From Sphingobium sp. (GTDB taxonomy: Bacteria > Pseudomonadota > Alphaproteobacteria > Sphingomonadales > Sphingomonadaceae), in assembly GCA_009360885.1 (NCBI GenBank), contig SPEL01000005.1:186001-250000 (forward strand): a stretch of DNA of 64,000 nt, read 5' to 3'. The notes beneath the pieces were generated by a model. The model saw nothing but the letters and a program-made list of their open reading frames with translations, was not told the DNA's origin and ran no database searches. Position 1 is the first letter of the stretch. Each line of letters begins with the position of its first letter. Shown in pieces: positions 1-64,000 of this stretch. Position numbers and translations under genes: made by a program.

Positions 1-9
1 ACATATGGG

Positions 10-1242
10 ATGGGCATGAGCCAGAAAATCGCAATTACCGGCGGGCTGCTCGCGGACCCTGCACTGGATGCCCCGACACCCGGCGCACTGCTGATCGAAG
101 GTGACAGCATCCTTGCCAGCGGCGCGGTGGAAATCCCCTCTGACGCGCAGGTGATTGATGCGGCGGGCCTCACGGTTGCCCCTGGCCTTGTAGATTTAGG
201 CGTATTTCGCACCGACAAACCCGCCTTTCATTTTGGCGGCATCACCCGTGCCGCTTTAATGCCTGACCAGACTTTGCCGCTCGATAATGTTGGCCTGATC
301 CGTGAGGCGACCCGCCATGGCAAGCCTGATTTCTGGGTCCACCCGCTGGCCGCCGCCACGCGCGGGCTGGAGGGCAAGGAAATGGCCGAAATGGGCCTGA
401 TGCAGGCGGCTGGCGCAAAGGCCGTTGCCACCGGGCGACAGTGGATAGCCGATTCCGGCGTGATGTGGCGCGTGCTATCTTACGCCAGCAGCCTCGGCCT
501 CACCGTCATCACCCATGCGGAAGATAGCGGCCTCGCCGGAAAGGCTGTCGCCACCAGCGGTGAAACCGCAACCCGCCTTGGCCTTGCATCCGCCCCCGCC
601 TGCGCTGAAGCCATGGCAATTGCCCGTGACATTGCCCTGCTACGAGAAACCGGTGGGGCCATCCATTTCCGGCTGGTGACAACAAAGGCGGGATTTGATC
701 TTGTTCGCACCGCCAAGGCAGAAAAACTGGCCGTCACCTGCGGCGTATCCCCGGCCTATTTCATGCTCGCTGATAATGCCGTCACGGATTACCGTACCTT
801 TGCGCGGCTTTCTCCTCCGCTGCGATCAGAAGAGGACCGTCAGGCCACGATCGCGGCTATTGCGGATGGGACGGTAGACGTCATCACATCCAGCCATGAC
901 CCGCGCGGGCCAGAAGACAAACGCCTGCCTTTTGCCGATGCTGAACCGGGCGTGGCAGGGGCCGAGACATTGCTCGCCCTGTCGCTCAATCTGGTGCGGG
1001 AAGGGCATTTGTCTGTCACGGCCCTGATGCGGTTGCTATCGGCCAATCCGGCACAGATATTGGGAATAAAGGCAGGCGGCTTCACCCCCGGTAGCGCCGC
1101 CGACATCATCTTTGTTGACCGTGATGCACCGTGGATTGTCGATAGCGGCAAAATGGCAGCGGCGGCGGGCAACACGCCCTTTGATAAAATGCCGGTTCAG
1201 GGTCGGGTGCGCCGTGTGATGAAGGGCGGCGTCTTTTACTGA
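10..1242 (+). CDS. pyrC: Dihydroorotase-like protein, probably catalytically inactive (PyrC' type)
   Basis: This is an amidohydrolase-fold protein of 410 residues, the usual length of a bacterial dihydroorotase. It aligns by eye along the whole family: PGLVDL near residue 60, ITHAEDSGL in place of the HCED strand, SSHDPRGPEDK in place of the DHAPH segment, and GAETLL near the end. The metal ligands are missing: the HxH after PGLVDL reads GVF, the HVS histidine is lost, and VTPHH reads VSPAY. Inactive dihydroorotases of this type are known to act as structural partners of aspartate carbamoyltransferase, and that is the inferred role in pyrimidine synthesis. pyrB would be expected just upstream, outside the window. 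The start may instead be the ATG two codons downstream. Confidence 0.85.
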   Translation: MGMSQKIAITGGLLADPALDAPTPGALLIEGDSILASGAVEIPSDAQVIDAAGLTVAPGLVDLGVFRTDKPAFHFGGITRAALMPDQTLPLDNVGLIREATRHGKPDFWVHPLAAATRGLEGKEMAEMGLMQAAGAKAVATGRQWIADSGVMWRVLSYASSLGLTVITHAEDSGLAGKAVATSGETATRLGLASAPACAEAMAIARDIALLRETGGAIHFRLVTTKAGFDLVRTAKAEKLAVTCGVSPAYFMLADNAVTDYRTFARLSPPLRSEEDRQATIAAIADGTVDVITSSHDPRGPEDKRLPFADAEPGVAGAETLLALSLNLVREGHLSVTALMRLLSANPAQILGIKAGGFTPGSAADIIFVDRDAPWIVDSGKMAAAAGNTPFDKMPVQGRVRRVMKGGVFY

Positions 1243-1268
1243 CTCCTTTACCCCACCATCAGAACGAC

Positions 1269-1293
1269 AAAGGGGGCCGTCAAGCCCCCTTTT
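1269..1293. terminator. Bidirectional terminator between convergent genes
   Basis: GGGGGC and GCCCCC form a perfect six-pair stem around a six-base loop. It is flanked by AAA on the left and TTTT on the right, so it can act on both strands. It sits between the ends of the dihydroorotase-like gene and the opposing SPOR gene. Confidence 0.85.
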
Positions 1294-1319
1294 CTATCTT
1301 TACTGAACGAGCAGATGCG

Positions 1320-2702
1320 TCAACGAAGCGCCACGCGCTGCTTATTCGCAGATGCTTTTCCGCCACCCGATCCGGCTTTATTGACCCATTGCGCAGCAGG
1401 TGCCTCCGCCCCGCTTTGGCGCACGAAACAACTTCCCCGCTGCGCCTTAATGGAAGCGCATAGCTTTTGTGCTTCGGCCTGACTGCCAAATCCCGCAAGG
1501 GCCAGACGATAATGGGTCTTACCACCCACCTGCACCTTACTATTAACTGCCTGATAGGCCGTCAGAGCGGAATTACGCTTTATCTGCTGCTTGTGGCTGA
1601 TCTGCGCCGCTTGCTGCGTGGAAAAAGCACCAAGCTGCACCACCCATTTGGATGATTTCCCAGCCCCGGCGGGGTTGGTCACAACAGCCTTGCTGGCTTT
1701 CACCTGCGCTCTGTCCAGCTCTGGCAGTGCCAGTTTCGTGATTTTCGCAGGCGCCTTCTTCGGTCCAGCCTTTTGGGCTGGCAGAGCAGCAGGCATCACC
1801 ACAGGCGCATCGCTGGATGGCCCGTACAAAGAGGGCAGCGGCGAGGCGCTATGCTTTTCATCCGCAACAGCCGCGAGTAGCGCTTTATCTCCGTCCGTAA
1901 CACCTGTCCCGGCAGTATCACCATCCGCTAAACGCACAGCATCCTGCCCAGCAGCATTCAAGGCCAACCGCGCTGGCAAACCAGCATCATCCTCGCGCAC
2001 TGGCACGCCGATCATCGCGGCTACCCGCGCTGTTTCCGCACCGGGCTGCGCCATTTGCGCCCAATAGGCGACGCGTTTCACGGCTTCTGCCGGGGCAAGA
2101 TCAAGCGAAGCCATTTGCCGCGCCTCTACCCACTCCCCTGCCAGCGCATGGGCATAAGCAAGATTCTGCCGTTCCTTTGATGTCGCGCCGGGATCATGAA
2201 TAGCCTGAGAAAGCAGACGAATAGCCTCATGCGCATTGCCAGACAGTGCCATAGCAAGACCATAATCAGCCGCCGACAGCTTATCCATATGCGCGCTCAG
2301 CACATCCTGTGCCTGTGTGAAATCCCCCTGCGCCGCCCGTACCAATGCCAGATTAACAATAGTGCGCGAATCCCCGCCACCCAATGTCAACGCATCTTCA
2401 AACGCTGTGCGCGCCGACGCATAGCGCCCATCCGCCAGATATGACCGCCCTAACACAGAACGATAGCCAGCATTCTTCGGCTCAGCGGCCACGGCAGCCT
2501 CTGCGGCAGCAACTGCACGGGCAGCATCCTTGCGAGACAACGCCTTCTCAGCTTCCTGCGCCTGTGCTTCTGCCATTTTACCAATATTGCTGGCATGGGC
2601 ATCAACCCGGTTACTGACAGAAGCACCGCTGCACCCGGCCATCGTCGCCGCGATAATCAGCGAAGAAGCCGCCATGCGGAAAACTGCCTTATTCTTTATC
2701 AT
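1320..2702 (-). CDS. TPR and SPOR domain lipoprotein
   Basis: The 460-residue product begins with a lipoprotein signal ending in a lipobox (ATMAGC, Cys near 24), so it is probably anchored in the outer membrane. Residues about 45-200 are helical and resemble tetratricopeptide repeats (EPKNAGYRSVLGRSYL, ARTAFEDALTL). A proline- and alanine-rich linker follows. The last 90 residues are a SPOR domain (KWVVQLGAFST, then HYRLALAGF), which is known to bind denuded glycan strands of septal peptidoglycan. The chosen ATG has GGGAAG about nine bases upstream, while an ATG three codons earlier would abut that sequence. It is divergent from a second SPOR gene. A role in division or envelope maintenance is inferred. 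Confidence 0.82.
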   Translation of the reverse strand: MIKNKAVFRMAASSLIIAATMAGCSGASVSNRVDAHASNIGKMAEAQAQEAEKALSRKDAARAVAAAEAAVAAEPKNAGYRSVLGRSYLADGRYASARTAFEDALTLGGGDSRTIVNLALVRAAQGDFTQAQDVLSAHMDKLSAADYGLAMALSGNAHEAIRLLSQAIHDPGATSKERQNLAYAHALAGEWVEARQMASLDLAPAEAVKRVAYWAQMAQPGAETARVAAMIGVPVREDDAGLPARLALNAAGQDAVRLADGDTAGTGVTDGDKALLAAVADEKHSASPLPSLYGPSSDAPVVMPAALPAQKAGPKKAPAKITKLALPELDRAQVKASKAVVTNPAGAGKSSKWVVQLGAFSTQQAAQISHKQQIKRNSALTAYQAVNSKVQVGGKTHYRLALAGFGSQAEAQKLCASIKAQRGSCFVRQSGAEAPAAQWVNKAGSGGGKASANKQRVALR

Positions 2703-2966
2703 CTCGCCCATCTTCCCTGCAATTCAGCGCATCCCCCATTTGGGAAAGGCCACCCCTGCCATCAGAAAATATTCCAAATTCGGTTGTCAGGAGTCGCACA
2801 GCCGCCCTAAAATAGCGTTAACGATCTATGAAATTAGCGGATTTCTGCGGTTTTTAACGATTAACGCGCTGTCCATCATTGCCGTGCATGATAGGTTTCT
2901 GGCGAATCAGGATGATAATGAAACCCTGCCCCTGCCAATCTGGCAGGCACGAAACGGATTATAGAT

Positions 2967-4034
2967 ATGATGACAAGCAGCCTGCGCAGATCGGCCTTTA
3001 GCCTTATAACCATCGGACTGATCGGCACCTGTTTACCCGCTGGCACCGCTTTTGCTGATGTGAAGGCAGGCGTAGATGCGTGGGCGCAGGGGGATTATGC
3101 TAAGGCTTTGCGGGAATGGACACCATTGGCGCAGGCGGGCGATGCTGATGCGCTGTTTAACCTTGGACAGGCTTATAAGCTGGGCAGGGGCGTTCCTGTG
3201 GATATGAACCGTGCGCTGGATTATTATCGGCAGGCCGCAGCGAAGGGGCATATGCAGGCAGAGGATAATTATGGCCTGCTATTATTCCAGCAAAATCGCC
3301 GGGTAGAGGCCATGCCATATCTGGAACGTTCTGCCAGACGCGGGGAAGCGCGCGCACAATATCTATACGGCATTGCACTGTTTAATGGCGACCTCACGGG
3401 TAAAGACTGGCCAGCGGCCTATGCCATGATGACGCGGGCATCGCAGGCCGGGGTGCCACAAGCGGCGGCTAGTCTGCAACAGATGAACCAGCATATACCG
3501 GAAGACCAGAGGATAAAGGGCCTGTCCCTTGCCGAAGATATAGCGCGACAGGAAAATGCAGCGCGGCTCGCGGCAATGTCAGGCATGGATGTTGAAAGCG
3601 GGGGCGCTGGCAACAGGGGTGTCGGTGACGCGAGCGTTGGCGGCATAGGGACAAAGCCTGCACCAAAGCCCACATCTGTACGGAGTGCGGCGAATGCATC
3701 ACCCCCGCCATCCTCTATGCCCAAAACGCCAGCCGCGAAGGCCAAAACACCCACCATCGCCAGCACCGCGCCACAGCCAGCCGCTCCTAAAGCCACCACA
3801 GGCGGCAAATGGCGGGCTCAGCTTGGTGCCTTTAGCGAGGCAGGCGGGGCACAGCGCATGTGGAAAAACCTTTCCGCCAAGGTGAAGCCGCTGGCCAGCT
3901 ATCAAAGCTATATGGTGAAGGCCGGAGCTGTAACCCGGTTGCAGGCAGGACCATTTGCCAGCCGCGATGATGCGGAAAAACTATGCAGGCAAATTCGCGC
4001 AGCAGGCGGGGACTGTATCCCCAAATCATTATAA
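2967..4034 (+). CDS. Secreted Sel1-repeat and SPOR domain protein
   Basis: The product has 355 residues. A signal peptide ends near GTAFA-DV, so it is exported to the periplasm. Residues about 35-190 hold Sel1-like repeats (DADALFNLGQAYKLGRGVPVDMNRALDYYRQAAAKG, shown here only as a guide to the repeat phase). A low-complexity Pro/Ala/Lys linker follows, then a C-terminal SPOR domain (WRAQLGAFSEAGGA, VTRLQAGPFASRDDA). It shares its domain ending with the divergent neighbour, and the 264 bases between the two starts must hold both promoters. Peptidoglycan binding is known for SPOR domains; any division role is inferred. Confidence 0.83.
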   Translation: MMTSSLRRSAFSLITIGLIGTCLPAGTAFADVKAGVDAWAQGDYAKALREWTPLAQAGDADALFNLGQAYKLGRGVPVDMNRALDYYRQAAAKGHMQAEDNYGLLLFQQNRRVEAMPYLERSARRGEARAQYLYGIALFNGDLTGKDWPAAYAMMTRASQAGVPQAAASLQQMNQHIPEDQRIKGLSLAEDIARQENAARLAAMSGMDVESGGAGNRGVGDASVGGIGTKPAPKPTSVRSAANASPPPSSMPKTPAAKAKTPTIASTAPQPAAPKATTGGKWRAQLGAFSEAGGAQRMWKNLSAKVKPLASYQSYMVKAGAVTRLQAGPFASRDDAEKLCRQIRAAGGDCIPKSL

Positions 4035-4039
4035 GAATA

Positions 4040-4062
4040 AGGAGGGGAACCAGCCCCCTCCT
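4040..4062 (-). terminator. Terminator after the OYE gene
   Basis: AGGAGGGG and CCCCTCCT form an eight-pair stem. Read on the minus strand it is followed by TTATTCTTAT, a weak U-tract. It separates the end of the SPOR gene from the end of the oxidoreductase gene and may serve both. Confidence 0.6.
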
Positions 4063-4089
4063 CGCACCATTCACAATATTGATATAGGG

Positions 4090-5208
4090 TCAGGCCAGTT
4101 CGGCCAGCGAGGCCGGGTCAAATCCAGCCAGATGCCCGACGTCACCGGACTGCACCTTATTCACCCATTGCGCATCGCTGAGCAGAACGCGACCCACCGC
4201 AATCAGATCAAATTCTTCTTTTTCCATTCGTTCGATCAGATTTTCAATACCGGCAGCCTGCGACGCTTTACCCCGGAAAGCACCGAGGAATTCATCCGAC
4301 AGCCCCACCGAACCGACACTGATGGTTGGAACGCCGGTGATTTTCTTTGCCCAGCCTGCAAAATTCAGCCCCTTCTCACCGTCAATTTCGGGGAATTCCG
4401 GTTCCCAGAAACGGCGCTGCGAGCAATGGAGAATATCAACGCCAGCATCGACCAGAGGCTGCAACCAGTCTTCCATCTCCGCCGGGCTGGTGGCAAGACG
4501 GGCGGCATAATCCTGCTGCTTCCACTGGCTGACGCGCAGGATGACCGGGAAATCAGGGCCAACCGCCGCCCGAATGGCCGCAACCACTTCCGCCGCGAAA
4601 CGGGACCGCTCCTTAATCGTCGGGCCATTATAACGATCTGCGCGTTCATTGGTGCCAGACCAGAAGAACTGATCGATCAGATACCCATGGGCACCGTGGA
4701 TTTCCGCGACATCGAAACCTAAACGCTTTGCATCCGCCGCTGCGCGGGCAAAAGCCGCTACAGTATCAGCAATATCTTCCTCGCTCATCGCCTTACCGCG
4801 TGGTTCACCGGGGGCGAGCAGCCCAGAAGGGCTTTCCACCGGCTCATCCGGCGCCCAATCTTTGGACCCAATTGTGGAACCCGTATGCCATAGCTGCGGT
4901 CCCATATGGCCGCCCGCGTCATGAACAGCGTCGATCACCTTCTTCCATCCGGCCAGCGCCTGTTCGCCATGGAAAAAGGGAATGCCGGGGGTGTTCCGCG
5001 ATGCGGGCCGGTCAATCACCGTCCCTTCGGAGAGGATAAGGCCTACGCCGCCTTCTGCCCGACGACGATAATAAGCGGCATTGGCGTCGCCGGGTATACC
5101 CTGCAGGGCCATGCTGCGGGTCATGGGGGCCATGACGATACGATTGGGCAGCGTCAACGCGCCCAGTTCAAACGGGCGGAATAAAATATCGGTAGAGGGA
5201 ACAGTCAT
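4090..5208 (-). CDS. NADH:flavin oxidoreductase, Old Yellow Enzyme family
   Basis: The 372-residue TIM-barrel flavoprotein shows the OYE signature: LFRPFELGALTLPNRIVMAP at the N-terminus, the substrate-binding HGAHGYLIDQF segment in the middle, and the FMN phosphate-binding end (ISVGSVGL, then FDLIAVGRVLLSD). Members reduce activated C=C bonds or nitro groups with NAD(P)H. The substrate cannot be told from sequence. The start is the ATG after GGGAAGG; a longer in-frame reading adds 24 residues that do not match the family. It stands alone between convergent and co-directional housekeeping genes. A decayed C-terminal fragment of the same family lies near 45.8-46.1 kb. Confidence 0.87.
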   Translation of the reverse strand: MTVPSTDILFRPFELGALTLPNRIVMAPMTRSMALQGIPGDANAAYYRRRAEGGVGLILSEGTVIDRPASRNTPGIPFFHGEQALAGWKKVIDAVHDAGGHMGPQLWHTGSTIGSKDWAPDEPVESPSGLLAPGEPRGKAMSEEDIADTVAAFARAAADAKRLGFDVAEIHGAHGYLIDQFFWSGTNERADRYNGPTIKERSRFAAEVVAAIRAAVGPDFPVILRVSQWKQQDYAARLATSPAEMEDWLQPLVDAGVDILHCSQRRFWEPEFPEIDGEKGLNFAGWAKKITGVPTISVGSVGLSDEFLGAFRGKASQAAGIENLIERMEKEEFDLIAVGRVLLSDAQWVNKVQSGDVGHLAGFDPASLAELA

Positions 5209-5358
5209 GATCGCAGGAGCCTTCCCGAAAAGGAGATAAAATAGCCCTCCCAAAATGTTAACGCACCCACCCAGTTTCAACCATTGCAGCGCACAAGAAG
5301 ATATTTGTGCGCGCCATGGGCATCTTTATGGGTTAGCCCTCAGGCTTAGGTTCAGGAC

Positions 5359-6240
5359 CTAGGCATTCCCCCAATCCTGCCGTTTAATGCCCTGCGCATA
5401 GAGGAGGACTGACAGGTCGCCATGGCGAATTTCCGCATCCGCCGCCGCCCGCGCTTTTTCCTTGGCATGATAGGCAATGCCAAGGCTGGCGGCCTGTATC
5501 ATCGGAATATCATTTGCCCCATCACCCACGGCCATGGTGCGGTCCGCCGCAATGCCATGGACGGCCATGGCGGCCTCTAATTCCTGCTGCTTGCGCGCAG
5601 AATCGACAATCGGATCAGCAACAGTGCCGGTAAGGCGGCCATTGGCAAGGCCCAGCACATTGGCAACAACCTTCTGAAACCCAATTTCCGCGCCTACGGG
5701 GTCAGCAAAGCGGGTAAAGCCGCCTGAGACCAGCACCGTTTTCGCACCACGCGCAACCATGGTCTGCACCAGCGCCTTCGCACCGGGCATGATCTTCACA
5801 CGCTCCGCACGGCACAGATCAATTTTCGCCTCATCGAGATCGGTCAGCAAAGCAACCCGCGCCCGCAATGCCTCAGCAAAGTCCAGTTCGCCGCGCATGG
5901 CACGCTCGGTCACGTCGGCAATCTGCGCCTTGATACCGGCATAGTCGGCCAGTTCATCAATGCATTCGATGGTAATCATCGTCGAATCCATATCGGCGAC
6001 GAGCAGCTTTTTCTCTCGTGTCGTCTGCGCCTGCACTACCACATCATGAGTGCCGGGAACGGCCTGAAGCGCAGCGCGCACTGCCGCCCGATCACCATCA
6101 AAGAAAATATCAGTCGCTTTGCCAGCTTCCAGCTCAGCAATGCCTGTGATAGTCGCGCCTGTCTCGGATATGCAATCCTGCGCGGCTGAAATATCCCCCT
6201 GCCCCAATGAGGCGCTTGCGACTATGGTGGCAACGAACAT
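5359..6240 (-). CDS. serB: Phosphoserine phosphatase SerB
   Basis: This HAD-superfamily phosphatase (293 residues) catalyses the last step of serine synthesis, phosphoserine to serine. The nucleophile motif DMDST (VADMDSTMI) lies near residue 85, motif II SGGFT follows, and motif III is [10 protein letters not shown]. The N-terminal 75 residues correspond to the ACT-like region of long SerB proteins. The chosen ATG (MFVATIVA) matches the family start, and its codon overlaps the divergent miaA start by two bases. A longer reading adds 45 residues that run antisense to miaA and look non-coding. Confidence 0.93.
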
Positions 6241-7204
6241 GAACACTTCCTTTGCATATGATCCGGCCACCGACTCAGGCCGCCCGCCGCTTGCGCTTAT
6301 TGCCGGACCAACCGCCAGCGGCAAGAGCGCGCTGGCCATTGCCCTTGCGGAAAAGGCTAATGGCATCATCATCAATGCCGATGCCAGCCAGATTTACGCC
6401 GATTTGCGGATATTGTCGGCGCGCCCTTCGGCGGAGGAGGAAGCCCGCGCCCCGCATCGCCTGTTCGGCGCGATGGACGGCGCAACGCCTTGCTCTGCCG
6501 CGCATTGGGCCACCCTCGCCAAGGCGGAAATCGCCGCTGCCCATCAGGCAGGAAAACTACCGATATTGGTCGGCGGCACCGGCCTCTATATCCGCACCCT
6601 GCTGGATGGCATCGCGCCGGTGCCAGAGATAGACGCCGATATTCGGGAAGCGGTGCGCGGATTAGCCGTGGCAGACGCTTATGCCGCCCTTTCCCGCGAG
6701 GACCCGGATTCCGCCGCCGTCCTCGCCCCGGCAGACAGCGCCCGAATCGCCCGTGCGCTGGAGGTTATCCGCTCCACCGGGCGCAGCATCCGGGACTGGC
6801 GCGCCCATAAAGAAGGCGGCATCGAGGATCAGGTCCACCTCGCCCCGCTCATCCTGCTGCCGCCAAGAGAGTGGCTCATCACCCGTTGCGACATACGATT
6901 CGAGCATATGCTGGAACAAGGCGCAGTGGAGGAGGTTCAGGCGCTGCTCGCCCGTCAATTAGCGCCAGAACTGCCAGTAATGCGCGCCATTGGCGTACCG
7001 GAAATACAGGCATGGCTGAACGGCGACCTTTCGCACGAAGAAATGATCCAACGCGGGCAGATTGCCACCCGCCAATATGCAAAGCGGCAATATACATGGT
7101 TTTCTCGCCAGCCGCCCGGCCACTGGCCCCGCCATGAAGAGGAAATCAATATCAAAAATAATGCCGATATTGTAATAAAATTACAATCAATGATATTGAC
7201 ATAA
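6239..7204 (+). CDS. miaA: tRNA dimethylallyltransferase MiaA
   Basis: MiaA prenylates the exocyclic N6 of A37 in tRNAs that read UNN codons. The 321-residue product has the P-loop GPTASGKS at about residues 23-30, the [11 protein letters not shown] segment, and [13 protein letters not shown]. The C-terminus has the family pattern [11 protein letters not shown]. The start is ATG at the same CATG that gives serB its start on the other strand. ATG five codons upstream (MVATN) is an alternative. Each gene's promoter must therefore lie within the other's coding sequence. Confidence 0.93.
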
Positions 7205-7224
7205 ACTATTATGTCTCATAGAGC
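7196..7224 (+). promoter_or_regulatory. Possible promoter for the ilv operon
   Basis: A perfect -35 hexamer TTGACA overlaps the miaA stop codon. After 17 bases comes TAGAGC, a poor -10 match. It lies about 150 bases before the ilvB start. The -35 is clear but the -10 is weak. Confidence 0.35.
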
Positions 7225-7369
7225 CGGACCCGCCGATGGATGGCGATTCTGGGGTTGCGAATGCCGTTGGGTTCGCCCATGCGATACTCCCGATTCTGTC
7301 ATTTCCATGCAGGGATGGTGTTTTTCAATTCCCGCAAAATGGCAGAGCGTGATGGTAAGGAGACAAGTT

Positions 7370-9115
7370 GTGGCCGAAATGAGCGGCGCTGATATTTTGG
7401 TTCAATGCCTGGTTGATCTGGGGGTCGAGGTTGTATTCGGCTATCCGGGCGGGGCAGTGCTACCAATTTACGACGCACTCTATAACCACCCGACCATCAA
7501 GCATGTGCTGGTCCGCCATGAACAGGGCGCGACCCATATGGCCGAAGGCTATGCCCGTTCCACGGGAAAGCCCGGCGTGGTCCTCGTCACATCCGGCCCC
7601 GGTGCGACCAATGCCGTCACCGGCATTACCGATGCATTGATGGATTCCATCCCGATGATCGTCATCACCGGGCAGGTAGGCACCAGCCTCATTGGCTCTG
7701 ATGCGTTTCAGGAGGCCGATACCGTCGGCATTACCCGGCATTGTTCCAAGCATAATTATCTGGTTAAGTCTCCGGGTCGGCTGGCTCATGTCATTCATGA
7801 GGCCTTTCATATCGCCACCACGGGCCGCCCCGGCCCGGTTGTGATTGATATTCCCAAGGATGTTCAGGTCGCCTCCGCGCCCTTTGAAAAGCCCGGCGCT
7901 ATCGCCCATGCCAGCTATCGTCCGCAGGTTAAGGCCCCGGCAGCAGATATTGCCGCCGCCATCGATATGATCGCCAAGGCGAAACAGCCGGTTTTCTATA
8001 CCGGTGGGGGCGTCATCAATGCCGGACCAGAGGCTTCTGCGGCCCTGCGTGAACTGGTTGAGCTAACCGGTGCGCCGGTGACATCGACACTCATGGGTCT
8101 GGGTGCTTTCCCGGCATCGTCTGATAAATGGCTGGGGATGCTGGGGATGCATGGCACCTATGAAGCCAACTGGACGATGAATCAGGCCGACCTCGTCATT
8201 TGTGTCGGGGCGCGTTTTGATGATCGCGTAACCGGCAGGCTGAATGCCTTTGCCCCCAACAGCAAGAAAATCCATATCGATATTGACCGCAGTTCGATCA
8301 ACAAAATCGTGCTGGTTGATCTGCCGATTATCGCCGATGCCGGAAGCGCGCTGGCGGATTTGATCGCTGCATGGAAGGCTGCGGGCCATCAGGCACAGGA
8401 TTTGTCCGGCTGGTGGAAACAGATTGAGGACTGGCGCAAGGTCAACAGCCTCGCTTATCCCGCTGATACCGACGAAATCATGCCGCAGCATGCCATTGCC
8501 GAGCTGTTCGGCGCGACACGCGGCAAGGACGTCATCATCACTACCGAAGTTGGCCAGCATCAGATGTGGGCGGCACAGCATTTCCACTTTGATGACCCAA
8601 ATAAATGGCTGACCTCTGGCGGCCTCGGCACCATGGGCTATGGTTTCCCCGCCGCTATTGGCGCGCAAATGGGCAACCCCGATAGTCTGGTTGTCTGCAT
8701 CGCAGGTGACGCATCGGTTCAAATGAACATTCAGGAACTGGGGACCGCCAGCCAATATCGTCTGCCGGTTAAGCTGTTCATTTTGAACAATGAATATATG
8801 GGGATGGTCCGCCAATGGCAGGAACTGACCTATGAAAGCCGCTATTCCAACAGCTATTCTGACAGCCTGCCGGACTTTGTGAAACTGGCCGAGGCTTATG
8901 GATGGACCGGAATTCGTATCGAAAATCCGGACGATCTGGAATCCGGCATTGCCAAAATGATCGCAACGCCCGGCCCGGTATTGGTGGATTGCCGCGTGGC
9001 GAAGCTGTCTAACTGTTTCCCGATGATACCATCAGGTGCATCGCATACCGAAATGCTGCTGGACCCCAGCCAGGTTTCCGGCACTATGGCGGATGAGGCA
9101 AAAGCACTGGTATAA
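7370..9115 (+). CDS. ilvB: Acetolactate synthase large subunit
   Basis: IlvB is the thiamine diphosphate-dependent catalytic subunit of acetohydroxyacid synthase, the first common step to valine, leucine and isoleucine. The 581 residues match the family length. The TPP-activating glutamate lies in RHEQGATHMAEGYAR, GSDAFQEAD follows, and the Mg/TPP motif is GDASVQMN with NNEYMGMVRQWQ after it. The GTG start is preferred because AAGGAG lies seven bases before it; an ATG three codons later also fits. The longer reading from 7211 is rich in Trp, Cys and Arg and does not resemble IlvB. It heads ilvB-small gene-ilvN-ilvC. Confidence 0.94.
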   Translation: MAEMSGADILVQCLVDLGVEVVFGYPGGAVLPIYDALYNHPTIKHVLVRHEQGATHMAEGYARSTGKPGVVLVTSGPGATNAVTGITDALMDSIPMIVITGQVGTSLIGSDAFQEADTVGITRHCSKHNYLVKSPGRLAHVIHEAFHIATTGRPGPVVIDIPKDVQVASAPFEKPGAIAHASYRPQVKAPAADIAAAIDMIAKAKQPVFYTGGGVINAGPEASAALRELVELTGAPVTSTLMGLGAFPASSDKWLGMLGMHGTYEANWTMNQADLVICVGARFDDRVTGRLNAFAPNSKKIHIDIDRSSINKIVLVDLPIIADAGSALADLIAAWKAAGHQAQDLSGWWKQIEDWRKVNSLAYPADTDEIMPQHAIAELFGATRGKDVIITTEVGQHQMWAAQHFHFDDPNKWLTSGGLGTMGYGFPAAIGAQMGNPDSLVVCIAGDASVQMNIQELGTASQYRLPVKLFILNNEYMGMVRQWQELTYESRYSNSYSDSLPDFVKLAEAYGWTGIRIENPDDLESGIAKMIATPGPVLVDCRVAKLSNCFPMIPSGASHTEMLLDPSQVSGTMADEAKALV

Positions 9116-9129
9116 CAGGAGAGTAGGAT

Positions 9130-9468
9130 ATGACCGCGCATCTCAGGCTTCGTATTCATATATCGGAACCATGGGATTTTGAGCGGCAAACCGGAATGGA
9201 GACGTTAACCGGCTGGACTGTAGAACATGAGGGCGAGCAGCAGGATGAATGGGAAGTCATGCTCGATACCCCTTATGAGATGAATGATGTGGTCCATGAC
9301 CGTGTCCTCATCAACCCCCGTTATGTCGGGGAAAAGCTGGGAAAAGTCTTTGATTCCATTGTTGGCATGGCGGTGCGTATCGCCCATCAGGCTGACGGCG
9401 ACTATCATTATGCGATGGCGGGCACCCTGTCCCTCCACCGCGATGAGGAACAAGAGGAAGTCAATTGA
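9130..9468 (+). CDS. Unrecognised 112-residue protein between ilvB and ilvN
   Basis: I do not recognise a family. The product is acidic (HEGEQQDEWEV, HRDEEQEEVN), has no membrane segment or signal peptide, and reads as a mixed alpha/beta soluble domain. An AGGAG-type site sits before the ATG. Its stop codon overlaps the ilvN start (TGATG), so the two are probably translationally coupled. Its position inside the acetolactate synthase operon suggests a role linked to that enzyme or its regulation, but that is inference from position alone. Confidence 0.75.
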   Translation: MTAHLRLRIHISEPWDFERQTGMETLTGWTVEHEGEQQDEWEVMLDTPYEMNDVVHDRVLINPRYVGEKLGKVFDSIVGMAVRIAHQADGDYHYAMAGTLSLHRDEEQEEVN

Positions 9469-9977
9469 TGCATATCGCCGAGGAACAGAACGAACGCCAT
9501 GTTCTGTCGATCACCGTCACCAATGAGGCCGGCATATTGGCACGCGTCGCAGGTATGTTCACCGCGCGCGGCTATAATATTGACAGCCTCACGGTGGCGG
9601 ACATTTCGCCGGATCATCAACTGAGCCGCATCACCATTGTTACCAATGGCGCGCCGCATATGATCGACCAGATCATCGCTCAGCTTGACCGGCTGGTGCC
9701 GGTGCATAAGGTGACAGACCTTACCGATAATGGGCCATTTGTTGAACGCGAACTGGCACTGGTGAAGGTAAATGGCATTGGTGAGGCGCGGATAGAGGCG
9801 CTGCGTATTGCTGATATTTTCCGTGCCAAGGTGGTCGATACCACGACGGAGAGCTTTATATTTGAACTGACCGGCCCCACTGACAAAATCAACACCTTCA
9901 TCACCCTGATGCGGGAATTGGGGCTGGTAGAAATTGGCCGCACCGGCATTGTTGGCATGGTTCGCGGCAAAGGCTGA
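9468..9977 (+). CDS. ilvN: Acetolactate synthase small (regulatory) subunit
   Basis: The 169-residue product is the regulatory subunit of acetohydroxyacid synthase, which binds valine and activates IlvB. It opens with the ACT domain (HVLSITVTNEAGILARVAGMF, GYNIDSLTV) and has the C-terminal domain (KVVDTTTESFIFELTGPTDKI). The ATG overlaps the stop of the preceding small gene by one base. A TTG one codon earlier is possible. It is sometimes named ilvH. Confidence 0.94.
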   Translation: MHIAEEQNERHVLSITVTNEAGILARVAGMFTARGYNIDSLTVADISPDHQLSRITIVTNGAPHMIDQIIAQLDRLVPVHKVTDLTDNGPFVERELALVKVNGIGEARIEALRIADIFRAKVVDTTTESFIFELTGPTDKINTFITLMRELGLVEIGRTGIVGMVRGKG

Positions 9978-9999
9978 TCCCACAATTTTCACTCATCCG

Positions 10000-10020
10000 G
10001 CAGGTCCGAAAGGGCCTGCT
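10000..10020 (+). terminator. Hairpin between ilvN and ilvC
   Basis: GCAGGTCC and GGGCCTGC form an eight-pair stem (one U-G pair) closed by a GAAA tetraloop. It is followed by TTATTCC rather than a run of U, so it may be a partial terminator, an RNA-processing site or a stabiliser that sets ilvC apart from ilvBN. Confidence 0.5.
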
Positions 10021-10029
10021 TATTCCTGA

Positions 10030-11079
<1,050 letters not shown>

Positions 11080-11126
11080 TCTTTTCCTGATCGGCAGCAT
11101 ATAATCTGCCGAATATCTATGAATAT

Positions 11127-11167
11127 AGGGTGGCCGTTTCCAGACAGGAAGGGCCGCCCTTTTTCTT
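11127..11167 (+). terminator. Terminator of the ilv operon
   Basis: AGGGTGGCC pairs with GGCCGCCCT (one U-G pair) and the inner TTCC/GGAA extends the stem. TTTTTCTTT follows directly. This is a strong rho-independent terminator. Confidence 0.85.
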
Positions 11168-11318
11168 TGCCTGGTCGAATGAAGGGATTTGGAAGGAAGG
11201 GAGTATTCTTATAATCCGCCTATTCAGAAACCTATAGCTACTCTGCATATTTCAATGCTCGACATTAAGACGAGGGTGCCTAAATTAGCGCCATCTTATT
11301 TTTATGGAGATTCTTCTC

Positions 11319-11951
11319 ATGCGCCTCCCTCTTATTGCCCTTGCCGTTGCAACAATCGGCCTCTCCGCTGGTGTTGCCATTAACGCCCAGAACGCCCCTT
11401 CCGCTTTGCCCGGTCAGGCTGACGCATCCCGCATCACCGGCGGCACTTATGCAGTTGATGGCGGCCACACACAGGTTCTTTTCTCTTACGACCATATGGG
11501 CTTTTCCAAAAATATGGGCGTGATTGCAGAACCGACCGGTTCTCTGACGCTGGACCCGAAGTCACCGGCCAAGGCGAAGGTTTCCGTCACTTTCCCAATC
11601 GCCAACATTCGCACTGGCATTTCTGCTCTTGATGAACATCTGACCGGCGCTGATTTCTTTGACGCGGCACAGTTCCCGCAGGCAAGCTTCACGTCTACCG
11701 CTGTGACGCTGGATCCCAAGGACAAGACCAAGGCAAAGATCGCGGGCACCCTCACCATCAAGGGCGTCAGCAAGCCGGTTGTCCTTGACGCCAGCTTCTA
11801 TGGCGCAGGCACTAACCCGATGAGCAAGAAGGAAACCGTTGGTTTCAGTGCGAAAACCAGCATCAATCGCAGCGAATTTAACGCAGGCGCTTATGTTCCT
11901 GCCGTTGGCGATAAGGTTGACCTCAAAATCACCGCTGCTTTTGAGAAATAA
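11319..11951 (+). CDS. YceI family periplasmic protein
   Basis: YceI proteins are lipocalin-like beta barrels that bind polyisoprenoid or other amphiphilic ligands in the periplasm. The 210-residue product has a signal peptide (MRLPLIALAVATIGLSAG, cleavage probably after INA). The family pattern follows: YAVDGGHTQVLFSYDHMGFS, then FPIANIRTG, DEHLTGADFFDAAQFP, and GTLTIKGVSKPV. The start has GGAG nine bases upstream; an ATG five codons earlier lacks a site. It is a single gene with its own terminator. Confidence 0.87.
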   Translation: MRLPLIALAVATIGLSAGVAINAQNAPSALPGQADASRITGGTYAVDGGHTQVLFSYDHMGFSKNMGVIAEPTGSLTLDPKSPAKAKVSVTFPIANIRTGISALDEHLTGADFFDAAQFPQASFTSTAVTLDPKDKTKAKIAGTLTIKGVSKPVVLDASFYGAGTNPMSKKETVGFSAKTSINRSEFNAGAYVPAVGDKVDLKITAAFEK

Positions 11952-11979
11952 GTAACGCTGATTGCGTTTTATACCATGA

Positions 11980-12020
11980 AGAGGGCCTCCGTCATTTCAT
12001 ATTGGCGGGGGCTCTTTCTA
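11980..12020 (+). terminator. Terminator after the YceI gene
   Basis: AGAG...CCTCCG pairs with CGGGGG...CTCT with a two-base bulge, and TTTCTATATTT follows. A moderate stem with a broken U-tract. Confidence 0.55.
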
Positions 12021-12105
12021 TATTTGGCTTTGTTTCCCGAAAATCATGTGAAAAGCGCGAAAAAAGGCTGGACGAATACCCCGCCCTGTCGCTAAGGACG
12101 TGGCC

Positions 12106-12153
12106 ATGGCACAGTCTTTGTCTCTGCTGGTTCTACGACTTACACGCCCTTAG
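12106..12153 (+). CDS. leuL: Leucine-rich leader peptide of leuA
   Basis: A 15-codon reading frame encodes MAQSLSLLVLRLTRP and then stops. Five of 15 residues are leucine and one is valine, and the leucine codons use four different synonyms (TTG, CTG, CTA, CTT). TAAGGA lies seven bases before the ATG, a good ribosome-binding site. It ends 120 bases before leuA and its stop codon lies inside the first RNA hairpin. This is the classic arrangement for transcription attenuation by ribosome stalling at leucine codons. The function is inferred from composition and structure. Confidence 0.8.
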   Translation: MAQSLSLLVLRLTRP

Positions 12154-12267
12154 GCGTGTCTTTTGGTGTGGCCCGTTGGCGCCGCCCACTTCGCCTAAGG
12201 GCAAATCCACAAAAAAGTCGTTATTACGGGCCACGAAATAAGAGGTCCGGCCATTATTTTCAGGGAT
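12142..12267 (+). promoter_or_regulatory. leuA attenuator (mutually exclusive RNA hairpins)
   Basis: Several segments can pair in alternative ways. ACACGCC/GGCGTGT makes a hairpin over the leader stop codon. GCCCTTAGGCG (12146-12156) is also a perfect complement of CGCCTAAGGGC (12193-12203). GTGGCCCGT (12168-12176) is a perfect complement of ACGGGCCAC (12227-12235). That last segment can instead form CGGGCC/GGTCCG followed by GCCATTATTTT, a terminator-like hairpin. The expected switch is an antiterminator pair when ribosomes stall at leucine codons and the terminator otherwise. Confidence 0.7.
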
Positions 12268-12273
12268 TTCACC

Positions 12274-13959
12274 ATGTCCATGCTCATTGATCCGTCCGTT
12301 AAATATCGCGCCTTTCCGCAGGTTGATCTGCCCAATCGCCAATGGCCCAGCCAAACGATTACCAAGGCACCGCGCTGGCTCTCCACCGATATGCGCGACG
12401 GCAATCAGGCCTTGATTGACCCGATGAATGCGGAAAAGAAGCAGCGCTTTTTCGAACTGCTAATCAAAGTCGGCCTGAAGGAAATTGAGGTAGGTTTCCC
12501 ATCAGCAGGTGCGACAGAATTTGATTTCATCTCTGGCCTCGTCAAGCAGGACAAAATCCCAGACGATGTTTTTGTGCAGGTGCTAACACAGGCACGGCAA
12601 GACCTCATCGATAAAAGCTTTGAATCCTTGCGCGGAGCAAAGCAGGCCATTGTTCATTTGTATAATGCGATATCCCCCGCATGGCGCCAGATTGTGTTCG
12701 GCATGGATCGTCCACAAATCAAGGAAATAGCCACAAATGCTGCAAAAATGCTGCGTGACAACGCGGCAGCCCAGCCCAATACCGATTGGTATTTCGAATA
12801 TTCACCGGAAACCTTTTCTACAGCAGAACTGGACTTCAGCCTCGAATGCTGTGAAGCGGTGATAGAAATTTTGCAGCCCACCCCGGAAAAACCGCTGATC
12901 CTTAACTTGCCAGCTACAGTGGAGGCCGCAACCCCCAACGTCTATGCGGATCAGATTGAATGGTTTTGCCGCCATATTTCCCGCCGCGATAGCGTGGTTA
13001 TCTCTCTCCACACCCATAATGACCGTGGCACAGGCGTTGCCGCCGCAGAACTGGGCGTGATGGCCGGGGCTGACCGTGTCGAAGGCTGCTTGCTGGGCAA
13101 TGGGGAGCGTACAGGGAACTGTGATCTGCTAACGGTTGCGCTGAATATGTACACGCAGGGCGTTAATCCGGGTCTGGATTTCTCGGACATCGATGAAATT
13201 GTCCAGACGGTGCAATATTGCAATCAGCTTCCTGTTCACCCACGTCATCCTTATGCTGGTGAACTGGTGTTCACGGCCTTCTCCGGCAGCCATCAGGACG
13301 CCATCAAAAAAGGCTTCGCGGCACAGGATGCACGCAATGACCAATATTGGAACGTCCCTTATTTGCCGATTGATCCCAAGGATCTGGGCCGCGATTATGA
13401 GGCCGTTATCCGCGTCAACTCGCAATCGGGTAAGGGCGGCGTTGCATGGGTGTTGCAGCAGGATAAGGGCCTCAAACTGCCTAAGCGTATGCAGGCTGAT
13501 TTCAGCCGGGTTGTGCAGGACTATGCCGACCGCAGCAGCCGCGAACTGAATGCTACCGATATTTGGGAAGCCTTTGAGGAGCATTACCGCCTCAAATCCG
13601 GTCAGCCGATTCACCTCATCACCTATGAGCGCAGCGGGTCTATTGGCGGGGCGGATCGCAGCTTCATCGGTCGCCTTGAAATCAATGGCGAGGAACATGG
13701 TGTGTCCGGCAAGGGCAAGGGGCTGATTTCCGGCATTCTCTCTGCCCTGCAGGACCATAGCCAGATTGATCTGGAAGTCGTCGATTATAATGAACATGCC
13801 ATTGGTTCCGGCACGGATGTGCAGGCCGCCGCTTATGTGGAATGCAAGACACCCGATGGCCGCACCTTCTTTGGCGTGGGCATGGACGAGGATGTGGCAA
13901 CCGCATCGGTTCAGGCCGTGCTGTCCGCCGCCAATGGGCTGCTCGCCCGCGCAGGATAA
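12274..13959 (+). CDS. leuA: 2-isopropylmalate synthase
   Basis: LeuA condenses acetyl-CoA with 2-ketoisovalerate, the first committed step of leucine synthesis. The 561-residue product is the longer form of the enzyme. The barrel begins near residue 30 ([19 protein letters not shown]), with EVGFPSAG, the metal ligands in [11 protein letters not shown] and [12 protein letters not shown]. The C-terminal 130 residues are the leucine-binding regulatory domain ([19 protein letters not shown], ending [21 protein letters not shown] as a guide). It is preceded by the leucine leader and followed by a strong terminator, so it is probably transcribed alone. Confidence 0.95.
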
Positions 13960-14007
13960 GGCATATACCTAAAGGCCGTACCATGTGTCTGGCCCCCTGA
14001 TGTAAAT

Positions 14008-14040
14008 AAAAAGCGCGCTTACTGGTTAGGCGCGCTTTTT
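14008..14040. terminator. Strong terminator after leuA
   Basis: AAAAAGCGCGC and GCGCGCTTTTT form a perfect 11-pair inverted repeat around an 11-base loop, with an A-tract and a T-tract, so it can act on both strands. Confidence 0.92.
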
Positions 14041-14132
14041 CTATACCCCCTCAGCAGGCAATACACCCTGCATGCCAAAGCCCCTTGAACCGGGCCTTCA
14101 TCTATGATCTCCTCAGCATATAAAATAACAGG

Positions 14133-15104
14133 ATGAGGTTCGGGATGATGGATGCTCGTTTTCCACTATTTGAAAGGCTGCGCCTGCCCGTCATTGGCGC
14201 GCCTATGTTCCTGCTTTCCGGGCCGGAACTGGTCATCGCCCAGTGCAAGGCCGGTGTCATCGGCAGCTTCCCATCCCTCAACGCCCGCCCCACCAGCCAG
14301 CTTGACGAATGGTTGCACCAGATCCGCGAAGAGCTTTCCGCATGGGATCAAGGCCACCCGGACACCCCAGCCGCGCCCTTTGCCGTTAACCTGATCGTCC
14401 ACGCCAGCAATAACCGGCTGGAGGAAGATATGGACATGTGCGCCCGGCATCAGGTGCCGATCGTTATCACCTCCCTTGGCGCGCGGGAAGATGTGAACAC
14501 AACCGTCCATAGCTGGGGAGGCGTCACTTTGCATGATGTCATCCATGATCGTTTTGCACGCAAGGCCATTGAAAAGGGCGCAACCGGCCTCATCGCCGTT
14601 GCCACTGGTGCTGGCGGCCATGCCGGGACTGTATCCCCCTTCGCACTGGTACAGGAAATTCGCCAATGGTTTGATGGGCCGCTCGCTTTATCGGGCGCGA
14701 TTGCCAATGGTCGCTCCATCCTCGCAGCCCGTGCGCTGGGTGCCGATGTCGCCTATATTGGCAGCGCCTTCATCGCCACAGAAGAAAGCCGTGCCGTCCC
14801 CGCCTATAAGCAATGCATCACGGACAGCCACGCCAGCGATATTATATACAGCAACCTGTTTACCGGCGTGCATGGCAATTATCTGCGCGCCTCAATTGAG
14901 GCCGCTGGGCTGGACCCTGATAATTTACCACAAAGCGACCCAACGAAGATGAATTTCGGCTCTGGCGGCAATCAGGCAGCCAAGGCTTGGAAAGATATAT
15001 GGGGCGCGGGTCAGGGCGTTGGCGCTATCGACCACATAGAAACGGTGGCCGATCTGGTCGCCCGTTTCATCCGCGAATATGAGGAAGGCAAGGCTGCCTT
15101 ATGA
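14133..15104 (+). CDS. Nitronate monooxygenase family protein
   Basis: This FMN-dependent TIM-barrel protein (323 residues) belongs to the 2-nitropropane dioxygenase/nitronate monooxygenase family, which oxidises alkyl nitronates. PVIGAPMFLLSGPEL is the N-terminal signature, ATGAGGHAGTVSPF the glycine-rich phosphate loop, and GADVAYIGSAFIATEES the second phosphate-binding region. Some relatives are enoyl reductases, so the substrate is uncertain. MMDARFP, four codons in, is an alternative start. It appears monocistronic and is convergent with the chemotaxis operon. Confidence 0.88.
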   Translation: MRFGMMDARFPLFERLRLPVIGAPMFLLSGPELVIAQCKAGVIGSFPSLNARPTSQLDEWLHQIREELSAWDQGHPDTPAAPFAVNLIVHASNNRLEEDMDMCARHQVPIVITSLGAREDVNTTVHSWGGVTLHDVIHDRFARKAIEKGATGLIAVATGAGGHAGTVSPFALVQEIRQWFDGPLALSGAIANGRSILAARALGADVAYIGSAFIATEESRAVPAYKQCITDSHASDIIYSNLFTGVHGNYLRASIEAAGLDPDNLPQSDPTKMNFGSGGNQAAKAWKDIWGAGQGVGAIDHIETVADLVARFIREYEEGKAAL

Positions 15105-15170
15105 TGGCCCTGAGACCTGACTCTAAGGGCGATTTCTAATCAGGCAAAATTTGATAACGCTTAAAAAACC

Positions 15171-15217
15171 TTAGAGCGGTTTCCCTGATCCAGCCTAACC
15201 TGAAACCACTCTAAGCC
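15171..15217. repeat. Inverted repeat, copy A (CTTAGAGCGGTTTC type)
   Basis: CTTAGAGCGGTTTC and GAAACCACTCTAAG are 14-base arms with one mismatch that still pairs as G-U. The arms are separated by 19 bases. A related palindrome lies at 16710-16754, and both are accompanied by GGGCGATTTCTAATC. The element looks like a REP-type intergenic palindrome. It could also terminate the chemotaxis operon. Confidence 0.65.
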
Positions 15218-15582
15218 GCAGATGAAGTATTTTTCTGCTCTTCAATCACAGGCGGAAAACTAATCGCCCGGCGTAAGTCCTCCAACCGGTCAGCCAATGC
15301 CTGTAGGGTGATTTCCGGGATGATCGCTGCCGGATTTTCCGCGCGCAGCAACTCCGCCAACCACATAGTGCGCTGGCCCATTTCATCCAGCCGTTGCAAA
15401 TGCGGCATACAACGGACCATTACCGCCTCATCAAGGCAGAGCTGTACCCCCAGATTCTCCATATCCTCGCGGAGCTGATATAGTTCCTGCGCAATTTTAT
15501 CACGCATCGCCAGCGGATAAGGCGGCCATGCCGACATATCCGGCGCTGTCCTATCGGGCCCCTGTGGGGGATCATGAGACAT
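15211..15582 (-). CDS. Small protein of unknown function at the end of the chemotaxis operon
   Basis: I do not recognise the family. The 123-residue product is soluble and mostly helical (MRDKIAQELYQLREDMENLG, MPHLQRLDEMGQR, LQALADRLEDLRRAI). It has a short proline-rich N-terminus. The ATG lies inside the end of the degenerate cheB gene, with GAGGAGGG five bases upstream, so translation is probably coupled. A longer reading adds five residues. Its position suggests a partner of the degenerate CheB or of chemotaxis in general, which is inference. Confidence 0.7.
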   Translation of the reverse strand: MSHDPPQGPDRTAPDMSAWPPYPLAMRDKIAQELYQLREDMENLGVQLCLDEAVMVRCMPHLQRLDEMGQRTMWLAELLRAENPAAIIPEITLQALADRLEDLRRAISFPPVIEEQKNTSSAA

Positions 15583-16642
15583 TTTCGCCCTCCTCACAGC
15601 GCGTCAATATGGCGCTGGCCAGTGCATCCAACGGTAATTGCGCTTCCACAGCACCCTTGGCGATGGCCGCCGCCGATGCCTCAAACAGCATCGCGCTGTC
15701 TTTATCCTGACAGAGTGTAAGCCCCCCCATTTGCTTTATCGCGCCCATGCCCGCCGCGCCATCAATGCCTGCACCCGAAAGGATAACGCCAACGGCCTTA
15801 TCCCGTGCCGCCTTGGCCACCGTCGTCAGCAATAAATCCGCCGATGGGCGCACGCCGTTGACCGGATCCCGCGCCATCAGGCGGATGGAACCACCGGGCC
15901 AGCGATCCAGCAACCCATGCCTGTCCTGATGGGAAAGAACATAAACATGGCCGGGCTTGAGTGGCTGGCCATCTTCCGCCAGCTTAACCTCTGGCCGGAC
16001 GGCCTGATTGAGGCGAGAGGCGAAGGGAACCGCCAGCCCTTCCTCCAATTGCTGAAGCACGATAGTCGGCGGACAATCCACCGGCCAGTGAGAGAGCAGT
16101 TCCGTCACAGCAGGGCCACCGCCCAATGATGCTGAAATCGCTACGATCGACCCATTCCATCTATAATCGCCTGCTGCCGGGGCACTGTTGGCCGCCGCTT
16201 CCGCCTTTGCCTCAACCGCCGCGACATCATATTTCTTCACCTTGCTCTTTGCCGCAGTCGCCACCAGCTTGCAGAGCTTATCAGCAATCTGGGCAAATTC
16301 CTCGGTCGTCGCACGGGCAGGCTTGTGAAAGCATGCAACAGCCCCCAGTTCCAATGCGCGCAATGTTACCTCCGCCCCTTTTTCCGTCAGCGTCGATAAC
16401 ATCACCACCGGCATAGGGCGGCTCGTCATAATCTCTTCAAGGAAATCGATGCCGTTCATCCCCGGCATTTCAATATCCAGCGTCACTACATCCGGGCGCA
16501 ACTCGGTAATCATATCTCTGGCTTCGGCAGCATTCGCGGCCGCGCCCACCACCATCAGATTGCCAGCCTGTTCCAACGCACTGGAAAACAGGGCGCGCAT
16601 CGTAATGGAATCATCGACAACCAGAACCTTGATAGCGGCCAT
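15572..16642 (-). CDS. Degenerate CheB: receiver plus methylesterase domain lacking the catalytic histidine
   Basis: The 356-residue product has the CheB layout: a receiver domain at residues 1-125 with phospho-acceptor Asp56 (LDIEMPG), an Ala/Lys linker, and a methylesterase-like domain from about 165. The catalytic serine is kept (Ser172 in SASLGG, normally GASTGG) and so is Asp294 (AGIDGA). The catalytic histidine of the QH motif is glutamine (LQQL, Gln198). It is therefore probably not a working methylesterase or deamidase, but may act as a phosphorylatable docking or sink protein. A canonical CheB is encoded upstream in the same operon. A 171-base gap with palindromes separates it from cheW. 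Confidence 0.85.
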   Translation of the reverse strand: MAAIKVLVVDDSITMRALFSSALEQAGNLMVVGAAANAAEARDMITELRPDVVTLDIEMPGMNGIDFLEEIMTSRPMPVVMLSTLTEKGAEVTLRALELGAVACFHKPARATTEEFAQIADKLCKLVATAAKSKVKKYDVAAVEAKAEAAANSAPAAGDYRWNGSIVAISASLGGGPAVTELLSHWPVDCPPTIVLQQLEEGLAVPFASRLNQAVRPEVKLAEDGQPLKPGHVYVLSHQDRHGLLDRWPGGSIRLMARDPVNGVRPSADLLLTTVAKAARDKAVGVILSGAGIDGAAGMGAIKQMGGLTLCQDKDSAMLFEASAAAIAKGAVEAQLPLDALASAILTRCEEGENVS

Positions 16643-16669
16643 TTTTACGTCCTCTGGGGCGATTTCTAA

Positions 16670-16686
16670 TCGATTGAGACAATCGA
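16670..16686. repeat. Short perfect inverted repeat
   Basis: TCGATTG and CAATCGA are separated by AGA. It lies between cheW and the degenerate cheB, beside the larger palindrome. It could be an operator or part of the repeated element; nothing in the sequence decides. Confidence 0.45.
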
Positions 16687-16709
16687 TGGTTAAGAAACCG
16701 CACTATGTT

Positions 16710-16754
16710 AAGCGCTTAGATCAGTTATGCATTTCAGATTTAGAAACTGCTCTA
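16710..16754. repeat. Inverted repeat, copy B (CTTAGATCAGTT type)
   Basis: CTTAGATCAGTT and AACTGCTCTAAG form 12-base arms with one mismatch. It resembles copy A at 15171-15217 in sequence and arm layout. The two copies bracket the degenerate cheB and the small unknown gene. Confidence 0.6.
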
Positions 16755-16813
16755 AGCAACCATATTGGGGTTATTCATTCTATAACGGCAGGAAAGCGCT
16801 CCGCTTTGCACCT

Positions 16814-17254
16814 TCACGCCGCTTCGGGCAAAGTTACGTCGCTTGTCAGGCTGGGCATATCCAACACCATCACCATCCGGTCCTCCAGCGCAACCAGCCC
16901 TTCGAGATGCGGCACCACCGCATCATGGCCCGTGGTAGGCGGAGGCTGTATCGCATCTTCCTGTATGGTGACGATGTCGCTGACTGCATCGACAATCAGC
17001 CCACGAAGCTGGCCGCCCGTCTGCACGACGATAATGACATGGCGGTCCGTCGGCACGGCAGCCTCCCACCCCAGACGCGCCGCAAGATCAATCACCGGCA
17101 GCACCGTGCCGCGCAGATTAACCACGCCCGCAACATAAGAAGGCACATGCGGCAAACGGGTTGCCGGGGACCATGCCCGAATTTCACGGATGGTCATGAT
17201 ATCAAGGCCAAAGCTCTGTTCGCCCAAGCGAAAAGTGATTAATTGCCGCGCCAT
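16814..17254 (-). CDS. cheW: Chemotaxis coupling protein CheW
   Basis: CheW links receptors to the CheA kinase. The 146 residues read as a complete CheW domain: LITFRLGEQSFGLDIMTIREI, then VPSYVAGVVNLRGTVLPVIDL, and VDAVSDIVTI. It lies 35 bases after cheY. The conserved NLRG turn that contacts receptors and CheA is present. Since the CheA in this operon has lost part of its CheW-like P5 domain, normal array assembly is uncertain. Confidence 0.93.
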   Translation of the reverse strand: MARQLITFRLGEQSFGLDIMTIREIRAWSPATRLPHVPSYVAGVVNLRGTVLPVIDLAARLGWEAAVPTDRHVIIVVQTGGQLRGLIVDAVSDIVTIQEDAIQPPPTTGHDAVVPHLEGLVALEDRMVMVLDMPSLTSDVTLPEAA

Positions 17255-17289
17255 ATTCTGCCTCGTTTTCCTATTCCGTCACGCCGTGA

Positions 17290-17667
17290 TTAATGGGTGA
17301 TGCGCCGCAGCGCGCTATCTAGCCGATCCGCGTCAAAGGGTTTTACAATCCATCCCGTTGCCCCGGCACTGCGCGCCCGCGCCTTTTTCTCGTCCGAACT
17401 TTCAGTGGACAGCACCAATATCGGGCAATCCCGGAAACGTACCTGATCGCGCAGGGCCTCTATCAGACCAAAACCGTCCAGCCGGGGCATGTTAATGTCG
17501 GTGACGATCACATCGACATCATCACCGCTATCTGCCAGCCACTCCAGCGCCGCAACGCCATCTTCCGCCTGACTGACGCGATACCCACGAGAACCAAGCG
17601 CCACGCGCAGCAAAGCGCGCATGCTCGCACTGTCATCTACCGTCAGGACATGCAGTTCTTCCGCCAT
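17290..17667 (-). CDS. cheY: Single-domain response regulator CheY
   Basis: The 125-residue product is a receiver domain alone. The acidic pair is in TVDDSASMR (near residue 10), the phospho-acceptor aspartate is in VTDINMPRLDG, the switch residue region reads LVLSTES, and KPFD carries the conserved lysine. In chemotaxis CheY-P carries the signal to the flagellar motor; no motor genes are in the window. The ATG before AEELHVL is chosen because the longer reading overlaps cheD and is not receiver-like. It is 19 bases after cheD. Confidence 0.92.
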   Translation of the reverse strand: MAEELHVLTVDDSASMRALLRVALGSRGYRVSQAEDGVAALEWLADSGDDVDVIVTDINMPRLDGFGLIEALRDQVRFRDCPILVLSTESSDEKKARARSAGATGWIVKPFDADRLDSALRRITH

Positions 17668-17686
17668 CAAACGGCCCTTTCCATCA

Positions 17687-18259
17687 TCAGAATAATTCCA
17701 CTTCACCACTGGCCGGACGCGGGGCAGAAGGCCGTTCCACCGGAACATCCCTGCGCCCGACAATACGGACCCTCACCCGCCCTCGCACCGGATCAAAATC
17801 AACACGCCGCGCGCACTCCCCACCCGTGTCACTGCGCACCAGCGGAATATTTTCTGTCGCCAGAAATTGCCGCGCGAAACGCGCGTTGGCGGAGCCTATT
17901 TGCGTCATCCCCCGATGCATGTCCGCCCCTCCGTAAATATGCGCCTTCATGCGGGACTTTAATGCACCACTTGTCATCATCTGGTTAATGAGCAATTCCA
18001 TCAGATAGGCGCCGTAGTTTGCGTCAGCGACCACCCCGCTATCAGGCGCAGGTTCGGCCAGCAGGAAATGGTTCATGCCGCCGATGCGGGCAACGGGATC
18101 ATAAAGACAGCAGGCGATGCAGCTTCCCAATATGGTCGTCACAATTTCAGGCTTGCCGGTGCCGACATAAGCCTGCCCCTGCATGATCGTTACATGGTCA
18201 TGATGCGTCGCGGGCGGGGTACTATCCGGGCTATGAGGGGAAGGGGCCGCCTGCATCAC
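17687..18259 (-). CDS. cheD: Chemoreceptor glutamine deamidase CheD
   Basis: CheD deamidates glutamines in chemoreceptors and in some bacteria is released by binding CheY-P or CheC. The 190-residue product shows the catalytic cysteine and histidine in TTILGSCIACCLYDP and GGMNHFLL, and KAHIYGGADM. Length is normal, with a short extra C-terminal tail rich in Arg and Pro. The start codon overlaps the cheB stop by four bases. Confidence 0.93.
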   Translation of the reverse strand: MMQAAPSPHSPDSTPPATHHDHVTIMQGQAYVGTGKPEIVTTILGSCIACCLYDPVARIGGMNHFLLAEPAPDSGVVADANYGAYLMELLINQMMTSGALKSRMKAHIYGGADMHRGMTQIGSANARFARQFLATENIPLVRSDTGGECARRVDFDPVRGRVRVRIVGRRDVPVERPSAPRPASGEVELF

Positions 18260-19389
18260 CAGCCCGCCATACCCAGCGCCGTACCCGCAATATGGGGCAA
18301 GGGCAGAATTTTCATGGCCGCGCCCAGACTGGCGGCCGCGCGCGGCATACCATAAACGGTAGAGCTGGCCTGATCCTGCGCAATAGTGCGGGCTCCCGCC
18401 TGCCGCATTGCTAACAGCCCCTTTGCGCCGTCCTGCCCCATGCCGGTTAGCAAAATACCAACCGCCGCCGGGCCAAGTCGCTGCGCCGCCGATTCAAACA
18501 AGCGATCCACACTGGGCCGATGGCCCGAGACCGGATCGCCCGGCACCATATTTACGGAAAGCTGTCCGGAACGACCAATGATGGCATGACGGTCATTGCC
18601 CGGCGCAATATATATATGACCGGGGCGCAAAGGCAGGCCCGGTTCCACCAGTTGCACCTTTGCCGCGCATTTCGCATCCAGCCGCTGCGCCATGGCGGGG
18701 GCGAAGGCCGCGCTGATATGCTGAACAATCACCGTGGGCGGGCAATTTTCAGGGAAGCTGGGCAAGATGTGGTGCAGAGCTTCCACCCCACCTGTTGAGG
18801 CGCCAATGACGATGCACAAAGCATCTGTTGTTGCAGATGCGCCAGCAAAGCGAACGTCGGTTGTTACCGATGTTCCAATGGAATCTATACCGGGTGCAAC
18901 AGGTCCAGTACCAGCCACCGCCCGCAACGCCGCATTACGAAGCGGCACAGCCCCACCAGCGGTCATATCCGCCGACATGCCGCGCCAGCGCCGCACCCGT
19001 GCCGCGCTGCTCACCATTGCGGCGAGCGCACCACCATCATGATCGAGGAAATTACTGATCGCCCCATCCGGCTTGGCATAACAATCGACTGCACCCAGTT
19101 CCAGCGCACGCACGGTCACGTCACAGCCCTGCTGGGTAACGCCCGATACAATCACCACCGGCATAGGACGCAGACGCATGATCTTATCGAGAAAATCCAG
19201 CCCGTTCATCCCCGGCATTTCAATGTCCAGCGTGACAACGTCAGGGTTCATTTCCCTAATCATCACCCGTGCCTGCCGCGCATCCGCCGCCGTGCCAATC
19301 ACTTCCAGATCAGGGGCCTGAGATAATAGCCGCGTCAGCAATGCCCGCATGGTTGCGCTATCATCAACGATCAGAACACGGGTCTTCAT
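18256..19389 (-). CDS. cheB: Chemotaxis methylesterase CheB (canonical)
   Basis: CheB removes methyl groups from receptor glutamates. The 377-residue product has a receiver domain (Asp55 in LDIEMPG) and a complete catalytic domain with Ser198 (GASTGG), His224 (VQHI) and Asp320 (MGQDGA). The linker between them (about 135-190) is longer than usual. It overlaps the cheA-cheR chimera by four bases (ATGA) and cheD by four bases. The opposing methyltransferase CheR is present only as a C-terminal fragment fused to CheA, so receptor methylation would depend on a CheR encoded elsewhere. Confidence 0.95.
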   Translation of the reverse strand: MKTRVLIVDDSATMRALLTRLLSQAPDLEVIGTAADARQARVMIREMNPDVVTLDIEMPGMNGLDFLDKIMRLRPMPVVIVSGVTQQGCDVTVRALELGAVDCYAKPDGAISNFLDHDGGALAAMVSSAARVRRWRGMSADMTAGGAVPLRNAALRAVAGTGPVAPGIDSIGTSVTTDVRFAGASATTDALCIVIGASTGGVEALHHILPSFPENCPPTVIVQHISAAFAPAMAQRLDAKCAAKVQLVEPGLPLRPGHIYIAPGNDRHAIIGRSGQLSVNMVPGDPVSGHRPSVDRLFESAAQRLGPAAVGILLTGMGQDGAKGLLAMRQAGARTIAQDQASSTVYGMPRAAASLGAAMKILPLPHIAGTALGMAGW

Positions 19390-21848
19390 GCCTCCACCTT
19401 TCGGTAAATCGTGTTGCCCACCAGCTCCAGCCGCTGCTGGGCCGGACCGCTCACCCGCTCGCTATGACCGATGTAGAGGTGACCGCCGGGGGCCAGATGG
19501 TCCGCAAAGCGCGCCACCAGCTTTTCCCGCGTCGGCTGATCGAAATAAATCATCACATTACGGCAGAAAACAACGTCAAACTGGCGCTTGATCGGCCAGA
19601 CACCCAGCAAATTGAGCCGCCGCACCCGTACAAGGGAACGCACCTCATCCTTCAACACCGCCTGCCCATGCCCCTCGGTATCCACGACAATCAGCACGCC
19701 TTCGCCGGGGTTCGTCAGCGCGCCTCTGGCACCCGTAGCATTACTGAGCGGTACAATCGGCAGGAAGCGGCCACGATTATTGAGAACCATCAAATCCTGC
19801 CCGATACCATCAATATCCTTCTCTTCTGGCCGCAGGCTTTCCAGCACATGGGTAAGCGGGATAACAACGGTCTGATCGCCAACGGTGACAATCATCCCAT
19901 CGGCAATGGCCAGCGTCAGCGGTAATGCCAGAGTGAAGGTACAGCCTTCACCGGGGCGCGATTCGATAGAAATACGCCCCCCCAGATCCTTCACATTCTG
20001 GCGCACCACATCCATGCCAACACCACGGCCAGAAATATTGGAAACCTGCTGCGCGGTTGAAAAACCAGCAGCGAAGATGAGATTGTCAATTTCTTCATTC
20101 GTTAACTGGGCATCCGGCGCGATCAGCCCCCGCTCCCGCGCCTTGCGCAGCACAACCTCGCGGTTAATGCCTGCACCATCATCGGTAATGGAAATAAGGA
20201 TACGCCCGCCGCGTTGCTCCGCCGACAAATGCAACTGCCCTTCGGCAGGCTTGCCGCTAGCGATGCGCTGCTCCGGCGTTTCAATACCATGATCGACCGC
20301 ATTACGGATGAGATGCGTCAAAGGCTCACCCAGACGTTCCACCACCGTCTTATCCAGCTCGGTGCTTTCCCCGCTCATCGTCAGTTGCACCTTCTTACCG
20401 GTCGATGATTCCAGCTCTCGTACAATACGCGGCACACGGGAAAAGACCGAGCCAATGGGCTGGGCACGAATGGACATCGCGCTTTCCTGAATTTCGCGGG
20501 TCAGTTGATCCAGCATCCCCATTTCATCGGTAACCGCAGCCCCGTTATGGCCGAGGCGCTGCGCCATCATCGCCTGCGCGATCACCAATTCGCCAACCGT
20601 GTCGATGAGCCGATCGAGCTTGGCGAGATCAACGCGCACCGTCTGGCCCACACTACTGACAGGGCGGGGGGCGGATGAAGCTGTGGCGGGGACGGTGGCC
20701 GAGGAGGGGGGCGGGGCTGAAGCAGGAACCGGGATTTGTTCTGCTGCCTCCTTCAACGGGGCAACGGGAACCGGCGCGGATTTCACCTCTGCCGCTGGCT
20801 GAACGATAACCGGCGCAGGAGCAGGGGCAGGAACCGAAGCCATAACCGCAGCCGGGGCCGGGGCGGCAACCGGCGGATATGCAGGAAGGGTCACAGAAAC
20901 CGGACCGGAACCGGGCAGCGCTTCCATTTCCTCAATCTTCAGCGTGCAATCATCACCGATGAAATCGAACACATCCTCAATTTCTGCGCGGGTGACGGAT
21001 GCAGGAAGAGCGAATTCCCAGCTCAGCCAACTTTTCTCAACCGTTAGCTGATCGAGCGAAGGCAAAGCGCTAGCATCAACCGACAGGCAGGAACCGCCCA
21101 GTTCCCCCAATTCCCGCAGCATCAACAACGGCTCATTACCATTGGCTAATGCACCATCGGCAAAACTCAGCGCCACATGCCAGCCATGGAGGGAAGCGCT
21201 TATGGGAAGGGAGGACATATCCGTGACATCTGTGACGGGCGCAGACGCAACAGCCACCACCGCTTCACCGTCTTCCAGCCGCCGCTCTACCTCAGCAGCG
21301 GCAGCCTCCATCGCGGCTGCCTCGCCCGCATCAAGGGACAATTCCCCCATCAGATCATCAAGATCAAAATCAAGACCGAAATCATCCGCCGATGCCTCAT
21401 CTGCCGCCGCAGTCACAGATGCTGCGCCAACATCATCAGAGGTCATTTCTTCTATTGGTAGGCCAGCGGCAGCACGCTCCGCCACCTCTTCCAATTCCGC
21501 GCTCACGGCCTCATCATCAGGCGACGGCCCTTCACCGCGCACCGACGCGACATGATCGCTCAGCACATCAAAGGCCCGCAGCATCAGCCCGGTCAGCCGA
21601 TCACCCAGCGCCAGATCTCCATCACGCACATAAGAAAGCACGGTTTCAAATTTATGGGTGAAGGCCTGCAACAGGGTGAAGCTGAAAGCCCCTGCCCCGC
21701 CTTTGATAGAGTGAACAGCGCGAAAAATGCTATTCACCGTCTCACCATCAGCCGTGCCAGACTGGCAGGCCATCAGCCCTTCTTCGGCAAGGGCGAGGGC
21801 TTCTTCACATTCCAGAAAGAAGATTCCCTGAATCTCTTCATTGGTCAT
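19386..21848 (-). CDS. cheA: CheA histidine kinase fused to the C-terminal part of CheR
   Basis: The 820-residue product is CheA for most of its length. P1 has the phospho-acceptor His46 (AVHSIKGG). A P2-like CheY-docking domain lies at about 218-310, and a long Ala/Pro linker follows. P3 dimerisation begins near 403 (VRVDLAKLDRLIDTVGEL). P4 kinase has the N box HLIRNAVDHGIE, then DDGAGI and GRGVGMDVV. P5 begins near 643 but stops after DTEGHGQAVL (residue 732). The remaining 88 residues are the end of a CheR methyltransferase: RRLNLLGVWP, FCRNVMIYFD, PGGHLYIGHSE and VGNTIYRK. The CheR N-terminal domain and SAM-binding GxGxxxGEE region are absent. This looks like an in-frame deletion that removed the end of cheA and the start of cheR. 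The reading frame is intact throughout. Confidence 0.9.
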   Translation of the reverse strand: MTNEEIQGIFFLECEEALALAEEGLMACQSGTADGETVNSIFRAVHSIKGGAGAFSFTLLQAFTHKFETVLSYVRDGDLALGDRLTGLMLRAFDVLSDHVASVRGEGPSPDDEAVSAELEEVAERAAAGLPIEEMTSDDVGAASVTAAADEASADDFGLDFDLDDLMGELSLDAGEAAAMEAAAAEVERRLEDGEAVVAVASAPVTDVTDMSSLPISASLHGWHVALSFADGALANGNEPLLMLRELGELGGSCLSVDASALPSLDQLTVEKSWLSWEFALPASVTRAEIEDVFDFIGDDCTLKIEEMEALPGSGPVSVTLPAYPPVAAPAPAAVMASVPAPAPAPVIVQPAAEVKSAPVPVAPLKEAAEQIPVPASAPPPSSATVPATASSAPRPVSSVGQTVRVDLAKLDRLIDTVGELVIAQAMMAQRLGHNGAAVTDEMGMLDQLTREIQESAMSIRAQPIGSVFSRVPRIVRELESSTGKKVQLTMSGESTELDKTVVERLGEPLTHLIRNAVDHGIETPEQRIASGKPAEGQLHLSAEQRGGRILISITDDGAGINREVVLRKARERGLIAPDAQLTNEEIDNLIFAAGFSTAQQVSNISGRGVGMDVVRQNVKDLGGRISIESRPGEGCTFTLALPLTLAIADGMIVTVGDQTVVIPLTHVLESLRPEEKDIDGIGQDLMVLNNRGRFLPIVPLSNATGARGALTNPGEGVLIVVDTEGHGQAVLKDEVRSLVRVRRLNLLGVWPIKRQFDVVFCRNVMIYFDQPTREKLVARFADHLAPGGHLYIGHSERVSGPAQQRLELVGNTIYRKVEA

Positions 21849-21896
21849 CGCGGTTATCTACCTCTGTTCTTTCCGGCCCATATTCTATCTGATTAC

Positions 21897-22172
21897 TCAG
21901 GCGGATTGCGCCCACCGGAATATCTCTGCCAGCCCGGCCACCCGCGCTGCCGAAATCATCGCAGGGGATGGATGCACCTCCAGCATAGCCGACCGCGCCT
22001 GTGCCGTTTGCTGGGCACTTAGCATCAATTGCAGGCCAGAAAGGCCGATGCGCGCCACATCGCTGCCTTCTAATATTACACTGACACCCGGTGCCATAGA
22101 CCGATCCAGATGAGAGACCAGAGCATCCGCAGAGGTGCGGTCCATGATGGCGGGCAGGGTTATCATTGTCAT
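21897..22172 (-). CDS. STAS domain protein
   Basis: A single STAS (anti-sigma-antagonist type) domain of 91 residues: ITLPAIMDRTSADALVSHL, then VILEGSDVARIGLSGLQLML. The DSSG phosphorylation motif reads GLSG, so the serine is kept and the aspartate is not. Such proteins often sit between an MCP and cheA in alphaproteobacterial operons. The ATG with AAAGGA ten bases upstream is chosen; a GTG nine codons earlier is possible. Confidence 0.8.
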   Translation of the reverse strand: MTMITLPAIMDRTSADALVSHLDRSMAPGVSVILEGSDVARIGLSGLQLMLSAQQTAQARSAMLEVHPSPAMISAARVAGLAEIFRWAQSA

Positions 22173-22212
22173 ATCAGTGGTGTCCTTTAATGGCCTCACT
22201 ATCTATTAATCG

Positions 22213-23712
22213 TTAAAATTCAGACCAGTCGTCGTCATCCATAGCCAGCGCGAGGCTATTTTCCCGCTGCGTCCGAACCTGCGCGGGTTGTGCTGCAACC
22301 AGTGGAGGAGACACAGGAGCTGGTGCAAAAGAGACCGAATTGCCGACAGGCGAAGGGGAAATAGTGGAAACGGCAGCAATCGCTTCCTTCCTCATCGGGC
22401 TGGCAGAGGACACTGCCGCGGGAGCCGGAGCTTCTTTCCTGCGTCCACCCAGCCGGAAACGCTCCACCAGCCCAGCCAGATCATCCGCCTCATTGGCAAG
22501 GCTGCGTACAGCGGCACTGGATTCTTCGACCATCGCGGCATTTTGCTGTGTCATCTTATCCATATCGCCAACGGACTGGTTGACCTGCAATAACCGCACT
22601 GCCTGCGTTTCAGCGGTTTCGGAGATAGAGGAGACAAGCAGATTTATTTCCCCCACCCGCGTCACAATACGGTTGAGCATTGATCCCGTTTCACCGACCA
22701 GTTCCACCCCAGTATTAACCTGCTGCGCGCTGGTCATGATGAGCGCCTTAATGTCCTTTGCCGCCTCGGCGCTACGCTGCGCAAGGGCGCGCACTTCGTT
22801 CGCCACTACGGCAAAGCCTTTGCCTGCATCGCCTGCGCGGGCGGCCTCTACCCCGGCATTGAGCGCCAGCAGGTTTGTTTGAAACGCGATACCGTCAATC
22901 ACATTGATAATCTGGGTGATTTCCTGCGCGGACCGCTCAATCGCTCCCATGGCGGCAACCGCGCGTTCCACCACAAGGCCGCCATCACTGGCTTCCTTAT
23001 GCGCGCCACCAATGGCTTGCGCAGCGCGATGGGCACTTTGTGCGCTCTGTTCCACCATGCTGGTGATTTCATTCATAGAGGACGCCGTTTCCTCCAGCGC
23101 AGCGGCCTGCTCCTCTGTCCGCTGCGACAAATCCTGCGTAGCAACACGAATTTCGCCAGAGCCGGAATGAATGCTACCCACCGCACGAGTGACAGAACCA
23201 ATGGTGCTGGAGAGGCTGCTCATCGCGTCATTATAATCCAGCCGCAGCCGGTCATATTCGCCGGGGAAATTATCGCCGATACGGAATAGCAAATTACCCG
23301 CCGCCAGCTCAGACAGGCCTTTGCCCAGCGCTTGTACAACCTGCTCCTGCTGCTTTGCATTGTCCTGCACCATCTGGGCATTACGGCGGAAGATATTCAT
23401 CGCCCGCACCATGCGGCCCACGCAATCCCGATGCTCGCCATAGCGTACAGGGCTATCGAGATCCCCTGCGGCAAGGGCCTCCATACGTTCAACCGTCGCC
23501 ACATAAGGGGCACTGATCTGGCGCCCGGCATAGATCATCGTCGCAGCCGTACCTATGAGGCCCCAGGCCGCACAGGCAAAGCCAATCAGCGGATAGCCTG
23601 CGACGGCAACCCCTACGCCAGCAAAAGCCCAAATTCCCCACATCATTTCTACAATCAACAGGGCCCGGAGCTTGTGGACAATCGGGGCGTGCTTGCTGAA
23701 CCAATCAAACAT
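22213..23712 (-). CDS. Methyl-accepting chemotaxis protein with CheR-docking tail
   Basis: The 499-residue receptor has two membrane segments close together (about 16-38 and 41-63), so it lacks a periplasmic sensor domain. HAMP-like helices follow (about 64-120). The signalling domain carries the conserved hairpin tip [17 protein letters not shown] with [16 protein letters not shown]. After a Pro/Ala linker the protein ends in DDDDWSEF, an acidic WxxF pentapeptide of the sort that tethers CheR or CheB. It heads the chemotaxis operon. What it senses cannot be told; detection from the cytoplasm or membrane is likely. Confidence 0.92.
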
Positions 23713-23883
23713 TCGGAAGAAACTCCATGCATAGACCCTTTCACCGCCCGGATTATGCTCTTAGCCCGGAGTCGGCCTGCTCTTATTCAACCCCCTAATA
23801 GACAATCGTTAATTCCCGGTTTTCATGGGGATACCCCGGCATTGCAAAGCATGGCGGCGGGACCTGCTTTCCGTCTTGCCCTA

Positions 23884-23904
23884 TATGTATGCCTAGGATA
23901 CAAT
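23884..23904. promoter_or_regulatory. Candidate MarR (FerC-like) operator upstream of ferB
   Basis: The site reads TATGTAT, seven bases (GCCTAGG), ATACAAT. It shares half-site sequence and spacing with two other copies at 35274-35294 and 35949-35969. It lies 60 bases before the ferB start codon, a usual place for a repressor site. Confidence 0.7.
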
Positions 23905-23964
23905 ATGCCGTCATTTATGAAAGGCCACGCCCCCAACAGGGCATTCATATCAAAGGAGCACAAT

Positions 23965-24798
23965 ATGGAAGAGAAGGATGTCGTTTCCGTCCACGTCGAA
24001 GACGGGATTGCATGGGTGAATTTCGCGCGCCCTGAAAAGCGCAATGCGATGAGCCCGACGCTGAACCGTCGCATGATGGACGTGCTGGATGAGCTGGAAT
24101 ATCGCGAAGATGTGGGCGTTCTCGTGCTGGGCGGCGAAGGCTCTGCATGGTCTGCCGGGATGGACCTAAAAGAATATTTCCGCGAAACCGAAGCCAACGG
24201 CCTGCGCGGCGTGCGCAAGTCTCAGCGTGAAAGCTATGGCTGGTTCCGTCGTCTGCGCTGGTTCCAGAAACCAACCATCGCCATGGTCAATGGCTGGTGC
24301 TTTGGCGGCGGCTTTGGCCCGCTGTTCGCGTGCGATCTTGCCATCAGCGCGGATGAAGCGAAATTTGGCCTTTCTGAAATTAACTGGGGCATTTTGCCCG
24401 GTGGCGGCGTAACCAAGGTGGTCGTTGATCTGCTGCCGATGCGTGACGCCATGTGGTTGTCCCTGACCGGCGAACTTGCCGATGGTAAGCAGGCCGCCGC
24501 TATGCGTCTGGTGAATGAGAGTGTTCCGCTCGACCAGTTGAAGGCCCGCACCACCGAAGTCGCGAAAATGCTGCTGGAAAAGAACCCGATTGCCCTCAAA
24601 TTCACCAAGGATGCGGTCCGCCGTGTCGGTGTGATGACCTATGACGAAGCCGAGGATTATCTGGTCCGTATGCAGGAAGCCTGCAACTTCCACGACAAAT
24701 CCGAAGGCCGCAAGGAAGGCATTCGCCAGTTCATCGACGAAAAGAGCTATAAGCCCGGCCTTGGCGCTTATGATAAGAGCAAGGCGCAGTCTAAGTAA
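23965..24798 (+). CDS. ferB: Feruloyl-CoA hydratase/lyase
   Basis: This crotonase-fold enzyme (277 residues) hydrates feruloyl-CoA and cleaves the product to vanillin and acetyl-CoA. It has ARPEKRNAMSP at the N-terminus, SAGMDLKEYF and NGWCFGGGFGPLFACDLA for the oxyanion region, and GLSEINWGILPGG, which carries the active-site glutamate typical of hydroxycinnamoyl-CoA hydratase-lyases. AAGGAG lies six bases before the ATG; a reading extending 211 codons upstream runs antisense to the receptor gene and is rejected. It has its own operator and terminator, unlike the ferBA operon described in SYK-6. Confidence 0.87.
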   Translation: MEEKDVVSVHVEDGIAWVNFARPEKRNAMSPTLNRRMMDVLDELEYREDVGVLVLGGEGSAWSAGMDLKEYFRETEANGLRGVRKSQRESYGWFRRLRWFQKPTIAMVNGWCFGGGFGPLFACDLAISADEAKFGLSEINWGILPGGGVTKVVVDLLPMRDAMWLSLTGELADGKQAAAMRLVNESVPLDQLKARTTEVAKMLLEKNPIALKFTKDAVRRVGVMTYDEAEDYLVRMQEACNFHDKSEGRKEGIRQFIDEKSYKPGLGAYDKSKAQSK

Positions 24799-24822
24799 GA
24801 CTCAGCTGAAATCAGCAAATAA

Positions 24823-24855
24823 GGGGGCGTCGTTCATGCGGCGCCCCTTTTTCTT
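24823..24855 (+). terminator. Terminator after ferB
   Basis: GGGGCG and CGCCCC form the stem and TTTTTCTTC follows. Confidence 0.8.
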
Positions 24856-24868
24856 CATGGTCTGGCCC

Positions 24869-26209
24869 TCAGTCCGCCATATCCTGCTCGATCGTTCGGG
24901 CCGCCAGGAAAAAGTGCAGCGCCGCCCAGATATAGGCAAGGGCAACAATCATCATCGCCGTCGTTAATGCATCAGCTGATGCCTGATTGCAGGCTTGTGA
25001 GGCTATGTTCGCCGCGCAAAGAACATCAAAATCAGCGCCGAAATTCTGCCGCGCAAAATAATCGCTCAGCATTCCGACCACCAATGGCCCCGCGCCAGAC
25101 CCAAGCAGGCTGGTGAAAATCACCACAATCGCCCCTGATGTCGCCCGCATTCGCGGTTCCATAATATTCGCATAAACACCTGTGCTTGCCGGGAGATAGG
25201 CATATTGGAATAGGCCGGTAATCATCAGCAAAATAGCCATGATGACCCAGTCAGATTGCAGCAAACTGATAAGATATAGTGGCCCCACCAATAGCAAACC
25301 GATCCCCGGCACCAAAACAAAGAAGCGCTTATCTTGTCTGGCCAGTCGGTTCGCCAGCATCCCCCCGCAGAACATGCTGATGGCACCGGGAATGGCACTG
25401 ATGAGGCCGGAAATCAGCCCACTCTGGGCGAAATCCATGCCAAAGCGGCGAAAGAAATAAGCAGCCAGAAAGACATTAATGCCAAACCCACTGGCACCCG
25501 CCAATGTCGACCCCAACAGCACATGCACATAAGATCTCCGCTGCAAGGCCCGCCGCACCACCGCCGAGAGCGGAGGCACAGCCTCCCCTCCCTGAGGCGG
25601 GGGATCATAATAACCGCGCAGAGGCTCCCTGATCGTTGTCATGAACAAAATACCCAGCAATATGCCGGGGGTGCCGACAATGAAAAAAGCCCAACGCCAG
25701 CCCAATTCCTCAGCAATGATACCACCGCCTGCCGCACCAATCAGCACCCCCAGAGGAATGGCGAGGGTCAGGATAGAGGATGCTGCCACCCTTTGATGCG
25801 GGGGGTAATAATCAAATGTCAGCGAAGTCGCCGCTGGCTGCGCCGCCTCACCAATGCCCACCGCCATCCGCGCCAGCAGCAAGACAAGGAAACCCGTCGC
25901 GAAACCGCATGAAACCGTTGCAACCGACCAGATGATGATACCGATGCCATATATTTTGGCCCGGTTCATACGTTCAGACATGCGGGCAATCGGCAGGCTG
26001 AATACGCAATTTAACGCCGCAAAGGCCATACCGCCCAGCAAGCCCAGTTCCGTATCCGTCAGGCCCAGTTCAATCTTGATCGGCTGATTAAGGACCGAGA
26101 TGATCTGTCGATCGACGAATGCAAACATATTCGTCAATAACAACATGGTCAGAAGCCAGGCCCGATAGCGCCTGTTCTCCATGGTTGTCAGGATTGACCT
26201 ATCATTCAT
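24869..26209 (-). CDS. MFS transporter, spinster-like
   Basis: The 446-residue product has about 12 membrane helices. It opens with LLTNMFAFVDRQIISVLNQPIK and has a family loop motif at LPIARMSERMNRAKIYG and RMAVGIGEAAQPAATSL, features of the spinster-like major facilitator group often linked to aromatic or steroid catabolism in sphingomonads. GGAG lies six bases before the chosen ATG. It follows the glutathione transferase and CmcJ-like genes on the same strand, which suggests uptake of a lignin-derived aromatic compound; the substrate is inferred. Confidence 0.83.
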   Translation of the reverse strand: MNDRSILTTMENRRYRAWLLTMLLLTNMFAFVDRQIISVLNQPIKIELGLTDTELGLLGGMAFAALNCVFSLPIARMSERMNRAKIYGIGIIIWSVATVSCGFATGFLVLLLARMAVGIGEAAQPAATSLTFDYYPPHQRVAASSILTLAIPLGVLIGAAGGGIIAEELGWRWAFFIVGTPGILLGILFMTTIREPLRGYYDPPPQGGEAVPPLSAVVRRALQRRSYVHVLLGSTLAGASGFGINVFLAAYFFRRFGMDFAQSGLISGLISAIPGAISMFCGGMLANRLARQDKRFFVLVPGIGLLLVGPLYLISLLQSDWVIMAILLMITGLFQYAYLPASTGVYANIMEPRMRATSGAIVVIFTSLLGSGAGPLVVGMLSDYFARQNFGADFDVLCAANIASQACNQASADALTTAMMIVALAYIWAALHFFLAARTIEQDMAD

Positions 26210-26418
26210 TCCGCTCTCCCCTGCGCTTCCTTGCGGTTCCAAAAGAAACCGCAAGGACGCCCTATTCTGATCTCTGGTTAATCAAGGCCATAGGGTTAGG
26301 CCCCTGTAATGCCATGAGCCGTGATGATTTGTTTGCGATATGAAATGCGAGGAAAAGCCTCAGATGGCCACTTTGACGATGCAGTTAGCCCACAAACACC
26401 CTCAACAGGCTCGGCGGA

Positions 26419-27183
26419 TTATCGGACTTCGCCGGTAAAGGTGCGCAATGCGGGGTTGGTTTTGTTCGGCATAGCCAGCGCCTTTTGCACTGCCGGGCGG
26501 GCAACCAGACGATCCAGCCATTCGACCAAACGCGGGTTGCGACGCGATATTTCCATTTCGGGGAACATACGGTCTACCATCATCCCGCAATGGGCATAAA
26601 AATTAATGTCGGCCAGACTATAATCTTCCCCCGCCAGCCAAGGGGTTTGCTCCAGTTGCTGTTCCACCTTTGCCACCGCAACCTCAATTTTACGCGTAGC
26701 ATTGGCCAGATCAGCCTCGGAAAAGCCGGACCGCGCCGTGCGCCATTTCTCGCGCTGTTCATGCAGGGGAATGCGTTCTACGAGCTTATCAAACTCACCA
26801 TTATCAATGCCACGGGCAATGACGCCAACCATGCGATGCCAGCCGTGCATGGAAACGAAATTCATCACATGCTCGTCCACAAATTTATTCCAATAGCGCA
26901 TCCGGGCATTACCGGCCGCTGTATTGGGCCGCAGCGCCGGCGCGTCAGGAAAAGCATCCTCCAGATATTCATTGATGACGGTCGTATGGGTAATAATCAG
27001 CCCGTCATGATCCAGCACGGGCACCTGCCCTTCGGGGTTAATCGCCGTGAACCAGTCCTGATGCTGCTCAAATTTATGGAGGTCGATATAATGGCTTTCA
27101 AACTCCAATCCTTTTTCAAAAAGCGGGATCAGTGATTTCATGGAGTTAGCGACCGGTTCGGCATGATATAATTTCAGGGCCAT
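26419..27183 (-). CDS. Glutathione S-transferase of the LigF beta-etherase type
   Basis: The 254-residue protein has an N-terminal thioredoxin-like domain (LKLYHAEPVANSMKSLIPLFEKG, then GQVPVLDHDGLIITHTTVINEYLEDAFP) and a helical C-terminal domain (WLAGEDYSLADINFYAHCG). From memory it resembles LigF of Sphingobium SYK-6 along its whole length (KFEQHxDWFxxINPxGQVP, WxxARxGF). LigF cleaves the beta-aryl ether bond of lignin model compounds with glutathione. Stereospecificity and substrate are not readable. It lies 33 bases after the CmcJ-like gene and they are probably co-transcribed. Confidence 0.8.
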   Translation of the reverse strand: MALKLYHAEPVANSMKSLIPLFEKGLEFESHYIDLHKFEQHQDWFTAINPEGQVPVLDHDGLIITHTTVINEYLEDAFPDAPALRPNTAAGNARMRYWNKFVDEHVMNFVSMHGWHRMVGVIARGIDNGEFDKLVERIPLHEQREKWRTARSGFSEADLANATRKIEVAVAKVEQQLEQTPWLAGEDYSLADINFYAHCGMMVDRMFPEMEISRRNPRLVEWLDRLVARPAVQKALAMPNKTNPALRTFTGEVR

Positions 27184-27216
27184 AGGTTCCTCTGCTCTGT
27201 TCAGTTTTTGATATGG

Positions 27217-28074
27217 TCAGTTTTTGAAAAAGGCGACAGCGCGTATTTCAATGCTGGCTCTTGCTGGCACACCATCGGGGCAGGTCGGGTCATCAAAGCC
27301 AGTATGCGGGACAAGGCAAGGATGCGTCCGGTCGCTATCATAGGTTTTGAAAACCAGCGCCTCATCGCGCGTCATGTCAGGATAATAATACCAGCGATGA
27401 TCGGGATTATGGCGCAGCAAAAACCCCTCAAACCCGAATATCGGCGGCGCACCGGGCTTATCGACAGGATCAAACAACGCATCCGCCCGAATGAGATCAC
27501 CCGGCAGAACGCTGGTGCTGTCACATAAGGCCAGCGGCACATCCTGCGGCGGAGGCGAGAAGGTACGCCAGATGTTATAATGGGCATAACGGCGAAACTG
27601 CGCATAATCGACGTCAGAATTATTCTGCCTTTTCGCGGCGAATATTTGCGCCGCATCTTCGCTGATATCGACATGGATGAAGCGCGCTGGCCGCGAGTTG
27701 TCACGCCCCTCCGCTTCGTTAGAGCTCTCGGCAAAGCGCAATATGGCGTTCTCGCCTACTTCCACATGATCTGCCCCGGTGAGGCGCAAGAGCAAATCAT
27801 GCACTTCGCCAATATGCACCGCCTTAACAGCATCCTTATCCAGAAAATCAGCAATGGCGGATGGATGCTGAACGAGGCAAAAGCCTTCCCTCGTCAGTGT
27901 CGGAGGCGCCGCGCAGCGACGGGCATTGGCAATGTCCATTTCGTGATGTTCAAGGTTCAGAACATCACGGCTATGGTCATTAGCGAAATAACAAGGCTTG
28001 CCTTCCATTTCACCATGATATGCCATCCGCCCGCGCACCATCTGCCTGTCCGGGTGAACAGAGGCCAGTGTCAT
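27217..28074 (-). CDS. CmcJ/NvfI-type oxidoreductase
   Basis: The 285-residue product resembles the CmcJ/NvfI (AsaB, GA4 desaturase-like) family, which is related to Fe(II)/2-oxoglutarate oxygenases. Recognisable segments are ARFIHVDISEDAAQIF, YNIWRTFSPPPQDVPLALCDS, and HRWYYYPDMTRDEALVFKTYDSD, and ASIEIRAVAFF at the end. A candidate iron-binding His-x-Asp lies in FIHVD. Members hydroxylate or desaturate small molecules and occur in fungal clusters and in some sphingomonads. Here it is placed before the LigF-type transferase and divergent from a LysR gene. A role in modifying an aromatic dimer is inferred from position. Confidence 0.72.
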   Translation of the reverse strand: MTLASVHPDRQMVRGRMAYHGEMEGKPCYFANDHSRDVLNLEHHEMDIANARRCAAPPTLTREGFCLVQHPSAIADFLDKDAVKAVHIGEVHDLLLRLTGADHVEVGENAILRFAESSNEAEGRDNSRPARFIHVDISEDAAQIFAAKRQNNSDVDYAQFRRYAHYNIWRTFSPPPQDVPLALCDSTSVLPGDLIRADALFDPVDKPGAPPIFGFEGFLLRHNPDHRWYYYPDMTRDEALVFKTYDSDRTHPCLVPHTGFDDPTCPDGVPARASIEIRAVAFFKN

Positions 28075-28481
28075 CGACCCATCTCCGTCATATTATCTCT
28101 CCTGATTGCAAAACGGACCAGCCTATCCAAATGCCGCGCCAAAGGGCAGACAGCCTGTTCATTGTTCCGTTTCAAACTGATTGAAAAAAGCCCATGCAGA
28201 GTCGCCCCTGCCGCCCCAAAAGCGGGTTTCATCGCATCATCCTCTCCGGCCCCCGCCACCGTTCTGATCGTGGCGAAGGATTTTATTTTTAATATCAACG
28301 GAAAGTCCGCGAATATCCGGTGCAACGCAAATCATGTTTGCTGATAATGGATATTCAGATCAATGATGACAGGCCGCGCCATTGGGTTAAGATCAATCAA
28401 ATATTGCTCTATTCCCGCTCAGCCGATGCGAAAATCAAATATAATCCGCCCCTCGCGGCAGGAGAAAGGACCATATAGTCG
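28075..28481. other. 407-base divergent control region
   Basis: No credible gene is seen. It separates the CmcJ-like gene from the divergent LysR gene and must carry both promoters. GAATATCC (28311-28318) and GGATATTC (28349-28356) form an inverted pair 30 bases apart, which could be part of a LysR binding region. It is also A/T-rich near the LysR start. Confidence 0.4.
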
Positions 28482-29456
28482 ATGAATTTGAAAGGTTTTG
28501 AATTTCGACATATCATGGTGCTGGATGCCCTGTTCACAGAATGTCATGTGGGCCGCGCCGCCAAGATTCTAAACCTCTCCCAACCCGCTGTCAGCAATGC
28601 TCTCGGCTGGTTGAGGCAGCATTTCGACGATCCCTTGCTGGTACGCGTTGGCAATGCTCTCAAACTGACGCCTTTCGCCGAAGATCTGCGGGTTCCCGTG
28701 CGGGAGCTCGTCATCGCGTTCAGGATGACAGCCCGCGCCAGACCGCATTTTGACCCACGGGAAGCGGAAGGCAAAATCAGGATATTAATGTCACATTATG
28801 AGGCAACCCTGCTGCTGCCTGAAATATTGAAACGCATTGCCCATGAAGCCCCCAATATCGAAATTGATTGTCTGGGTATCAACAGCGACACCAACCAGTT
28901 TCTGCGCGGAGAAGTAGACCTCCTCATCCTGAACAGGGACATATTGCATGAGGAGCATGGGAAAGAGAGCCTGTTTCATGACCGGCTGGTATGTGTGGGA
29001 TGCGCGCAGGCGGGATGGCCAGATATAATGGACAGGGAAACCTATCTGGCGGCAAAACATATTGCGCCTAAAATGCCTGATACGAAAATGCCAACCTCTC
29101 TGAACGTCATATCTGCGATTGACACCGCACTGAACAAAGCGGGCATTCATCGTAACATTCCGGCGACAGTTCCCTATCAGCTCATCATGGAATTAATTCG
29201 GGGCACACCGCTGCTGGCGACATTACCTTCTGCATTGGTCAACCATTCCTCCACCAGTGGGCTTCGGATATTTGAAACACCTTTTGACCTGGGCCGGATT
29301 ATTACGGGCCAGCAATGGCATGCTTCGGCACATAATGATGCGCGTTCCAAATGGCTAAGGCAAATCGTGCGGGACGTCGTCAGCGACCTTCACCTGCCCA
29401 CAGAATACTGCGACACCCCTGAGGGTTCTAACCCTAGCACTCTGGGAACCGACTGA
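28482..29456 (+). CDS. LysR-type transcriptional regulator
   Basis: The 324-residue product has the N-terminal winged helix-turn-helix (MVLDALFTECHVGRAAKILNLSQPAVSNALGWLR, residues about 10-45, quoted only to mark the helix) and a periplasmic-binding-like effector domain from about 95. The sequence is closest by eye to the NodD/LinR branch. An AGGAGAAAGGA stretch precedes the ATG. It is divergent from the CmcJ-LigF-MFS genes, the usual layout for a LysR activator and its target, so it probably controls them in response to an aromatic inducer. Confidence 0.88.
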   Translation: MNLKGFEFRHIMVLDALFTECHVGRAAKILNLSQPAVSNALGWLRQHFDDPLLVRVGNALKLTPFAEDLRVPVRELVIAFRMTARARPHFDPREAEGKIRILMSHYEATLLLPEILKRIAHEAPNIEIDCLGINSDTNQFLRGEVDLLILNRDILHEEHGKESLFHDRLVCVGCAQAGWPDIMDRETYLAAKHIAPKMPDTKMPTSLNVISAIDTALNKAGIHRNIPATVPYQLIMELIRGTPLLATLPSALVNHSSTSGLRIFETPFDLGRIITGQQWHASAHNDARSKWLRQIVRDVVSDLHLPTEYCDTPEGSNPSTLGTD

Positions 29457-29655
29457 CCCGAATATTGGGTTATGAACAATAAAATAGCGGCTGACCCGGA
29501 TATTTTCATTGACCTACACCGCAGAAGTCGCTGATCTTAGGCACAATAATAATCGGCATGGCGGGCCACAATCCACCTTTCCCGATCAATAAACATAACG
29601 TTGAGATGGATGCATTATAGGGAAGGGAACGGAGCGCGAAGGCGCCCGGAATATC

Positions 29656-31287
29656 ATGACCATGCCGAATGAAACGACGCCTCCTCCCTCTTCACGGATA
29701 ACTCCTGCGGCATGGAAGATGCTCTTTCTGGTTTCGCTGACACAGATGCTCAGCCTACTGGACAGAAACATCCTCGCCATTTTGAACCCGCGCATTAAGG
29801 CCGATCTCAATATCGGTGATGCGGAAATGGGGCTATTATACGGCACCGTATTCGCCCTTTTCTATGTTCTCTTTTCCCTGCCCATTGGCAGACTGGCTGA
29901 TGGATGGATAAGAACACGCCTGCTTTCCATCAGCATCGCCTTCTGGTCTTTTTCAACCGGCCTAGCGGCCTTTGCGGGAGGATTTGCCTTGCTGGCGGTT
30001 TCCCGTCTGGGGGTCGGCATTGGCGAAGCGGCCGCTCAGCCTGCCGGGACCAGCCTGATCTGCGACCATTTCCCCAAGGCGCGGCGCGGCATGGCCATGG
30101 CTGTCATCGCCGCCGCCATCGCAGTCGGGTTAGGTCTTTCCTCCATATTGGGTGGTCTGGCCGCTGACTGGTGGGACAGTCGCTATGCAGGGGGACACGC
30201 ACCATTGGGCTTTTCCGGCTGGCAATTCGCCTTCATTGTTGCCGCACTTCCCGGTTTTCCCCTTGCCATCGCCATGTGGTATGCGCGGGAACCAAAGCGC
30301 GGCCTGATGGATGGCATCATCACCAAGCCAGACCCTGCTCCCTTCCGCGCCAGTGCAGAGGTATTTGGCAGCGTCCTCCCGCTCTGCAACTGGTTCCTAT
30401 TGTGGCGTAAGGATGCAGGAGCGCGGCAATGGGCCATCAACATCGGTGCGATGCTCTTGATTATCTCGTTAATGGCCGTCATCACCTATTTATGCTCCTC
30501 TTTCTCACCGCGCCCATCGCTGCATCTGGGCGGCATCGCCTTTAACCCCCATGTTCTGCAATGGAGTGTTATCGGCATAGGTTTGCTGGTGATTGTGAAC
30601 CTCATTCAATCGCTGCGGATTAATGACCCGGCAGCCTATGCGGTGATATTCGGCTCCCCCGCTCTGATGATCTGCATCGTGGCGGGCGCGCTGCAAACCC
30701 TCATCAATTATGGCGTTATGGGATTCACCCCCCTGTTTCTCATGAAAAACTATGGGCTGACCCCCGGCGAAACCGGCCTGCAATTTGGCCTGCTGGCTGC
30801 CGCCATCGGTGTTCTGGGCCCGGCTATTGCCGGACCGATCACAGATATGGCGCAAAATCGTTTCGGCGGGAAAGGCCGGGTCGCTGTCCTCTTCCTGTCC
30901 CTTACCCTCTCCCCCCTGTTACTGACATGGGTGTTTAGCGCGCCTTCTGCATCGGCCTTTTACTGGCGCTTCATATTCTACAGTGTGCTGCTGACCATGT
31001 GGTTGCCGCCTATATATGCGATTATGTACGATCAGGTATTGCCGCGTATCCGCGCGACCACTGCATCTATTTATATGTTTGTGACGACCATATTAGGTCT
31101 GGGCATTGGCCCTTATGCAGTGGGTATCATTTCAGATGCCAATGGTGGCAACACAGCCGCCGCCATTGGAACGATTAATATGGTAGCCCCCATCATCATA
31201 ATCTTGCTGGTTATCTTGTTTTTCCGGGTCGAAAAGGATGAAAAAAGCCTGCTCAGCCGGGCAAGAGCAGCCAGTGAGCCGGTATAA
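29656..31287 (+). CDS. MFS transporter, spinster-like (long form)
   Basis: The 543-residue membrane protein shows the same family signature as the transporter at 24.9-26.2 kb: LLDRNILAILNPRIKADL, FSLPIGRLADGWIRTRLL and RLGVGIGEAAAQPAGTSL. It is about 100 residues longer because of an insert of roughly 70 residues between helices 6 and 7, with two extra hydrophobic stretches. The ATG is poorly supported by a ribosome site; MPNET two codons in is an alternative. It stands alone with its own terminator. Transport of an aromatic or terpenoid acid is inferred from neighbours. Confidence 0.83.
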   Translation: MTMPNETTPPPSSRITPAAWKMLFLVSLTQMLSLLDRNILAILNPRIKADLNIGDAEMGLLYGTVFALFYVLFSLPIGRLADGWIRTRLLSISIAFWSFSTGLAAFAGGFALLAVSRLGVGIGEAAAQPAGTSLICDHFPKARRGMAMAVIAAAIAVGLGLSSILGGLAADWWDSRYAGGHAPLGFSGWQFAFIVAALPGFPLAIAMWYAREPKRGLMDGIITKPDPAPFRASAEVFGSVLPLCNWFLLWRKDAGARQWAINIGAMLLIISLMAVITYLCSSFSPRPSLHLGGIAFNPHVLQWSVIGIGLLVIVNLIQSLRINDPAAYAVIFGSPALMICIVAGALQTLINYGVMGFTPLFLMKNYGLTPGETGLQFGLLAAAIGVLGPAIAGPITDMAQNRFGGKGRVAVLFLSLTLSPLLLTWVFSAPSASAFYWRFIFYSVLLTMWLPPIYAIMYDQVLPRIRATTASIYMFVTTILGLGIGPYAVGIISDANGGNTAAAIGTINMVAPIIIILLVILFFRVEKDEKSLLSRARAASEPV

Positions 31288-31366
31288 AAGGGAAACAGTC
31301 CCCTCACCCATTTCCGGCTGATTTATCCGGTTTTGTGGGGAAGGATCTATGCGGCTTTGCCGGGAA

Positions 31367-31398
31367 GGGCGAGCGGATATTTTCCGCTCCCTTTTTCC
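31367..31398 (+). terminator. Terminator after the MFS gene
   Basis: GAGCGG and CCGCTC form a stem (extended by GG/CC across a small bulge) and CCTTTTTCC follows. Confidence 0.75.
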
Positions 31399-31435
31399 TT
31401 AATAGTTCGTTGAACAGTAGCGCATATAGTCCGCC

Positions 31436-32962
31436 ATGCTGGATATGGAGCCACACAGGCGAGCTATTGTGTTTTTTGAGAACCGGGCATTGCCCCGTCA
31501 GACTTTAACCGAACAAACCGCATCAACCGGACGAACCACATCCCGGTTGCATCCCATAGCGCACAGTATTTTAATGGGTCTGAGCATTTTCTCTCTTTGC
31601 CTGCTGAGCCTCATCACACATCCCCATTTTGACCTTTCCACCCTCTGGCTGGCCAACGCCTTCATGCTGGGGATGCTGGTACGCTTTCCATCGCTCGCCA
31701 CATGGGGAACATGGCTGTGCGCGACTATGGGTTTCATGCTGTCAGATATGCTGATCGGCACTGATTTACTGGCCAACATCATATTGAATATCGGCAATCT
31801 TGTTTCGGTCGCGGCAGGCTATTGGTGCCTTGCCTCCCTCCCCCGTCAAGACCAGATGCTGAAAAGGCCGCAGTCCATCCTATATTTCTTTCGGGCGATA
31901 TTAGTAGCGTCCTGCGCCGCCGGATTGATGGGGGCCATTATCAACCCGGTTTTATTTGGTACAGCTTCGTTCAGAGGCTTTGTGTTCTGGGCAGCAGCGG
32001 AAATCATCAACTACACTGCTTTATTACCAATATTGCTCACTCTGCCCTCGTTGCGCAAAACCGATCATATTAGAATGAAACGATGGGCGCAGGGCATAAC
32101 TCTGCAAAGATTCACGCCCTTTGCGGCACTGGTTATTTCGGCATTTGCCGGGGTGATGATAGGTGGGCCGGGGGCCATCGCCTTCCCGGTTCCGGCATTG
32201 CTCTGGTGTGCGCTCACCTATAAATTATTCACGACATCCTTTATTTCATTCATCTTTGCCACATGGACTTTGCTTGCGATCCGCAGCGAGTTGCTCTCGG
32301 TTGGCTTCTCGCTGGAAGAAAGCCGGTCGATGCTGATATCAACCCGGCTGGGTGTCACGCTGATCGCGCTCACCCCGCTGGTAGTCGCCAGTGTCATGGC
32401 CGCGCAGGAGGAATTGCTGGAGCGGTTACGCCTTCAGGCAGACCGGGATGTCATGACCGGGCTGCGCAATCGCCGCGCCTTTTTCGAAGACGGGGCCGCC
32501 ATATTATTTACACCTTTCGGCACAGACACAGGCACCACCACCACCGTAATGATGCTGGACATTGACCATTTCAAAAAGATCAATGACACTTATGGCCATA
32601 GTGCGGGCGATCTGGTGCTGGTCGCCTTTGCTGAGATAGTACAGCAAAATGTTCGACCCCAAGATATGATTGGCCGCATTGGCGGAGAAGAATTTGCAAT
32701 AATATTGCCGGATTGTGGCCCGAAATTAGCGGTTGATATTGCGGACCGCATCAACTGGATGCTTCGCGGCACCTCCTTGAAACTGGACGATGGGCGATTT
32801 GTTTCAGCAACCGTCAGCATCGGCGTCCATGTGGAAAAGGGGCAGCGAGAGCTGGATCATTGGCTTGGACATGCCGATAAAGCCCTCTACCACGCCAAAA
32901 ATGCCGGACGGAACCGCTGGGAACTCTCCCCCGCATCGCGGACGCTGGCTCTAGCCAGCTAG
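31436..32962 (+). CDS. Diguanylate cyclase with MASE1-like membrane sensor
   Basis: Residues about 45-320 hold some eight membrane helices. They start with HPHFDLSTLWLANAFMLGML, which resembles the MASE1 sensor domain. The C-terminal 170 residues are a GGDEF domain: DRDVMTGLRNRRAFF, MLDIDHFKKINDTYGHSAGD and the active-site motif GGEEF. RPQD lies five residues before GGEEF and fits the inhibitory I-site. It is therefore likely to be an active, product-inhibited cyclic di-GMP synthase. No phosphodiesterase is nearby. A start three codons later is possible. Confidence 0.88.
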   Translation: MLDMEPHRRAIVFFENRALPRQTLTEQTASTGRTTSRLHPIAHSILMGLSIFSLCLLSLITHPHFDLSTLWLANAFMLGMLVRFPSLATWGTWLCATMGFMLSDMLIGTDLLANIILNIGNLVSVAAGYWCLASLPRQDQMLKRPQSILYFFRAILVASCAAGLMGAIINPVLFGTASFRGFVFWAAAEIINYTALLPILLTLPSLRKTDHIRMKRWAQGITLQRFTPFAALVISAFAGVMIGGPGAIAFPVPALLWCALTYKLFTTSFISFIFATWTLLAIRSELLSVGFSLEESRSMLISTRLGVTLIALTPLVVASVMAAQEELLERLRLQADRDVMTGLRNRRAFFEDGAAILFTPFGTDTGTTTTVMMLDIDHFKKINDTYGHSAGDLVLVAFAEIVQQNVRPQDMIGRIGGEEFAIILPDCGPKLAVDIADRINWMLRGTSLKLDDGRFVSATVSIGVHVEKGQRELDHWLGHADKALYHAKNAGRNRWELSPASRTLALAS

Positions 32963-33033
32963 GGTCAGGGCCCATTCATTGCGTGACCATGGTCCTATAA
33001 ACCTCCTGCCATGGCTTCACCCAACTGCAAATG

Positions 33034-33066
33034 AAAACGCGCCACACCGGGTAGGGCGCAGCGCGT
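33034..33066 (-). terminator. Terminator after ferA
   Basis: On the minus strand ACGCGC and GCGCGT form a stem and TTTTCATTT follows. Confidence 0.65.
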
Positions 33067-33092
33067 CATCATCTATGTAACTATACCGAGGA

Positions 33093-35222
33093 TCAGCAGG
33101 AAATCAGCGCATCCAGCGCAACCGCGCCCTGACCCTCTGGCATCACCAGCACAGGGTTAAGGTCAACTTCCCTAATGCCCGGCGTACCGCGAACGACACT
33201 GCCCAAGGCCTCAACAATCGCCGCCAGCGCATTGAGGTCGCACGGGGCAGCCCCACGGAAACCAGTGAGGAGCGGAGCCATACGCAGCTTCAGCACCTCA
33301 GCGATAATCGCATCGCGGGATAGATCAGGCGAAAGCAGCGCCACATCCTTCAGCAGTTCGGCGGTCACGCCACCAAAACCAACGAGGATGACCGGGCCCC
33401 ATTCCGGATCCACCCGCGCACCGACGATCATTTCCACGCCCTTGGGCGCCATTTTCTCAACCAGCACACCGTCGAGGATCAGGCCCGGACGATGGTGAGC
33501 AATATTGTCGGCAAGCTGCTGCCATGCCTTTTCCAGCGCCGCATCATCACCAATGCTGATGATAACACCGCCAGCATCGCTCTTGTGGCTCAGGTCAGCC
33601 GACTGCGCCTTCAACACCACCGGATAGCCCAGATCAGCCGTGATACGCTTTGCACTCGCCAGATCAACCGCCAGTTCGCAGGGCGAGAAAGTCACGCCAT
33701 GGGGAGCCAGCAATTCCTTCGATTTATATTCAGGAATGACTTCACCAGGGCCAGCGGCACCCACATCAACCGCAGGCTTATCGGTGACATCAGCCTTGCC
33801 ACCCTTGGCAGAAGCCAAACGGGCGAGAGCGCGCAGCACGCGTTCCGGTGTCGGGAAATAGGCAACGCCCAGCTTGCGCAGGCGGGCAACGTCGCTGGCC
33901 TGCACCGTGCCGCCTTCATCAACACCCGCGACGATGATCGGCTTGGTGGCCGGGGTCGCTTCCAGAGCTTCCGCAACGGCGGTAAACTTGATGGAAGAGG
34001 TGCTGATGTCCGTCTGAATGAGCGGCACCATGATGGTCGAAATACGATCATCAGCATTCAGTGCATGCAGTGTGCGGCCATAAATGCCCGGATCAACCAG
34101 ACCCTGCGCCGTTACATCGAGCGGGTTGGTGACAGGCACGAAGGACGGCAACGCCTCTCGCAATGCCGGGCTGTCTTCATCCGTCAGTTTCGGCAGAGTG
34201 ATACCCAGCTTTTCGGAAGCATCCAGCACCATTGCCTTGAGCGCACCGGATTCGGAAACAACCGCAAGGCCATCCTGCGGCAAAGTGCCACAACGCAGGG
34301 CTATTTCGGCGATATCACCCAGTTCTTCCAGACCTTCGGCCAGAATAACGCCAGCATGCTGCACCAGAGTCTGCATCACATCATGGTCACCCGCCATCGC
34401 ACCGGTGTGCGTTGCGGCGCTCTCACGGCCTGCTTCGCTGCTGCCGGGGTGGAGGAGGACGATCTGCTTGCCAGCGGCAATGGCCTTACGCGCTACATCA
34501 AGGAAACGCTGCGGCTTGCGGAAATGTTCTACCACCATGGCGATGACGGCGGTTTCCTTATCATCAACCAAATAGCCGATATAATCTTCAACGCCGGTGA
34601 CGGCTTCGTTACCGGTGGAAATATAGCAGGACAGCGGAATATCACGCGAAATCATCGTGGTGGCGACAACAGCCGCCATTGCGCCAGACTGCGACACCAC
34701 AGCAATGCGACGGTCGCCCTGCGCGGTTGCCTTCGGCAGATCAATGAAGGTCAGCGGAATATTATCGACAAAGTTCACTAGGCCAAGGCAGTTCGGCCCT
34801 TCGACCACCATGCCCGCCTCACGCGCGATGCGGGCGATTTCCTGCTGCTGGGCCATGCCTTCCGGCCCGCCTTCGGCAAAACCGGCGGAATAAATGACAG
34901 CGGAACCACAACCACGGGCGGCCAGTTCACGAATAGCGTCAAGAACGCCTACCTGCGGAATTGCCAGAATCGCCGCATCAATGCCGTCAGGAAGCTGATC
35001 GACCGAGCGCACACAAGGACGGTCGCCAATCTGGTCGCGCTTGGCGTTCACCAGATGAATATCGCCGGAAAAGCCATCCCGTTCCAGATTCGCCAGCACC
35101 GATGCGCCAAGCGAACCGGGACGATCAGACGCGCCCAATATGGCAATGCTGCGGGGACGCAACAGGCGTTCAATAGCATTGCGGTCAAACGCCTGGTCAG
35201 GCGTAGTTGTTTCACCCTGCAT
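33093..35222 (-). CDS. ferA: Feruloyl-CoA synthetase, ADP-forming acyl-CoA ligase family
   Basis: The 709-residue product is a fused ADP-forming acyl-CoA synthetase. It has a CoA-binding domain (RPRSIAILGASDRPGSLG, residues 20-130), succinyl-CoA ligase-like domains with the phospho-histidine in ATHTGAMAG (near 275), and a C-terminal ATP-grasp domain (YPVVLKAQSADLSHKSDAGGV). FerA of SYK-6 belongs to this unusual family rather than the AMP-forming ligases, and the length agrees. The operator 52 bases upstream is the same type as that before ferB, which supports the hydroxycinnamate role. Other acids such as caffeate or coumarate may also be substrates. Confidence 0.8.
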   Translation of the reverse strand: MQGETTTPDQAFDRNAIERLLRPRSIAILGASDRPGSLGASVLANLERDGFSGDIHLVNAKRDQIGDRPCVRSVDQLPDGIDAAILAIPQVGVLDAIRELAARGCGSAVIYSAGFAEGGPEGMAQQQEIARIAREAGMVVEGPNCLGLVNFVDNIPLTFIDLPKATAQGDRRIAVVSQSGAMAAVVATTMISRDIPLSCYISTGNEAVTGVEDYIGYLVDDKETAVIAMVVEHFRKPQRFLDVARKAIAAGKQIVLLHPGSSEAGRESAATHTGAMAGDHDVMQTLVQHAGVILAEGLEELGDIAEIALRCGTLPQDGLAVVSESGALKAMVLDASEKLGITLPKLTDEDSPALREALPSFVPVTNPLDVTAQGLVDPGIYGRTLHALNADDRISTIMVPLIQTDISTSSIKFTAVAEALEATPATKPIIVAGVDEGGTVQASDVARLRKLGVAYFPTPERVLRALARLASAKGGKADVTDKPAVDVGAAGPGEVIPEYKSKELLAPHGVTFSPCELAVDLASAKRITADLGYPVVLKAQSADLSHKSDAGGVIISIGDDAALEKAWQQLADNIAHHRPGLILDGVLVEKMAPKGVEMIVGARVDPEWGPVILVGFGGVTAELLKDVALLSPDLSRDAIIAEVLKLRMAPLLTGFRGAAPCDLNALAAIVEALGSVVRGTPGIREVDLNPVLVMPEGQGAVALDALISC

Positions 35223-35273
35223 AATCTCTCCTGAATAAACTGCCTCCGGGGCCGGAGGGTTAATTACTGCGCA

Positions 35274-35294
35274 TTTGTATCATTAGGATACAAA
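35274..35294. promoter_or_regulatory. Candidate MarR (FerC-like) operator upstream of ferA
   Basis: TTTGTAT, seven bases (CATTAGG), ATACAAA: a perfect 7-base half-site pair. It lies 52 bases before the ferA start and matches the sites near ferB and the MarR gene. Confidence 0.78.
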
Positions 35295-35407
35295 CTGCGC
35301 AATCAACCTTTGAACGCTATGCCACATACTATTCAAGTGCAATAGGTGAAAAGGCGCTGCCCGTCTTTCCTCGCGTCTATTTCACCATTTCACCCCGTTT
35401 TTCGGGC

Positions 35408-35427
35408 ATGTGCTACTGTCAGCACAT
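35408..35427 (-). terminator. Hairpin just after the MarR gene
   Basis: ATGTGCT and AGCACAT form a perfect seven-pair stem with a six-base loop. It lies three bases past the stop codon but has no U-tract, so termination would be weak. Confidence 0.4.
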
Positions 35428-35430
35428 TCC

Positions 35431-35871
35431 TTATTGTCCGGCTTCTGCTGCTTGCCGCACTTTGTTCAGTAGGCCCAATAGGCTGGCCGCTTCCTCACGC
35501 GTCAAGGCAGACAAAACCTGCCGGTCTGCATCACCCAAGGCTGCCAGCATAAGATGTGCCAGCGCTTCCCCTTCCTCTGTCAGATACAAGGCATTGGCGC
35601 GCAAATCTGCCCCTGCTTCACGGCGCACAAGGCCGCGCGCTTCCAGATAATTCACCAGCTTCATCGCGCTGGAACGATTCACATGCAGCTTATCTCCCAG
35701 CGCCGTTTGCGTGCAGCCCTGATTATCCCGGATCAATGTCAATGCCGTCAGGCGTGCGGGCGATATATCAAAGTCCATCAGCGCTTCCCGCGCAGGGATA
35801 GAGGCAATGATCTGACACATTTGCAGTTGATAGCCCAGCAGGCCCGCCAGCTCTTTCCCCTCTTTCATCAT
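35431..35871 (-). CDS. MarR-family regulator, likely FerC-like
   Basis: MarR proteins are dimeric winged-helix repressors released by aromatic ligands, often CoA thioesters in hydroxycinnamate regulons. The 146-residue product shows the fold: DISPARLTALTLIRDNQGCTQTALGDKLHVNRSSAMKLVNYLEARGLVRRE spans residues about 35-85 (recognition helix VNRSSAMKLVNYLE), followed by the wing ADLRANALYLTEEGEA. The start is uncertain: MMKEGK is used, while an ATG 14 codons earlier (MVCKIN) is possible. A perfect palindrome lies upstream, shared with the aldehyde dehydrogenase, so autoregulation is likely. Confidence 0.8.
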   Translation of the reverse strand: MMKEGKELAGLLGYQLQMCQIIASIPAREALMDFDISPARLTALTLIRDNQGCTQTALGDKLHVNRSSAMKLVNYLEARGLVRREAGADLRANALYLTEEGEALAHLMLAALGDADRQVLSALTREEAASLLGLLNKVRQAAEAGQ

Positions 35872-35948
35872 CCCACCCAATATTTCCACAGAGACATTTA
35901 TTTTGCAGACCATTTTTGGTCCAGACCAGCACCTCATCCCTTGCCATC

Positions 35949-35969
35949 TTTGTATGCCCGGCATACAAA
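35949..35969. promoter_or_regulatory. Candidate MarR operator between marR and the aldehyde dehydrogenase
   Basis: TTTGTAT, seven bases (GCCCGGC), ATACAAA. The full palindrome has ten paired bases on each side of a single central base, the most symmetrical of the three copies. It lies in the divergent region and could serve both genes. Confidence 0.8.
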
Positions 35970-36137
35970 CAAAAACAGGCAAGCCCCATGTTGATGCCTG
36001 TCGCCTTTACATGAAGGCCGTCAGGCAAGAGGTCAATATAGGGTTATGAAATCCGCCTGTGGATGCGATTTGGCCAATTGGGTCAGGGCGGAAAAACCGC
36101 TATGCCAAGCTGTGTGCCGAATCAAAGGAGAGTGAAT

Positions 36138-37553
36138 ATGTCTGATTTCAAGTTATTGATCGACGGCGAGCTGGTTGACGGCGCGTCAACCTTTGATGTT
36201 GTAAACCCCGCGACCGAACAGGCTTTTGCCAAATGCCCCAAGGCTGACGAAGCCCTGCTTAACCGCGCTGTCGCGGCCGCCAAGGCTGCTTTCCCGGCTT
36301 GGGCTGCGCTTAGCTTTGATGAACGCGCGGGCTATGTGAACCGTCTTGCGGATGCTCTGGAAGCCCGCATTGATGAATTTGCCCGCCTGCTGACCAGCGA
36401 ACAGGGCAAGCCGCTTAATCAGGCAGCCTATGAAATCGGCGGCAGCGCTTATGTATTGCGCGCTTTTGCCGCCATGCGCATCAAAGACAAGGTATTGCGC
36501 GACGAAAATGGCAATAAGGTGATTGAACACCGCACGCCTCTGGGCGTTTGCGCCTCCATCACGCCCTGGAACTTCCCGGTTGTGCTGCTGATGAATAAGC
36601 TCGGCGCCTGCCTCATCGCTGGTAACACGATGGTTGCCAAGCCTGCGCCGACAACCCCGCTGACCACTTTGCTCTTTGGCGAAGTGGCGAAGGATATTCT
36701 GCCCAAGGGTGTATTCAACGTCGTTTGCGACGAGAATGAACTTGGCCCGCTCATCACCGCACACCCGGATATTGCCAAGGTTGCCTTCACTGGTTCCACC
36801 GGCACCGGCAAGAAGGTGATGGCATCCTCCGCCAGCACCGTGAAGCGCGTTACGCTGGAACTGGGCGGTAACGATGCGGCCATCGTTCTGGATGACGTAT
36901 CCCCGGCGGTTGCTGCGGAAAAAATCTATAATGGCGCGATGACAAACGCCGGTCAGATTTGCGTCGCTATTAAGCGCGCTTATGTGCCCGAAGGCATGTA
37001 TGACGAATTCTGCACCGAAATCGCCAAGCTGGCAAACAATGCCGTTGTCGATGATGGTACACAGCAGGGCACAACTGTCGGCCCGATCCAGAACAAAATG
37101 CAATATGATAAGGTCAAGGGCCTGCTGGAAGATGCCAAGAGCCGTGGCACCGTGATTGCGGGCGGCGACATTCCTGATCGCGCCGGTTACTTCATCCCGC
37201 CGACGATCATCGGTGATCTGGATGATGATGCGCCGCTGGTGAAGGAAGAGCAGTTCGGCCCGGTTCTGCCCGTCCTTAAATATAGCGATATCGAAGATGT
37301 TATCGCCCGCGCCAATGACAGCGAATTTGGCCTTGGCGGCACTGTGTGGGGCAAAGACCTCGACCGCGCGATGGATGTGGCCCGCCGTATCGACACCGGC
37401 ACGCTCTGGGTCAACCAGCACCTCGCGATCGACCCCAACATCCCGTTCCGTGGCGTAAAGCAGTCCGGCCTTGGTGGTGAACTGGGTGAGGCGGGCCTCA
37501 ACGAATATACACAGGCCCATATCATCAATGCGGTATCGCTGGAAAACGCATAA
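36138..37553 (+). CDS. Aldehyde dehydrogenase, candidate vanillin dehydrogenase
   Basis: The 471-residue enzyme is an NAD(P)-dependent aldehyde dehydrogenase. The Rossmann region reads ITPWNFPVVLLMNK, the general base glutamate is in TLELGGNDAAIVLDD (near 240), and the catalytic cysteine is in NAGQICVAIKR (near 275). FGLGGTVWGKDLDRA and PFRGVKQSGLGGELG close the fold. AAGGAGAGTGAAT precedes the ATG. It shares the MarR operator, and vanillin is the product of FerB, so vanillin oxidation to vanillate is the likeliest role. Benzaldehyde or succinate-semialdehyde activity cannot be excluded. Confidence 0.83.
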   Translation: MSDFKLLIDGELVDGASTFDVVNPATEQAFAKCPKADEALLNRAVAAAKAAFPAWAALSFDERAGYVNRLADALEARIDEFARLLTSEQGKPLNQAAYEIGGSAYVLRAFAAMRIKDKVLRDENGNKVIEHRTPLGVCASITPWNFPVVLLMNKLGACLIAGNTMVAKPAPTTPLTTLLFGEVAKDILPKGVFNVVCDENELGPLITAHPDIAKVAFTGSTGTGKKVMASSASTVKRVTLELGGNDAAIVLDDVSPAVAAEKIYNGAMTNAGQICVAIKRAYVPEGMYDEFCTEIAKLANNAVVDDGTQQGTTVGPIQNKMQYDKVKGLLEDAKSRGTVIAGGDIPDRAGYFIPPTIIGDLDDDAPLVKEEQFGPVLPVLKYSDIEDVIARANDSEFGLGGTVWGKDLDRAMDVARRIDTGTLWVNQHLAIDPNIPFRGVKQSGLGGELGEAGLNEYTQAHIINAVSLENA

Positions 37554-37601
37554 GCCATCAGGCATAGCCATGTCCTGTTGAACGGGGCATCATAAAATCA
37601 G

Positions 37602-37636
37602 ATAGCCGCCCTTTCATTATGCAGGGGCGGCTATTT
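37602..37636 (+). terminator. Terminator after the aldehyde dehydrogenase gene
   Basis: ATAGCCGCC and GGCGGCTAT form a perfect nine-pair stem; only TTTC follows, so the U-tract is short. Confidence 0.65.
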
Positions 37637-37678
37637 CACAAATGCGATATATACATATTTGTGATTTTGTGCCAAAAT
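37636..37678. promoter_or_regulatory. Two adjacent palindromes before the MetE-like operon
   Basis: TCACAAAT and ATTTGTGA form perfect eight-base arms around 13 bases (37636-37664). Directly beside it ATTTTG and CAAAAT are separated by TGC (37664-37678). Both lie within 75 bases of the start. They are candidate operators, probably for the IclR regulator encoded as the third gene of this operon. Confidence 0.6.
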
Positions 37679-37709
37679 GCCCCGAAGCATAAACGGAGGG
37701 GCCTCTATA

Positions 37710-38852
37710 ATGACCATCGCCACAACCCATGTTGGCAGCTTGCCTCGCGGCGAAAAGCTCACGCCATTGCTGCTCGCCCGCGATAAGGGTGAGGCTTATG
37801 ACGCTGCTGAGTTTGACCGCGTCGTGCAAGAGGCCGTGGATGATGCCGTTGCAAAACAATTAGAGGCTGGCGTCTCCATCGTCAGCGATGGCGAACTGGG
37901 CAAAGTTGGCTATTCCACCTATATGATCGAGCGTCTCTCTGGCTTTGGCGGCCATATCGACCGCCAGCCAGCAGCAGACCTCGCCCCCCTCCCCGAATTG
38001 CGTAAAAAGCTGGCGGCTATCATGGGCAGTCAGGAATTTACCCGCGCCTCCTGCATTGGCGATGTGAAGCTGGTGACGCTAGAGCCGCTGCACGACGACA
38101 TTCGCCGCTTCCGCAGCGCGCTGGATAAACATGGCAAGGATAGCAGCGGCAAGCCCGTGCGCGCCTTCATGAATTCGGCCTCCCCCGGCCTCATCACGGC
38201 CTTTCAGGTCAACCGCCATTATCCGACGCATGAGGCTTACCTCGCCGACATTGTTGATGCGATGCGCGAAGAATATGAAACCATCGTCAACGCCGGGTTT
38301 GACCTTCAGCTTGACTGCCCTGACCTCGCGATGAGCCGCCACACTGGCTATCAGGACCAGAGCGAGGAGGATTTCCTGCGCACTGCCGCAGCAAATGTAG
38401 AGGCACTTAACGCCGCTACCGCCAATATACCGCCGGAAAAAATGCGGATGCACATTTGCTGGGGCAATTACGAAGGGCCGCATGACCATGATATCGCGCT
38501 GGAAAAGGTGATTGATACCGTCATCAGCGCCCGCCCCGCCACCATATTGTTTGAGGCCGCCAATCCCCGCCATGAACATGAATGGGCGGTATGGCGCGAT
38601 GCAAAGCTGCCGGAGGAAAAAATCCTCGCTCCCGGCCTGATCGACACATGCTCCAACTATGTGGAGCATCCCGAACTTATCGCCCAGCGGATTGAGCGTT
38701 TCGCAGCGATTGTTGGCAAGGATCGGGTAATCGCCAGCACCGACTGCGGTTTTGGTACCTTTGCGGGCTATGGCAAGATTGATCCGGCGGTCACATGGAA
38801 AAAGCTGCGTTCCCTGCGGGACGGCGCTGATATTGCGGAGGGCCGCCTGTGA
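37710..38852 (+). CDS. MetE-like (cobalamin-independent methionine synthase C-terminal) protein
   Basis: The 380-residue product is a stand-alone version of the MetE catalytic barrel: TTHVGSLPRGEKL at the N-terminus, SDGELGKVGYSTYMIERLSG, then MHICWGNYEGPHDHD and ASTDCGFGTFAG near the end. The zinc ligands expected are histidine and cysteine in HICWGN and the cysteine in TDCGFG. MetE moves a methyl group from methyl-tetrahydrofolate to homocysteine; stand-alone relatives also act on other thiols. Near a LigM-like O-demethylase, use of methyl-THF is plausible, but a thiol-transfer role cannot be excluded. GGAGGGG precedes the ATG. Confidence 0.75.
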   Translation: MTIATTHVGSLPRGEKLTPLLLARDKGEAYDAAEFDRVVQEAVDDAVAKQLEAGVSIVSDGELGKVGYSTYMIERLSGFGGHIDRQPAADLAPLPELRKKLAAIMGSQEFTRASCIGDVKLVTLEPLHDDIRRFRSALDKHGKDSSGKPVRAFMNSASPGLITAFQVNRHYPTHEAYLADIVDAMREEYETIVNAGFDLQLDCPDLAMSRHTGYQDQSEEDFLRTAAANVEALNAATANIPPEKMRMHICWGNYEGPHDHDIALEKVIDTVISARPATILFEAANPRHEHEWAVWRDAKLPEEKILAPGLIDTCSNYVEHPELIAQRIERFAAIVGKDRVIASTDCGFGTFAGYGKIDPAVTWKKLRSLRDGADIAEGRL

Positions 38853-39244
38853 GTCCCGCAGAAAGGCAGGCGATAGAGCAGTTATGCGCCCGCCTCATCG
38901 CCCTGTACGCTAATTTGAATGACGCAGCGCGTTGGGCCGACGTCGCCGCCCTTTATGCCGAGAATGGCCGCATGTCGCGCCCCACCGCCCCCGATGACTG
39001 GGTAGAGGGCCGCCCTGCCATTCAGGCCGCTTTTGAGGCTCGTCCGCCCCGCACCACCCGGCATTTCTGCTCTAATGTGGTGGTCGATGTACTGAATGAA
39101 CGAGAAGCCATCGCGGAATCCGCAATGCTGCTCTTCACAGCAGACAATGCCTCCAAGGTCGGTTCTTTTCATGATCGCTTCGTCCTGACCGATGCAGGAT
39201 GGCGCTTTGCGGAACGGCGGGGCAGCCTGACCTTTTCGGGCTGA
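38849..39244 (+). CDS. SnoaL/NTF2-like small protein
   Basis: The 131-residue product reads as a cone-shaped NTF2-like domain: AIEQLCARLIALYANLNDAARWADVAALYAENGRM at the start and VGSFHDRFVLTDAGWRFAERR at the end. Such proteins are isomerases, hydratases or ligand-binding partners. The GTG start overlaps the stop codon of the MetE-like gene by four bases, so translation is coupled and the two proteins probably act on the same compound. Confidence 0.78.
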   Translation: MSPAERQAIEQLCARLIALYANLNDAARWADVAALYAENGRMSRPTAPDDWVEGRPAIQAAFEARPPRTTRHFCSNVVVDVLNEREAIAESAMLLFTADNASKVGSFHDRFVLTDAGWRFAERRGSLTFSG

Positions 39245-39252
39245 GGAATAGT

Positions 39253-39999
39253 ATGAACGCTGGCGCTTCCCCTACGGTCAAATCTGCGATGCGGACGCTC
39301 GATATTATCGAATATATCGTCGCGCGTCCTTCTGGCGTTGTGGCGCAGGATATTGCCGCCGCCCTCGCCATTCCCGTCAGCAGCCTGTCCTATCTGCTGG
39401 CGACCTTGGTGGAGCGTGATTATCTGAAACGTGAAGGGCGACGCTATCTGCCCGGCCCCGGACTTGACCGGCTGCGTGCACCGTTCAAGGAAATGACTCT
39501 GGAGGAACGGGTAACGCCTCTGGTGCGGTCGTTACGATTGCACCTTAATGAAACCGTATCCTTCTTCGTCCGCGTGGGTTGGGAAATGAAGGCACTGGTG
39601 ACAGAAACGGCGGAACAGTCGCTGCGTTATTCCATCCGTGTGGGTACCCGCACACCGATGCACTGCCTCGCTGGCGGCAAAGCGATGCTGGCGGCGCTCA
39701 GCCCGGAAGAATTTGAACGCTATCTGGCAGAAGCCACGCTCAGCAGCTTCACCGCACGCACCATTTTTGATGAGGCCGTATTGCGGGCGGAGATTAACGA
39801 GATACGCGCCTGTGGCATCGCCCGCACTTATGAGGAATATACGCCGGGTATTCGCGGCATTGGCAAGGTGCTGATGGTGGATGACATGCCACTGGGTGCC
39901 TTTGCTGTGGCTATCCCCATACCGCGCTGCGATGCGCAGTTGGAGGAACGCACGATAGAGCAACTGACTGAAACCGTTCGTCTCTTCGCTAATCTCTGA
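39253..39999 (+). CDS. IclR-family transcriptional regulator
   Basis: The 248-residue product has an N-terminal winged helix (SAMRTLDIIEYIVARPSGVVAQDIAAALAIPVSSLSYLLATLVERDYL marks residues 10-58) and the IclR effector domain (RYSIRVGTRTPMHCLAGGKAMLAAL, GIARTYEEYTPGIRGIGKVL). IclR proteins commonly regulate aromatic catabolism. It begins eight bases after the SnoaL-like gene and probably controls its own operon through the palindromes 1.6 kb upstream. Confidence 0.88.
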   Translation: MNAGASPTVKSAMRTLDIIEYIVARPSGVVAQDIAAALAIPVSSLSYLLATLVERDYLKREGRRYLPGPGLDRLRAPFKEMTLEERVTPLVRSLRLHLNETVSFFVRVGWEMKALVTETAEQSLRYSIRVGTRTPMHCLAGGKAMLAALSPEEFERYLAEATLSSFTARTIFDEAVLRAEINEIRACGIARTYEEYTPGIRGIGKVLMVDDMPLGAFAVAIPIPRCDAQLEERTIEQLTETVRLFANL

Positions 40000-40098
40000 G
40001 AAAATCCCAGACTGATAAACCGATATAAGGCGGCGTGCCTTGTTCTGCGCGCTATGCGGCCATTAGCACTGCGCCTCCAGCATCACTGCGCCCTCCGC

Positions 40099-40133
40099 CC
40101 AAAAGAAAAGGCGCGGAGGAAAACCTCCACGCC
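40099..40133 (-). terminator. Terminator after the ligM-like gene
   Basis: On the minus strand GGCGTGGAGG and CCTCCGCGCC form a ten-pair stem (one U-G pair) with a TTTT loop, followed by TTTTCTTTT. Confidence 0.88.
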
Positions 40134-40170
40134 CAATCTTTGACATGCTGAATAGCATGGAGAAGGAGGA

Positions 40171-41574
40171 TTAGTCCTTCTTCGTGCGCCAGCCGTCAGC
40201 ATAGCTGTCACGAGCAACTTCCGAATAGGGAGCCGGCGAGACAATTGCCTTAATTTCAACCTGAACATGGGGTTCAACGGTCGGCTTCTTGGTGCCGCCA
40301 TTGGGTTCACCCCAAACCAGCGTTACTTCGGTGCCCGGTTCAGCAACCGATGCATCAACCATAGCGAGGGTCAGGAAGCGACCTTCGTTTGCGGTATAGC
40401 CAGACCAGGTGGAGATACCAACCGACTTGCCGTCCTTGGTGACGAGGTCATAGGGGTGCATGGAGTATACGGAGCTAGGCAGTTCCATATACTTCGCGCG
40501 GTCACCCTTCTGGAGCAGCGAGCTGAAAACGCGCATGACGTCTTCGTTGTCGAGAGCCAGCGTAACCTTTACGCGCTTCGGTTCCTTGTCCATCTTTTCG
40601 AGGGCTTCACGACCGATGAAGTCATGGTCGAACTTAACCATGATGCCATAGCCCAAATCCCACGGGGTCAGATAATAATCTTCGATGTTGTCGGAAACGA
40701 AGCTGCCGCCCATGGAGGTCATGCCTTCATAAGAATCGGCACCCAGCCATTCGCGATATTCACGCAGCGATTCGCCGGTGTAGATTGCAGGCAGCGGGGA
40801 CGGAATCCATGCGGATTCAAGAGCGTTGGAGCTGTAGGTACGGCCACCAACGAGGGTCAGGCCATCGTCCTTACCAGCTTCGATGATGGTGTTACGAACG
40901 GTGTCGTAATCTTCCCACGGGCCGAACAGTTCATAACCCGGCTGACCGGCCATGCCGTGACGCAGAGCGCGAACCTGAGCGCCACCGATATTGATGGTTG
41001 CCATGTGGAAGAACTTCAGATCCGGCGGGGTTACGCCGCCCATTGCCTTGCCGAGGATCGGCATTGCGTTGGGGCCCTGAAGCTGGAAACGATAGTTACG
41101 GCGATAGCCCTTTTCGGCTTCCGGACGAGCAGCAGTACGCTCATCGCGCTCTACCTTAACGTCCCACTTGCCCGAAGCAGCGTGGAATTCAACCCATTCG
41201 ATGGAAGGCGCACGGCCAACCAGTTCGAACTTGTTTTCTTCGAGGTAGAACAGGATCACGTCACCGATGACATACCCTTCGGGGGTTACCGGTGCGAACT
41301 GCTTTGCGCGGTCAGGAACGAAGCCCTTGAAGCTGTTGGGAGCGAGGTAAGCCAGCATTTCAAATGCCTGCGGACCGGTAACCAGCAGGTCAACCATGTG
41401 ATAGCTCTGGTTGAACAGCACTGCGGTGTTGCCCCATGCCAGCTGCTCGGTGCGCCAGTTGGAATATTCACCCGGTACGCCCGGATAGGCATTCGGGCCT
41501 ACCTGTGCGTTGCGCAGCATTTCAACAATGTTGCCCTTCTCGTCCAGCAGCTGCTGCAATGATTTCTTGGTCAT
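40171..41574 (-). CDS. ligM: Vanillate/3-O-methylgallate O-demethylase, LigM type
   Basis: The 467-residue product is a GcvT-fold aminomethyltransferase relative. From memory it matches LigM of SYK-6 (471 residues) end to end: GNIVEMLRNAQVG, EYSNWRTEQLAWGNTAVLF, HMVDL, RALRHGMAGQPGYELFGP, GWIPSPLPAIYTG-like segment ESAWIPSPLPAIYTGE, GGSFVSDNIEDYY, and VLWGEENGGT-like VTLVWGEPNGGTKKPTVEP. LigM transfers the O-methyl of vanillate to tetrahydrofolate, giving protocatechuate and methyl-THF. Its regular, C-ending codons suggest high expression. It lies 21 bases after an alpha/beta hydrolase gene and opposite metF. Confidence 0.85.
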   Translation of the reverse strand: MTKKSLQQLLDEKGNIVEMLRNAQVGPNAYPGVPGEYSNWRTEQLAWGNTAVLFNQSYHMVDLLVTGPQAFEMLAYLAPNSFKGFVPDRAKQFAPVTPEGYVIGDVILFYLEENKFELVGRAPSIEWVEFHAASGKWDVKVERDERTAARPEAEKGYRRNYRFQLQGPNAMPILGKAMGGVTPPDLKFFHMATINIGGAQVRALRHGMAGQPGYELFGPWEDYDTVRNTIIEAGKDDGLTLVGGRTYSSNALESAWIPSPLPAIYTGESLREYREWLGADSYEGMTSMGGSFVSDNIEDYYLTPWDLGYGIMVKFDHDFIGREALEKMDKEPKRVKVTLALDNEDVMRVFSSLLQKGDRAKYMELPSSVYSMHPYDLVTKDGKSVGISTWSGYTANEGRFLTLAMVDASVAEPGTEVTLVWGEPNGGTKKPTVEPHVQVEIKAIVSPAPYSEVARDSYADGWRTKKD

Positions 41575-41595
41575 AAATAACTCTCCTAAAAAAAC

Positions 41596-42354
41596 TTAAG
41601 CGAAAGTTGCAGGTGATGTCACGACGTGAGACGGCCAGTTCAGCCATTCACGAAGGATTTCGTTAAATTCATTGGGTTTTTCGGCAGGCAGCATATGGCC
41701 CGCTCCCTTTACTACGCGCAATTGCGCACCCGGTATCTTATTTGCGATTGCCTGATGTTGATCCACCGGTGACCACTGATCCTCATCCCCTACAATAGCA
41801 AAGGCAGGGCACCCTATCGCAGGCAACACATCCTCCACCTCAGGGCGGCTCAGCAGCGCCTCTATCTGGGCCTCAAATGTTGCAAGCCCGGCATCAACCG
41901 CCATTTCATGCAACAACGCGACCAGCGCAACATTTTTCTGCTGCGCAGGGGCCATCATCGGCGGCAACCACTCATCAACCAAGGCAACCATGCCATGCTG
42001 GCGACCCACATCACGCAGGGCATAGCGTTTATCCGCTTCGCCGGGGCGCACAGGATGAATACCGGTATCGGCAAGGGCAATGCGCTCTACCCGTTCCGGT
42101 GCCTTGCGAATCACTTCCAGAGCGATTCGCGCACCCATGCTATGGCCCAGCAGCGCAAATTTTTCTGGTGCGCGAGCCAATGCGTAATCAGCCATATCAC
42201 TGATATGATGGCAACCAGCATAAAAGCCATCAACCACAAAAACATCAGATAAAGCAGCAACTTGCGCAGAAAACATGCGCGAATCGCACATCAGACCCGG
42301 CAGGATCATCAATGTCGGCCTCTCCGCCTCAGTTATTGCTTTATTCGTATTCAT
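41596..42354 (-). CDS. Alpha/beta hydrolase
   Basis: The 252-residue hydrolase has the nucleophile elbow GHSMGAR (serine near residue 90), an acid in VGDEDQWSPVDQH and the catalytic histidine in GAGHMLPAEKP. It is the first gene before ligM on the same strand and is likely co-transcribed. A plausible role is to release vanillate or a related acid from an ester, but the sequence gives no substrate. An in-frame TTG eight codons earlier is a possible start. Confidence 0.85.
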   Translation of the reverse strand: MNTNKAITEAERPTLMILPGLMCDSRMFSAQVAALSDVFVVDGFYAGCHHISDMADYALARAPEKFALLGHSMGARIALEVIRKAPERVERIALADTGIHPVRPGEADKRYALRDVGRQHGMVALVDEWLPPMMAPAQQKNVALVALLHEMAVDAGLATFEAQIEALLSRPEVEDVLPAIGCPAFAIVGDEDQWSPVDQHQAIANKIPGAQLRVVKGAGHMLPAEKPNEFNEILREWLNWPSHVVTSPATFA

Positions 42355-42392
42355 GAAAATTTCATCTACCCGAAACAATCACTTCGCGCTAG

Positions 42393-42419
42393 AGGAAATT
42401 GACGCTACAGGAAATTGAC
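42393..42419. repeat. Tandem AGGAAATTGAC direct repeat in the ligM/metF divergent region
   Basis: Two identical 11-base copies lie 16 bases apart start to start. They sit in the short divergent region between the hydrolase-ligM pair and metF. Direct repeats of this kind often bind a regulator; the second copy also contains TTGACA. Confidence 0.5.
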
Positions 42420-42528
42420 AAGTGCCTGTGTGAGGAAGAGGCCCATGGAGGAAGAGGATAGTGCAACACCACATCCTGCCTTTCCACCCATTAAGGCCTA
42501 TATATTGGATATATCTGGGGAGAGAGTC

Positions 42529-43398
42529 ATGAATACGCCTGTCATTCACCCGAATTGGGACCTGCCACCGGCCTCCGCCACGGATGGCTATTCGCTGGAA
42601 ATCACCGCTAAGGATGCCGACTCGCTGCGCGAAGCCGCTGCCTCCATCCCGGCTGGCACCTCCATCGCCGTTACCTTCCTGCCGGGCGAAGACCCCGCCG
42701 CCCGCCTCGCTGCAACCAAAACCGTGCGCGAACTGGGCTTTGAACCGATGCCGCATTTTTCCGCGCGCCGCATCACATCTCAGGAAGAGTTTGAGACCTA
42801 TCTCAACGCTGTGGTCAGCGAAGCGGGCGTGAAACGCTGCTTCGTTATCGCGGGCGACCCCTCCGAACCCGAAGGCCCGTTTGCAGACAGCAGCGCCTTG
42901 ATCGACACTGGCGCATTTGAACGCGCTGGCATTGAGGTCATTGGCATTGGCGGCCACCCGGAAGGCCACCCCAACATGACCGAGGAAGAAACATTTGAGG
43001 TGCTGGCGAAGAAAACCGCCAACATCACTGCGCGCGGCATGTCACCGCTCATCGTTACTCAGTTCGGTTTCGATACGGACCGCTTCCTTGCATGGCTCAA
43101 GGAACTGCGCGCACGCGGTATTGATGCGCCGGTTCGCATTGGCATACCCGGCCCTGCTGGCATCAAGACTCTGCTGCGCTTTGCGGCCCGGTGCGGCGTT
43201 GGTGCATCGGCATCGGTCATGTCGAAATATGGCATTTCGATCACGAAGCTGATCGGTACTGCGGGCCCTGATAAGATGGTCGATGCCATGGCTGCGCAGC
43301 TAGGTGCTGAACATGGCCGCGTTCGTCTGCACTTCTATCCCTTTGGCGGCATTGCTAAAACGGTAGAATGGGTCAACGAATACGCCCGTCGCCATTAA
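42529..43398 (+). CDS. metF: Methylenetetrahydrofolate reductase
   Basis: The 289-residue FAD barrel protein resembles MetF: SLEITAKDADSLREAA, AVTFLPGEDPAARLAATK, PMPHFSARRI, RCFVIAGDPSEPEGPF, GIGGHPEGHPNM, and FDTDRFLAWLKELRARGI. It is a short, divergent member without the usual N-terminal FFP motif. MetF interconverts 5-methyl- and 5,10-methylene-tetrahydrofolate. Placed opposite ligM, it is likely to run in the oxidative direction on the methyl-THF produced by O-demethylation. GGGGAGAGAGTC precedes the ATG; longer readings lack family match. Confidence 0.82.
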   Translation: MNTPVIHPNWDLPPASATDGYSLEITAKDADSLREAAASIPAGTSIAVTFLPGEDPAARLAATKTVRELGFEPMPHFSARRITSQEEFETYLNAVVSEAGVKRCFVIAGDPSEPEGPFADSSALIDTGAFERAGIEVIGIGGHPEGHPNMTEEETFEVLAKKTANITARGMSPLIVTQFGFDTDRFLAWLKELRARGIDAPVRIGIPGPAGIKTLLRFAARCGVGASASVMSKYGISITKLIGTAGPDKMVDAMAAQLGAEHGRVRLHFYPFGGIAKTVEWVNEYARRH

Positions 43399-43410
43399 GT
43401 ATAAGCATTG

Positions 43411-43440
43411 TGCGGGGGGCCAATCACCGGTTTCCCCGCA
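43411..43440 (+). terminator. Hairpin between metF and purU
   Basis: TGCGGGG and CCCCGCA form a perfect seven-pair stem with a 16-base loop. There is no U-run, so it may attenuate or stabilise rather than end transcription. Confidence 0.45.
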
Positions 43441-43490
43441 AGTTTATATCACGACCAATATGAAAAACGCACCCTTGGTGGAGAAGAGAT

Positions 43491-44348
43491 GTGACTGAAT
43501 TATATACCCTTACCCTGCAATGTGATGATAAGCCTGGCCTCGTTGCTGTTGTTGCGGATTATCTCGTCAAAAATGACGGCAATATCATGGATGCGCAGCA
43601 GTATAACGACCGCAGCACCGGCCGTTTCTTCATGCGAGTTGAATTTGAACTGACTGGCGGCCAGACTCTTGAGGGTATCCGCACCGGTTTTGAGCAAGTC
43701 GCCAGCACCTATAATATGGACTGGAAATTGCGCCGTAATAAGGAACGCCAAAAGGTGTTGCTGCTGGTCAGCAAGTTTGACCATTGCCTTGGCGATCTTC
43801 TCTATCGCCATCGTATTGGCGAACTCGATATGGAAGTGGTTGGCATCGTTTCCAACCATCCGAAGGAAGTGCTGCACACATCGATGATTGGTGACCTTCC
43901 TTATCATTATCTGCCGATCACCAAGGACACCAAGCCACAGCAGGAAGCTCAGATTAAGCAGATCGTCAATGAAACCGGTGCAGAACTGATCGTTCTGGCC
44001 CGTTACATGCAGATTCTCTCTGATGACCTTTCGGCCTTCCTTTCTGGCCGCTGCATCAACATCCACCACAGCTTCCTGCCCGGCTTCAAGGGTGCGAAGC
44101 CCTATCATCAGGCCTATGCACGTGGCGTGAAGATGATTGGCGCAACCGCCCATTATGTGACCGAAGACCTCGATGAAGGCCCAATCATCCATCAGGATGT
44201 TGAAGCCATCAGCCATGCCGACACCCCTGAAGACCTCGTCCGCAAGGGCCGTGATATTGAACGCCGTGTACTGGCGACGGCAGTCGAACATCACCTCGCG
44301 GGCCGCGTATTCAAAAACGGCGCGCGCACGGTCGTCTTCAAAGCCTGA
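43491..44348 (+). CDS. purU: Formyltetrahydrofolate deformylase
   Basis: PurU hydrolyses 10-formyl-THF to formate and THF. The 285-residue product opens with an ACT-like domain ([28 protein letters not shown]) and has the formyltransferase-fold catalytic domain: [21 protein letters not shown], the conserved [20 protein letters not shown] with Asn and His, and [17 protein letters not shown] with the catalytic aspartate. The start is GTG with GGAGAAG upstream. It is followed four bases later by folD. Confidence 0.93.
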
Positions 44349-44352
44349 TCCG

Positions 44353-45216
44353 ATGGCAGAGATCATCGATGGCCGGGCCATGGCACAAAAACTGCTGGCC
44401 CGCACGGCTGAGCAGGTAAAGGCGATAGAAGCAAGGACGGGGCAAGCTCCCGGCCTCGCGGTCGTTCTTGTCGGCAGTGACCCGGCCAGCGAGGTCTATG
44501 TCGGGCGGAAAATCTCTCAATGCCGCAAGGCGGGCATTCGCTCTGTTGAGCATCGCCTGCCTGCGGATACCGCAGAGCAAGATTTGCTCACCCTCATTGA
44601 TGCACTGAATGAAGATGCCACTATCCATGGCATATTGATTCAGCTCCCTCTGCCCAAGCATATTGATGCAGCGCTGGTGTTAAAACGCATCAGCCCGCAT
44701 AAGGATGTGGACGGTTTCCACCCGGTCAATGTTGGGCGGTTATCGACCGGCACTGGTGGGCTGGTTCCCTGCACACCGCTGGGCATTATGATGCTGCTGG
44801 ACAGCGTGATAGAGGATTATCGCGGTCTGGATGCAGTGGTGATTGGCAAATCCAATATCGTTGGCAAGCCTGTCGCGATGCTGTTGCTGGAACGCGAAGC
44901 AACCGTCACCGTCACCCATATCGAAACGAAAGACCTGCCAGATGTCACCCGCAAGGCGGACATCGTCATTGCCGCCGCCGGTGCGCCGCATCTGGTGCGG
45001 GGCTATTGGGTAAAACCGGGCGCGGTGGTTATCGATGTAGGCATCACCCGCGTGACCGACCATGACGGTTCCACCCGCATTGTTGGTGACTGCGCCACCC
45101 ATGAACTGGAGCATGCCCGCGCTATCACCCCGGTGCCGGGCGGCGTTGGCCCGATGACAATTGCATGCCTGCTTGCCAATACGGTACAGGCGGCGGAAAT
45201 GGCGAATGATGACTGA
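44353..45216 (+). CDS. folD: Methylenetetrahydrofolate dehydrogenase/cyclohydrolase
   Basis: FolD converts 5,10-methylene-THF to methenyl- and then 10-formyl-THF. The 287-residue protein has [14 protein letters not shown] (catalytic lysine region: Tyr-x4-Lys), [45 protein letters not shown] for NADP binding, and [18 protein letters not shown]. It lies four bases after purU and overlaps folB by 11 bases. With metF and purU it makes a full route from methyl-THF to formate. Confidence 0.95.
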
Positions 45217-45574
45217 GCAAACCCCTGTTTCTTCCCGCCGTATATCGGTGCGGGTACGTGATCTGCCGCTACTGGCGGATATCGGCATCAACCCGGATGA
45301 AATCGGACGGCGGCAACCGCTCGTGATCTCGGTGGAATTGCAAATGGCCGCAGAGGTCATAACCAGCATCGACGAAACGGTTGATTATCGCCGTATTGCT
45401 CAGGCCGCCGAAGATTTGGCGAGTGAGCATATTCCGCTCATCGAAACCTTCGCCCATCAACTGGGGGAACGCTGTCTCAGCTTTGCTGGCGTGGTGGAAG
45501 CCCGTGTCAGCATTGACAAGCCTTTTGCCCTCACACGCGGCCTCGCGGGCGTAGAAGTTTGCCTGCGTCGCTAA
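45206..45574 (+). CDS. folB: Dihydroneopterin aldolase family protein
   Basis: The 122-residue product reads as a FolB fold: [33 protein letters not shown], then [32 protein letters not shown] and [13 protein letters not shown]. The active-site glutamate of the usual IGVxxxE motif aligns with the glutamate in INPDEIG, and LIETFA carries the second conserved Glu. FolB makes 6-hydroxymethyl-dihydropterin in folate synthesis. Its overlap with folD suggests that it raises folate supply for the demethylation cycle. The adjacent second ATG may be the real start. Confidence 0.85.
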
Positions 45575-45605
45575 TTACCGGGCATAAATAGAATCATAAG
45601 GAAGT

Positions 45606-45648
45606 ATAAGGGCGTGCTCCATATGGGGTGGCGCCCTTATTCCTTTTC
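45606..45648 (+). terminator. Terminator of the metF-purU-folD-folB operon
   Basis: ATAAGGGCG and CGCCCTTAT form a perfect nine-pair stem and TTCCTTTTC follows. Confidence 0.82.
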
Positions 45649-45768
45649 ATCAGATTCAGATAAATTGATACGCAGTGCTGCTGCCTCATGTGCAGATATA
45701 CTGATATTCCCTATATCTATTCATCCGATTGAATACTAAAAGAGGTATAGAAGCTTCTTCGGGATAGC

Positions 45769-46062
45769 CTATCCCATCTCTTTCTTTGGAGACTCACTCC
45801 GCCCCGGCAGAGCCATATCTTCGCGGGAAAAAATCCTTATAGCGTCATAATCGCTCTGGCGTATCTTCTGCACCCAATCCGGATCAGAAATCAGGCTACA
45901 CCTTACAGAAACCAGATCAAATTCACCAGCATTGAAAAATCTGTGTTCGTTCAGCCAGGCTTTGCTGGATACGCCCTTCCACATATTGCCCTTAAAACTG
46001 TCCATCACATCCGCACTAAGGCCAACACTGCCCACGGTGATCGCAGGCATGCCTCTCAGCAC
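45769..46062 (-). pseudogene. C-terminal remnant of an NADH:flavin oxidoreductase
   Basis: The 97 codons correspond to the last quarter of an Old Yellow Enzyme: PAITVGSVGLSADVMDSFKG and FDLVSVRCSLISDPDWVQKIR align with the end of the intact gene at 4.1-5.2 kb. The phosphate-binding GR pair reads RC. No N-terminal barrel is found upstream on this strand, so the product could not fold as an enzyme. It marks the boundary between the folate operon and the peptide-scavenging block. Confidence 0.75.
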
Positions 46063-46218
46063 TGGATGATCCTGCTGCTCTTACCTTTCTTCGCTCCCGA
46101 CCGGCGCAATCCATATCATGTGCGCCACAGCCCACTATAGTATAAGAATCATAATTTTTAGGGTGGGTTTATTGACGCGCTACGTCTTCCAAAGTGAGGG
46201 TTCTTACAGGGGGACAAT

Positions 46219-47661
46219 ATGGGACGCGCAACCGGAAAACAGGGAAAGAAATGGGGACGGTATATTGCCAGCCTCTGCAGCATCATTGCCGTTGGAGTAG
46301 CACTTGGCAGCAGCGCCGGAATCGCACAAGACTTTCATGACCGTCGGACGGTACAGTTTTCGCAGCAAATAACCGCAGATAATCCGCAAAGGACACCCGC
46401 TGTTTCGCGTAAACAGGGCTTTGATGGAACGCTGGTTCTAACCGGGGGGCGCATTTTCGATTCCGTTAAGGCGCAGGCTTATGCTGGCAGTCTGGTAATT
46501 CAACAAAACAAAATCGTCGCAGTGCTGCCCGCCGGGTCGCATGATTGGCCAGTTGACGCCACTGTGATTGATGTAACGGGTAAAACAGTGATGCCCGGCC
46601 TTATTGATATGCATGTGCATGCAACTTATCCCACGCCGCAGACGCCAGCCGATATGCACGCAAGTGAAGGGCATGCGACATTACGCGCGCTACGCAGCCT
46701 CCAGATATTGCTGGAAAATGGCATCACCTCTGTTCGTGATATGAGTGGCCCTTTAAACGCCCCCTATATCATCAGTGAATGGCTGGAAAAGGATATGGCG
46801 CCCGGACCACGGGTATTCGCCGCTGGCCACATCATCACCGGCACCGGCGGACATGCCGCCGATCGCCCCCTCACCGCCATCCATAGCGCCGCCTATACCC
46901 GCGAAGCAGATGGCCCGGATGACTGGCGCAAGGCGGTTCGTGAAACCTTCAAACTGGGTGCAAGCCACATTAAAATCGCCAGCCATTTCGCCCCAGATGA
47001 GGTGAAGGCCGCAGTCGAAGAAGCCCACCGCCTCGGCCTGAAAGTCACCTGCGATTGTGAAACCATCTATATCGCTATGGCCGTTGAGGCTGGCGTTGAT
47101 TCCATTGAACACCCCTTGCCGCGAACCGATGCGACCATTCAGATGATGGCAAAAAAGGGGATAGCAGCCATCCCTACAATGCAGGTCTATCAGGGTGGCT
47201 TTGATACACGCGGTGATTATGCCGGAACGGCATCCCGTCGCTTTTCCATGAATTCGCAAAGCAACTATGATGTTCTGAAGAAGATGATTGCTGCTGGCAT
47301 CACCATCGGCGTCGGGACGGATAATATTGGCGGCGCCTTTGGCTTGTCCCCTAATATATACATATCTGACCTCAAATTCTTGCAAAAGGCGGGTTACACC
47401 CCGGCAAAAGCATTGATGGCCGCAACCCGTGTCAATGCCCAGATTATGGATATGGGGGACAAGCTGGGGACGTTAGAACCGGGCAAGCTTGCAGATATTA
47501 TCGTTATAAATGGCAATCCAGATCAGGACCTGGACGCCCTCTCTCGGGTGGATACAGTAATCCGGAACGGGAATATTGTGGTGAAAGATGGCCAGCTTTT
47601 TGTACCACGCCATGTTTCCGCTCCGCTGCCGAAGCCTTCCCCGCCCGAGAACCTGCACTAA
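46219..47661 (+). CDS. Exported amidohydrolase family protein
   Basis: The 480-residue product has a membrane or signal segment (YIASLCSIIAVGVALGSSAGIAQ) and an imidazolonepropionase/prolidase-like amidohydrolase domain. PGLIDMHVHA carries the HxH metal pair, HIKIAS the possible carboxylated lysine, DSIEH the fourth ligand and GVGTDN the catalytic aspartate. The strand that normally gives a histidine (HAHG) reads CDCE. Relatives hydrolyse dipeptides or cyclic amides. It lies 13 bases before an M20 peptidase gene, so both probably process the same amide or peptide substrate. Confidence 0.83.
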   Translation: MGRATGKQGKKWGRYIASLCSIIAVGVALGSSAGIAQDFHDRRTVQFSQQITADNPQRTPAVSRKQGFDGTLVLTGGRIFDSVKAQAYAGSLVIQQNKIVAVLPAGSHDWPVDATVIDVTGKTVMPGLIDMHVHATYPTPQTPADMHASEGHATLRALRSLQILLENGITSVRDMSGPLNAPYIISEWLEKDMAPGPRVFAAGHIITGTGGHAADRPLTAIHSAAYTREADGPDDWRKAVRETFKLGASHIKIASHFAPDEVKAAVEEAHRLGLKVTCDCETIYIAMAVEAGVDSIEHPLPRTDATIQMMAKKGIAAIPTMQVYQGGFDTRGDYAGTASRRFSMNSQSNYDVLKKMIAAGITIGVGTDNIGGAFGLSPNIYISDLKFLQKAGYTPAKALMAATRVNAQIMDMGDKLGTLEPGKLADIIVINGNPDQDLDALSRVDTVIRNGNIVVKDGQLFVPRHVSAPLPKPSPPENLH

Positions 47662-47674
47662 TCAGGGGTTTCCT

Positions 47675-49147
47675 ATGAAGCTATTGCCATATCTTAAAAA
47701 TATTTCAGCTATCGCCCTGTTTACGGCAGTTACCGGGGGGGCGCAGGCATCTCTGAATGATGCAGAAAAAGGGCAAATCATACAAAGGATGAACCTGCGT
47801 GCGGATAGCATAGCGCGTACTGCCGATAGTATATGGAACTATGCCGAGCTTGGTTTCCATGAAACGAAGAGTTCGGCCCTACTGCAGGAACAGATGAAGC
47901 AGGCCGGGTTCACAGTTGATGCAGGCGTCGCTGGTATGCCGACGGCCTTTATCGCCCGTTACCGCAACGGCAAGGGTGGCCCGGTTATCGCTATTCTAGC
48001 AGAGTTTGACGCATTGCCGGGGCTCGCACAGGAGGCCGTACCGGAGCGGAAACCTATCGCAGGTCAGGCCGCAGGCCATGCCTGTGGTCATCATCTCTTT
48101 GGCGCAGCATCTGCTGCGGCCGCTATCGAAGCAGCCCGCTGGATGAAGGAAAAAGGTATCGCCGGGGAAATCAGACTCTACGGCGCGCCCGCCGAAGAAG
48201 GAGGCTCTGGCAAGGCATATCTCGTCCGTGAAGGCCTTTTTAAGGACGTCGATGCAACTTTGCATTGGCATGCTGGGGACAATAATTCTGCAGTCCAGCG
48301 CATCAGTCAGGCAAATATTAGCGGCAAATTCCGCTTTCACGGGAAAAGCGCCCATGCCGCCGGGGACCCGCAAAATGGTCGCTCCGCACTTGATGGAGTA
48401 GAGATTTTGAATCACGCGGCCAATATGCTGCGTGAGCATGTGCCAGATACTACCCGCATCCACTATGTTATTACCAACGGTGGCGGCGCGCCCAATGTCG
48501 TACCGGATTATGCCGAGGTATATTATTATGTGCGCCATAATGATGCCCGCATTGTCCGTGATGTAATGAACCGTGTGCAGGATGCTGCGAAGGGCGCGGC
48601 CATGGCGACTGGCACAACCGTGGAATTTGAGCAGACCGGGGGCGTATATGCCCTGCTGCCCAATAATCAGCTAGGCCTGTTAATGGATGCGAACCTGCGT
48701 CTAGTAGGAGGCGTCAACTGGACAGCCGAAGAAAAAGCATTTGCAGAAAAATTATATACGACCTTCCCTAATCCTGCCCGAAAATTGGGTAGCGAAACCA
48801 GCATCCTGCCTTATGCCTCAGATGTGACAGGCGAAGGATCCAGCGATGTTGGAGATGTAAGCTGGGTCACCCCTACTGCGGGCATACGCGCCGCCACATG
48901 GGGGCCAGGCACATCCGCACATAGCTGGCAGGCAGTAGCCTTTGGCGGCATGAGCATCGGCCATAAAGGGGCCGTAGTTGCCGCCAAAACAATCGCACTC
49001 AGCGCTCTTGATCTGATGACTAGCCCTGATGTGGTCGCAGCCGCCCGGAAAGAACTGCAACAACGCAGACCGGCGGATTTTGAATATCGCTCTCTCATCG
49101 GCGACAGGCCGCCCGCGTTAAATTACCGAGAGAGCGGTTCTAACTGA
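47675..49147 (+). CDS. M20 family metallohydrolase, AbgB-like
   Basis: The 490-residue enzyme has a signal peptide (MKLLPYLKNISAIALFTAVTGGAQA). It is an M20 amidohydrolase close to p-aminobenzoyl-glutamate hydrolase subunit AbgB: ILAEFDALPGLAQ, AGHACGHHLFGAASA for metal binding, APAEEGGSGKAYLVREGLF, a dimerisation domain with GKSAHAAGDPQNGRSALDGVE, and EGSSDVGDVSWVTP near the end. It probably acts in the periplasm on N-acyl-glutamate or other amides. The start follows GGGG by eight bases. Confidence 0.87.
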   Translation: MKLLPYLKNISAIALFTAVTGGAQASLNDAEKGQIIQRMNLRADSIARTADSIWNYAELGFHETKSSALLQEQMKQAGFTVDAGVAGMPTAFIARYRNGKGGPVIAILAEFDALPGLAQEAVPERKPIAGQAAGHACGHHLFGAASAAAAIEAARWMKEKGIAGEIRLYGAPAEEGGSGKAYLVREGLFKDVDATLHWHAGDNNSAVQRISQANISGKFRFHGKSAHAAGDPQNGRSALDGVEILNHAANMLREHVPDTTRIHYVITNGGGAPNVVPDYAEVYYYVRHNDARIVRDVMNRVQDAAKGAAMATGTTVEFEQTGGVYALLPNNQLGLLMDANLRLVGGVNWTAEEKAFAEKLYTTFPNPARKLGSETSILPYASDVTGEGSSDVGDVSWVTPTAGIRAATWGPGTSAHSWQAVAFGGMSIGHKGAVVAAKTIALSALDLMTSPDVVAAARKELQQRRPADFEYRSLIGDRPPALNYRESGSN

Positions 49148-49474
49148 CATGTAGGGGCCGATAACAGCCTTAACTGGTTATACCGGCCCCTGCACATTCC
49201 AATACCACGATAGATAAGAAGTGACGCCTCCCGTGGAGAAAGGTGCATCCGTGCGGATAAACGTCGCACCATAAACACACGGCATAGGTGCGATACGCCA
49301 TTTTCTATGGCTGCAAATGAACAGCATTTTTTCGCACTGCAAAAAACATGTCAGATTTCCGGGAGGGATTCTGCGGGCGGCGCGTCGATAATAATGAGCA
49401 CAATAAAATCACAGTGCGGGAGAGGGCAAAAGGACAAAACCGGTGAGGGTGCCGGACTACTCGTTATAGGGGGA
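49148..49474. other. 327-base intergenic region with a long hairpin
   Basis: AGGGGCCG-ATAAC and GTTAT-CGGCCCCT (49153-49191) form a long interrupted stem without a U-run, a possible terminator for the M20 gene. The rest must hold the TonB receptor promoter. No gene is seen, although an in-frame extension of the receptor runs through the last 168 bases. Confidence 0.45.
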
Positions 49475-52400
49475 ATGAATATGACTTGTGAATGGCTTGG
49501 TCGTCGCACGACAACCAGTGCACTAGCGATCAGTATTGCAATGATTGCCGCCGTTTCGACATCATCCGCACAGGAAGCCCAAAATGAGGGCGGCCCTGCT
49601 GCAGGGGACATTGTTGTCATCGGTACACAGATTAAAGGCCTAAAAGCCAGCGGGGCTTTGCCTGTCAGCACCATTGGCGAAGAACAGATAAAGGGTGTGG
49701 CAGCGGTATCCGGGGCTGATCTGTTCCGCTCTATCCCCCAATTGGGTGCTTCAGCATTCACCGAACAGGCCATCGGCGGCAGCAGCCCCAATGCGGCGCG
49801 CGGCGACGTTTCTTCTATCAGCCTGCGCGGCATGGGGCAGGGTAATACGCTGCTCCTTATCAATGGCCGCCGTACGGTTCTACACCCAACGACACAGTCT
49901 CTTAGCGGTGCGATCGATTCAGGTATTCCGGTATTCAGCTACAATGCTAACGCCATTCCGGTTGGTGCTTTGCAGCGCGTAGAAGTATTGCGCGATGGCG
50001 CGGCCGCTCTTTATGGTTCAGATGCTGTCGCCGGGGTCGTCAACAACGTCCTCGATTCTAATTTCAAGGGCGCAAAATTTGACATGCAATATGGCGGGGC
50101 TGAAGGCACCGGCATGCGTGATTTTGCAATTAATGGCTTTGTCGGCAAAGATTTTGCCGAAGGTCGCGGCAACTTCTCTCTCTTTGCCGGATATGCCAGC
50201 AAGACCAAATTATATCTGAATGAACAGGATTATACTGCTACTTCAGATTTAAGCAGCTATGTTGCAGGCACCTCCTTCGCCAATGTCGCAGCATTTAACA
50301 ACAATAGCACAACCACCCCATGGGGTTCATTCCGCGCATCGGGCAGCGGTATCATCACCAGCAACGGTGTGGCGTTGACGAACGCATCACGCCAATTCCA
50401 CGTACAACCCACCACCAATGTTGGTTGCAGAATCCTGACAAGTACACCGGGTGTGTGCTTTGACGATGGCAATGGCACAAGCGAAATGGCCGGCGTAGAT
50501 TCCAATCTCCGTTTCAACACACGTGCATCTGACCCTGCGTTAACGACCACACCATCTGTTCGCCGTATCAACATTTTTTCTACGGCACATTATGACCTGA
50601 ATGACTCGCTGACTTTATATGGTGAAGCCGGTTTCTACCGTGGTGAGACCAATGCTAATGCGCCATCGGGCGGGTCTCTGGCTACTGCGCCTATCACAGT
50701 TGCAGCCAATGCCTATTGGAATCCATTAGGTGTCGCAGGTTCAGTCAATCGCTTACCAGACCTTAATATTTCCGCAGCAGGCTTGCCTGTTACCATCACC
50801 TCTCTGACCCATCTTGATATGGGCTATCGCCCCGTCAATGTTGTCAATTACCAGTATCGTTTTCTAGCAGGTCTAAAAGGCAATTTCGGGTCATGGAACT
50901 ATGACACGGCTGCTTTATACAACTGGGCAACTGTGCGTGACAGCATGATTAGCGTGTCGATCTCGCAATTACAGGCAGCTATCAACCGCACCGGATCGGA
51001 TGCCTATAATCCCTTCAACGGTGGTTGCGTAGATACGCCTTCCATCGGGGATTGCACAGCCAATCCCGCCGCCACCGTAGATAGCGCAAAGATCACCAGC
51101 GTTCGTCAGAATAAGACAACATTGGCCCTGTGGGATTTCAAACTGTCTAACCCGGAATTAATTGGTCTTTGGGCCGGTAATTCGCTTGGTCTGGCAACAG
51201 GTGTCGAAGTACGCCGCGAAACCTATCATGATGACCGAGATTCTCATCAGGATGGCACCATCAAATATACCGATAGCGTGACCGGCATCGTTTATGACAG
51301 CGATCTTCTCGGTGCCAGCTATAGCCCGGATGTTCGGGGCAAGCGCACGGTATGGTCGGCTTATGCTGAACTCGCTCTGCCGCTGGTCTCGCCGGAAATG
51401 AACATTCCGCTGATACGGTCTTTTGATGTGCAGGTTGCGGGCCGCTATGAAAAATATAGCGACGTCGGGGACATTGCCAAGCCAAAGGTCGCAGCAGCAT
51501 GGGATGTGGTAGAAGGCATCCGCCTGCGTGGTTCATGGTCACAGGGTTTCCGCGCCCCTAACCTTGAGGTGCTGAATACAGATACGCTAATCCGTTCAGG
51601 AACCGGCATGGATTATGTTCTTTGCGAAGCAGATGTTCGGGCTGGCCGTATCGCTAACTTTGCAGGATGTAACCGCAGCTTGGCGGTTCAGCGGCAGAGC
51701 GGTGGCAACCCGAACCTCAAGGCCGAAGAATCCACTAGCTGGAACGTGGGCGCTGTACTGACCCCACCTCTGCCAGATGGCTTCGGTAACCTGACCCTGA
51801 CGGTTGACCGGTGGAGGATCAAGCAGAAGAATGTTATCGGTCTTGCCGATTTCCAAAACGCCATGACGCTGGATTATCTGATGCGCACACAAGGCGGGTC
51901 CAACCCCGACGTTGTGCGCGCCGCACCCACCGCCGCAGATGAAGCACTGGTCGCTGGCACAGGCCTCGCTGCCGTAGGGGAATTGCTGTATGTTGTGGCT
52001 CCTTTCCAGAACTTGCTACCGGTTCAGGTCGACGGTATCGATTTCAACGTCGAATATCGCCTGCGCACCGGTATCGGTAATTTCTCTATCAACCTTAATG
52101 CGGCTCATCTCCTCAAATATGATGTTCTGGCGGCACCCAGCACGCAGGCCATCATTGACGCGATGAACTCTGGCGCAATTAGCTCATTCGTTTCGGTACA
52201 AGGTGGTGGCAGCGTGCTGCGCAACGAAGGCCAGCCCCGCTGGCGTTTCTCTGGCAGCGCCAATTTCACGTCTGGTCCGGTCGAAGTGGGTGCTTACACG
52301 CAGTATCTGAGTGATGTTTATCAGAACGGAGTGAGAAACGCAGATGGCGAGAGATTCATCATAAAGGGGCAGACCACCCTCAATCTCTATACCAGCTACC

Positions 52401-52579
52401 ATATCAAACAGGATGGCCCACTGGACAATACAAGCATCACATTGGGTGTCCGAAATGTGTTTGATAAAAACCCGCCAATGGCGGCCAGCAGCCTTGCATC
52501 AAATGGCGGTGGTTATGCTTCCACTCTCTATGCGGCGCAGGCACGCTACTGGTATGTCGGCCTGAAAAAATCCTTCTAA
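49475..52579 (+). CDS. TonB-dependent outer-membrane receptor
   Basis: The 1034-residue receptor has a signal peptide (cleaved after STSSA), a plug domain (IVVIGTQIKG, then SLRGMGQGNTLLLINGRRT, and VEVLRDGAAALYGSDAVAGVVN) and a large beta-barrel that ends in WYVGLKKSF with a terminal phenylalanine. It lacks the STN signalling extension. Receptors of this long type often take up peptides or glycans in Sphingomonadales. Its neighbours are all peptidases and amidases, so peptide uptake is inferred. The start is the ATG after GGGGGA. Confidence 0.9.
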   Translation: MNMTCEWLGRRTTTSALAISIAMIAAVSTSSAQEAQNEGGPAAGDIVVIGTQIKGLKASGALPVSTIGEEQIKGVAAVSGADLFRSIPQLGASAFTEQAIGGSSPNAARGDVSSISLRGMGQGNTLLLINGRRTVLHPTTQSLSGAIDSGIPVFSYNANAIPVGALQRVEVLRDGAAALYGSDAVAGVVNNVLDSNFKGAKFDMQYGGAEGTGMRDFAINGFVGKDFAEGRGNFSLFAGYASKTKLYLNEQDYTATSDLSSYVAGTSFANVAAFNNNSTTTPWGSFRASGSGIITSNGVALTNASRQFHVQPTTNVGCRILTSTPGVCFDDGNGTSEMAGVDSNLRFNTRASDPALTTTPSVRRINIFSTAHYDLNDSLTLYGEAGFYRGETNANAPSGGSLATAPITVAANAYWNPLGVAGSVNRLPDLNISAAGLPVTITSLTHLDMGYRPVNVVNYQYRFLAGLKGNFGSWNYDTAALYNWATVRDSMISVSISQLQAAINRTGSDAYNPFNGGCVDTPSIGDCTANPAATVDSAKITSVRQNKTTLALWDFKLSNPELIGLWAGNSLGLATGVEVRRETYHDDRDSHQDGTIKYTDSVTGIVYDSDLLGASYSPDVRGKRTVWSAYAELALPLVSPEMNIPLIRSFDVQVAGRYEKYSDVGDIAKPKVAAAWDVVEGIRLRGSWSQGFRAPNLEVLNTDTLIRSGTGMDYVLCEADVRAGRIANFAGCNRSLAVQRQSGGNPNLKAEESTSWNVGAVLTPPLPDGFGNLTLTVDRWRIKQKNVIGLADFQNAMTLDYLMRTQGGSNPDVVRAAPTAADEALVAGTGLAAVGELLYVVAPFQNLLPVQVDGIDFNVEYRLRTGIGNFSINLNAAHLLKYDVLAAPSTQAIIDAMNSGAISSFVSVQGGGSVLRNEGQPRWRFSGSANFTSGPVEVGAYTQYLSDVYQNGVRNADGERFIIKGQTTLNLYTSYHIKQDGPLDNTSITLGVRNVFDKNPPMAASSLASNGGGYASTLYAAQARYWYVGLKKSF

Positions 52580-52744
52580 CACACTAAGTTAGCCCCCTTT
52601 CCATAATATATTATGACTTATGGGAAGGGGGATGCTTCGTGTGAGATCAGAAGTTTTGATATTTTATCAGCACATCTGCCCTGTTTATATCAGGTCAGAC
52701 GACCGAGGCCGTTTCGATACCATCTTCCTTCACGGAGTCCCGTC

Positions 52745-55468
52745 ATGAAGCCCCAGTGGTTCATATTAACAGCTGCATTACTTGCCCATTCCGCTACATT
52801 GCCTGCACAAACAGCGCCGGAGAATTTCTTCAGTCAAAAGCCAGGCTCTGATTACTATCTGGCTAATTATAGCGAGTATGAAGCCTATCTGAAGAAATTG
52901 GCGGGCGAGAGCGAGCGTATAAAGCTGGTCGACATGGGTAAGACGGCTGAGGGACGCACGCAGTGGATGGCGATCATTTCGTCTCCCGCAAATCTTGCAA
53001 AGATGGAATATTATCGTGGCATCGCCCAGAAATTGGCACAGGCTAGGGGTGTGAACGAAGATGAAGCCCGCAAACTGTCGGCGGAAGGCAAGGCCATTGT
53101 CTGGATTGACGCCGGTATGCACGCGACGGAAACAGTAACATCGCAGGGCCAGATACAGATTATTCATCGGATGCTGACGCAAAATGACCCGGAAACGGTG
53201 AAAATGCTGGACGAATGCATTGTGCTATTCGGACATGACAACCCTGATGGGATGGAACTGGTCAGCAACTGGTATATGCGCCATGCAGATCCAAAGGCAC
53301 GGGAATTCGCCACAATCCCCCGTTTATACCAAAAATATATTGGCCATGATAATAACCGTGACAGCTATATGATGGCGATGCCGGAAACCGAAAATGTGAA
53401 CAAGATATTGTTCCGTGAATGGTTCCCGCAGATCATCTATAATCAGCATCAAACTGGCCCTGCCGGTATGGTTGTCTTTGTCCCGCCATTTCGTGATCCG
53501 TTCAATTACAACTATGACCCGATCATCATATCGCAGTTGAATGAAGTAGGGTTCGCGATGCATTCACGCCTGATGACAGAAGGCAAAGCCGGTTCGGGCA
53601 CACGCGGTGCCGCCCGATATTCCACATGGCATAATGGCATGGAGCGCTCCGTAGCTTATTTCCATAACAGTATCGGCTTGCTAACCGAAATCATCGGCGG
53701 CCCCACCCCAGCCAAAATAGCATTAATCCCTGAAACGCAATTGCCCCGTGGCGACGAGCCTATGCCCATAGCGCCGAGGGACTGGCATTTGCAGGATTCC
53801 CTCGATTATCAATGGACGCTGAATCGTGCGGTAATTGATTATGCCACCCGCAATCGCGAACGGCTATTGTTCAACATATGGCGTATGGGAATGAACGCCA
53901 TTGAACGAGGGAGCAAAGATAACTGGACGACAACGCCTTCTAAAATTGATCGGCTGACCAAGGCCGGTGCACAATCTGGCAACGACGATCTCACAAAGCC
54001 GGTTGATCCGTCATTATATAGCAAGATGTTGCAGGCACCGGAAGATCGTGATCCGCGCGCCTATATCATCCCGGCGGATCAGGCCGATTTGCCTACCGCC
54101 ATTACCTTCCTCAATGCCCTTATCAAAAATGGTGTAGAGGTTGAACGAGCAGATGCATCATTCACAGTTGGTGCAAAAACATATCCCGCCGGTTCGTTCA
54201 TTGTCCGCACAGCTCAGGCCTATCGCCCGCACGTTCTGGATATGTTTGAACCGCAGGATCACCCACATGATGCGGAGTATCCTGGCGGCCCTCCTAAGGC
54301 ACCTTATGACATTACTGGCTATACTCTGGCCTATCAGATGGGTGTCAGCTTTGATCGGATATTAGACCCTATCCCGCAGAGTTTTACCTCTGTGGCAGAT
54401 GTGATGGATACGCCCACAGGCCGTATAGAAGGAGCTGGTAAGGCGGGCTGGGTTGTTGGCCATGAAACCAACAACAGCTTTATCCTGACCAACCGCTTAC
54501 AAAAAGCAGGCGTTGCTGCGTCATGGATGAAGGATGCCGTAACAGTTAACGGCAAACAAATGTCGCCCGGCGCTATCTGGATTCCGGCCTCTGCCCGCGC
54601 ACAAAAAATCATCAGCGATGCAGCCGAGCAATTGGGCCTCATCGTACAAGCGGTTGATCGTGCCCCGCAAGGGGAGAGCATTGCCCTCAAACCGATACGT
54701 ATCGGTCTGGTGGACCGCTATGGCGGCCTGATGCCTTCAGGTTGGACGCGCTGGATATTGGAAAAATATGAATTTCCTTTCGAGATGCTTTTCCCTCAGC
54801 GACTGGATGCCGGTAACCTGAAAAAGGATTATGACGTCATCTTATTCTCTAATGATGCGATGCCGCCGCAAGGTGGGGCATGGGGGTCTTACCGCGCGGC
54901 GCAACAGCCCACGCTGAAAGATACACCGAAAGAGTATCAGAAAATGCTGGGCACCGCGACAGACGCAAAGACCCTGCCAGCAGTGGCAGATTTTGTGCGC
55001 GGCGGCGGTAGTGTAGTAGCCATTGGCAATTCTGCGCGTTTCATTGAGCTAATGGGCACACCGCTTGCCCCTGCATTAGTGCAGAAGGACAAGAAAGCCC
55101 TTAATACACACGAATTTTTCATTCCCGGTTCGGTTCTGCGCGCACGTGTCGATAACCGTCAGCCATTGGCATATGGCATGCCTGATCAAGTCGATATTTT
55201 CTTTAACCGCGCCCAGACATTTGTGCCCGCGCCAAATGCAACAGGCTATAAGAGGGTCTCCTGGTTCGAAGGAAAAGATGTGCTGCGCAGCGGCTGGGCC
55301 ATAGGTCAGGATAAATTGGATGGCACAATAGCCGTTGCGGATATCGACGTGGGTAAGGGCAAATTATTTGTCATGGGCCCCGAGATAACCCACCGCGCGC
55401 AATCCTATGGAACGTTTAAATTCCTGTTTAACGCTCTTTATTATGGCCCCGCGCAGGCTGGAAAATAA
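52745..55468 (+). CDS. Exported M14 family zinc carboxypeptidase
   Basis: The 907-residue protein has a signal peptide (MKPQWFILTAALLAHSATLPAQ). The M14 domain spans residues 35-400: the zinc HxxE in AGMHATETV, a third ligand region NQHQTG, substrate-binding GHDNNRDSY, and the base glutamate candidate in LLTEIIGG. The C-terminal half (about 450-905) has no obvious catalytic motif and may be a glutaminase-like or carbohydrate-type domain. It lies 165 bases after the receptor gene and probably trims peptides in the periplasm. Confidence 0.85.
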   Translation: MKPQWFILTAALLAHSATLPAQTAPENFFSQKPGSDYYLANYSEYEAYLKKLAGESERIKLVDMGKTAEGRTQWMAIISSPANLAKMEYYRGIAQKLAQARGVNEDEARKLSAEGKAIVWIDAGMHATETVTSQGQIQIIHRMLTQNDPETVKMLDECIVLFGHDNPDGMELVSNWYMRHADPKAREFATIPRLYQKYIGHDNNRDSYMMAMPETENVNKILFREWFPQIIYNQHQTGPAGMVVFVPPFRDPFNYNYDPIIISQLNEVGFAMHSRLMTEGKAGSGTRGAARYSTWHNGMERSVAYFHNSIGLLTEIIGGPTPAKIALIPETQLPRGDEPMPIAPRDWHLQDSLDYQWTLNRAVIDYATRNRERLLFNIWRMGMNAIERGSKDNWTTTPSKIDRLTKAGAQSGNDDLTKPVDPSLYSKMLQAPEDRDPRAYIIPADQADLPTAITFLNALIKNGVEVERADASFTVGAKTYPAGSFIVRTAQAYRPHVLDMFEPQDHPHDAEYPGGPPKAPYDITGYTLAYQMGVSFDRILDPIPQSFTSVADVMDTPTGRIEGAGKAGWVVGHETNNSFILTNRLQKAGVAASWMKDAVTVNGKQMSPGAIWIPASARAQKIISDAAEQLGLIVQAVDRAPQGESIALKPIRIGLVDRYGGLMPSGWTRWILEKYEFPFEMLFPQRLDAGNLKKDYDVILFSNDAMPPQGGAWGSYRAAQQPTLKDTPKEYQKMLGTATDAKTLPAVADFVRGGGSVVAIGNSARFIELMGTPLAPALVQKDKKALNTHEFFIPGSVLRARVDNRQPLAYGMPDQVDIFFNRAQTFVPAPNATGYKRVSWFEGKDVLRSGWAIGQDKLDGTIAVADIDVGKGKLFVMGPEITHRAQSYGTFKFLFNALYYGPAQAGK

Positions 55469-55493
55469 ACGGGAATATCAAAAGAGATATTAG

Positions 55494-55530
55494 ACCCTGC
55501 CCTTGGAAAAACCGAGAGCAGGGTTTATCT
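55494..55530. terminator. Terminator between the M14 and FecR genes
   Basis: ACCCTGC and GCAGGGT form a seven-pair stem followed by TTATCTATT. It lies between convergent genes. Confidence 0.65.
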
Positions 55531-55625
55531 ATTCAAAAAGATATCATACTGAATATACGTAATTCTTACCGTAAAATCTAAAAATAGATTTATATATGCA
55601 AAACGGCCTACAATAATGAATTACA

Positions 55626-56678
55626 TCAATTCGCCGCCACACAATGGGCCGGTATGCCCGCCTGATCGCGGGTCAAAGTGATCTTCCCACTATTACTATA
55701 GTTTAATTTCACAAGGCCTTGCTGCTGCAATGCAGTGGCCAGCCCTTCGGCATTATCAAGATCGAACACACCGCTGATCGCGATATTAGCAGCATTATTA
55801 TCCACAGATAATTGTAACTTGCCATAACGGTTCATTTGCTGCGCAACATTAGACAGGCAATGGGATGAAAACACGATCTTGCCACTGGTCCACGCTACTT
55901 CCTGTTGAAGGTTAGCGGAGCGCACGGTCACTGCCTTACCGACTTGCGTCAACTTCATGCCTGCATTGAGGAAAGTAGTATGGTGCCCATTCTTATCAGC
56001 AGCCAGAGAAACCACACGCACAACCCCTTCGGATGTAATCACTTCCTCGCGTCCGGGGCTAAGATGAACATCAAACTCTGTGCCCACCGCCGTTGCGGTT
56101 AGCTGCCCGGCTGAAACAACAAAAGGTCGGGCTTTATTTTTCTCCACCGCGAAATAAGCGCGCCCCTGCTTCAACTGAATGGCCCGCTCTTTGTCAGAAT
56201 ATGCGATATGCACCGTACTGCCCACATCCAATGTCATATGGGAACCATCTGCCAATTGATAGGATTGCCGCACGGCCCCTCTGTTGGTGATGATATTATT
56301 TGCATCGGCAATATCGCGTGATTCGGCCATATCGGCATGATCGGTGCGATATAGCTGACCCAGCCATAGTCCTGCAGGGACCATGACGGCCATCGCCACG
56401 CTGGCAGCGATAGCCCATTTTTTCCAGTGGAAATGATGCGCAGTCGATGGAGAAACATGATTATATCGAGCGCGCATTTCAGCAAGAACATCCTGCATTT
56501 CAGGGTCTGTCTCTGCGGCCCCCGCTTTGCCCCATGCGGCACGAATTTGCTGCATCGCAGCCATGTTCGCCTGATCGCTGGCGCACCATGATTCCAACGC
56601 TTTTTGCGCGGCAAGAATGTTTTCGCCCGACTGGCTACGGGAAAAGAGAAGTGCCGCGGTATCAAGCCGATCAGACAT
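55626..56678 (-). CDS. fecR: FecR-type anti-sigma regulator
   Basis: The 350-residue product has the FecR layout. The N-terminal cytoplasmic part (residues 1-85, LESWCASDQANMAAMQQIRAAW) binds the sigma factor, one membrane helix lies at about 90-112, and the periplasmic FecR domain follows (NRGAVRQSYQLADGSHMTLDVGS, VGTEFDVHLSPGREEV). A C-terminal STN-like repeat (LSNVAQQMNRYGKLQLSVDN, ISGVFDLDNAEGLATALQQQG) closes it. It passes the signal from a TonB receptor to an ECF sigma factor. The receptor next to it has an STN domain; the only ECF sigma in the window is 5.3 kb away on the other strand. Confidence 0.87.
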   Translation of the reverse strand: MSDRLDTAALLFSRSQSGENILAAQKALESWCASDQANMAAMQQIRAAWGKAGAAETDPEMQDVLAEMRARYNHVSPSTAHHFHWKKWAIAASVAMAVMVPAGLWLGQLYRTDHADMAESRDIADANNIITNRGAVRQSYQLADGSHMTLDVGSTVHIAYSDKERAIQLKQGRAYFAVEKNKARPFVVSAGQLTATAVGTEFDVHLSPGREEVITSEGVVRVVSLAADKNGHHTTFLNAGMKLTQVGKAVTVRSANLQQEVAWTSGKIVFSSHCLSNVAQQMNRYGKLQLSVDNNAANIAISGVFDLDNAEGLATALQQQGLVKLNYSNSGKITLTRDQAGIPAHCVAAN

Positions 56679-56953
56679 ATTCCCGTTATATCCTTTCACT
56701 TCGGTTACCCTGATGCAAATTCAGCGATGACGGTTCACCCCCTATGCACTAACCGGAAAGATCGTGCGCGCGCCTATATCCGTGTAAAGCATGCATACCA
56801 AGCGTTTTGTAGTGAATAAAGGGTATGACCGGGCCAGAACCCAACACAACAAACGGTCAATATCTATGCCTCCTATCCTATAAGACGCATTACCCCAGAT
56901 ATTCCGCCCCCACATTAGAGCTATTTTATTTATATTGCTCTCCTTCTGGTACG

Positions 56954-59530
56954 TTACCAATTACGTGTCCACGTCAACATTATCTCACGCGGGCGATAGC
57001 TATATGCCTGGCCTATGCCATAGCCCGTGGTTGCAGCGCGCAAATCTGCCTGCTGGTTAAAGATATTTGCCACTGTCAGGCTGAGGGATGATTTCGGCCC
57101 TTGATATGCAGCCTTTACAGTCATGAGCGCGAACCCCTTCGTTGCCAGATAATTAGGATCTGCCGCGCTGAAGGACGATGTATATCCGGACTGCACTTGC
57201 ATATCTCCACTCAGGTTGAGACTATGCTCATCATCAATCGACCAGGCCTGCGTAACATTAAATGCCGAACGATGCCGCGGGACAAATGGAATATGATCAC
57301 CCACATGGGCATATAATAAGGAACTGGCCCCAGTAACGCTATTTAATCGGCTGAATGTCAGGCTACTTTCCCATTTCAGGTTTAAACCCGGCGCAGGGTT
57401 AAGGATGAGTTCCATTTCCACCCCTCTAATCCTCGCATTGCCAATATTAACAATATAAGCATTGGAATTATTCTCAGACAATGCGCGATATTGCACATTA
57501 TTCCAGTAATTCAGATAAGCCATCACCGACATGGAAAATAATGGCTTGCGTTTGATGCTCACGCCGACTTCTATGCCGGTTATCCGATCAGAAGCATAGG
57601 TTCTGCTGTCAGGCAACAAAACGGACGCAATGTTAACACCCCCCGGCCGATAGCTTTGCGTAACCTGAAAATGCAGAGCCGCCAGAGCATGCACAGGAAC
57701 ATCCAGATGAGAACGCAGATAAAGGCCCTGAGATTCCCTGACCGTCAGGGGCCAGGATTCTGTTGCCCCACTGACGATATTGGGAATTAATACTCTGTTG
57801 CGCGATGATGCATGATGCCAGTCATAACGACCACCGACCGAAGCTAAAAAACCGCCATCGCCATGATAGGCCACGTCGCCAAAAAGGCTGAATTGCGTTT
57901 TCTTTATCTTCACATGCCGCTGACCAAAATATTCAATCGGCTCTATCCTGTCTATAGATACAGAGGATAAGGAACTGTAGAATTGTTCATTCTTATGATC
58001 AATGAACAGACCAGCCGTACTACGCAATGGCGCGGATGGAGCAGTGCTAGCGCGAAATTCCTGCATCACACGGTTGAGTGTGATGGGTATGTGTAACAGA
58101 GATGGAGTAAGCGAGAGGACATAAGCAGAATAGGCTCCGCGCTGGTCTGCCGTGCATTGCTCCTCCGACAGATTATAATAACGCTGGCACCCCTCCGGCA
58201 TATCTGCCTGCTGCAGCGTAACAGGTGTACGGTCATAATTACGGTCCAGCTTCCACCGATAATAAGCCGATACAGATGTTATCTTAAAATCATCTCCTTC
58301 ATATTCAGCCTTTAGCCGCCCCAGCAAAAAATCATGCTCTGTCTTGGCACTGAACTGCCGGTCCATATTATATGGGCCTAAGTTTCTGGTCCATGCAGAG
58401 CTGTCATTGATGCGACGATGCTGCCACAATCCCATCGCAGACAGGTGCAACCGATCATCAGGCACATAGCGGAACATGAAACGAACACCCTGAATGTCGT
58501 CATCATTCACGTCTTCCTGCCCGGTGCGGAGGTTATCAACATATCCGCCCTGCCTGATGCTATAGCCCGTAACGCGAAAGGCAGCATTTGCACCGATCGG
58601 CCCGTTCAGCGTGCTGGTAATCTGATATCCCGGACTACCGCCCTCAATTACGCCAAACCCGACAGAGCCCTTCCCCCGCCATTCCCCCAGAGCGGCTTCT
58701 TCGGGCTGAATCTCTATCTCACCAGCAAGCGCCCCAGCGCCATGTTCCGTACTTCTTGCAACGCGGGATGTTCGCACTGCACCAATATCGACCATTGCAA
58801 GGTCCATCGTGGTGCGGGCAGAATCGCTTGCGGTGCCGGTTGGGCCGGATACAGCCACATCCCCAAAATAGACGATCGTGGTGGTTTCGCCGACATTACC
58901 GACCCCCCGAATTGTCAGCCCTCTTTGCCCAGCATTGCCGGGCTGGCTGGTGACCGATGGGCTGCTTTCGACAACCCCCTCCAATGATGTGGCGGATGGA
59001 CGATATTGCAGATCGCTGCTGAAGGACACGATATCCGCAGTATTGATGGCCGTTACGACGACATGCGGCGTGGCAGGAGGAGAAGACAGGCTATTGTCCA
59101 CCTGCTCGTGGGGTGGTGCTTTTTCAGGCGCGCGTTCCAGCAGAATGACCCCACCACGATTTTGCCGAAAGACCAGCCCGCTATTCTTCAGCAATTGCCG
59201 TAATGCATCCTCGAAACGCATATAGCCGGTTATTTCACGGGATTTTTTTTGGGTCAGAGCCGATGGCGCGAACACGACCTGCCTGCCACTTTGCATCGCT
59301 AATTGCTGAATTGCGTTTTCCAGCGATTGCGACGGCAAGGAATAATATTGCTTCGCTCCCCTTTGTGCCATCACGGCTGTCGGCACAGAAATACTGGTAA
59401 GGACAGCAAACAACGCAGTAGCCGTCCGCCATGTTCGGTTTGATAATGATGATATAATCAGCGCCGACAGCGCCCTATCCTGACCAAAGCCTCCCCCTGC
59501 CCTGCTATGGCATGCTAGGCCTATAGACAT
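56954..59530 (-). CDS. TonB-dependent receptor with STN signalling domain
   Basis: The 858-residue receptor starts with a signal region, then an STN domain (YSLPSQSLENAIQQLAMQSGRQVVFAPSAL, DALRQLLKNSGLVFRQ; residues about 60-130), which contacts a FecR protein in the periplasm. The plug domain (VVVTAINT, GLTIRGVGNVGETTTIVYF) and barrel follow, and it ends in MLTWTRNW. It is one of a pair with the FecR gene downstream, 275 bases away. Ligand is unknown; siderophore and peptide are both possible. A start at an internal ATG after the first 30 residues is possible because the N-terminus is long. Confidence 0.88.
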   Translation of the reverse strand: MSIGLACHSRAGGGFGQDRALSALIISSLSNRTWRTATALFAVLTSISVPTAVMAQRGAKQYYSLPSQSLENAIQQLAMQSGRQVVFAPSALTQKKSREITGYMRFEDALRQLLKNSGLVFRQNRGGVILLERAPEKAPPHEQVDNSLSSPPATPHVVVTAINTADIVSFSSDLQYRPSATSLEGVVESSPSVTSQPGNAGQRGLTIRGVGNVGETTTIVYFGDVAVSGPTGTASDSARTTMDLAMVDIGAVRTSRVARSTEHGAGALAGEIEIQPEEAALGEWRGKGSVGFGVIEGGSPGYQITSTLNGPIGANAAFRVTGYSIRQGGYVDNLRTGQEDVNDDDIQGVRFMFRYVPDDRLHLSAMGLWQHRRINDSSAWTRNLGPYNMDRQFSAKTEHDFLLGRLKAEYEGDDFKITSVSAYYRWKLDRNYDRTPVTLQQADMPEGCQRYYNLSEEQCTADQRGAYSAYVLSLTPSLLHIPITLNRVMQEFRASTAPSAPLRSTAGLFIDHKNEQFYSSLSSVSIDRIEPIEYFGQRHVKIKKTQFSLFGDVAYHGDGGFLASVGGRYDWHHASSRNRVLIPNIVSGATESWPLTVRESQGLYLRSHLDVPVHALAALHFQVTQSYRPGGVNIASVLLPDSRTYASDRITGIEVGVSIKRKPLFSMSVMAYLNYWNNVQYRALSENNSNAYIVNIGNARIRGVEMELILNPAPGLNLKWESSLTFSRLNSVTGASSLLYAHVGDHIPFVPRHRSAFNVTQAWSIDDEHSLNLSGDMQVQSGYTSSFSAADPNYLATKGFALMTVKAAYQGPKSSLSLTVANIFNQQADLRAATTGYGIGQAYSYRPREIMLTWTRNW

Positions 59531-59579
59531 CTTCCAGGGATAATATGGTAACAGCCGACTGCTCTGTCATAATAAGGGG

Positions 59580-59614
59580 GTGATTATTATGCCCTCCGGG
59601 TGAGCAATAATCAC
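59580..59614. repeat. Inverted repeat upstream of the STN receptor gene
   Basis: GTGATTATT and AATAATCAC are perfect nine-base arms, 17 bases apart. It lies 50 bases before the receptor start and could be an operator or a hairpin. Confidence 0.5.
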
Positions 59615-59689
59615 GCCTTTGTGCATAGGGCATATTTCAATAGTGACAAAGCAATCTTGTCAACAGTTCCTGTCAGGTTGGAAATAGGA

Positions 59690-59721
59690 AGGGAGGGCAT
59701 GATAATGGCCCTGCCCTCCCT
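59690..59721. terminator. Terminator-like hairpin after the GGT gene
   Basis: AGGGAGGGC and GCCCTCCCT form a perfect nine-pair stem with an A/T-poor loop. On the minus strand only TCCTATTTCC follows, so it may be a weak terminator for the gamma-glutamyltransferase gene. Confidence 0.55.
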
Positions 59722-59814
59722 TTCTAGGATCACATGTTAGGATCGTTTTCGAATAATGGCCTTCATTGATGAAGGCGCACTATATTCCTATATGGTTGCC
59801 ATCTTTATGCAGGA

Positions 59815-61569
59815 TCAGTTCACCCCTTCAGCCAGCGCATCAGGCCGACGGGTATCTGCCGCGCCCAGAAAACGATCCTGACTGATCATGATAGACTGCG
59901 TGCTGCCCATTGTATCAGACAGGCGGACCTTATGCCCTTTCGCCTGTAAAATCGGCACCAGATCTGGTGAGAATCCTTCCTCCATTTCCAGAGGAGAATC
60001 GGCATCAGACTGATGAATACGCGGACGTTCTGCGGCCTCCGCAATGTTCATTTCAAAATCGATGGTGTTCATCAACACCTGCGTCATTGCAGAGATAATA
60101 TAGCCGCCACCGGGCGACCCGGTCACCAGCCATGGCTTATTATCACGAAATGCGATCAATGGTGTGATCGTAGAACCAAGGCGCTTACCCGGTGCAGGCA
60201 GATTCGCCTTAAAACGCTCCGACTGGTCGCTCCACGAAAAGTTACCGAGAGAGTTGTTGAGCAATACACCTGTACCTTGCGGCACCACATGCGCACCATA
60301 AGATGACGTCAGCGTATATGTGTTGCTGACGGCATTACCATATTGGTCCGCCACGGAATAATGGGTCGTATCAATACTTTCATAGGGATAGGGGTTACCA
60401 TCCGGCAAGGTCGCACTGCTCAGTGATTTTGTGGGAGAAATCAGTTGCACCCGCTCACGCGCAAACGCCTTACTGGCGAGCCCCTTTGCAGGGGTGTTCC
60501 AATCGGGCAAACCGCCAACGAATCTGCGGTCAGAAGATGCTATTTTCATGGATTCTGATATCAGATGCAGCGTCTGGCTGCTGCCCCAGCCATATTCTTT
60601 GACCGGGAAATGTTCAATCAGGTTCATAATTTCAGCCAGAGTTACACCTGATGATGTAGGTGGCATAAAGGCGATGTTCACGCCGCGATAGCTGCTCCAT
60701 ATGGGGGCAAGTATCTCGGTTTTATAATTGGCCAGGTCTGCTTCATCCACAAGGCCACCACCGGCCCGGATGCCTTCAACCATTTTTTTCGCCAGCACGC
60801 CTTTATAAAAACCATCCCGCCCACGCATGGCTACCTGTGTCAGGCTCCAGGCCAGATCAGGCTGTTTAAAGATGTCACCCGCTTTATAGGCCGATCCGTC
60901 TGCCTTGAAGAACGCTTTGAATGCCCCCGGGTCCTTCATCATAACATCACGGCGGCTGGCGGTCGCTTCGGCTTCTCCATCGGTAAGGCGAACGCCATTT
61001 TTGGCAAGACGAATTGCAGGCTCCACCAGCTTTTTCCACGGCATGCTGCCGAACATCTTATGGGCGTCCCACATGCCAGCAACCGTTCCGGGGACCGATA
61101 CCCCCTTATAAGTCATGGTGGCATCGCGATCGAATTTACCGTTGCTATCCAGTAAATATGATGATGTCAGCGCATTAGGCGCAATACCATAATAATTAAT
61201 GGTGATGGTCTGGGCTGGCTTGCCATCCTTTGCCGCCATATGAATTACCATATAACCGCCACCGCCAATATTGCCTGCGCGGGGCAAGGTAACCGCCTCA
61301 GCAAATGCAACAGCGATGGCTGCATCCACCGCATTGCCACCAGCGCGAAGGATTTCGACCCCAACTTTTGTAGCAGGTGCGCTTTGGCTGGCGACCATGC
61401 CATCACGGCCTATGACAGGACCGTGAATTTCTCTGTAATTGACAATGTCGCCACCGCTGCCACGGCCTTCGGCATGCTGTATGGTAGGAATCTGGGCCAT
61501 GCCCGTTCCTGCGACCATGAGGGACGCAATAACTGCAGCCGTTGAAAAATTACGCCAACCAAAACTCAT
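59815..61569 (-). CDS. ggt: Gamma-glutamyltransferase
   Basis: The 584-residue product has a signal peptide (cleaved after GTGMA) and is an Ntn-hydrolase that self-cleaves before its catalytic threonine. The threonine is in DTTHYSVADQYGNAVSNTYTL, near residue 397, and GSPGGGYI closes the active site. It removes gamma-glutamyl groups from glutathione and its conjugates in the periplasm. Beside peptidases and TonB receptors it may supply glutamate or recycle glutathione adducts, such as those made by a LigF-type transferase; that link is inference. Confidence 0.9.
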   Translation of the reverse strand: MSFGWRNFSTAAVIASLMVAGTGMAQIPTIQHAEGRGSGGDIVNYREIHGPVIGRDGMVASQSAPATKVGVEILRAGGNAVDAAIAVAFAEAVTLPRAGNIGGGGYMVIHMAAKDGKPAQTITINYYGIAPNALTSSYLLDSNGKFDRDATMTYKGVSVPGTVAGMWDAHKMFGSMPWKKLVEPAIRLAKNGVRLTDGEAEATASRRDVMMKDPGAFKAFFKADGSAYKAGDIFKQPDLAWSLTQVAMRGRDGFYKGVLAKKMVEGIRAGGGLVDEADLANYKTEILAPIWSSYRGVNIAFMPPTSSGVTLAEIMNLIEHFPVKEYGWGSSQTLHLISESMKIASSDRRFVGGLPDWNTPAKGLASKAFARERVQLISPTKSLSSATLPDGNPYPYESIDTTHYSVADQYGNAVSNTYTLTSSYGAHVVPQGTGVLLNNSLGNFSWSDQSERFKANLPAPGKRLGSTITPLIAFRDNKPWLVTGSPGGGYIISAMTQVLMNTIDFEMNIAEAAERPRIHQSDADSPLEMEEGFSPDLVPILQAKGHKVRLSDTMGSTQSIMISQDRFLGAADTRRPDALAEGVN

Positions 61570-61963
61570 ATACAGACTCCCATCTCAAGCGGCGTTGCCA
61601 CCCCCATTATGCTGGCTGTTGCTCCGACGGATTATATCAACCGTATGATACGCAGCCCCCTCATTTTAGCAGACGCACAATATCATCAGACCCTCACAGA
61701 TTTTTATCCAGTTGTTCGGAATATGTGGCGACGATGCCATATGCAGACCACGTATATGACGCGGCGCAAAATAATAACGCTGCCTGGCAACAAGCACCGG
61801 CCCAAAAATCGCCCACCCGCGCACCGACCCATCCCCATACGGACAGCTAAAGGGCAGTTGACAGTCAAACTGACGCATGACATCTTTTCAATGGGCGGCG
61901 GTTTATATGTTTGTCAGGTCGCAACAAATATAAACCAAAAGCGCACAGGGGAAATTATTAGCC
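61570..61963. other. 394-base divergent control region
   Basis: No gene is supported. It separates the gamma-glutamyltransferase start from the ECF sigma start and must carry both promoters. TTGAC-A-GTCAA (61858-61868) is a short perfect palindrome that contains a -35-like TTGACA, but no good -10 follows. Confidence 0.35.
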
Positions 61964-62497
61964 ATGGTCGGTTCCGGTCGTCTAAATGTGCGAAATATCG
62001 CCTGCGACTCTAGCGAGATGCAGGATATAACCCCCTATATCAATAGCTTACGCCGTTATTTTGTACGCAAAACAGGCAATATGAATATTGTTGACGATCT
62101 GGTGCAGGACGTAATGACCCGTGTACTGGCCAGACGCGCAGAAAACCCGATTGAAAATATCGAGGCCTATCTCTTCCGCACTGCGGCAAATGTCATGAGG
62201 GACAAGGTTCGCCGTGATACAGTCCGTCAGGTGGAATTTCAGCAGAGCCTCACAGAAGCAGAACATCCTGTTGATGAATGTACACCCGACCGCGTTATAT
62301 TAGCGCGAGAAGAAGTGCGTCACCTTATCGATATATTGGCTGAATTACCTGAAACTACCCGAGACATCTTCCTGATGAAACGCTTCGACGGACTATCACA
62401 TGCAGAGATTTCTGCTCGTATCGGCATGTCCGTTAGTGGTATCGAAAAACGAATAGCGAAGGCCGTTGCTCATATAGCAAGACGGATGCCATCCTGA
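61964..62497 (+). CDS. ECF sigma factor, FecI-like
   Basis: The 177-residue product has sigma region 2 (NIVDDLVQDVMTRVLAR, NIEAYLFRTAANVMRDKVRRD) and region 4 (LAELPETTRDIFLMKRFDGLSHAEISARIGMSVSGIEKRI). FecI-type factors work with a FecR and an STN receptor to switch on iron or nutrient uptake. Its partner FecR and receptor would be those at 55.6-59.5 kb, on the opposite strand. The start is uncertain; MQDITPY, 18 codons in, may be correct. Confidence 0.87.
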   Translation: MVGSGRLNVRNIACDSSEMQDITPYINSLRRYFVRKTGNMNIVDDLVQDVMTRVLARRAENPIENIEAYLFRTAANVMRDKVRRDTVRQVEFQQSLTEAEHPVDECTPDRVILAREEVRHLIDILAELPETTRDIFLMKRFDGLSHAEISARIGMSVSGIEKRIAKAVAHIARRMPS

Positions 62498-62942
62498 TTC
62501 CCCGATACAAGGTTGTACGGGAAAATATGGAACCCTTTCATACAGGGAAGGAACGCGTTACGCGATGGGAAAGCGGCGATCATATCCGTAGCAAGCAGCC
62601 GAATCCAACTCCATCAACACCAACGGCGCGCTGCGCCCTTGCACAGCGCCACATACACCTTTGCTCTCACAGAGCGTACAGCAGAACCGCAAATATTTGG
62701 AAATTCGAGGCTTGAATAAGTAAACCTATAAGTTTATTTATTGATCTACATCAATACTCTGTCAGGATATTTTTGTAATGGATTCAGGCATCAGCAGAGC
62801 ATGATTCATGTACTGCGGTAGTGAAAATACCGTCATAATCACGCTTGTCTTTCTACCGACTATTTTCTGACTAAACTGGTGGTCAGGACTCGGGCTGACA
62901 CAATAACGTCATCTGGCGATGACAGTATATGGAGCAGTTAGT
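62498..62942 (+). other. 445-base intergenic region before phaC
   Basis: No credible gene is seen; short readings here lack a good start and resemble nothing known. The last 200 bases are A/T-rich and hold the FNR-type box and the likely phaC promoter. Confidence 0.5.
62742..62755. promoter_or_regulatory. FNR/FixK-type box
   Basis: TTGAT-CTAC-ATCAA is a perfect copy of the FNR consensus. TGTAAT, a possible -10, lies 20 bases further on, close to a class II layout. The site is 188 bases before the phaC start and could induce the gene when oxygen is low. Confidence 0.6.
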
Positions 62943-64000
62943 ATGACCATGCCTTCCTCTCCTACACCGGCAGACCCGCTGGACGGCATAGCCGAAACAT
63001 GGGACCGCGCAGCCGCTGCCTCCATTGCGCAAATGACCCACGGCCTCTCCCCCGCGACGATGATGCTGGCGGCGGCGGACTGGGCGTTGCATTTGGGTAT
63101 TGCCCCCGGCAAGCAGGCGCAACTGACGGCGAAGATGGCTCGCAAATATATGCGCCTCATGGATTACGCATCCCGCAGCGCACAAAACCCAGACGCCCCA
63201 CCTGCCATTGACCCTTTGCCGCAGGATCATCGTTTCTCTGACCCGGCGTGGAAGCAGGCCCCCTTTGACCTGATTGCCCAGTCCTTCCTGCTCAATCAGC
63301 AATGGTGGCACGCGGCTACCACCGGCATCGGCGGCGTGTCCAAGGCCCATGAAGCGCAAGTGGCCTTTGGCGCGCGGCAGTTGCTCGATGTGCTGGCCCC
63401 CACCAATTTCATCGCGACCAACCCTGTACTACAAAAGCGGATTGTCGAGACCAATGGCCAATGTCTGATTGAGGGATTTGGCCATTTCATCGAGGATCTG
63501 CAGCGCACTATTCGCGGTGAACCACCAGCGGGCGCGGAGAATTTCACCGTTGGCGAGAATATCGCCACCACAAAGGGCAAGGTGGTGTGGCGCAACCGGC
63601 TGATAGAACTCATCCAATATGAGCCGACCACCGAAACCGTGCGGCCAGAGCCAGTTCTGATCGTCCCGGCATGGATCATGAAATATTATATATTAGACCT
63701 GTCGCCGGAAAATTCGCTGGTCCGCTGGCTGACCGGACAAGGCTATACGGTGTTCATGGTTTCATGGCACAATCCCGACAGCCGGGACCGCGACATGGAT
63801 ATGGATGATTATCGTCGTCTGGGGCCGATGGCGGCGCTCGATGCCATAACCGCCATTACAGGGGCGAGCAAAATCCATGCCGCCGGATATTGCCTTGGCG
63901 GCACATTGCTCTCCATCGCGGCAGCGGCCATGGCGCGGGATGGGGATGACCGCCTCGCCAGTGTGACGTTGCTCGCCGCGCAAACCGAATTTTCCGAACC
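62943..64000 (+). CDS. phaC: Poly(3-hydroxyalkanoate) synthase, class I (partial, runs off the right edge)
   Basis: PhaC joins hydroxyacyl-CoA units into polyhydroxyalkanoate granules. The first 352 codons are visible and read as class I PhaC: an N-terminal region with DPAWKQAPFDLIAQSFLLNQQWW, then FTVGENIATTKGKVVWRNRLIELIQYEP, VPAWIMKYYILDLSPENSLVRWL, and the lipase-like box AGYCLGG with the catalytic cysteine near residue 317. The gene continues beyond the window, so the catalytic aspartate and histidine are not seen. GGAG lies eight bases before the ATG. Confidence 0.93.
   Translation, partial: MTMPSSPTPADPLDGIAETWDRAAAASIAQMTHGLSPATMMLAAADWALHLGIAPGKQAQLTAKMARKYMRLMDYASRSAQNPDAPPAIDPLPQDHRFSDPAWKQAPFDLIAQSFLLNQQWWHAATTGIGGVSKAHEAQVAFGARQLLDVLAPTNFIATNPVLQKRIVETNGQCLIEGFGHFIEDLQRTIRGEPPAGAENFTVGENIATTKGKVVWRNRLIELIQYEPTTETVRPEPVLIVPAWIMKYYILDLSPENSLVRWLTGQGYTVFMVSWHNPDSRDRDMDMDDYRRLGPMAALDAITAITGASKIHAAGYCLGGTLLSIAAAAMARDGDDRLASVTLLAAQTEFSE

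Follow-up and report, generated by a model that had tools for sequence, protein, structure and literature searches.

An in-frame cheA-cheR chimera in an accessory chemosensory operon of Sphingobium sp., probably left by a private deletion

Is an open reading frame that begins as the chemotaxis kinase CheA and ends as the methyltransferase CheR a new signalling protein, the scar of a deletion or an error of assembly? The question is raised by a chimeric frame of 820 amino acids plus stop located at 19386–21848 on the minus strand of the window, the whole 64,000-nt stretch of Sphingobium sp. DNA analysed here. According to the open reading frame list, the Pfam matches and the DNA across the join, CheA sequence continues up to the middle of P5 and is then followed, in one reading frame, by the C-terminal ~88 residues of CheR. 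This is what a first-pass annotation had read from the sequence, and the chimeric frame is confirmed as a real sequence feature of the assembly.

The CheA part (residues 1–732; 19653–21848, minus strand) contains P1, P3 and P4 of a CheA histidine kinase, detected by Pfam as Hpt (residues 7–87), H-kinase_dim (402–460) and HATPase_c (509–645). The kinase core is complete, as the first-pass annotation held. P5, the CheW domain, starts at residue 651 and is incomplete. It covers positions 2–95 of the 138 of the Pfam profile, in line with the claimed loss of half of P5; the truncated domain still scores 40.3 bits, above the Pfam cut-off of 23.5. The CheR tail (19389–19667, minus strand) is matched at chimera residues 729–813 (E = 4e-25) and corresponds to positions 109–192 of the 195 of the Pfam CheR profile. 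These domain matches are far beyond chance. Pfam and the CheRs of relatives reveal that the CheR N-terminal domain and the first half of the SAM-binding domain are absent, as is the GCSTGEE-like stretch found in intact CheRs, while the conserved C-terminal block (FCRNVMIYFD, GHSER) is retained. With ~200 N-terminal residues missing, the methyltransferase is broken, again as annotated.

The chimera is embedded in a chemosensory operon transcribed from the minus strand, whose other genes were assigned by Pfam. Upstream are a gene for an MCP that ends in DWSEF (22213–23712) and one for a STAS-domain protein (21897–22199). Downstream, intact genes encode CheB1 (18256–19389) and CheD (17687–18259), both also supported by the open reading frame list, CheY (17290–17763; its real start is probably Met32 at 17670) and CheW (16814–17254). 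They are followed by a second CheB-like protein, CheB2 (15572–16642), and a small conserved operon frame without a Pfam match (15211–15597). We examined six relatives gene by gene (L046, L039, L048, L115, L040 and L041). The gene order mcp-STAS-cheA-cheR-cheB-cheD-cheY-cheW-cheB2 is identical in all of them, except that no STAS match was obtained in L041; the other five carry the STAS-domain protein in the operon. In trimmed alignments, the operon proteins are 58–88% identical to those of the five nearest loci.

In all six relatives cheA and cheR are separate frames that overlap by 4 bp, with cheW further downstream. A cheW gene lost from between them, as suspected in the first-pass annotation, is ruled out by this direct overlap, and the operon's cheW is in its place here as well. 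The frames of the chimera and of CheB1 share 4 bp at the end of the former, just as cheR and cheB overlap in five of the six relatives; in L115 the listed cheB frame begins further upstream. Separate genes in relatives had been named beforehand as part of what would speak against the chimera. They were found, and by themselves they fit a private deletion and an assembly error alike.

Several features of the neighbourhood deserve mention in their own right. A second, longer MCP gene stands upstream of the operon in five of the six relatives (L046, L048, L115, L040 and L041), whereas L039 has a single MCP match and here an enoyl-CoA hydratase gene adjoins the MCP gene (22213–23712, minus strand) instead. 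In CheB2 (15572–16642, minus strand) the H of the QH motif of CheB, the catalytic histidine, is replaced by Q. The same substitution was observed in four of five relatives, and the fifth (L041) likewise has no H, so that, judged by this motif, CheB2 looks like a conserved inactive methylesterase. By Pfam, a cluster at 40171–45216 comprises genes of GCV_T and FolD type and one whose product has formyl-transferase and ACT domains; it resembles the genes for tetrahydrofolate-dependent O-demethylation in lignin-degrading Sphingobium.

The size of the missing segment could be estimated from the relatives. The CheA part ends 792–807 bp before the CheR tail begins in L046, L047, L048, L049 and L115, and 7 bp before it here (L126). 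Corrected for match starts, 785–797 bp are missing compared with the five nearest loci; relative to L047, this removes ~61 C-terminal CheA residues and ~200 N-terminal CheR residues. Partial domains, separate genes in relatives and the missing length together support the in-frame deletion that had been proposed.

The exact breakpoint is ambiguous within residues 728–732 (GQAVL; 19653–19667, minus strand), a putative short direct repeat. We compared 17 CheA and CheR rows at this place, several of which duplicate one another: CheA reads GQAVL or GQAAL in 15 of 17 and GSAIL in two, and intact CheR has QA at the matching place, in phase, in three of 17, the remaining 14 having no QA there. The cheR genes of L048 and L157 carry CAG GCG at the site, in phase with cheA, and the CheR of L051 reads GQAML, encoded by GGA CAG GCA ATG TTG. 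Since the lost copy is no longer visible, we infer that the strain's own cheR once carried a GQAVL-like stretch. The comparison points to short direct repeats, in phase with each other, as the ends of the deletion. The frames of cheA and cheR differ, and the join could nevertheless be kept in frame because the suspected repeat is positioned alike relative to the codons of both. Survival of the frame, left to chance in the first-pass annotation, thus has a simple possible cause.

We looked for the same junction in other genomes. No junction-spanning match was detected in any of 93 other genomes of the genus (94 in total; E 1e-15; 16 match, own included), 396 others of a family sample (397 in total; E 1e-20; 61 match, own included) or 384 others of a class sample (385 in total; E 1e-18; 34 match, own included), these three sets overlapping and consisting mostly of genomes without the cluster. 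They therefore tell little about the frequency of such fusions among genomes that have the cluster. At E 1e-15, ten of the 15 other matching genomes of the genus have both halves at separate places and five have CheR only. Among the best 80 of 545 confirmed named loci, 78 hold both halves, none in one frame; the best named matches to the chimera are mostly Sphingobium, a set from which records of the chimera's own genome may be missing. Of the plasmid records, 459 have a match and none has one place covering 80% of the query. Long open frames (e.g. in G352, G383 and G451) hinted at further fusions, and we rejected these candidates: at all eight loci checked (L146–L153), CheA and CheR proved to be in different frames, 789–1373 bp apart. 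We took the same fusion in several genomes as the mark of an evolved CheA-CheR fusion family; it was found in this genome only, the one genome of the species among those searched.

These data are probably best explained by a private and probably recent deletion of ~785–797 bp that joined cheA and cheR in frame and inactivated an accessory chemosensory pathway. Its main rival is an error of assembly or consensus: cheA and cheR would be separate in the organism, and the assembly would skip ~790 bp or display a minor variant of a mixed sample. The assembly consists of eight contigs and is rated 79.6% complete, and the fusion was seen in no other genome searched, both of which are compatible with such an error. 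However, direct repeats around the site that are spaced by more than 300 bp reach only 10–13 bp in five relatives, which is shorter than usual assembler word sizes. Nor is the missing piece found elsewhere in the assembly, which contains only two CheR matches (one being the chimera itself) and four CheW-domain matches, all accounted for. A transfer of the piece to another place is thereby ruled out for the assembled part, that is, at 79.6% completeness. A weaker argument against an artefact comes from 36 other frames chosen in the window, among which Pfam revealed no second two-family join of this kind; four of them have no match and several have partial profile matches (e.g. 10–1239, 14133–15101, 47588–49144 and 52613–55465). 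We consider an artefact rather unlikely, and it is correspondingly quite likely, although by no means certain, that the deletion is real.

Divergence of the two remnants bears on the age of the event. The mean distance of the CheR tail to 12 outgroup loci is 0.294, compared with 0.304–0.314 in five intact relatives; for the P5 remnant the values are 0.391 and 0.414–0.429, respectively. Changes at otherwise invariant sites amount to 2 of 36 in the CheR tail, 0 of 31 in the P5 remnant, 2 of 133 in P3-P4 and 0 of 48 in P1, and in the downstream proteins to 3 of 114 (CheB1), 2 of 65 (CheD), 2 of 73 (CheY), 2 of 71 (CheW) and 3 of 91 (CheB2). Of the nine segments, the CheR tail shows the largest share, with numbers too small to count. 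Because the remnants are no farther from the outgroups than intact genes, the event is probably recent. As far as such distances can tell, the unraised divergence would fit a recent event, an artefact, which also predicts remnants conserved like intact genes, or remnants still under selection, and the data do not separate the three. An old decaying pseudogene is unsupported, as the outgroup distances are not raised. The first-pass annotation had left a choice between a working new architecture and a decaying pathway. Loss of function is the better fit of the two, but nothing points to continuing decay, since the remnants show the conservation of intact genes.

A real deletion would have had its endpoints in short direct repeats of matching codon phase, one in P5 of cheA (GQAVL) and the other in cheR, immediately ahead of the RRLNLL block. 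It would have taken ~61 codons from the end of cheA and ~200 from the start of cheR and fused what was left in frame. The product, which keeps P1, P3 and P4, may retain receptor-independent basal kinase activity. P5 couples CheA to CheW and receptors (PMC10782961), and the truncated protein would be expected neither to form the normal P5-CheW contact nor to couple to receptors; it would also be devoid of methyltransferase activity. The accessory pathway would thus lose receptor control and its own CheR at once, and the kept frame would let translation run on into cheB and later genes.

The C-terminus of the operon's receptor is relevant here. Pentapeptides that carry W as their second and F as their fifth residue are described as binding CheR/CheB (PMC7390727), with the CheR beta-subdomain as the binding site (PMC7390727, PMC3062574). 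The MCP ends in DWSEF, which fits this pattern, and therefore may have relied on the operon's own CheR. From these sequence features, a pathway without receptor control and without methyltransferase is the likely outcome. As a counterpoint to loss, the truncated P5 still scores above the Pfam cut-off, the frame is unbroken and no downstream gene is damaged.

Such a loss would probably be tolerated because the genome has another set of these genes. A second CheA/CheW/CheB/CheR set was found at C7:124–130 kb; by Pfam, its CheR is nearly full length and its CheA has a full P5. Two flagellin-domain genes are present on C8. Given the second set and these genes, ordinary chemotaxis may be unaffected.

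Two further readings would give the chimera a function. In the first, the P5 remnant and the CheR tail would form a working C-terminal module, and CheA would signal in a changed array. In its favour, the frame, the kinase core and the downstream genes are kept, and divergence is not raised. The structure prediction proposed in the first-pass annotation bears on it. For P3-P4, the AlphaFold model of the chimera is similar to that of the intact control L047, and the CheR tail has block means of 60–85. In contrast, the P5 remnant is not folded with confidence, with block means of 26–62 compared with 71–89 in the intact control, a comparison that is approximate since the control alignment (A5) has 15 rows and that of the chimera (A4) 20. 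In A4, about five terminal residues are misplaced in the ten CheA rows, which end within P5 and leave the stretch just before the junction without aligned relatives; low confidence before the junction is partly due to this. Alignments A1, A2 and A3 were left out, MAFFT having misplaced separate CheA or CheR pieces in them. The CheR tail, moreover, is without the N-terminal half of the SAM-binding domain, and the arrangement occurs in a single genome only. A working new architecture has no support beyond an open and conserved frame, and we regard it as very unlikely.

Equally improbable is a receptor-free kinase that would supply the operon's CheY and CheB1 with phosphoryl groups at a low, unregulated level, its constant output maintained by selection: P1, P3 and P4 are complete and CheY and CheB1 intact, but there is no phylogenetic spread, and cheW and mcp are kept, though such a role would not need them. 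We likewise give very little credence to the more general version in which the fusion is fixed and expressed in the species, with a CheA without normal receptor coupling and the CheR tail as a new C-terminal module, receptor-free or differently wired beside a normal second pathway.

We therefore return to the private deletion. If it is real, the locus is a case in which nature has truncated P5 and removed the CheR that belongs to the pathway, while the genome has kept a second set and the rest of the operon, and so a small natural experiment on the dispensable parts of a chemosensory pathway. It would also illustrate how a 4-bp gene overlap can give way to an in-frame fusion where a short repeat shares its codon phase in both genes. 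The chimera is no evidence for a new array architecture.

Our search of the open-access literature retrieved no report of a CheA-CheR fusion, and only as far as that search extends can the fusion be called unreported. The survey of CheA architectures by Berry, Andrianova and Zhulin (2023; PMC10782961) presents CheAs fused to CheY-like and to CheC/CheX domains. The CheAs surveyed have P1, P3 and P4 in common with the chimera, whereas no CheR fusion came up in the sections consulted, and the main text mentions 'CheR' a single time, in its introduction. The survey reports a CheW (P5) domain detected by HMMER in 100% of 13,673 CheAs; the truncated P5 found here would also be detected, so this figure is compatible with truncated P5s among them. 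CheR-TPR fusion proteins are described (PMC3447774), in which CheR is joined to TPR domains, whereas here just a C-terminal CheR fragment is joined to CheA. The closest counterpart is the Sphingobium-type accessory operon itself, as in Sphingobium fluviale CHR27 (L049) and the metagenome-assembled genome M0605 (L047): the gene order is the same as here, but cheA and cheR are separate in those operons, whereas in the present one they are fused and ~790 bp are missing.
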